24,610 bases of DNA from a virus. The translations under genes were made by a program, and so were the position numbers. The notes below the pieces were generated by a model. It saw nothing but the letters and a program-made list of their open reading frames with translations. It had not been told where the DNA came from and made no database searches. Positions within the stretch are counted from its first letter, which is position 1; the number at the start of each line of letters is the position of its first letter. Location: IMG/VR virus record IMGVR_UViG_3300006735_000239, positions 1-24,610 of that record. The stretch is one strand, 5' to 3'. Shown here in pieces: positions 1-24,610 of this stretch.

Positions 1-148
1 TCCATAACTTTATTCTTTTTAAGAAACGTAATTAGTTTTTTTACCTGTTTCATATTTTAACTTAATCATTTTTTTATCTACCTTGCAATCATTTTAAAAA
101 ATTGCCCTAGATTGCGTGTACGTGGTATATATAACACCTACACCCTAC

Positions 149-214
149 AAATATTGACTTTTCATATTCAATATCGTTGAAAATATTCGTTTGAATATTT
201 CTAAGTCAATATTT
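149..214. repeat. Nested inverted repeat (cruciform-like), candidate origin or operator
   Basis: The outer arms AAATATTGACTT (149-160) and AAGTCAATATTT (203-214) are perfect 12-nt reverse complements. Inside them ATATTCAA (164-171) pairs with TTGAATAT (191-198). A competing hairpin pairs AAATATTC (181-188) with GAATATTT (193-200) around a 4-nt loop. ATATTC/GAATAT recurs in both orientations. The element lies about 75 nt upstream of the first rightward gene. Nested AT-rich palindromes of this sort occur at replication origins and repressor operators; which of these applies is inference. Confidence 0.6.
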
Positions 215-239
215 GCTTAACGGGCGTAGCTGCACCTTC

Positions 240-253
240 GGGGGCAAGCCCCC
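240..253 (+). promoter_or_regulatory. GC hairpin upstream of the first early gene
   Basis: GGGGG (240-244) and CCCCC (249-253) form a 5-bp stem with a 4-nt CAAG loop, the most GC-rich spot in the neighbourhood. It is followed by TAATAATAATAAAA rather than a T-run, so it is not a normal terminator. It ends 34 nt before the ATG at 288. It could be part of a 5' UTR structure or, by analogy with N4 early promoters, a hairpin promoter. The function is not shown. Confidence 0.35.
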
Positions 254-287
254 TAATAATAATAAAACAAAAGAAAGAGAGTTAACA

Positions 288-743
288 ATGTCTAATCAAA
301 TAATGTTAAAAGATGCGTGGACTATGCTTAATAGTCGTGACATTAGCATCAAGGATTACTTAGTAAACACTAAGATGCGTCCAACCACTACTACTTGTAA
401 GAGTGATAAGGTTCGCAATAACCTTGCTGAGAATGTCACATTAGGTTCTATCAGCGGTAAAACACTTCAGTCCCAGAATAAACTATATTCTGATAAGAAG
501 TATAGATTTATCTATCTGATAACCCTACGATCCGACAGTTGGACGAGTGCAATGTTCCGTCCGTCATTAGAGAAATACCTTGCATTAAAGAATTTGCAAG
601 TTATCACCGAAGACGGCGAAGGTAATCCTATTGCGTATGAATCTTATCCATACAATAAGGATGAATCAGTTAATCTGATAACCTTGTATGTCCAACCAAC
701 CAACGATAATGTTGGTGAGTTAGAATTTGACGATGAAGTATAA
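288..743 (+). CDS. Hypothetical early protein, 151 aa
   Basis: I do not recognise this protein. I chose ATG 288 (MSNQIMLKDAW) because a purine-rich AAGAAAGAGAG site precedes it at 271-281; the upstream in-frame start at 213 would read through the GC hairpin. The protein is soluble and mixed alpha/beta, with no signal peptide or membrane segment. Its N-terminal third is rich in Thr, Lys and Asn, and the C-terminus is acidic (ELEFDDEV). An acidic tail recalls ssDNA-binding or DNA-mimic proteins, but nothing else supports that. It is the first gene of the rightward half and stands alone between two structured non-coding regions, so it probably has its own control. By eye it is slightly less AT-rich than the genes that follow. 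Confidence 0.85.
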   Translation: MSNQIMLKDAWTMLNSRDISIKDYLVNTKMRPTTTTCKSDKVRNNLAENVTLGSISGKTLQSQNKLYSDKKYRFIYLITLRSDSWTSAMFRPSLEKYLALKNLQVITEDGEGNPIAYESYPYNKDESVNLITLYVQPTNDNVGELEFDDEV

Positions 744-762
744 TTATCGTTAATCTAACAGT

Positions 763-796
763 ACTATGGTATCAGCAGAAATGTTGGTACCATAGT
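763..796 (+). other. Stem-loop downstream of the first gene
   Basis: ACTATGGTATC (763-773) pairs with GGTACCATAGT (786-796) over 11 bp with one T.G wobble and a 12-nt loop. It starts 20 nt after the stop of the 151-aa gene. No T-run follows directly, so a 3' stabiliser or RNase III processing site is as likely as a terminator. Confidence 0.55.
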
Positions 797-898
797 GCAA
801 CCATCGGTGCTATCGCATCGAAAAACTTTTTAAATCATTAGAATTGCCGTATGGAAAAACGACTTGCCATTGGTTTAAGGAATAATTATTATAACTTA

Positions 899-974
899 TG
901 CCGACTAATATCACAACAGATCACAACATCATATCAATATACCTATATCAGTTAATCCACAATGTTAGTCGGCA
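899..974 (+). ncRNA. 76-nt element closed by a 10-bp stem (candidate structured leader)
   Basis: TGCCGACTAA (899-908) and TTAGTCGGCA (965-974) are exact reverse complements closing a 56-nt AT-rich interior. AAGATTTTTATT follows and then the ribosome binding site of the gene at 1008. The 76-nt length resembles a tRNA, but there is no T-arm GTTC motif, no D-arm and no anticodon arm, so I reject tRNA. It could be a 5' leader structure or a long-loop terminator with its T-run at 978-982. Confidence 0.45.
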
Positions 975-1007
975 AAGATTTTTATTAACAACAAGAGAGG
1001 TGCAAAA

Positions 1008-1352
1008 ATGCCCGTAAACTACATAAAGCGATATGCTATGAAAATAAAGACAGCGTACAAAGGTAAAAACGCTGGATTTGCATACGCTTGCATTAATAAT
1101 TACCTAATGAATGTACTCAAGTATTTAATACTTAGTATAGCAACAATAGTAACAAGTATAGTACTATTTGTACGATTTGATACGAAATACTCTATGTTTA
1201 CAGCAGAGTATATGAATACCATATCGTCTATAGCACTAGACTTATCTTTATGGTTTTTCTTCTTTATAACTATATTGTTTGTCCTAAAAGTAGGGGAAAT
1301 GATATACGACAGTTTAGAGCAACTAAGAAAAGAGTTGTTTTATGACTGGTAA
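1008..1352 (+). CDS. Small two-segment membrane protein, 114 aa
   Basis: The protein has a basic N-terminus (about residues 1-25) and two hydrophobic segments. The first is at about 37-55 (LKYLILSIATIVTSIVLFV) and the second at about 77-97, a Phe/Leu-rich stretch including LWFFFFITILFVL. The positive-inside rule suggests the N-terminus lies in the cytoplasm. A GAGAGG site at 995-1000 precedes ATG 1008. It opens a run of small overlapping genes and its 3' end overlaps the next by 11 nt. Small early phage membrane proteins often modify the host envelope or block superinfection; nothing here shows which. It is not a typical holin in position, since the lysozyme is on the other strand. Confidence 0.85.
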   Translation: MPVNYIKRYAMKIKTAYKGKNAGFAYACINNYLMNVLKYLILSIATIVTSIVLFVRFDTKYSMFTAEYMNTISSIALDLSLWFFFFITILFVLKVGEMIYDSLEQLRKELFYDW

Positions 1353-1527
1353 AAAAGAAGATAAAAAACCTAGAAAGAAACATGTACCATTGCCAAAGAA
1401 CATTGACATAAATCTAAAGTTTGATGATGAAGTCACACTAGACTTCGAACCATTCAATGAAGTAATAGATACTTATGTTAATGTTAAATCTAAAACCATT
1501 AGTATAAAGGTGCTAAAAGATGACTAA
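1342..1527 (+). CDS. Hypothetical protein, 61 aa
   Basis: Not recognised. The first 20 residues are strongly basic (KKEDKKPRKKH), and a short beta-prone part rich in Asp, Val and Lys follows. It starts inside the end of the membrane-protein gene (11-nt overlap) with a weak purine-rich site, so translation is probably coupled. A basic tail could contact nucleic acid or the acidic inner membrane face. Its existence is supported by the overlapping operon layout more than by any family resemblance. Confidence 0.65.
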   Translation: MTGKKEDKKPRKKHVPLPKNIDINLKFDDEVTLDFEPFNEVIDTYVNVKSKTISIKVLKDD

Positions 1528-1720
1528 AAAAGCAATATATCACACAAAGTTGCAGCATTCTACACTATTTAGCGATTGGTTTAAGCATCAATATAAAATT
1601 GATTTGAAACCATTGCAAAAACAAGCAGATAACGCATACGATCCAGCGTTAAATGTAGTGTGTAGCAAGATGTCAAAACCTTTGATGTGGGCAATATACT
1701 ACAAGGTGGTGAACAAATGA
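1520..1720 (+). CDS. Hypothetical protein, 66 aa
   Basis: Not recognised. It is a small basic protein (KLQHSTLFSDWFKHQYKIDL at the N-terminus) with no membrane segment, probably helical. ATG 1520 overlaps the previous stop by 8 nt and follows an AAAGGTGC-type site. The gene ends in an ATGA overlap with the next start at 1717, which points to translational coupling. Confidence 0.65.
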   Translation: MTKKAIYHTKLQHSTLFSDWFKHQYKIDLKPLQKQADNAYDPALNVVCSKMSKPLMWAIYYKVVNK

Positions 1721-1962
1721 AAAAAGAACCACTTCGAGTAGTATGTTCAACATGTAGAGTAACGATAGCAGAAAGCGAGTATAACTATGAAAAACAACAA
1801 TACAACTTTGTAGTCAAAGAAGAATGTTGTGATGATAGTTTAAGTATGCTATCAAAATCAGTAATGAACGATGTTCAAGAGAGTGAAAAACCAAGTTTAA
1901 AAGATGAGGCTAACAAAGGCGATTATGAGCCTTCTTTTTATTCTTGGGAAGTCAATAGATGA
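1717..1962 (+). CDS. Small Cys-rich, putative zinc-binding protein, 81 aa
   Basis: I chose ATG 1717 because AAGGTGG (1703-1709) lies at good spacing and the start forms an ATGA overlap with the previous stop; an upstream in-frame ATG at 1687 has no such site. The first half has CSTC (residues 10-13) and an ECC pair near residues 36-38, a CxxC...CC pattern typical of a small zinc ribbon. The C-terminal half is acidic and probably disordered. A role in binding nucleic acid or a host protein is plausible but not shown. A non-coding hairpin follows, so this may end the first sub-operon. Confidence 0.75.
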   Translation: MKKEPLRVVCSTCRVTIAESEYNYEKQQYNFVVKEECCDDSLSMLSKSVMNDVQESEKPSLKDEANKGDYEPSFYSWEVNR

Positions 1963-1973
1963 ACAAGATAGTG

Positions 1974-1999
1974 TATAGCGGTTCTCTCTTGCCGCTATA
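1974..1999 (+). other. Intergenic hairpin
   Basis: TATAGCGG (1974-1981) pairs exactly with CCGCTATA (1992-1999) around a 10-nt loop, and flanking T.G wobbles lengthen the stem. It fills the 59-nt gap between the genes ending at 1962 and starting at 2022 and stops 9 nt before the AAAGGGA ribosome binding site. It lacks a T-run, so mRNA processing or stability is more likely than termination. Confidence 0.55.
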
Positions 2000-2021
2000 T
2001 GCGATTTAAAAGGGAAATAAT

Positions 2022-2252
2022 ATGATTAAAAAAATATTACATTGGTTAGGTATTAAAAAAAGTAATAACGAAACAATACTTGAACTAATAGAAGAAAGAC
2101 TTCAACACGGTGCTATAGAGCACGGAGAAGAAGTACCGTTAGACGGTACAAGAGATCACTTGCAAGATGCTATCGAAGAAGCATTAGATATGATAGTATA
2201 TCTTGCAGCAATGTTAATTGAGTTACAAAGTAAAACAAAGAGGAGACAATAA
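2022..2252 (+). CDS. MazG-like small all-alpha protein (putative nucleotide pyrophosphohydrolase), 76 aa
   Basis: After a basic start, a helix with IEERLQHG (about 24-31) is followed by HGEEVPLDG and then EEALDMIVYLAAMLIEL (about 52-68). EExxD (E52, E53, D56) on a hydrophobic helix is the metal-binding signature of the all-alpha NTP pyrophosphohydrolases (MazG/dUTPase-2 superfamily), and the helix-loop-EExxD order fits small phage versions. Such enzymes hydrolyse (d)NTPs to monophosphates, and phages use them to adjust nucleotide pools. The protein is shorter than a usual single MazG domain (about 100 aa), so it may dimerise or be a degenerate relative. AAAGGGA precedes ATG 2022, and the stop overlaps the next start as TAATG. 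Confidence 0.6.
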   Translation: MIKKILHWLGIKKSNNETILELIEERLQHGAIEHGEEVPLDGTRDHLQDAIEEALDMIVYLAAMLIELQSKTKRRQ

Positions 2253-3289
2253 TGAGCTGGAATGATGTAAACTTTACAAAGCTTAAAATTAAGTTTGGTA
2301 AAGCTATGAAGAAAACGCTTGGTTCAAACAAAGACGGTTCACCAAAAAAGGTGCACGGTTATGGTTGGAACCAACTTAGTAGTGTACAAGATATGTTTAG
2401 AAACTATGCAACTAAAATTGAATTACACGAAAAGTTTAAATCAATTATGGAACATACTAATATTAAAAGTATCAAACTTGAATACAACGGATACGGTGAT
2501 GACGGTTGTTTGGAAAACGTAGAATTTCGTGATGAAAATGGTATGCAAATACATCCATCGCATATAATGAGACATTTTTATATGCACACACATCACGGTG
2601 AAAACGTAAACCCAGAAACCGTAATTAACTATTCGTTATGGGAAAGTGATGAAAATACCAGAAGACTAAGAAAACACATAGAAGAACGCAAACAATATCT
2701 TATAGATATGGAACCAGAAGCGTTTGCTACTATGGATCTAGAAGATTGGTCTAATGGCGTTGTTCAAAGCGTTTTGGATTTAGGATGGTCAATACATGAA
2801 ATTACAACAGTACCTAATACTGGTGAACGTGGTATTACATTGCGTAGAGTACAATCATATGTATATGATGAATTTACACACTTTGATACAAGAATTTTAC
2901 AATTAATGTATCCAAGAGTACGCAAAGACGAATGGGAAAATGTTGATGAAGCATTTTATCAAATGTTGCATCCTGGTTGGCAAAACAATAATGGTAGTCA
3001 AAACTACTTTAAAGTAGAGTTTGATAATAACAAAGTTAAACTCAATGTTAACCAAGAAACAAATGTAATGGTTCAGGAGTCTGAGAAAACAGAAGTAATA
3101 TTAGATGAAACACTTTCAAAAAGATTTGAAGGATTTTTAAAGGATATATTTCCTAAGAAAAAATCTTACGAAAGTGTTGAATTAGATATTTCTTTGAAGA
3201 AAGATCAACCAAAACTAAAGCAATTACACGATTTTATTAGTGATATGTTAGACGAAAAAGTAGAACGTAAAACTGAAGAGGTAGAGTAA
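2252..3289 (+). CDS. Conserved phage protein of unknown function, 345 aa
   Basis: This is the largest gene of the first early cluster. A GAGGAGA site and a TAATG overlap fix the start. Near residues 70-95 the protein has IKSIKLEYNGYGDDGCLENV. This matches from memory a phage/plasmid family in which a small domain carries a YxGxGDxGxI/L pattern (DUF6878-like); I cannot verify the assignment. His-rich text follows (HIMRHFYMHTHHG, about 104-116), a possible metal site. The middle has a W/D-rich region, and the last 90 residues are Lys/Glu-rich and probably helical. No catalytic motif is recognised. It is followed by another conserved phage family at 3289, overlapping by 1 nt. Confidence 0.8.
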   Translation: MSWNDVNFTKLKIKFGKAMKKTLGSNKDGSPKKVHGYGWNQLSSVQDMFRNYATKIELHEKFKSIMEHTNIKSIKLEYNGYGDDGCLENVEFRDENGMQIHPSHIMRHFYMHTHHGENVNPETVINYSLWESDENTRRLRKHIEERKQYLIDMEPEAFATMDLEDWSNGVVQSVLDLGWSIHEITTVPNTGERGITLRRVQSYVYDEFTHFDTRILQLMYPRVRKDEWENVDEAFYQMLHPGWQNNNGSQNYFKVEFDNNKVKLNVNQETNVMVQESEKTEVILDETLSKRFEGFLKDIFPKKKSYESVELDISLKKDQPKLKQLHDFISDMLDEKVERKTEEVE

Positions 3290-3627
3290 TGGATCCTCTT
3301 TATCATAGTAAAAGCAGTGTAAAGAAATGGGGTGGTACAGTAGACGACTACATTAAGATTCATCATTGGTTTGATGATTCTAAGCGTGGTTGTTCATTAC
3401 CAACTCACAGATCAATGAGACATCATACAGAAGGTATTGGTTGGTGTATTGACGTATTTGGTAAATACATCACCAATTCTGATGGCAGACAAGTACCAGT
3501 AAGACAAATAGGCGAACAACATGTCGTAGAAGACATAGGTCAACTTATTTCAATGTCAGACTGGTTATTGCATATGTCATTAGAACCTTGGATGATGAAG
3601 GTCGGTAAACGACCAAGTGAACTATAG
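3289..3627 (+). CDS. Conserved uncharacterised phage protein (DUF6915-like), 112 aa
   Basis: The sequence pattern HSKSSVKKWGG...DYIKIHHWFDDSK...HRSMRHHTEGI...ITNSDGRQVPVR.IGEQHVVED is one I recall from a widespread family of short phage and bacterial proteins (DUF6915 from memory). Several His and Asp/Glu residues are clustered (H29-H30, H44-H45, E78, H80, E83-D84), which could form a metal site, but no activity is known to me. Start ATG 3289 overlaps the previous stop by 1 nt. It is the last gene before the structured gap at 3628-3852. Confidence 0.8.
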   Translation: MDPLYHSKSSVKKWGGTVDDYIKIHHWFDDSKRGCSLPTHRSMRHHTEGIGWCIDVFGKYITNSDGRQVPVRQIGEQHVVEDIGQLISMSDWLLHMSLEPWMMKVGKRPSEL

Positions 3628-3673
3628 TCACATTACAGTTCCTTGTATTAAACAAGTTCCTGAGTGGCTTAAA

Positions 3674-3766
3674 TCAGAATAGAGGCAACAACATTATTCA
3701 AAATAGGCGAGTCTTATATAAGGTCCATGGAAGCCTGACTAGTGGGTATAGTTGCCTCAGTTCTGA
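3674..3766 (+). ncRNA. Candidate structured RNA A (long closing stem, possible internal pseudoknot)
   Basis: TCAGAAT (3674-3680) plus GAGGCAAC (3682-3689) pair with GTTGCCTC (3751-3758) plus GTTCTGA (3760-3766): 8 bp, one A/A mismatch, then 7 bp with one wobble. Inside, AGGC (3705-3708) can pair with GCCT (3733-3736), while AGTC (3710-3713) can pair with the adjacent GACT (3737-3740), an H-type pseudoknot arrangement. No T-run follows, so it is not a standard terminator. It is not a recognisable tRNA or known riboswitch. It sits immediately before candidate RNA B. Confidence 0.5.
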
Positions 3767-3772
3767 AAATAT

Positions 3773-3832
3773 ATTAGTGCAAGATAAAAAACAGTGGCTA
3801 GGTCCGCCACGGCAGACCATTCTTGCACTAAT
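3773..3832 (+). ncRNA. Candidate structured RNA B (12-bp stem enclosing possible pseudoknot)
   Basis: ATTAGTGCAAGA (3773-3784) and TCTTGCACTAAT (3821-3832) are exact 12-nt reverse complements. The interior has the hairpin GTGGC (3794-3798)/GCCAC (3806-3810). Its loop contains GGTC (3801-3804), which can pair with GACC (3815-3818), giving an H-type pseudoknot. The element ends 9 nt before the AGGAGA ribosome binding site of the gene at 3853, so it would lie in the 5' leader of the second early cluster. It resembles the overall design of small pseudoknotted ribozymes or riboswitches, but it lacks the conserved pistol, twister and hammerhead core nucleotides I know. Confidence 0.55.
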
Positions 3833-3852
3833 AATTATAATTAGGAGAAAAA

Positions 3853-4098
3853 ATGAATAACAGAGAAATGGCTTGGAAAAAACGTAAAGGTTTGAAAGAA
3901 CCAGAAACAATACAAGAAAGAATGAAAAAAATGAAGTTTAATGATCCTTGGTCAAAAAAAGGTATTGCTGAACGTGAAGCGTTTTCAAAGAAATATGGAA
4001 GAGCTTGGTGGTTGTTTACAGAAAATAACTCAGTAATAAAACACAAAGACCAATGGATATATCAATATTGGAAAATGGAGGACAATAGCAATGAATGA
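3853..4098 (+). CDS. Hypothetical basic protein, 81 aa
   Basis: Not recognised. It is highly charged, with Lys/Arg clusters in residues 1-30 (KKRKGLKEPETIQERMKKMK) and an aromatic C-terminal half containing WW and QWIYQYW. An AGGAGA site precedes ATG 3853. It is the first gene behind the two structured RNAs and leads a chain of overlapping genes; its end overlaps the next gene by 8 nt. The charge and aromatic content would fit a small nucleic-acid or protein binder. Confidence 0.7.
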   Translation: MNNREMAWKKRKGLKEPETIQERMKKMKFNDPWSKKGIAEREAFSKKYGRAWWLFTENNSVIKHKDQWIYQYWKMEDNSNE

Positions 4099-4402
4099 AG
4101 AAATGGGAGAGATATTTAAACCAATTACAAAAAAATTATATCCTAATAACTTGACAAAAAACAAGGAATATTTTGTATGCAATTGGTGCGGTAGTGATGC
4201 AGTATACGAAAAAGTATTTGTAAATATGAATACTGGTAAACAAGACTACAGTAAAAATGCAGTAGAATCAGAGTATGCAGGAGATTGCTGCGGAAACTTT
4301 GACTATCCATTAAAAGAATCTGAATGGGAAGAAAAAGTAATAGAAGATTGCAATGGCAATAAAGATAAATATATGAAAATATTAGATGGAGAAAGAGCAT
4401 GA
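4091..4402 (+). CDS. Putative zinc-ribbon protein, 103 aa
   Basis: Two Cys pairs, CNWC (about residues 30-33) and CC in AGDCCGN (about 66-69), are spaced like a zinc ribbon; the CxxCGSDAVYEKV wording is typical of such folds. The rest is acidic and Lys/Glu-rich. GGAGGA near 4078-4083 serves ATG 4091 inside the end of the preceding gene. The stop overlaps the next start as ATGA. Function is unknown; zinc ribbons of this size in early phage regions often bind nucleic acid or host RNA polymerase. Confidence 0.75.
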   Translation: MNEEMGEIFKPITKKLYPNNLTKNKEYFVCNWCGSDAVYEKVFVNMNTGKQDYSKNAVESEYAGDCCGNFDYPLKESEWEEKVIEDCNGNKDKYMKILDGERA

Positions 4403-4707
4403 ATGATAAATTAACATATCAAGAAGTATACGATAGTTTTTATACTATGGTTGAAAGAGATACTTACACTTGTAAACGATGTAAAATACAAGCTAAATAT
4501 TCTTTACATACTTTTAAAAAAGAGTATAAAAACAAATTTGAAAAAATGGTAAAAGAAATATACAATTGGTATATCAGAGGTTCTCAAAATGATATATATA
4601 TTGCAGATCTTGGTACATTTAGCGATGTAATGCTAGGCAAAGAACCAAAATACCAAAATCACATAAACCAATATAAATGGGGAGGACTATACAATGGAGG
4701 ACATTAG
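4399..4707 (+). CDS. Hypothetical protein with CxxC, 102 aa
   Basis: It contains CKRC (about residues 24-27) with no obvious second Cys pair, so any zinc site would need His ligands or a dimer. The middle is Lys- and aromatic-rich (KKEYKNKFEKMVKEIYNWY). It ends in NGGH, the same four residues that end the next gene. The start is an ATGA overlap with the previous stop, preceded by GGAG. The last 14 nt double as the first codons of the next gene. Confidence 0.7.
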   Translation: MNDKLTYQEVYDSFYTMVERDTYTCKRCKIQAKYSLHTFKKEYKNKFEKMVKEIYNWYIRGSQNDIYIADLGTFSDVMLGKEPKYQNHINQYKWGGLYNGGH

Positions 4708-4927
4708 TAGAAAAATGAAACTAAAAGAGTTCTTAGGTAAAAAACTTGAACACGCACAATCTGGTTCAACTTGGTTCTGGTTACACGGAATATACAAAGT
4801 AGAACAATATATTGGTGATGATGAAACGCTTGACGAAATAACAATGCAAGGCGAGTTCAATGAGGAAATAGATATTATTAAAGAATGGATTAATGAATGG
4901 AAGGAGATGAATAATGGAGGACATTAA
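4694..4927 (+). CDS. Hypothetical acidic protein, 77 aa
   Basis: Not recognised. It is acidic and helical, with a Trp-rich patch (STWFWLHGIY, about 24-33) and a C-terminal EIDIIKEWINEW helix. GGAGGA (4681-4686) gives a good site for ATG 4694. Both its start (MEDI) and its end (NGGH) lie in identical 13-nt stretches shared with the flanking genes, so this coding unit is bounded by a direct repeat of ATGGAGGACATTA. Confidence 0.7.
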   Translation: MEDISRKMKLKEFLGKKLEHAQSGSTWFWLHGIYKVEQYIGDDETLDEITMQGEFNEEIDIIKEWINEWKEMNNGGH

Positions 4928-5339
4928 GAAAACAATGCAAAGAACAGAAGCTTGGCACAAGAAAGCTTTTGCTTTATTGCAAGGACAAAAAATAGAACAC
5001 ATCCTGTGGAAACAATGGGATAAAGACAACACTACTGGATTAGTATTAATACTAGATAGTGGAGTCGCAATATTTGTATCTATGGACGACGAAGGTAATG
5101 GTCCTGGTGCTTTACATTGGAACACTGGAAGAGAAAAATCTATGCAAGTAGACATAGGTAATGGCGAAAGTGTTTTCATAGAACCAGACGGAATATTACC
5201 AGTAGGCGTTATGGAAACAGCAGAGTGGAGACAAAAAGAGATAGAAGCTGAAGTTGAAGCCAACAAACAAATGATTGCTAACAAAGTTGATGAAATCAAT
5301 AATTTAGCAAACGAAGTAGAAGGAGTAACAAATGGGTAA
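4914..5339 (+). CDS. Hypothetical protein, 141 aa
   Basis: Not recognised. The first 45 residues are helical and basic. A beta-rich middle (about 46-100) follows with GLVLILDSGVAIFVSMDDEGNGPGALHW. The last 45 residues form an acidic coiled-coil-like helix (WRQKEIEAEVEANKQMIANK). AAGGAGA (4901-4907) precedes ATG 4914, which lies inside the last 14 nt of the previous gene. The beta core followed by a helical tail suggests an oligomeric binding protein; no motif defines the ligand. Confidence 0.75.
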   Translation: MEDIKKTMQRTEAWHKKAFALLQGQKIEHILWKQWDKDNTTGLVLILDSGVAIFVSMDDEGNGPGALHWNTGREKSMQVDIGNGESVFIEPDGILPVGVMETAEWRQKEIEAEVEANKQMIANKVDEINNLANEVEGVTNG

Positions 5340-5535
5340 ACTATCTGAAATGGATGCAGTTAGACAAGAGTTAGATAAGCTAGATGATAGAAGCGTATCT
5401 GAACTTGCCTTAGATGCACAACGAAAAATAACAGATCAAATAGCTTTACTTGAAGACTTAGGATATGAATTTATGTATGTCCAAGACGGTAAAGGTAGTA
5501 TGGTAACATCAATACGCAGAAAGAGAGGTGTGTAA
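5332..5535 (+). CDS. Hypothetical protein, 67 aa
   Basis: Not recognised. It is a two-part small protein: an acidic helix with heptad-like Leu/Val spacing (MDAVRQELDKLDDRSVSELA) and a short beta-prone basic C-terminus ending in RRKRGV. AAGGAGT lies before ATG 5332, which overlaps the preceding gene by 8 nt, and its stop overlaps the next start as TAATG. Confidence 0.7.
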   Translation: MGKLSEMDAVRQELDKLDDRSVSELALDAQRKITDQIALLEDLGYEFMYVQDGKGSMVTSIRRKRGV

Positions 5536-6008
5536 TGTCAACAAGATCAAACATCGTATTTAAAAGAACCGATAAAGAAGGTTTTAAAACAGTAAAAGCA
5601 GTTTATTGTCACTTTGACGGTTATCCTGGTTTTGTAAGAACTAACGAAATGATAGGTGGAGTTGGTTATGAATTACTAAATCATTTTAATACTCAATCAC
5701 AAGTAGATGAAATAGAACTTAAATCTATTCGTTCTATATCTGATGCTGATATTGAATATATGGGTAAAAAAGAAGAATACGATTCATATGAAGATATAAA
5801 ACAGTATTTTCGTATGACACAAGGAGATGTATGGATTGAATATATCTACTATTGGGACGGTGTTCAATGGATGATGTCTGAATTAACTTACTTAGATGTA
5901 GATAAAAATGATTATGAAGATACATCAATACCAGTAAGAACTAAATTCAAACCATTGGAAATTGTAATAAATGAAATTACTAGTACAATAGCACCAGATG
6001 ATGAATAA
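5535..6008 (+). CDS. Conserved phage protein of the MSTRSNI...YCHFDGYP family, 157 aa
   Basis: The opening MSTRSNIVF and the YCHFDGYPGFV segment (about residues 24-34) are the hallmark of a phage family seen in many unrelated phages, normally written as M-x-TRSNI...YCHWDGYP...VG. Here the usual GVG after the Tyr-Pro is displaced but GGVGYELL follows at about 41-48. No function has been established for the family as far as I know. It is 157 aa, within the usual range. A GAGAGG site and a TAATG overlap support ATG 5535. The C-terminal half is acidic and aromatic (IEYIYYWDGVQWMM). Confidence 0.8.
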   Translation: MSTRSNIVFKRTDKEGFKTVKAVYCHFDGYPGFVRTNEMIGGVGYELLNHFNTQSQVDEIELKSIRSISDADIEYMGKKEEYDSYEDIKQYFRMTQGDVWIEYIYYWDGVQWMMSELTYLDVDKNDYEDTSIPVRTKFKPLEIVINEITSTIAPDDE

Positions 6009-6225
6009 ACATTATGTCGTTTCAGTAGCAGAAAGTCATCCAGATCCAAACTATATAGTGTTACTTAAAATACTATCAGTTAAACACTATCAAGCAGCTA
6101 GAAATGCTGAATTTCATCCTAACTATGCTACAGAGGAAGAAGCTAAAATATGGCACAAAAAGTTGCTTGATCAACTATCAAAGGAGGGATTTACATGGAA
6201 AGTGGTCCGAGTAAAACCAATATAA
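5998..6225 (+). CDS. Hypothetical protein, 75 aa
   Basis: Not recognised. It is a small alpha/beta protein with N-terminal beta (YVVSVAESHPDPNYIVLLKI), a helix with His and Trp (EEEAKIWHKKLLDQL) and a final beta strand (TWKVVRVKPI). The first two codons are both ATG, so the start is 5998 or 6001. No good ribosome binding site is visible and it overlaps the previous gene by 11 nt, so translation is probably coupled. Its tail overlaps the next gene by 31 nt and contains that gene's strong AAGGAGGGA. Confidence 0.65.
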   Translation: MMNKHYVVSVAESHPDPNYIVLLKILSVKHYQAARNAEFHPNYATEEEAKIWHKKLLDQLSKEGFTWKVVRVKPI

Positions 6226-6527
6226 CTTACACTGACATATATGGTTATGAACATACTACAACAAGAAAGTATACTAAATTTCCATACGATATGTCTGAGT
6301 GTAAGTTCCTAGATCATGAAGACATCGATTTAGATGTTAGAAATCCTTTTAGTGGTGAATCTTACAAACTATCACCAGTAGAAGAAGCAGTATACAGAAA
6401 AATAATGAGAGCACAATTAAAATCGCCTAATTATTTTCTGGATCCTGATGCACAAAAAGTTGTACGCAAAGGTTTAGATTGGTTCAAATGGAACAATGCT
6501 AAAGCGTACATGAAACTATTAGATTAA
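6195..6527 (+). CDS. Hypothetical protein, 110 aa
   Basis: The segment RNPFSGESYKLSPVEEAVYRKIMRAQ (about 49-74, quoted here as a helical motif around NPFSG and SPVEEAVY) resembles a short conserved block I recall from uncharacterised phage proteins, in which NPFSG is followed by a helix; the family is unnamed to me. The start is set by AAGGAGGGA (6180-6188), one of the strongest ribosome binding sites in the window. The 31-nt overlap with the upstream gene is the longest in the early half. Confidence 0.75.
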   Translation: MESGPSKTNITYTDIYGYEHTTTRKYTKFPYDMSECKFLDHEDIDLDVRNPFSGESYKLSPVEEAVYRKIMRAQLKSPNYFLDPDAQKVVRKGLDWFKWNNAKAYMKLLD

Positions 6528-6537
6528 GGAGGAGTCT

Positions 6538-6618
6538 ATGTTGAAATTACTTCTATTGTTTGCATTGTGTTACGGTATATTATATGCTTGTAATTATGTA
6601 AATAAATCTGATAAATAA
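6538..6618 (+). CDS. Very small membrane or lipoprotein-like peptide, 26 aa
   Basis: ATG 6538 follows AAGGAGGAG (6526-6534) at ideal spacing, 11 nt after the previous stop. The product begins MLKLLLLFALCYGILYAC and ends in a short polar tail with NKSDK. The Leu-rich stretch of about 15 residues ending in LYAC could be a short membrane anchor, or a minimal lipoprotein signal with Cys18 as the modified residue. Phages use tiny lipoproteins in lysis and exclusion, but none of that is shown here. The perfect ribosome binding site is the main reason to accept it. Confidence 0.65.
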   Translation: MLKLLLLFALCYGILYACNYVNKSDK

Positions 6619-6628
6619 TAACAATAAT

Positions 6629-6679
6629 GCTTGGATAATTGAACTGGTAATACTAATTTGGTTGTCCAAGCTAACCAAA
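6629..6679 (+). promoter_or_regulatory. Candidate pseudoknot translational operator before the annealing-protein gene
   Basis: GCTTGGA (6629-6635) pairs exactly with TCCAAGC (6665-6671), and TTTGGTT (6657-6663) pairs exactly with AACCAAA (6673-6679). The two 7-bp stems interleave, so together they form an H-type pseudoknot ending 4 nt before GGAGG (6684-6688). The T4 gene 32 mRNA has a pseudoknot leader through which its ssDNA-binding product represses itself. A similar control of this recombination operon is an attractive inference. Confidence 0.5.
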
Positions 6680-6694
6680 AAACGGAGGAATCTT

Positions 6695-7276
6695 ATGGGA
6701 TTTAACCTTAAAGATTATGCCTTAGTGAACGATCGTATTAAAGAATTTCATAATATGTATCCACACGGCATGATAGTGACTGAAGTACTAGAAGTCACAC
6801 AAATAATAGACACACCAACTGGAGAACAATGCAATGAATACAGAATCCAAGCAAAAGTCACGCCCAATGTACTCGAAGTACCAGAAAGATACTTCACTGG
6901 AACAGCAGCTGAGCGAGACAATACTGGTTTTGTTAATAAGACGAGTGCTATGGAAAATTGCGAGACGAGCGCCGTTGGTAGGGCATTGGCCAATATGGGT
7001 ATTGGTGCAGATTTTGCCATTGCTAGCAAAGAAGAAGTTGAGAATGCTAAGGCAAAACAATCAGTATTCAAACCTAAAGTTAAGGAACTTACAGAAATTG
7101 ACACGCTTGCAAAAAAGTGTGAAAAAGCTCAAGTAATTCCCGAAGAAGCTTATCTAGCATATACTAAAAAACGTGAAAGCGGATTTTATGATACTGTTGC
7201 TAGAGTAAAAACAGCTAAGAAATACTTTGAAGATCAACTTAAGGAGGCAAAAGATGTCAAAAAAGAAAATGCCTAG
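6695..7276 (+). CDS. ERF/Rad52-like single-strand annealing protein, 193 aa
   Basis: The centre (about residues 80-118) reads TSAMENCETSAVGRALANMGIG followed by ASKEEVENAKAK. This TSAxGRALAxxGIG...AS.EEV..A pattern is characteristic of phage ERF-superfamily recombinases. These bind ssDNA as multimers and anneal complementary strands for recombination-dependent replication and repair. An N-terminal beta-rich part comes first (IVTEVLEVTQII, YRIQAKVTPNV) and a Lys-rich helical tail ends the protein. ATG 6695 is chosen because GGAGG (6684-6688) fits it; an upstream in-frame TTG at 6662 lies inside the pseudoknot and lacks a site. It leads the recombination/replication operon and is followed two genes later by the SSB, its usual partner. 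Confidence 0.8.
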   Translation: MGFNLKDYALVNDRIKEFHNMYPHGMIVTEVLEVTQIIDTPTGEQCNEYRIQAKVTPNVLEVPERYFTGTAAERDNTGFVNKTSAMENCETSAVGRALANMGIGADFAIASKEEVENAKAKQSVFKPKVKELTEIDTLAKKCEKAQVIPEEAYLAYTKKRESGFYDTVARVKTAKKYFEDQLKEAKDVKKENA

Positions 7277-7508
7277 TGAACATAGAATAGGTTCTATGCA
7301 ACCTGGAGAGACAAAACATATAGTAAACGACTTTGGTACTTTTGTTTTAATTAGAATACCATTCGAAAAAGACGAATTACTAGATGTAGAATTAGCAGAC
7401 TATGCTAAATCAATGGATGCACTTAGCACTTATATTGAAAGTATCAATCAAGGGCTAATTGACGGTGCACATGAACGTAATCAAGATCACGCTAATGACC
7501 AAAAGTAA
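7254..7508 (+). CDS. Hypothetical protein between annealase and SSB, 84 aa
   Basis: Not recognised. The start at 7254 is fixed by AAGGAGG (7241-7247), and the gene overlaps the annealase stop by 23 nt. It has a basic N-terminus (MSKKKMPSEHR), a beta-prone middle (FGTFVLIRIPF), and an acidic helical C-terminus with several His residues. Its place between two ssDNA-handling proteins suggests a recombination accessory role, but no motif supports a specific one. Confidence 0.75.
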   Translation: MSKKKMPSEHRIGSMQPGETKHIVNDFGTFVLIRIPFEKDELLDVELADYAKSMDALSTYIESINQGLIDGAHERNQDHANDQK

Positions 7509-7519
7509 GGAGGTATCAT

Positions 7520-8047
7520 ATGGCAATCACGGGTACTAAGGTAAAGTCATCGCAAGGTGGCGGCAATAAACCTTATTTCATTAATAAATGTAAAATTATT
7601 GCAGCAGAACAAATTGAATCACAGTATACTGATACAACAGTTAAATTAGAACTTGAAGATTCTACAAATGGATACAAATCTAATTTATTCTTAAATCAAA
7701 ACTATGATAAAGATACAAATGGTGTAGTCCTGGATTTAAAATATCCTGACTTAGTTAATACATTGTATCTTGCAGCTGGTAAAGATTTAGAAGTATCAGA
7801 CACTGGCGATATTAATTTAGATGTATTAATGGATTCTGAAATTGCAGTACTTAGTTATCAGTCTACTGGTAAATACAAACGCAATCTTTGGAACAGAGTT
7901 TCTTCTTGGGATAAAACAGATCAACTCGAGAAAGACTTTAAGAAATCATTAGAACAAGGTTATCCTCAAAACTTTCGTAAAGGAACATCAGAACCTGCCG
8001 TACCTGAAGTTCAAGAAAGTGTAAATGATGATGACTTTCCATTTTAA
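7520..8047 (+). CDS. ssb: Single-stranded DNA-binding protein, 175 aa
   Basis: The first 125 residues are beta-rich with alternating hydrophobic positions (KCKIIAAEQI, TTVKLELEDS, SEIAVLSYQS), consistent with an OB fold. A Pro/Glu-rich linker of about 25 residues follows. The protein ends in DDDFPF, the acidic-aromatic tail through which SSBs recruit partners (bacterial consensus DDDIPF). It should coat ssDNA at the phage fork and hand it to the annealase and helicase-primase encoded next to it. The core does not obviously match E. coli SSB, so it is a divergent phage version. AAGGAGGT (7507-7514) is a near-perfect ribosome binding site, and the stop overlaps the next start as TAATG. Confidence 0.8.
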   Translation: MAITGTKVKSSQGGGNKPYFINKCKIIAAEQIESQYTDTTVKLELEDSTNGYKSNLFLNQNYDKDTNGVVLDLKYPDLVNTLYLAAGKDLEVSDTGDINLDVLMDSEIAVLSYQSTGKYKRNLWNRVSSWDKTDQLEKDFKKSLEQGYPQNFRKGTSEPAVPEVQESVNDDDFPF

Positions 8048-8313
8048 TGACTGCTAAAACTATTGTTATCAATTGGCTTGACTCTTTAGAAAATGGTGAA
8101 GTATTCTTTACCTGGAACTTTGAGAGTCAAGTACCACATTATGGTAAAATCAAGTATAACAAAATACATACGGCAAGTACATATTCCAGAGCATTTAGAA
8201 AGTTGCGTGAAGAAAATATATTCACGGACGAGCTTATGGGATTTGCACTCAAAGAAGTTAAATCAGCAACTAATGGGAAAATAAAAGGATGGAAGAAGAT
8301 AAATACTTTTTAG
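8047..8313 (+). CDS. Small putative winged-helix-like DNA-binding protein, 88 aa
   Basis: The central part (about residues 40-58, HTASTYSRAFRKLREENIF) looks like the recognition helix of a helix-turn-helix: Ser/Thr cap, Tyr, Arg and a following Leu-rich helix. The wing could be the strand pair after it. The N-terminal WLDSLENGEVFFTWNF resembles the first helix and turn of such folds. It lies between SSB and primase-helicase with 1-nt and 25-nt overlaps, so an origin-recognition, loader or autoregulator role is possible. No family match is claimed. Confidence 0.7.
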   Translation: MTAKTIVINWLDSLENGEVFFTWNFESQVPHYGKIKYNKIHTASTYSRAFRKLREENIFTDELMGFALKEVKSATNGKIKGWKKINTF

Positions 8314-10124
8314 AACTAGTAGAAGGTGGTCTATCCGAACGTAACACTGTTGCTAATGTTAATACCTATCAAAAGAAAGTAACAAAGAATGCATTTAAGA
8401 ATGAGATGTATCGTTCTTATTTTACATTTGGTAAAGACTTTCAAGAACATGTACACAATACAAATTCAGTAAAAGGATTCAACGGTATTGCATATATCGA
8501 TTACATTATATTAGACATCGATAAAGGCGAAATACCTAATGATCATTTTATTGGATATATACAACAATGTGTATCTGAAATGTTTGATAAGGGAGTAATG
8601 GAAGAAGACATAAACTTATGGTTTAGCGGTAGCGGTTTCCATATTGAAATACAGAATGTATTTGGTTTACAGCCAAGCAGAGATATACACGATAAGCTTA
8701 AACTAACAATGAATAAGCATTTCGACTTTGCAGACAGCATCTATGATAAGACAAGGATCATTCGATGCAAATGGTCGTTAAACACAAAAACAAACCTCTA
8801 TAAAATATGGATACCGTTGCAGCTATTGTCAGAACTAAGTATGGAAGACGTACAACAAATGGCAAGTAGCGAAGGCAGCTATATGAGTTATGTCAATAAA
8901 ACACAAGCGAGTATGAACGAAAGTTTCTTTAGTACTTTATTTAAAGAACCAAGCGTAGAACCGTATTTACAATCTATGGTTGTTGCATCGCCTACTATTC
9001 AGTATGATAACAAGAATACCAAAACAGATTCAGACGTTACATCAGTAGTTTCTTGTATGCAGCACGTATTTAACGAAGGTCCTATGAAAGGTTCTAGAAA
9101 TATGAAACTAATGCGAATGGTTAGTGCATACAAAAGAGCTGGTGTTCCAATGTTAGTTGTCCTCAATGGTATGTTTACCTGGGCAAATAACACAATGTCC
9201 GAGGAAGAAATAACAAGAACAGTATCAAATGTTTATGAAGGTTCTTATCAATATGGTTGTGATGACCACATTATGGCAGAATATTGCGATTCAAAATGTA
9301 TTTATTACAAACGTAAAGACTATACCTTAGATATTAAAGGTGTAGATGCATTAGAAGATGCATTAAGAACCTATGTAACAAAACAGTTAGAACAAAACTC
9401 TATCAAGCTAGAAGATATATATGGCTCTAATCCATATCAATTTAGTCCTGGCGAGTTGGTTATATTCTCTGGTGATACTGGTCTTGGTAAGACTGCGTTC
9501 ATACAAGATCTAATTGTGAAAGCAAAACAAAATACATTGTTCTTGTCGTTAGAAATGAACGAACAGCTTATCTTTAGACGATTTGTGCAAATTGCTACAA
9601 ACAAACCTAAAGAATGGGTTTTACAACAATACAAGGAAAATCCAGACTTTAGTATTAAAGATAAGTTAGATCACATACAAGTAATGACAATAGCACCAAG
9701 GATAGACTCTATCAAGAAAGTAGTAGCAGAATATGAACCAAAAGTTCTAGTTGTAGATACTACTGACGAAGTTGAAGTTGATTTTGTAAAAGGTGAAATA
9801 GAAAAGCAAAACGTAGTTATAGGTGCATTAAAACAAATAGCACAAAAAACTAACGTAATTATTATTGCAATACATCATCTTAACAAAACATCAGCAGCTA
9901 ACAATGTTATTAATCTACATTCTTTGAAAGGTAGTAGTAATGTTGTACAAAAAGCAGATAAGGTTCTATTAATTAAAGGTAATAGAAACGATCCAGCTAG
10001 AGAAATTACATCAGTAAAATCTCGTGACGAAGGTCAATTTAAGATGTTAGCTGCATTTAATGCAACGAACATGACATTTAAACAAATAAACGGAGGAAAT
10101 ACATATGTTGAAGAAATTGTTTAA
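8289..10124 (+). CDS. AEP primase (PrimPol) fused to RecA/DnaB-type replicative helicase, 611 aa
   Basis: Primase part: the archaeo-eukaryotic primase motifs are all visible. They are LDID (D76, D78), SGSGFH (113-118, H118), and the third acidic site (D146/D149) with R156/R159 and N165-T-K167. A middle domain has four cysteines, C256, C324, C333 and C337, in the order seen in PriL-type C-terminal iron-sulphur domains. Helicase part: Walker A GDTGLGKT (395-402), Walker B VLVVD (D490), the HH pair (529-530), LKGSSNVVQKAD (547-558) and the KSRD motif (577-580) of SF4 helicases. One polypeptide would prime and unwind at the fork, like T7 gp4 but with an AEP in place of the Toprim primase. ATG 8289 overlaps the upstream gene by 25 nt, so translation is probably coupled. 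Confidence 0.88.
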   Translation: MEEDKYFLELVEGGLSERNTVANVNTYQKKVTKNAFKNEMYRSYFTFGKDFQEHVHNTNSVKGFNGIAYIDYIILDIDKGEIPNDHFIGYIQQCVSEMFDKGVMEEDINLWFSGSGFHIEIQNVFGLQPSRDIHDKLKLTMNKHFDFADSIYDKTRIIRCKWSLNTKTNLYKIWIPLQLLSELSMEDVQQMASSEGSYMSYVNKTQASMNESFFSTLFKEPSVEPYLQSMVVASPTIQYDNKNTKTDSDVTSVVSCMQHVFNEGPMKGSRNMKLMRMVSAYKRAGVPMLVVLNGMFTWANNTMSEEEITRTVSNVYEGSYQYGCDDHIMAEYCDSKCIYYKRKDYTLDIKGVDALEDALRTYVTKQLEQNSIKLEDIYGSNPYQFSPGELVIFSGDTGLGKTAFIQDLIVKAKQNTLFLSLEMNEQLIFRRFVQIATNKPKEWVLQQYKENPDFSIKDKLDHIQVMTIAPRIDSIKKVVAEYEPKVLVVDTTDEVEVDFVKGEIEKQNVVIGALKQIAQKTNVIIIAIHHLNKTSAANNVINLHSLKGSSNVVQKADKVLLIKGNRNDPAREITSVKSRDEGQFKMLAAFNATNMTFKQINGGNTYVEEIV

Positions 10125-10368
10125 CGCACAATATGTAGATAAGAATAATATACAAAAAGCAGAATTGCGTTTGCTAAAGTTTATTGTTCTTTCAACAAGA
10201 ATGGATAATAATTTTGGTAATCATTTATGGTTTGATACCAGATTCGGTCCAATGGAATTTTCATTTGGTCTCAGATACTGGGATGAATCACCAGAAGCTA
10301 TTAAAAGATACGAGGAAGATTTCAACATCGTTAGTATGCAAGGAAATCTTGGCGGAAGTGACGCATAA
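10105..10368 (+). CDS. Hypothetical protein, 87 aa
   Basis: Not recognised. It is a mixed protein with a basic N-terminus, a helix (KAELRLLKFIVL, about 18-29) and an aromatic segment (HLWFDTRFGPMEFSFGLRYW, about 40-59). GGAGGA (10091-10096) precedes ATG 10105, which overlaps the helicase gene by 20 nt. Its stop lies just beyond the likely start of the resolvase gene, so it is part of the same co-translated replication unit. Confidence 0.75.
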   Translation: MLKKLFNAQYVDKNNIQKAELRLLKFIVLSTRMDNNFGNHLWFDTRFGPMEFSFGLRYWDESPEAIKRYEEDFNIVSMQGNLGGSDA

Positions 10369-10702
10369 GAATAAAGTACGTGGTAACAATCTCGAACGTG
10401 AGATAGTAAACGAAGCTAAGGACATGGGCATGTATGCAAAACGTGCCTATGCTTCCGACGGTAGATCATTAGGAAAGTCAGAAGTAGTTGATGTGATAGT
10501 AGAAGATACTACAATACAAGCAAAACGAAGAAAGAAAGTTGCTCAATGGTTGTATCCAGACTATCACGGAGACGACGTAGATGCAGTTGTTACACGTATG
10601 GATAGAAAAGAAGCTCTTGCTATAATACCATTAAAGAGATTTTTAAGATTATTGCAAATTGAAAAGGAGAATCGTGATGGATTTGAACAAGAAAGAAGCT
10701 GA
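10358..10702 (+). CDS. Hjc-like Holliday junction resolvase / PDDEXK nuclease, 114 aa
   Basis: The sequence has RGNNLEREIVNEAKDMG, then RAYASDGRSLG, EVVDVIV and IQAKRRK. This is the arrangement of the PDDEXK fold in archaeal-type resolvases: a Glu on helix 1 (about E13), the Asp of EVVDV (about D42) and the QxK lysine (about K52), with the GRSLG loop between them. It would cut branched DNA made by annealase-driven recombination. No ATG lies at a sensible place; GTG 10358 is chosen, with TTG 10349 as an alternative, both served by AAGGAA (10340-10345). An ATG start further upstream (10184) would lie entirely inside the preceding gene. The 3' end overlaps the next gene by 26 nt. Confidence 0.75.
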   Translation: MTHKNKVRGNNLEREIVNEAKDMGMYAKRAYASDGRSLGKSEVVDVIVEDTTIQAKRRKKVAQWLYPDYHGDDVDAVVTRMDRKEALAIIPLKRFLRLLQIEKENRDGFEQERS

Positions 10703-10853
10703 AGCTATACTATCAATAGCTAAGAAGATTATTGTTGCATTAGAAAAAAATAACAATAAAATTGTAAGATCAACCGAAGATAGGTTTGATCACGATGATA
10801 TTGATTTAACTGGTGTTAGAGCACCAGAAAAATGTGAAGAATGTAACGATTAA
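10677..10853 (+). CDS. Hypothetical protein with C-terminal CxxC, 58 aa
   Basis: Not recognised. AAGGAGA (10664-10670) fits ATG 10677; GTG 10674 directly before it is a less likely start. The N-terminal 25 residues form an amphipathic helix (EAEAILSIAKKIIVALEK). The C-terminus has an Asp/His-rich stretch and CEEC near the end. The lone CxxC could bind metal only with other ligands or as a dimer. It closes the replication operon before the structured RNA at 10877-10997. Confidence 0.7.
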   Translation: MDLNKKEAEAILSIAKKIIVALEKNNNKIVRSTEDRFDHDDIDLTGVRAPEKCEECND

Positions 10854-10876
10854 AGTTGTTTATTACCATAAACAAA

Positions 10877-10997
10877 AACTGCCCGCTTATGAAAATACAT
10901 GTTTGGTTGGCTACTAAAACAAGACATAACTTAGTCGCTATGTCTTCGTATTTATGTATAGATAATCTAAAAGAGATTACAACATGAGCGGGCGGTT
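10877..10997 (+). ncRNA. Candidate multibranched structured RNA C, about 121 nt
   Basis: AACTGCCCGCTTAT (10877-10890) pairs with ATGAGCGGGCGGTT (10984-10997), 14 bp with two wobbles. Inside there are three further helices. ATACAT (10895-10900) pairs with ATGTAT (10954-10959). Nested in that is AAGACATA (10921-10928) with TATGTCTT (10939-10946), 8 bp. Next to it is TAATCT (10963-10968) with AGATTA (10974-10979). The whole folds as one compact multibranched unit between the last replication gene and the 43-aa gene. The T-loop-like GGTTCGAAA at 10994-11002 lacks a matching arm, so it is not a tRNA. A 32-codon ORF inside it has no ribosome binding site. Confidence 0.55.
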
Positions 10998-11013
10998 CGA
11001 AAGGAAAGCAAAT

Positions 11014-11145
11014 ATGGACAAAGTAGAAAAAGAAATGTTTTTAAAGGAAACAAAAGAACTTATAGGATTAACAGAAGAAGCAATAAATCTTTTGACACAA
11101 AAACAAAAAAGGTTAAAAGATTTGTTGCGTATTTTAAAAAAATAA
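11014..11145 (+). CDS. Small helical protein, 43 aa
   Basis: ATG 11014 follows AAAGGAA (11000-11006) at good spacing. The product is a single Lys/Glu/Leu-rich amphipathic helix, with LIGLTEEAINLLTQKQKRL in the centre and a basic end (RILKK), likely a coiled coil. It is the last rightward gene and stops 23 nt before the end of the giant leftward gene. Structured RNA C directly precedes its ribosome binding site. The function is unknown; size and helix type would fit a small host-takeover factor or a protein inhibitor. Confidence 0.6.
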   Translation: MDKVEKEMFLKETKELIGLTEEAINLLTQKQKRLKDLLRILKK

Positions 11146-11164
11146 TTTGTTGCCGTATGAAAAC

Positions 11165-11215
11165 AGCGTCAAGTCGTTGGATCTTCGTTAATCTCTCTCT
11201 GTTCGGCTTGACGCT
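11165..11215. terminator. Convergent (possibly bidirectional) stem-loop terminator
   Basis: AGCGTCAAGTCG (11165-11176) pairs with CGGCTTGACGCT (11204-11215), 12 bp with one wobble and a 27-nt loop. It lies exactly where rightward and leftward transcription meet. Read leftward it is followed by GTTTTCAT, and read rightward by TTACTTTT, so it has a modest T-run on both sides. The stop codon of the giant gene (11169-11171) is inside the stem. The long loop and short T-runs make it weaker than a textbook terminator. Confidence 0.6.
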
Positions 11216-14200
11216 TTACTTTTGCCATATGCCATTTAAAACTGTTATATGGTAATCCAGTCTGATATTCTACGGCATATTTAGGATTATTATATGTCTT
11301 GTACATATCACGCATAAGTCTACCACCTGGTGCATAAGTCCATAAAGTGTATTTAGTAAATGCTTCCCAATCACCATTTATAATACCATTTAAAGGAGGT
11401 AATATAAATCTACTAGCTGGAGGTGTAATAATTTGTAATGGTGCTAATTGTCTTATTGGATATTGACTAAAGAATGCATTTTTTCTAGTTTCTTCATCGC
11501 CAAATAAAAACTCCGCACTCTCTTTCATCCAAGACATAGGAGGTGCTAAAGCATATTCAAATATAGAGTATGCAAACAATGTACCTAATGCCATTGTCAT
11601 CATATCGTTAGCAACTTGTCTTTGAAAACGTCTACTAGCTTCAAAATTAGGATGCCCTTCTACTGCCATCATATCTTCAAACACTTGTTTCCTACGTCTT
11701 ATACTGTTCCAAGCGTATGGTTGAAAACGTGTCATAACTCTACCAAACGCTGTATTACTAAAGTTTGGTCTGTATGTAGCGTGATAAATAAACTGTGAAC
11801 CTTCTACGCCTTTTCTTGCTGTGTCTACTAAAAAGTCGTCAGTTACTTTTATATTACCTTCTAGATCAGAATATATTTCTCTAGCTTTCAAATAGTGTGC
11901 TAAAAACGCTTTACGTCTTAAATGTTTTTCTGTAGTAGACATAAAGAAACTACCTTTATCCATAACGGCTTGACTTACTCCGTACTGATTAGCTAATTCT
12001 TTTACAGTTTTATTAACATAATCATCAATTTGTTTGTTTATTTCTTTAGTATTTCCAAATAACTTTTGTGATCTTGTATGTGCATTTACTTTTTTAACTA
12101 ATTCTTTTAAAAACTTTTTAGCATTTACTGGTTCATTTGCTTGTATGTATGCTAATTCTTGCAACAAATTACCTTCTAGTAGTCCTAAAGAATCAATCAT
12201 TTCATGTATATCTTCTTTATTTTTTAACTCTCTAAACTCAAACTTACCTAGTTCTTTATTAAATAATTTAAACTTTTGACCTCTAAATACTTCATTTATT
12301 AGGTATTTTTCATCAAATGCCTTAAAAAAGTGGTCAAAACCAGTATCTGTAATAATATTTTGATAACCTCCGTATACATTAGTAATAGCTGCTTTAGGCG
12401 TAAACAATAATGATAACAATTCAAATCTACCTTCTAGATCTGATATATATTGTGCACGCTCTACTAAAGCTTTATGTCTTAATTGTATATCGTCTGGTAA
12501 TTTAGGAAATAATTTTTTACCTGTAATTTTACCAAAAACACTAGATACATTGTTTTCTAGCTTTAATGCAACATTACCAACACTTTCATCACTAAACCAT
12601 TGTCTTGGTGTCTTGGTAATATTTAATTTATCTATGTTTTCATCTTTAATAAAGTCGTTTAAGTTTTTTAAAGTCTCTTTTTTTAGATAAGTAGCATATT
12701 GTTTTTTAACAAGTTCAAACATTTTTTGTTTTAAATTTGCCATTTCAACTATTATTTCTTCTTTACGACTTTCATTTTTAACATCTTTTAATTCTTTGCG
12801 TAGCTCATTTAACTTATTACCATTTGTAGACTTGTAAGCATTAACAATTAATTGACGTTTTTTCATACGTTGTTCACTTAAAGTAGGTATAGATTGTTGC
12901 TCTAAATCATAAAGTAGTTTTTTGCTCACAACATCTAACTTTCCAACTTTCCAACTTTGATCAAATCCAGATGCTTGCCATTCTTTTAATAGCTGCATTT
13001 CTTTAGCCGTTACACCATGCACTTCTAAAACTCTTGTTGATGGGAATCCCATATAACCCCTAGTAAAATCAATCATTGTAGTATGCCATAATTCAGCATT
13101 TTCACGCATACGTGGATTTTGTCTAGCTTGTGTTAAAAATTTATCTAAATAAATTCTACTATACATTGCACCTATATTCTGCATTAATCCTCTACTTAAA
13201 CTATTCATATAGTCTAATGGTACATTACCATCACTTCTCCAACCAGGCATAGAACGTTCTAAACGTGATCTTGCGTGAGTTGTTGTACCCATACCAGGAT
13301 AAGGATTTTTTCCTTTTCTAGTGCTTACTTGATTTAACATGTCCATAGCATCTAAATCTATATAAGGATTTTCGTATTTATTCATACCTAAAAGTTTATT
13401 CTCTAGTCTTTGGTATTCTAATTCTTTTGCTTCTTTAAATGTAATTAATCTATTTTTTACATCATCACGCAAATTAGCATCTACTAATTGTAGGTAATTC
13501 TTTTTCTCCATAATACGTTTTTTCTCAGAAGGTAGCCAATTCTCTTCTAAAAACTTTTTATTTAAATTAGTATCCATTTGTCCCATTTGTGGAAAGAATC
13601 TATCAGAAACACCATCTTCAGCAAATTTACCAACTTCACTTGACCACTCTCCATACTTACCAGTAAAGTTTTGTATATCTTTACGAACTTTATCTGCCAT
13701 GCTTATAGTTTTCTTACCAACTTTAATTTTGGTTCTGGTTAATGCACCCCAATCTAATGAACCACCTTTAGTTACGTATTCAGAATATTTATCAAGTATA
13801 TGATCACGTAAATTTAAATGAAATTTTATCCAAACAACATCGTCATAATGAAAATGATTTTTCTGTAAATCAAATCCTGTTTGTTTGTCTGCTTGTAAAC
13901 GAACTGTTTTATCAAACCATAATAATCTACGAACTTCTATAAGTCCGTGTTTATTTAAAAACAATTGAGCCATACGTTGTTGCCAATATTTTGGATGAGT
14001 TTCTGGCAATGTTTTTTTACCAAAAAATTCTACAGGGAATAAATTTTGTTGTGCAAATAATTTATCTATATTTTTGTAATTACTTTTAATCATACTATTC
14101 AAAGAATATTCCATAATAGGTTGTATTACTTTAGTTCTTATTATATCAGCATATTCTACAGCATCTACAAATTCCTTGTTTCCGTTTTTATCTATGTAAT

Positions 14201-17200
14201 AAAATTTTTGTTTTATCTTTTTTAATTCTTTTTCTGCTTTATCAAAACGTTTCAACAAATCTACTTGTTCTTCTACAGTTGTTTGATTCTTTTTAGGTCC
14301 AAGATTATCATTACCAAGTGTATGTTTAACTGCTGCATATTCCCATAATGCTGGTCCATGATCTTTATAACCTTTTTGAGATTCATTTAAAACTTTTTTA
14401 ATCAAACCAACATACTTGGTATTAAAGTCTGATAACTGATTAGCATTTACGTGTAATCTGTATATTGTATCAGCAATAGTTTTTAATGTAGAGGTAGGTA
14501 CGCTAATACCATACTCTTCCATTTGTCCAGTCTTTTCGTTGAATTTTAATACCCTGTCAAATTGTAAACGTTGTTCATAAGGAGCAATCTCTCTATTTAA
14601 TCTTTGATAAATACCTAAAACCTGGTCTAACCCCTTAGGATCACGCAAATGTGCTCTACTTGGATTTAATATATTAATTTCATTAGTAATTAATTCAGAC
14701 AATCTAGAAGGTTCTAACTCTTGTATATAAACAAATTTGTTATTTGCTTTTTCAAAAGCTTCTCTAGTAGCAAATTTTTGTATCTTTTGTGTTTTTTCAT
14801 TATATGCATATATAAATTTATCAGAATCTTTTAATATCTTAGCTTCAGTTTTATCTGCAACTTCATTAATTGCATCTTTATTTCCTTTTGCCCAGCTTTC
14901 TACATACACTTTATATTGCTGCGATATAGCCATAAACTCTTCTTTTGTATTTTCTTTAACACGTTTTTTGTAAAACTCGTCAAAAGTATCTAAAGGAATA
15001 TCGTTAGTTATATCTGCTTTAATTGTATTTTCTGCTTCTTCTAACAACTCTTTGTTTCTTTTAATCTTTGTTAACACATCTTCTTTTCCGTACTTATTAT
15101 TCATTGCTTTCATAAAGAAACCAAAACGTGTACCATCTATGTTCTGCATAAAATCAGATACTCTATCTACACGTTTTAAGAAGAATGCATATTCACTTGG
15201 TAGATTAAACAAGAGCTTTTCATTACCAACTGCTGTTTGTGAATAAATTAAATTTCTTAATTCTTTTAAGTTTTCTCTTAACTGAGGAGTTTGCGTTTTC
15301 TTTAAAGGTTGTAAGCTTTCTATCAATGCGTCAAGTTTTGCAGGATCAGTTAATATATCTAAATCAATTAAGTCGGGAACCATTTTCTTTGTTTTTAGTA
15401 CAACTTGTTTACCGTCACTTTCTACTTTAGACTGTCTTCCGCTTGGTGGGGCATTTAAATCGTCCATTACAACTTCTTCAAATTTATCTAAATCTAACTC
15501 TTTACGTATTTCTTTAATTCTTTTCTCTCTTGATTCTTGAGAAAGTTTTAATGTTTCATATCTAGCTCTAGACATATACTCTTTATTTTTAGCTCTTATA
15601 GCCCAAGTTTGTTCACGATCAGGCAATTGCCCTGTAAACTCTCCCTGCAATGCAGCTCTTTGTGCATATAAATTTTCCAACTCTACATCTTTATTAAAAA
15701 ACTCTCCAAGTTTTTCTTTTTGCTGTTTTTCTTTTACTAATTCATTGATTTTACTGTTTACTGATTTTAAAAATTTAAAACGATTTTCTCCTCTAAATCC
15801 TACAAAATCAGATTTAATCAATGGAGTCGCTATATAAAACATATCAAATAAATCTTCTACTTTTTCAAAAGCTTCTTTTGGTAATGGCTTACCTTCTTCT
15901 TTTCTTCTATTAGATAACTCCTGTAATTGTTCTCTTAATATTACTTTGGTATAAGCTATTTGGTCTCCATAAGAACGTCTATTATGTTTTTTAAAATACT
16001 TTTGGTCGTTGGTAAACGATTGATATAATCTATTACGCTGTTCAAATGTAAGCTCTACAACCTGTGTAATAAAATCATCTACAGATTCATTAGTCATTTC
16101 TAATTCTTTCATAGCGTATTCTTTAAATTCATTAGACTTTCTTAAAGCAGTAGACAAATCTATAACTTGATTTAGTTTGTTCCATAAAAATGTTTCATAC
16201 TCAACAATGTTGTCAAACTCTTTAGGATCTAATCCTTTCATAAAATGCTCAGAAAAATCTTTTATTCCTACTTTGCGATATATAGGATGATTTTTTATTT
16301 CAGCAGATATGTCCTTTAAAAGTGCTACGCTTTGTTCTTTACTAAATACATTCCAAGGATTTAACTCTAAACGCAATCCATTATATTGTTCTGCTATTAA
16401 AGTTAAATAAGATTTAGCACCATCAGTTTTATCTAAATAGTTAATTACTGTTTCTTGTATATCTAAAGGCATATCTGTTTTACGTTTAGCACCAAACACT
16501 AATTTGTGCATATTTTTAATAGCTTGTCTTCTGTCCATCATTGCACCAGACTCTGCTCCTTCATACATCCACTCATACATTCCACGCATTTTACGTAAAG
16601 CAACGATAGGTAAATCTATATTAGCAAGATCTGCTGCATCAATATAACTGTTTAATAATACGTTTCTATGTATAATTAATTCATTGAATGCATTTAAATA
16701 ATTTTTACGCATAGACTCACGCTGTACTTCTGTAGTACGAGGAGTAACATCTTCTAATTGTTTATTAATATCTAACTCTAAACCAATTAAATTAACACCA
16801 TTAGTAATTAAACCAATAGAGTCCTGAGACATTGTAGCAATTTTACCATTTTTTAATTTAGTAGTAGTATCTAAAATATCTGCTAAATGCTGTTCTCTTT
16901 TTTTATTACCTGGTGGTTCTGCATTTGCTAACTCTTTACCAATAGCTTTATCTTTTAAATCTACAGTATCTTTCTTTCCGTCTTTAATACGAACTAACTG
17001 ATCTTGTATCATAGATTGTTTGTATGCAGCAGTCAATTCTTTCGGTAATCCCCAAAACATATGTGCAGAGTCAATGTCTTTATCAGCACCAGACATCATA
17101 AAATCGTTATATTCATTTGTAATTAATGATATACCTTTACGTGTTTTAGCAAATCCTACAAACTCTCCTATACGAAAACCACCATTACTTATCATAGGTG

Positions 17201-20200
17201 AACGTATAAAACCTACATTTTTACGAACAAAATCATACTCTTCAAAATCACGTTGTGATTTCTTGCTAGAAGGATTTTCTTTCATATCTACCCAAGTATC
17301 CCAAAACTTTCCAAGTGTCATTGTTTTTTCGTTTTTCTTACCTTCATATACAGTTATTTCAATAACATCTCTTGCACCTTCATTCATCATAAATTCGTCG
17401 TTTGCAAGACCTTTCTTTGCTTTAGAGTACTTTTGCTTACGTCCACTAATTAAAACGTCATATAACCCTAATTTAGAGCTATATGAATGCTTTATGCGTG
17501 GCCTAGTAAGTCTTTTAGCTACATATTGTTGTATTCTATCATTAATATACTCTCTAACTCCAGGTCTTAAATACGTACCAGGATCGAAATTAGTATCTAT
17601 TAAATACTCTTCTACTAATTGTCTATTGTAAGTATTTTGACGATATTCAGTCCATTCCTGCATAGCTACTTTATCAAAATCAGATAAACGTTCTATTTCT
17701 AAAATTTGTTTTACGATGCTACGAGCTGCTTTGCTATCAGGTTTTTCAAAAAGTATATGATCTAAAACTTTTATACTTATATCATCTATCTTACCTGACA
17801 ATTCTTTTCCTGCAGCAAATTCTTTTTCTGCAAGCATTGTTGCTTTAGGATCTCCAGCTGATGCTTTAGCTACAAGTTCTTCCCACTTTTTCCAATAATT
17901 TCTACCTATTTCAGTGTTAGGATCCATTTCAAAGGTATTCATATTAGACATAACCTGCTGCAATAGTTTTTGATTACCTATTTTATTAAAGTTTTCATAA
18001 ACATTTAAATTCAAATAGTTGTCTTCTATTCTAGATTTAAATACATTCAATTTACCGACAAGTTCAAACTCTTTTGTTTTTTCATTCCAACGTACTTTAG
18101 TTGGTTCTACTCCAGTCATTTCTTTAATACCAGAAGCATAATGTATTTTATCTAGACCATGTTTATCTGCAAAAGCTTGCCAATAACTATCCATAGTAAA
18201 ATCAGCAGTCTTATTAATTATTTGTCCTTGAACGCCATATTCAGGTCTAAACAATCCTAATGTTTTCATTACACCTGTTCTAGGATCGTAACCATAATTC
18301 TTTATAATAATATCAGCTAACTTGTTGTGTGTCATTGTAACACCATCTGTACCAGAATTATTTTCTTTTAATGCTTCACCCATATTTTTTACACTACTAG
18401 GCAAATCTTCTATTACAATATGTCTAAAAGTAGCACCGTCATATCTTGAAGTAACATTCATATCTATTCTGCTTAAAGCTTCATACTCAGGTATTTTACC
18501 AAGTTGATTAAAACTTAGTTCATTAAACTTGTCTTGCAAACGGTATGTATTAGACTCTATAGTTTCTAATACTTTCTTATTATGTTCTTTTACACGCTTT
18601 ATTAGCTCAGGATTATCTTTTTCAAATTGTGCATATCTATCATTATTAACTTTACTAGAACGCTCACCATACAATGTAATATATGTGTTTTCAAATATTG
18701 GTTCCATATCAATATCTGTATAACGTTTATCGTTTAAAAATCTGTTAATAGCATCAACATCTAATGATAGTTTAATGTCTGTAAAATTTTTAGGATTAAA
18801 AGTTTCTGTATTAATTTGACGTGTTTTTGTAATGTTTTTATATCCAATAAAATATGCTGGATCTAAGGCCATTTCAATACCAGAATGATGTTTAGTACGT
18901 TTTTGGAATTTAGTTACACTTTCATAAGGTTCTGTTTTAACCCATTCACGTATCAATTCTTTAGTAGGCATTTCTCCTAATCTAATTAATCCTGTTTCTT
19001 GCATACGCCACATTAAAGTAGCAATATTACTTTTATATCTAGCTTTAGTAACTGGTATTTTTAATTCATTAATTAAAAAGTTATTCAATGCTTTAATGTC
19101 TTTTAGCTTTGTGCCTGTTCTCCAAGGATATGCTCTTACTTGTATTCTACCAGTTTCACCGTTAGCAGCGTAAATAAATGCACCTTCTTTTTCTAGCTGT
19201 TTAGCCATATTAGTTAATTGTTTATTAGTCATATGTTCTGCTAATTCTAACGGCCTAATACGCTTACCTTTGCTATCTGTTTTACCTTCAGGTATATATC
19301 TAAAAATATCTACAGATAACGGTGAAACATTTTTAACTCTAGGTCTATTTTTATATTGATTAGATTGATGATCCCATATACGTTCTAATATACGAGTAGT
19401 TAAATAATCATAATCGTAATGTAATGTATCTCCCTCTTTAGCATTAAAATTATTGTTTTTATTTACACGGCTAGAACCATGCGTAGAGTTACCTGCTTTA
19501 TCGCCACCTATAGGTTTATCGTAAATATCAGTTTCAGGAGCTTCTTTTTCAAGCAATGGATCCATTTCTTTTTCTTGTTTTAAACTTTTTTCACCTACTA
19601 TGTAAACTCTAGATATAGGAAAACGATCAATGTTTTTTAAATAATGCGCAGATTGTATTAAATCTCTTTGTTGTTGTTCATTAATATTAATTCTATATTT
19701 TTTTACAACATCTCTTACAAAAGTGTTTACATCATAATTTGCATCGTCTATAGTCTTTTTAAACATATTGTGCAAATCTTGTACACTTGCACTTTTATTT
19801 TTACGTTTAACTTCAATAAATATATCTTTTAAAGATTTCTGTTTAGGCAAATGTTCAGACAACGGATCAACTTCTTGTACCTGATATTCAATAGTTCTAC
19901 CATCTTCTAACGTAATAGAGTCTAATCTAAATTTTTTTTGTTCAATATCTTTAGCAACTTGTTCTGTGTCACCTATTTGTTTTTCTGTACGATTAGCTAT
20001 GATACTTTCTTCTACTTCAGCTTTTTGTTTATCTAAAGCATCATACATTTCAGATAATATTTTTTCTTTAGCTTTGCGATCTGTTTTAGCTTTTTGTTCC
20101 ATTTCAGGAGTAATGATACCTTTTTCTTTTAACTCTTTATATGTTTCTGCATAAGCCAAAACAATATCGTCAAATTGAGTAATAGTATAATCTATCTGCT

Positions 20201-21497
20201 GTTGTTGTATATTTTTTAAATACCTACTCCAATATGCTTGATACTCAGGAGTTTCGTTTTGATACCAAGGTTGTTCGGTAAGCCATTTTCTAGCTTGTTT
20301 CATATTATAATCTCTTGGTATTGCATTCATAGAGTTGTATATATCTCTAGTAGCTCTATTCTCAAAAGATGCTCTACTGTTTACACTAAAAAACGCAGCT
20401 AATAATGTTTCATATATTTGATCTTCTAATGGTAAATCATTAAGTTCTGAAGTAACTGTACCATAACCTACTCCTGCACCACCACGCATAATAAAATTAA
20501 TAGTGTTATATTGGTCAATTCTATTTGGTTGTGTTCCTAAAGCTTTAGCAAAACTACGTACAACATTTTCACCAGAAGTTCTTACTATCTTATTGCTGCT
20601 ACCTAACATTCTACCAATGTTTACATACTCACCAATACCTCCAAAGATTGCACCTGCTACAGCTCCATGAACACCAGCTAAAGCCATACCTTTTATACCT
20701 TCGCCTCTAGTACCTAAAGGTTGTGCAGACATAGCCATTAATAAACTTAAGTGTATAGATTGATTTACAATGTTTTCTACAGCACCTTTATCTATGTACT
20801 TACTCTTAAGTATCCCTTTATTCATATACTCTAAGACTCTTACATTGTTATTGTGAAGTCCTTTAGTAGCTTGTTTTTGAATAAAGTTTGCTGCTAAGCC
20901 AGGAAAAGATACAAGACCATACAAAGGTTGTCCTGTTTGAGGATCAAAGCCAGTAGGAGAACCTTTCATTCTAGTAAGTCTAGCCATAGCATCCATACCT
21001 TTTTTAATCTTTAGATTGCTATTTTCCCAAGACTGCGAACTTTCATCTAAACGATCAGCAATTTTTGCTATACGTTCATTCTTACTTTTTCTAGCTTTTT
21101 CTCTTAAACCACGACTTACAACACCTGCTGCAGCTCTACCACCAGTAATAGTAGAAACTACTAAACTTGGTGCTAAACCAATTAAGTGTCCAACATTACT
21201 AGCTATACGTTCTGCGGATGTATCAGGCGTATCTGCAAAACCAAAAGTTGTAAAACCTTCAATTAACCCAGATACCGTTTGTGCTAAAATACCATCAGTA
21301 CGGCCTTGTCTACCTTCTGTAAGAGGTAGTCCTGCTTCATTAATTTTAGTCTCCATAAAACGCAGACTACGTGTATCAAATGATGTAGGCGTACGATCAT
21401 AGAACTGTTTAAGGCCCATAGCAAATTGAAATTCATCAATTCTACCGCCTTCAAGTTCATTTTGAAGTAATTCTATTCTTCTATCTAACTTGAACAT
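11169..21497 (-). CDS. Giant virion protein, 3442 aa, putative two-barrel virion RNA polymerase / ejection protein
   Basis: One uninterrupted frame of 10.3 kb. Hydrophobic Gly/Ala-rich segments at about 101-127 and 268-295, and another at about 3300-3326, could insert into the host membrane during ejection. The candidate polymerase core starts with SGTDGVTM (D1051, G1052), followed by K1078 and K1096, as in the first double-psi barrel (beta-like). Next come R1432-S-P1434 and SGADKDIDS (D1472, D1474, D1476), the position and spacing pattern of the metal-binding second barrel. D-x-D-I-D matches the DFDID form reported for crAss-like phage virion RNAP better than cellular DFDGD. Long Lys/Glu-rich helical stretches fill the rest. 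It follows gp14/gp15-like genes, so it occupies the gp16 slot. The start lies 3 nt after the upstream stop with no clear ribosome binding site. The CDS is certain; the RNAP role is inferred. Confidence 0.9.
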   Translation of the reverse strand: MFKLDRRIELLQNELEGGRIDEFQFAMGLKQFYDRTPTSFDTRSLRFMETKINEAGLPLTEGRQGRTDGILAQTVSGLIEGFTTFGFADTPDTSAERIASNVGHLIGLAPSLVVSTITGGRAAAGVVSRGLREKARKSKNERIAKIADRLDESSQSWENSNLKIKKGMDAMARLTRMKGSPTGFDPQTGQPLYGLVSFPGLAANFIQKQATKGLHNNNVRVLEYMNKGILKSKYIDKGAVENIVNQSIHLSLLMAMSAQPLGTRGEGIKGMALAGVHGAVAGAIFGGIGEYVNIGRMLGSSNKIVRTSGENVVRSFAKALGTQPNRIDQYNTINFIMRGGAGVGYGTVTSELNDLPLEDQIYETLLAAFFSVNSRASFENRATRDIYNSMNAIPRDYNMKQARKWLTEQPWYQNETPEYQAYWSRYLKNIQQQQIDYTITQFDDIVLAYAETYKELKEKGIITPEMEQKAKTDRKAKEKILSEMYDALDKQKAEVEESIIANRTEKQIGDTEQVAKDIEQKKFRLDSITLEDGRTIEYQVQEVDPLSEHLPKQKSLKDIFIEVKRKNKSASVQDLHNMFKKTIDDANYDVNTFVRDVVKKYRININEQQQRDLIQSAHYLKNIDRFPISRVYIVGEKSLKQEKEMDPLLEKEAPETDIYDKPIGGDKAGNSTHGSSRVNKNNNFNAKEGDTLHYDYDYLTTRILERIWDHQSNQYKNRPRVKNVSPLSVDIFRYIPEGKTDSKGKRIRPLELAEHMTNKQLTNMAKQLEKEGAFIYAANGETGRIQVRAYPWRTGTKLKDIKALNNFLINELKIPVTKARYKSNIATLMWRMQETGLIRLGEMPTKELIREWVKTEPYESVTKFQKRTKHHSGIEMALDPAYFIGYKNITKTRQINTETFNPKNFTDIKLSLDVDAINRFLNDKRYTDIDMEPIFENTYITLYGERSSKVNNDRYAQFEKDNPELIKRVKEHNKKVLETIESNTYRLQDKFNELSFNQLGKIPEYEALSRIDMNVTSRYDGATFRHIVIEDLPSSVKNMGEALKENNSGTDGVTMTHNKLADIIIKNYGYDPRTGVMKTLGLFRPEYGVQGQIINKTADFTMDSYWQAFADKHGLDKIHYASGIKEMTGVEPTKVRWNEKTKEFELVGKLNVFKSRIEDNYLNLNVYENFNKIGNQKLLQQVMSNMNTFEMDPNTEIGRNYWKKWEELVAKASAGDPKATMLAEKEFAAGKELSGKIDDISIKVLDHILFEKPDSKAARSIVKQILEIERLSDFDKVAMQEWTEYRQNTYNRQLVEEYLIDTNFDPGTYLRPGVREYINDRIQQYVAKRLTRPRIKHSYSSKLGLYDVLISGRKQKYSKAKKGLANDEFMMNEGARDVIEITVYEGKKNEKTMTLGKFWDTWVDMKENPSSKKSQRDFEEYDFVRKNVGFIRSPMISNGGFRIGEFVGFAKTRKGISLITNEYNDFMMSGADKDIDSAHMFWGLPKELTAAYKQSMIQDQLVRIKDGKKDTVDLKDKAIGKELANAEPPGNKKREQHLADILDTTTKLKNGKIATMSQDSIGLITNGVNLIGLELDINKQLEDVTPRTTEVQRESMRKNYLNAFNELIIHRNVLLNSYIDAADLANIDLPIVALRKMRGMYEWMYEGAESGAMMDRRQAIKNMHKLVFGAKRKTDMPLDIQETVINYLDKTDGAKSYLTLIAEQYNGLRLELNPWNVFSKEQSVALLKDISAEIKNHPIYRKVGIKDFSEHFMKGLDPKEFDNIVEYETFLWNKLNQVIDLSTALRKSNEFKEYAMKELEMTNESVDDFITQVVELTFEQRNRLYQSFTNDQKYFKKHNRRSYGDQIAYTKVILREQLQELSNRRKEEGKPLPKEAFEKVEDLFDMFYIATPLIKSDFVGFRGENRFKFLKSVNSKINELVKEKQQKEKLGEFFNKDVELENLYAQRAALQGEFTGQLPDREQTWAIRAKNKEYMSRARYETLKLSQESREKRIKEIRKELDLDKFEEVVMDDLNAPPSGRQSKVESDGKQVVLKTKKMVPDLIDLDILTDPAKLDALIESLQPLKKTQTPQLRENLKELRNLIYSQTAVGNEKLLFNLPSEYAFFLKRVDRVSDFMQNIDGTRFGFFMKAMNNKYGKEDVLTKIKRNKELLEEAENTIKADITNDIPLDTFDEFYKKRVKENTKEEFMAISQQYKVYVESWAKGNKDAINEVADKTEAKILKDSDKFIYAYNEKTQKIQKFATREAFEKANNKFVYIQELEPSRLSELITNEINILNPSRAHLRDPKGLDQVLGIYQRLNREIAPYEQRLQFDRVLKFNEKTGQMEEYGISVPTSTLKTIADTIYRLHVNANQLSDFNTKYVGLIKKVLNESQKGYKDHGPALWEYAAVKHTLGNDNLGPKKNQTTVEEQVDLLKRFDKAEKELKKIKQKFYYIDKNGNKEFVDAVEYADIIRTKVIQPIMEYSLNSMIKSNYKNIDKLFAQQNLFPVEFFGKKTLPETHPKYWQQRMAQLFLNKHGLIEVRRLLWFDKTVRLQADKQTGFDLQKNHFHYDDVVWIKFHLNLRDHILDKYSEYVTKGGSLDWGALTRTKIKVGKKTISMADKVRKDIQNFTGKYGEWSSEVGKFAEDGVSDRFFPQMGQMDTNLNKKFLEENWLPSEKKRIMEKKNYLQLVDANLRDDVKNRLITFKEAKELEYQRLENKLLGMNKYENPYIDLDAMDMLNQVSTRKGKNPYPGMGTTTHARSRLERSMPGWRSDGNVPLDYMNSLSRGLMQNIGAMYSRIYLDKFLTQARQNPRMRENAELWHTTMIDFTRGYMGFPSTRVLEVHGVTAKEMQLLKEWQASGFDQSWKVGKLDVVSKKLLYDLEQQSIPTLSEQRMKKRQLIVNAYKSTNGNKLNELRKELKDVKNESRKEEIIVEMANLKQKMFELVKKQYATYLKKETLKNLNDFIKDENIDKLNITKTPRQWFSDESVGNVALKLENNVSSVFGKITGKKLFPKLPDDIQLRHKALVERAQYISDLEGRFELLSLLFTPKAAITNVYGGYQNIITDTGFDHFFKAFDEKYLINEVFRGQKFKLFNKELGKFEFRELKNKEDIHEMIDSLGLLEGNLLQELAYIQANEPVNAKKFLKELVKKVNAHTRSQKLFGNTKEINKQIDDYVNKTVKELANQYGVSQAVMDKGSFFMSTTEKHLRRKAFLAHYLKAREIYSDLEGNIKVTDDFLVDTARKGVEGSQFIYHATYRPNFSNTAFGRVMTRFQPYAWNSIRRRKQVFEDMMAVEGHPNFEASRRFQRQVANDMMTMALGTLFAYSIFEYALAPPMSWMKESAEFLFGDEETRKNAFFSQYPIRQLAPLQIITPPASRFILPPLNGIINGDWEAFTKYTLWTYAPGGRLMRDMYKTYNNPKYAVEYQTGLPYNSFKWHMAKVKRQAEQREINEDPTT

Positions 21498-21500
21498 TTT

Positions 21501-22715
21501 TTATCGCTGCAGTGCAGACATCCAAGTATTGATTAATTTAATAGATTCTTGATAATATTTTTTATCTTTATCTATTTGATCTTTAGGAGTGTTACCAAAT
21601 TTAGTATTCTTCATTAACTTTTCAGCCATAGATTTAGCCTGTACAAGATCCTTTAACGCTTCTTTTTGACGGTCTCTATTAATACCACCAAACTTATCTT
21701 TTAAAGCATATTGTGCTTGCAAAGTAACCAAACCCAAAGAACTTGCATAAGCATTTTTTTGTGCTCCTGTATATTCCATTCTATTGTCTGGACTTCTTCT
21801 TAACAATCTATCTCTAGGTACTTGTTTATCTACACCAGAAATAATATCTTCTACACTTAATTCTGGAGTTTTGCCTTCTCCAAGTATAGCATCCATTGCT
21901 GTCATTTTTTGATTCTGAACAAGCATTTCAGCATACATACCTTCGTTTTGCATACGAAAAAATGTATGCGCTGCATTCATTTGATTAGGATCGTTTAAGT
22001 CAAACATTCCATAATAAGAATTTAAACCGCCCTGCATATCTTGATTTTCTTGACTAAACTCAGGACTTACACCAGCTGCTTGTTCTATTGCTTTGTTTAC
22101 TTCTCTAAAGTCTTTTTCTTGTTTGTAAAACTCATCGTTTCTTCTTAGTATTCTTCTTGTATCTGCATCGTAAAAAAAATCATCTTTTTTAGCTTGCATT
22201 TTATTAGTACCTCTATAACCAAATCCACCACCTGGTAATTTTTGAGTAAAGTAATTTAACCAGCTTTGCTCTTCAACTTCGCTATTTGCATCAGCACTAT
22301 ATTTTCTAATATCTGTATTAATGTCTATAATTTTTTGATAATTTTTTTCTATATGTTCGTGATCTCCTATTTCCAAAGCATGTCTTATACCTTGAATAGT
22401 TTTAGCTCTTTCAGGATTTAAATTAAAATATTCATCCCTATCTTTAGTGTCTTTAAAATCTATTATTTTTTCTCCACCATATCGCTCTAAACTTTCTTCA
22501 GTTTGTTTGTCCATTCTTTCTAAAGAATAATCTTGATCTACGCCCATTCTTTCTAAAGCAAAGTTTTGTCCTTGTTGATTTAATCTCATTTGAGATTCTT
22601 CACGCAACTTTAACTGTTCTTGAAAGGTTGGTTCACGTATATCTTTCATTAATCCTGACAAAGAATTACCAGCCATAGATAATGCCTGTAAAAAATCTGT
22701 TTGATAATTTGCCAT
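21501..22715 (-). CDS. Putative internal virion protein (gp15-like position), 404 aa
   Basis: The protein is soluble, almost entirely helical and rich in Gln, Asn, Lys and Glu. The N-terminal 90 residues contain a periodic LERM/LERY pattern (ALERMGVDQDYSLERMDKQ) that looks like a long coiled coil. It starts MANYQTDFLQALSMAGNSLSG, similar in style to the tails of ejection proteins. GGGGGA lies upstream of the ATG at 22715, which overlaps the previous stop as TAATG. Order and character (short Gly/Ala protein, mid-size helical protein, giant protein) match T7 gp14-gp15-gp16. I see no sequence match strong enough to name it. Confidence 0.8.
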   Translation of the reverse strand: MANYQTDFLQALSMAGNSLSGLMKDIREPTFQEQLKLREESQMRLNQQGQNFALERMGVDQDYSLERMDKQTEESLERYGGEKIIDFKDTKDRDEYFNLNPERAKTIQGIRHALEIGDHEHIEKNYQKIIDINTDIRKYSADANSEVEEQSWLNYFTQKLPGGGFGYRGTNKMQAKKDDFFYDADTRRILRRNDEFYKQEKDFREVNKAIEQAAGVSPEFSQENQDMQGGLNSYYGMFDLNDPNQMNAAHTFFRMQNEGMYAEMLVQNQKMTAMDAILGEGKTPELSVEDIISGVDKQVPRDRLLRRSPDNRMEYTGAQKNAYASSLGLVTLQAQYALKDKFGGINRDRQKEALKDLVQAKSMAEKLMKNTKFGNTPKDQIDKDKKYYQESIKLINTWMSALQR

Positions 22716-23185
22716 TATTTTTCCCCCTGTGCTAAAATTGTATCTGTACTAGGTAATACTACTCCACTCTGCAACGCTTGTCCTCTTAGCTGTCTTTCTG
22801 CTGCATCTAAAGTTTCTAGTCTATTTTCTAATGCTTGCGAGTTTGCTAGTAAACTAGATTGATTTTGTATACCTATAGCTTGTAATCTGCTAGTAGGATC
22901 TCCTATTGCTGGATTTTCAAAACCTGCTAAGTTAGTTCTACCATACCCACTCATTTCCATATCATAACCGCTTTGTGCATTAGCTACGGCTAAATTTTGT
23001 TGATTAAATTGCAATCCTGCTGCAACAGCAGCATCAGCTCTGTAATTAGCATATAATGGTTGTAAATCTCTTATACCTTGAGATGTTACATTTCTTACTT
23101 GATTTTTACGTTCTTGTTCTGCTTTCTTTTGAGCGTTTGCCATTACGCCACCAACGACAGCACCTACTACATATCCCCACGCCAT
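22715..23185 (-). CDS. Putative internal virion protein (gp14-like), 156 aa
   Basis: The N-terminus MAWGYVVGAVVGGVMANAQ is a Gly/Val/Ala membrane-insertion segment. A long Gln/Ala/Asn-rich amphipathic region follows (AVANAQSGYDMEMSGYG, LANSQALENRLETLDAAERQ). This layout, a short hydrophobic start and then a Gln-rich helix with heptads, is that of T7 gp14, which forms the outer-membrane channel for DNA entry. A strong AAAGGAGGT precedes the ATG, and both ends overlap neighbours by 1 nt. The assignment rests on composition and gene order, not on conserved residues. Confidence 0.75.
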   Translation of the reverse strand: MAWGYVVGAVVGGVMANAQKKAEQERKNQVRNVTSQGIRDLQPLYANYRADAAVAAGLQFNQQNLAVANAQSGYDMEMSGYGRTNLAGFENPAIGDPTSRLQAIGIQNQSSLLANSQALENRLETLDAAERQLRGQALQSGVVLPSTDTILAQGEK

Positions 23186-23685
23186 TACGATACCTCCTTT
23201 TGACTACCAAATGGTTTAAACTCTAAATTAGGAGAAATAGCTTTTAACCAATTCATTTCATTGAAATATTGCGCATATTCTTGAGATGCTTGTTTTTTAA
23301 CTGCATCTACACGTGCTTCCATTTCATCATAATTTTGTTGCTCTCTATCTACATACGGTTGTACAACTTTGCTACGCACTGGTTCTTCAGGCATAACAGC
23401 CATATGTTTTTTAAAATATCTATCATAGTCTTCAAAACTATATTCATCAAAAGGTGCCATTGTTTTCTTACCTAAAACATCTTTAATAACTTTTATTTTT
23501 TTATCAGTTGTTTCAGCTTTATAAAATTTTTGAAAACTTTCATCATTTTCAAATTTTTTATATAAACTTCCATGTTTTACTGTAGATTTTAAACCACTTC
23601 TTAATGTTTGAGACTCTCCACTTATTCTTCCCCAGGCGTGAGCATTTCCACGTTGATAGTCTGTCATAAAATCACGATTAGCCAT
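23185..23685 (-). CDS. Hypothetical virion-region protein, 166 aa
   Basis: Not recognised. It is a charged, aromatic-rich helical protein (FENDESFQKFYKAETTDKKIKV, about 45-66, is typical) with an acidic coiled-coil-like stretch around DREQQNYDEMEARVDAVKK. There is no signal or membrane segment. AAAGGAGA precedes the ATG at 23685, which overlaps the lysozyme gene by 8 nt. Its position between lysozyme and the gp14-like gene suggests a minor virion or assembly protein. Confidence 0.75.
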   Translation of the reverse strand: MANRDFMTDYQRGNAHAWGRISGESQTLRSGLKSTVKHGSLYKKFENDESFQKFYKAETTDKKIKVIKDVLGKKTMAPFDEYSFEDYDRYFKKHMAVMPEEPVRSKVVQPYVDREQQNYDEMEARVDAVKKQASQEYAQYFNEMNWLKAISPNLEFKPFGSQKEVS

Positions 23686-24178
23686 TATGTATCTCCTTTA
23701 ATCTTTTTATTGCTGTTACAAAATCTTCTACACGTACTGGTGTTTGTTTATACCAACGTGAATGTCTACCTGAATCCTTGTCTGCGTACATTATTTCATC
23801 AATAGCACGATCATACTCTTTGTGACATAAACACCTCCAAGCAGTAGGAAACTTCTTTGTCCAACTTCTACCTAGTTGATAATTAACAGATGTTAATGCT
23901 ATAACAATATGTTCATCATCTGTAGATAATATACTTGCTTGTTTCTTAGCTGCTTCTAGTGCAGTAGTAATATCTTCCATATACCACTCTTTAATTTTGT
24001 AATCATCTACTTCAGTTCCAACAGGGAAATCTTCTTGTTCTTGTTTAGTAAGTAAATGCCCAACTCCACAAGTAGGTTTTCCTAAAGTATCTAAATATAC
24101 TTCATTCTTATATCCTTCACGCAACTTCATGTGTGCATAAAGCTTTTCATCAAATTTAGGTTTTTTATTAATCATCAT
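23678..24178 (-). CDS. T4-type lysozyme (GH24-like muramidase), 166 aa
   Basis: Residues 18-44 carry the muramidase signature: E21 in LREGYK, D30 in YLDTLG and T36 in PTCGVGHLLT. The E-(9)-D-(6)-T spacing equals that of T4 lysozyme E11/D20/T26. It hydrolyses the beta-1,4 bond between MurNAc and GlcNAc. There is no signal peptide, so it needs a holin or acts from the virion. Its place among internal virion genes, well away from any visible holin, favours a virion-associated role in genome entry, though an endolysin role cannot be excluded. It starts at the first of two ATG codons (24178), in an ATGA overlap with the upstream gene. Cysteines in RCLCHK are unusual for the family. Confidence 0.85.
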   Translation of the reverse strand: MMINKKPKFDEKLYAHMKLREGYKNEVYLDTLGKPTCGVGHLLTKQEQEDFPVGTEVDDYKIKEWYMEDITTALEAAKKQASILSTDDEHIVIALTSVNYQLGRSWTKKFPTAWRCLCHKEYDRAIDEIMYADKDSGRHSRWYKQTPVRVEDFVTAIKRLKEIHNG

Positions 24179-24610
24179 GGTTTATACCCAAACCTTGAAC
24201 CAAGCAAATTCATTGAAGTGTCAAATGCTGTTCTAGCTATTGTTCTTTCATTACCAGCTATGTTTTGATTGTAAAAATCTAAAACACTACTAACTCCTTG
24301 TTGTCCATAATTATAAATACCTTTTCCAATATTATAATTCATATTTAAATAATCTTGAGCTATACCAGGACTTCCAGTTAAAGGCCCTTGGAATATAGCA
24401 GGACCAGCAGGTGGATCTTGCGGAGTACCTGTATTTGGACCACCAGCGTTTACAACTCCTGGTGTTGTTATGTTTTGAGGTACTGTGCCAATAGTATTTA
24501 CTTGAGGATTAGGTCCGCTATACAACTGTAAGTTTGATTTCAAAGTAGGACTATATCTAAACGATCCAGCAGGAGGAGCAGATTCTTCAACAATATTTAA
24601 TACATTTGAA
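24175..24610 (-). CDS. Pro/Gly/Asn-rich virion-region protein, truncated at the window edge
   Basis: The frame stays open up to position 24610: codons upstream of the TTG at 24543 continue through ESAPPAGSFRYSPTL without a stop. The start is therefore outside the window and at least 144 residues are visible. The visible part is low-complexity (PQVNTIGTVPQNITTPGVVNAGG), then a Gly/Pro-rich part and a helical C-terminus (TARTAFDTSMNLLGSRF-like). Such composition is common in tail or tail-fibre-linked proteins and virion linkers. It overlaps the lysozyme start as ATGA. No family is recognised. Confidence 0.75.
   Translation of the reverse strand, partial: SNVLNIVEESAPPAGSFRYSPTLKSNLQLYSGPNPQVNTIGTVPQNITTPGVVNAGGPNTGTPQDPPAGPAIFQGPLTGSPGIAQDYLNMNYNIGKGIYNYGQQGVSSVLDFYNQNIAGNERTIARTAFDTSMNLLGSRFGYKP

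Follow-up and report, generated by a model that had tools for sequence, protein, structure and literature searches.

A giant two-barrel RNA polymerase, most likely a virion protein, predicted in uncultured phages of about 45 kb

The polymerase within gp50 of coliphage N4 is of the T7 type. It occupies residues 1007-2101 of the protein, and a C-terminal domain follows that runs to 3,500 aa (PMC12633501). Two-barrel RNA polymerases (RNAPs), remote relatives of the transcription enzyme found in all cells, have been established as virion components in crAss-like phages and in phage P23-45 (PMC7886860, PMC10770324). Here, we describe a giant gene in a stretch of viral DNA of 24,610 nucleotides (IMG/VR record IMGVR_UViG_3300006735_000239, positions 1 to 24,610; the window). 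The product of this gene is very likely a giant single-chain RNAP that belongs to the two-barrel (double-psi beta-barrel) superfamily and is most probably a component of the phage particle. Computation places a two-barrel polymerase core, with an intact and strictly conserved active site, at aa ~1024-1800; in addition, we infer RNA synthesis and promoter use by the giant protein.

Gene setting and layout of the giant protein

The giant gene is the last of a leftward late block (Table 1), and its ORF is unbroken in independent IMG/VR contigs at 64-100% identity. The protein consists of an N-terminal module, the two-barrel RNAP, a long middle region and a C-terminal module, and profile matches across distant relatives fall into three main blocks (aa 1-450, the polymerase core and aa ~2950-3430). 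By hydropathy, the N-terminal module has weakly hydrophobic segments at aa 98-116 and 267-285; membrane anchoring via the end modules is a guess from such segments. No tape-measure family in Pfam or PHROGs matches the giant protein, nor does the Pfam model for T7-type polymerases (RNA_pol). An earlier note on this DNA had placed the giant gene among T7-like ejection genes. The position of the gene and the 166-aa lysozyme (PHROG matches to endolysin, 8.6e-13, and to internal virion lysozyme, 2.2e-10) agree with that description, but the 404-, 156- and 166-aa neighbours, which have no significant Pfam or PHROG match, do not bear it out.

Table 1. Features of the window, with positions, strand and supporting evidence
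Feature	Position	Strand	Evidence
Conserved non-coding element, single copy, upstream of first early gene	109..265	+	Near-identity in six genomes
Giant late-gene protein, 3,442 aa	11169..21497	-	ORF without interruption; intact in relatives
Conserved C-terminal module, aa 2930-3442	11172..12710	-	Relatives in 157 IMG/VR stretches
RNA polymerase region, aa 880-1799	16101..18860	-	AlphaFold2 model and Foldseek matches
Second-barrel motif, R-S-P then G-A-D-K-D-I-D, aa 1432-1477 (probable Mg2+ loop)	17067..17204	-	R, P and three D in 51/51
First-barrel motif, S-G-T-D-G ... K1078 ... K1096, aa 1048-1098	18204..18356	-	D1051, K1078 and K1096 in 51/51
Conserved N-terminal module, aa 1-450	20148..21497	-	Profile matches in distant relatives
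Late protein directly upstream of the giant gene, 404 aa	21501..22715	-	No significant Pfam/PHROG match
Late protein, 156 aa	22715..23185	-	No Pfam/PHROG match
Late protein, 166 aa	23185..23685	-	No significant Pfam/PHROG match
Lysozyme, 166 aa	23678..24178	-	Pfam Phage_lysozyme, E 2.7e-8

Longer contigs put the genome of the relatives at ~45 kb: in one of 45.7 kb (G004) the giant gene is split across both contig ends, and another of 44.3 kb (G003) is of similar content. The late block of the relatives encodes a terminase large subunit, a P22-type portal, an SU10-type capsid protein, a tail fibre and a metallophosphoesterase. Judged by the P22-type portal, the SU10-type capsid protein and the genome of ~45 kb, the phages are not Crassvirales; moreover, tblastn with the capsid and portal returned no crAss-like phage among the named organisms or hosts, 12 of the 27 portal records not being listed singly. 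The rightward early block of the window holds small ORFs, a DnaB-type helicase-primase and a RusA-like resolvase. An early ORF of 345 aa (window 2252-3289) matches DUF6878 (E 1.2e-7). No DNA polymerase and no second RNAP could be recognised in the scan (window 1-11100, G003 and G004), which took in the larger genes and part of the small ORFs. With a helicase-primase and a resolvase but no recognised DNA polymerase, the phage may rely on host replication.

A contig of 89.8 kb (G001, L111-L115) contains two related phage gene sets of ~45 kb, each with its own giant polymerase gene. Because the two sets are co-linear, the idea that the two giant genes are paralogues in one phage was rejected, and the contig probably represents two related genomes joined in assembly. 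Five phages that share the capsid family were also compared (Kuura, Tiera, Mel-JY34, CRP-810 and Aeromonas P5), the longest ORFs of which are of 1,361-2,026 aa; D-x-D-x-D is absent from the giant proteins of four of them. Direct insertion of the polymerase domain into an ejection protein of such phages is unsupported, as no family-profile match was significant.

Fold and active site of the polymerase region

Residues 880-1799 were modelled with AlphaFold2 from a 25-sequence alignment (pLDDT 74.8, pTM 0.68); the model of the C-terminal module was too poor for a fold search (pLDDT 53). The best Foldseek match in the PDB is the virion RNAP of phage phi14:2 (6VR4; E 4.4e-9, probability 1.00), and all 11 PDB matches at E<=0.001 are single-chain two-barrel RNAPs: 6VR4, eight QDE-1 chains and two RDR2 chains. 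Below these come weaker matches, which are large subunits of multisubunit RNAPs. For the 11 leading matches, TM-scores are modest (0.22-0.31 by query length) and rmsd values are large, which is not surprising when flexible multidomain chains are compared. The model puts K1078 and K1096 on adjacent strands of the first-barrel region and the three aspartates in a loop that precedes a strand of the second-barrel region. Two adjacent double-psi barrels appear to be present, a topology taken from the Foldseek matches and the order of the strands rather than from the coordinates. In a library of viral models, the top matches are unnamed proteins and proteins of crAss-like phages. A7XX94, which we take to be gp64 of P23-45, stands far down the match list. 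The earlier note had proposed a two-barrel RNAP and had set a structural model as a check beforehand; the match of the AlphaFold model to single-chain two-barrel RNAPs, together with the conserved active site, supports this identity.

A two-barrel enzyme need not make RNA. The two-barrel fold is also that of PolD (PMC4996933), and a primase-like or DNA-synthesising, PolD-like enzyme could replace the missing phage DNA polymerase, none being recognised among the larger genes scanned in a phage that has a helicase-primase. Yet the structural matches are RNA polymerases, PolD is found 0 times in 50 among the matches listed, and the gene belongs to the late block and not to the replication block, all of which makes this activity very unlikely.

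Sequence searches of Pfam, PHROGs and the PDB yielded no polymerase match to the giant protein; because the PDB search finds no RNAP, the case for homology rests on comparison of fold, motif and profile. When the 51-sequence core was compared by hhalign with a profile of crAss-type RNAPs (ten sequences, gp66 of phi14:2 and nine others), the score was 61.1 (E 1e-5), against a best score of 24.7 in 80 column shuffles. The match spans the second-barrel region only (156 columns) and brings R-x-P and D-x-D-x-D into register. The best alignment to gp96 of P23-45 falls at RNP...DFDGD, in the same register, with a score only slightly higher than that of shuffles (24.0 versus 21.6). From R-x-P to the first aspartate there are 40 residues in the window protein, 39 in gp66 and 38 in gp96. 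Family profiles were used here instead of the single sequence of gp66, comparison with which is uninformative. No relative of the giant protein was found in the search of bacterial and archaeal genomes, and no cultured relative in the collection searched; nor was there a convincing match among 50,697 catalogued phage records in the parts searched (aa 1-480, 850-1720 and 2930-3442 as protein; aa ~833-3442 as DNA).

The candidate active-site residues D1051, G1052, K1078, K1096, R1432, P1434, D1472, D1474 and D1476 had all been placed correctly in the 3,442-aa ORF by the earlier note. In close relatives (64-100% identity), D1051-G1052, K1078, K1096, R-S-P and GADKDID are unchanged wherever they are covered. 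Distant relatives were found first by pattern scans with active-site strings and by profile searches, which gave loci with giant ORFs whose polymerase region is down to 16-28% identical. Six of the residues (D1051, G1052, K1078, K1096, R1432 and P1434) did not guide this search, and all six rank within the top 38 of 920 columns by conservation in an alignment of 25 sequences that are 16-83% identical to the window protein. Because the first scans selected in part for the three aspartates, conservation was re-tested by an IMG/VR scan in which only the C-terminal module (aa 2930-3442) served as the query and the active site played no part. Relatives were found in 157 IMG/VR stretches; of the 80 loci retained, 79 were read. 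R-x-P and then G-x-D-x-D-x-D occur in every one of the 66 ORFs that extend into the core, so that the conservation of the three aspartates on which the earlier note had staked its claim extends to every distant homologue reaching the core. The other 13 loci, with shorter ORFs and a match close to the contig end, are read as ending before the polymerase core. When both searches are pooled, D1051, K1078, K1096, R1432, P1434, D1472, D1474 and D1476 are invariant in 51/51 non-redundant cores. Most of these cores came from searching that made no use of the active site; at position 1052, 38 have G, 12 have A and 1 has S.

The metal loop reads GADKDID, GADKDAD, GADKDGD, GADTDGD, GADYDGD, GADFDGD, GMDKDGD, GKDNDGD, GADNDGD or GADNDFD, depending on the relative. 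Constant aspartates with varying letters between them are as expected for a catalytic metal site, and we infer that K1078, K1096, D1472, D1474 and D1476 form the catalytic centre, the aspartates binding Mg2+. The D-x-D-I-D form had earlier been likened to that of the crAss-like enzymes. The likeness stands in that gp66 has GSDFDID and 6VR4 is the top structural match; D-x-D-I-D alone, however, is no crAss marker, as DKDAD, DTDGD and DFDGD also occur in the family. One locus (L178) has a canonical GADFDGD site, others (L171-L223) have GADTDGD and GMDKDGD, and the residue before the last aspartate (I, G or A) differs inside one family. Unlike its close relatives L094 and L098, L099 (9585-12344) has a long insertion in the second-barrel region; a DUF4326 match (E 2e-4) seen for one sequence in alignment A3 probably belongs to L099.

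Could these residues belong to something other than an active polymerase? Short as they are, and unaccompanied by any sequence match in the libraries or the PDB, the motifs (SGTDG, K, K, RSP and DKDID) might have arisen by chance and be unrelated to polymerases; we give this next to no credence, since it is contradicted by the unbiased conservation, by the fold match and by a profile match far above the shuffles. A catalytically dead polymerase fold, kept in a protein with a structural or ejection role, would suit a large late protein with conserved non-polymerase ends. Here, the catalytic-type residues do not vary even though identity across the rest of the core drops to ~16-20%, the opposite of a decayed enzyme, and a dead fold is accordingly extremely unlikely.

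Packaging, proposed mechanism and the element at 109-265

Packaging and injection of the polymerase seem most likely by analogy, given the position of its gene in the late block and the precedents. Alternatively, a two-barrel RNAP could be made during infection and act on later genes, being neither packaged nor injected. P23-45 has such a non-virion two-barrel RNAP, gp64 (PMC10770324). Against this reading speak a gene that ends the late structural block, the conserved modules that flank the polymerase and a layout of ~3,450 aa like that of N4 gp50; moreover, the larger genes scanned include no second polymerase candidate, although host RNAP could transcribe the early genes. We regard this alternative as unlikely. 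The giant RNAP would enter the particle together with the other late proteins and be ejected with the DNA, passing the portal partly unfolded. Most likely, it would transcribe the rightward early genes as the DNA enters, with no need for host RNAP; such transcription on entry is reported for crAss-like phages and P23-45 (PMC7886860, PMC10770324). Its N-terminal module, its C-terminal module or both might hold it near the inner membrane. The first promoter used might be the candidate element at 109-265.

This element lies between the late and early blocks and is nearly identical in six genomes, whereas the adjoining ORF is only 30-31% identical in two. It contains short inverted repeats (GGGGAC..GTCCCC versus GGGGGC..GCCCCC) in which the changes look compensatory. 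Rfam matches near the element all stay below the gathering scores and were discarded; when repeated early promoters were sought by k-mers, A/T tracts were most of what turned up. As a working hypothesis, the element is the best candidate for the first (entry) promoter of the RNAP, or for a leader.

Relation to known polymerases

No prior description of the giant-RNAP family was found in the open-access literature searched. It is probably a new family of virion two-barrel RNAPs, beside those known from crAss-like phages and a Thermus phage, and a large one, with 157 contig stretches in one scan, from uncultured, mostly marine phages of ~45 kb. The fuller proposal, of an undescribed and widespread family that combines an N4-style ejection layout of ~3,450 aa (membrane module, polymerase, C-terminal module) with a two-barrel enzyme in place of a T7-type one, both crAss-like DxDID and cellular-type DFDGD sites and a dedicated entry promoter at 109-265, is put forward tentatively, as quite possible. 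Its diverse single-chain polymerases, some with the canonical DFDGD, may help to reconstruct the diversification of two-barrel RNAPs, and the family yields the testable prediction that these marine phages carry out early transcription independently of the host.

Closest in fold, phi14:2 gp66 (6VR4) is likewise a giant late-gene protein with two barrels in a single chain. In both proteins R-x-P is followed, ~40 residues on, by G-[SA]-D-x-D-I-D (RIP...GSDFDID in gp66). However, gp66 has 2,180 aa and is encoded in a Crassvirales genome of 100 kb rather than ~45 kb, and the window protein carries extra N- and C-terminal modules. Thermus phage P23-45 also embeds a two-barrel RNAP in a giant virion protein, gp96; there, the polymerase is N-terminal in a tail tape measure of 5,002 aa, has no clamp and belongs to a long-tailed phage (PMC10770324), whereas the window polymerase lies mid-protein in phages that are known here from their genes alone and have structural genes of podovirus type. 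QDE-1 and the eukaryotic RNA-dependent RNA polymerases (2J7N, 7Y7S, 7EU1), which make up PDB matches 2-11, are single-chain two-barrel enzymes too, but are cellular enzymes of RNA interference without phage modules. In architecture, the nearest relation is with gp50 of N4 (Schitoviridae). The parallel in size drawn in the earlier note is correct and extends to the order of domains, gp50 having ~3,500 aa with an N-terminal domain, a central RNAP and a C-terminal domain (PMC12633501). The fold of its polymerase is unrelated to that of the two-barrel enzyme, so that an N4-like giant late protein would house a second polymerase fold.
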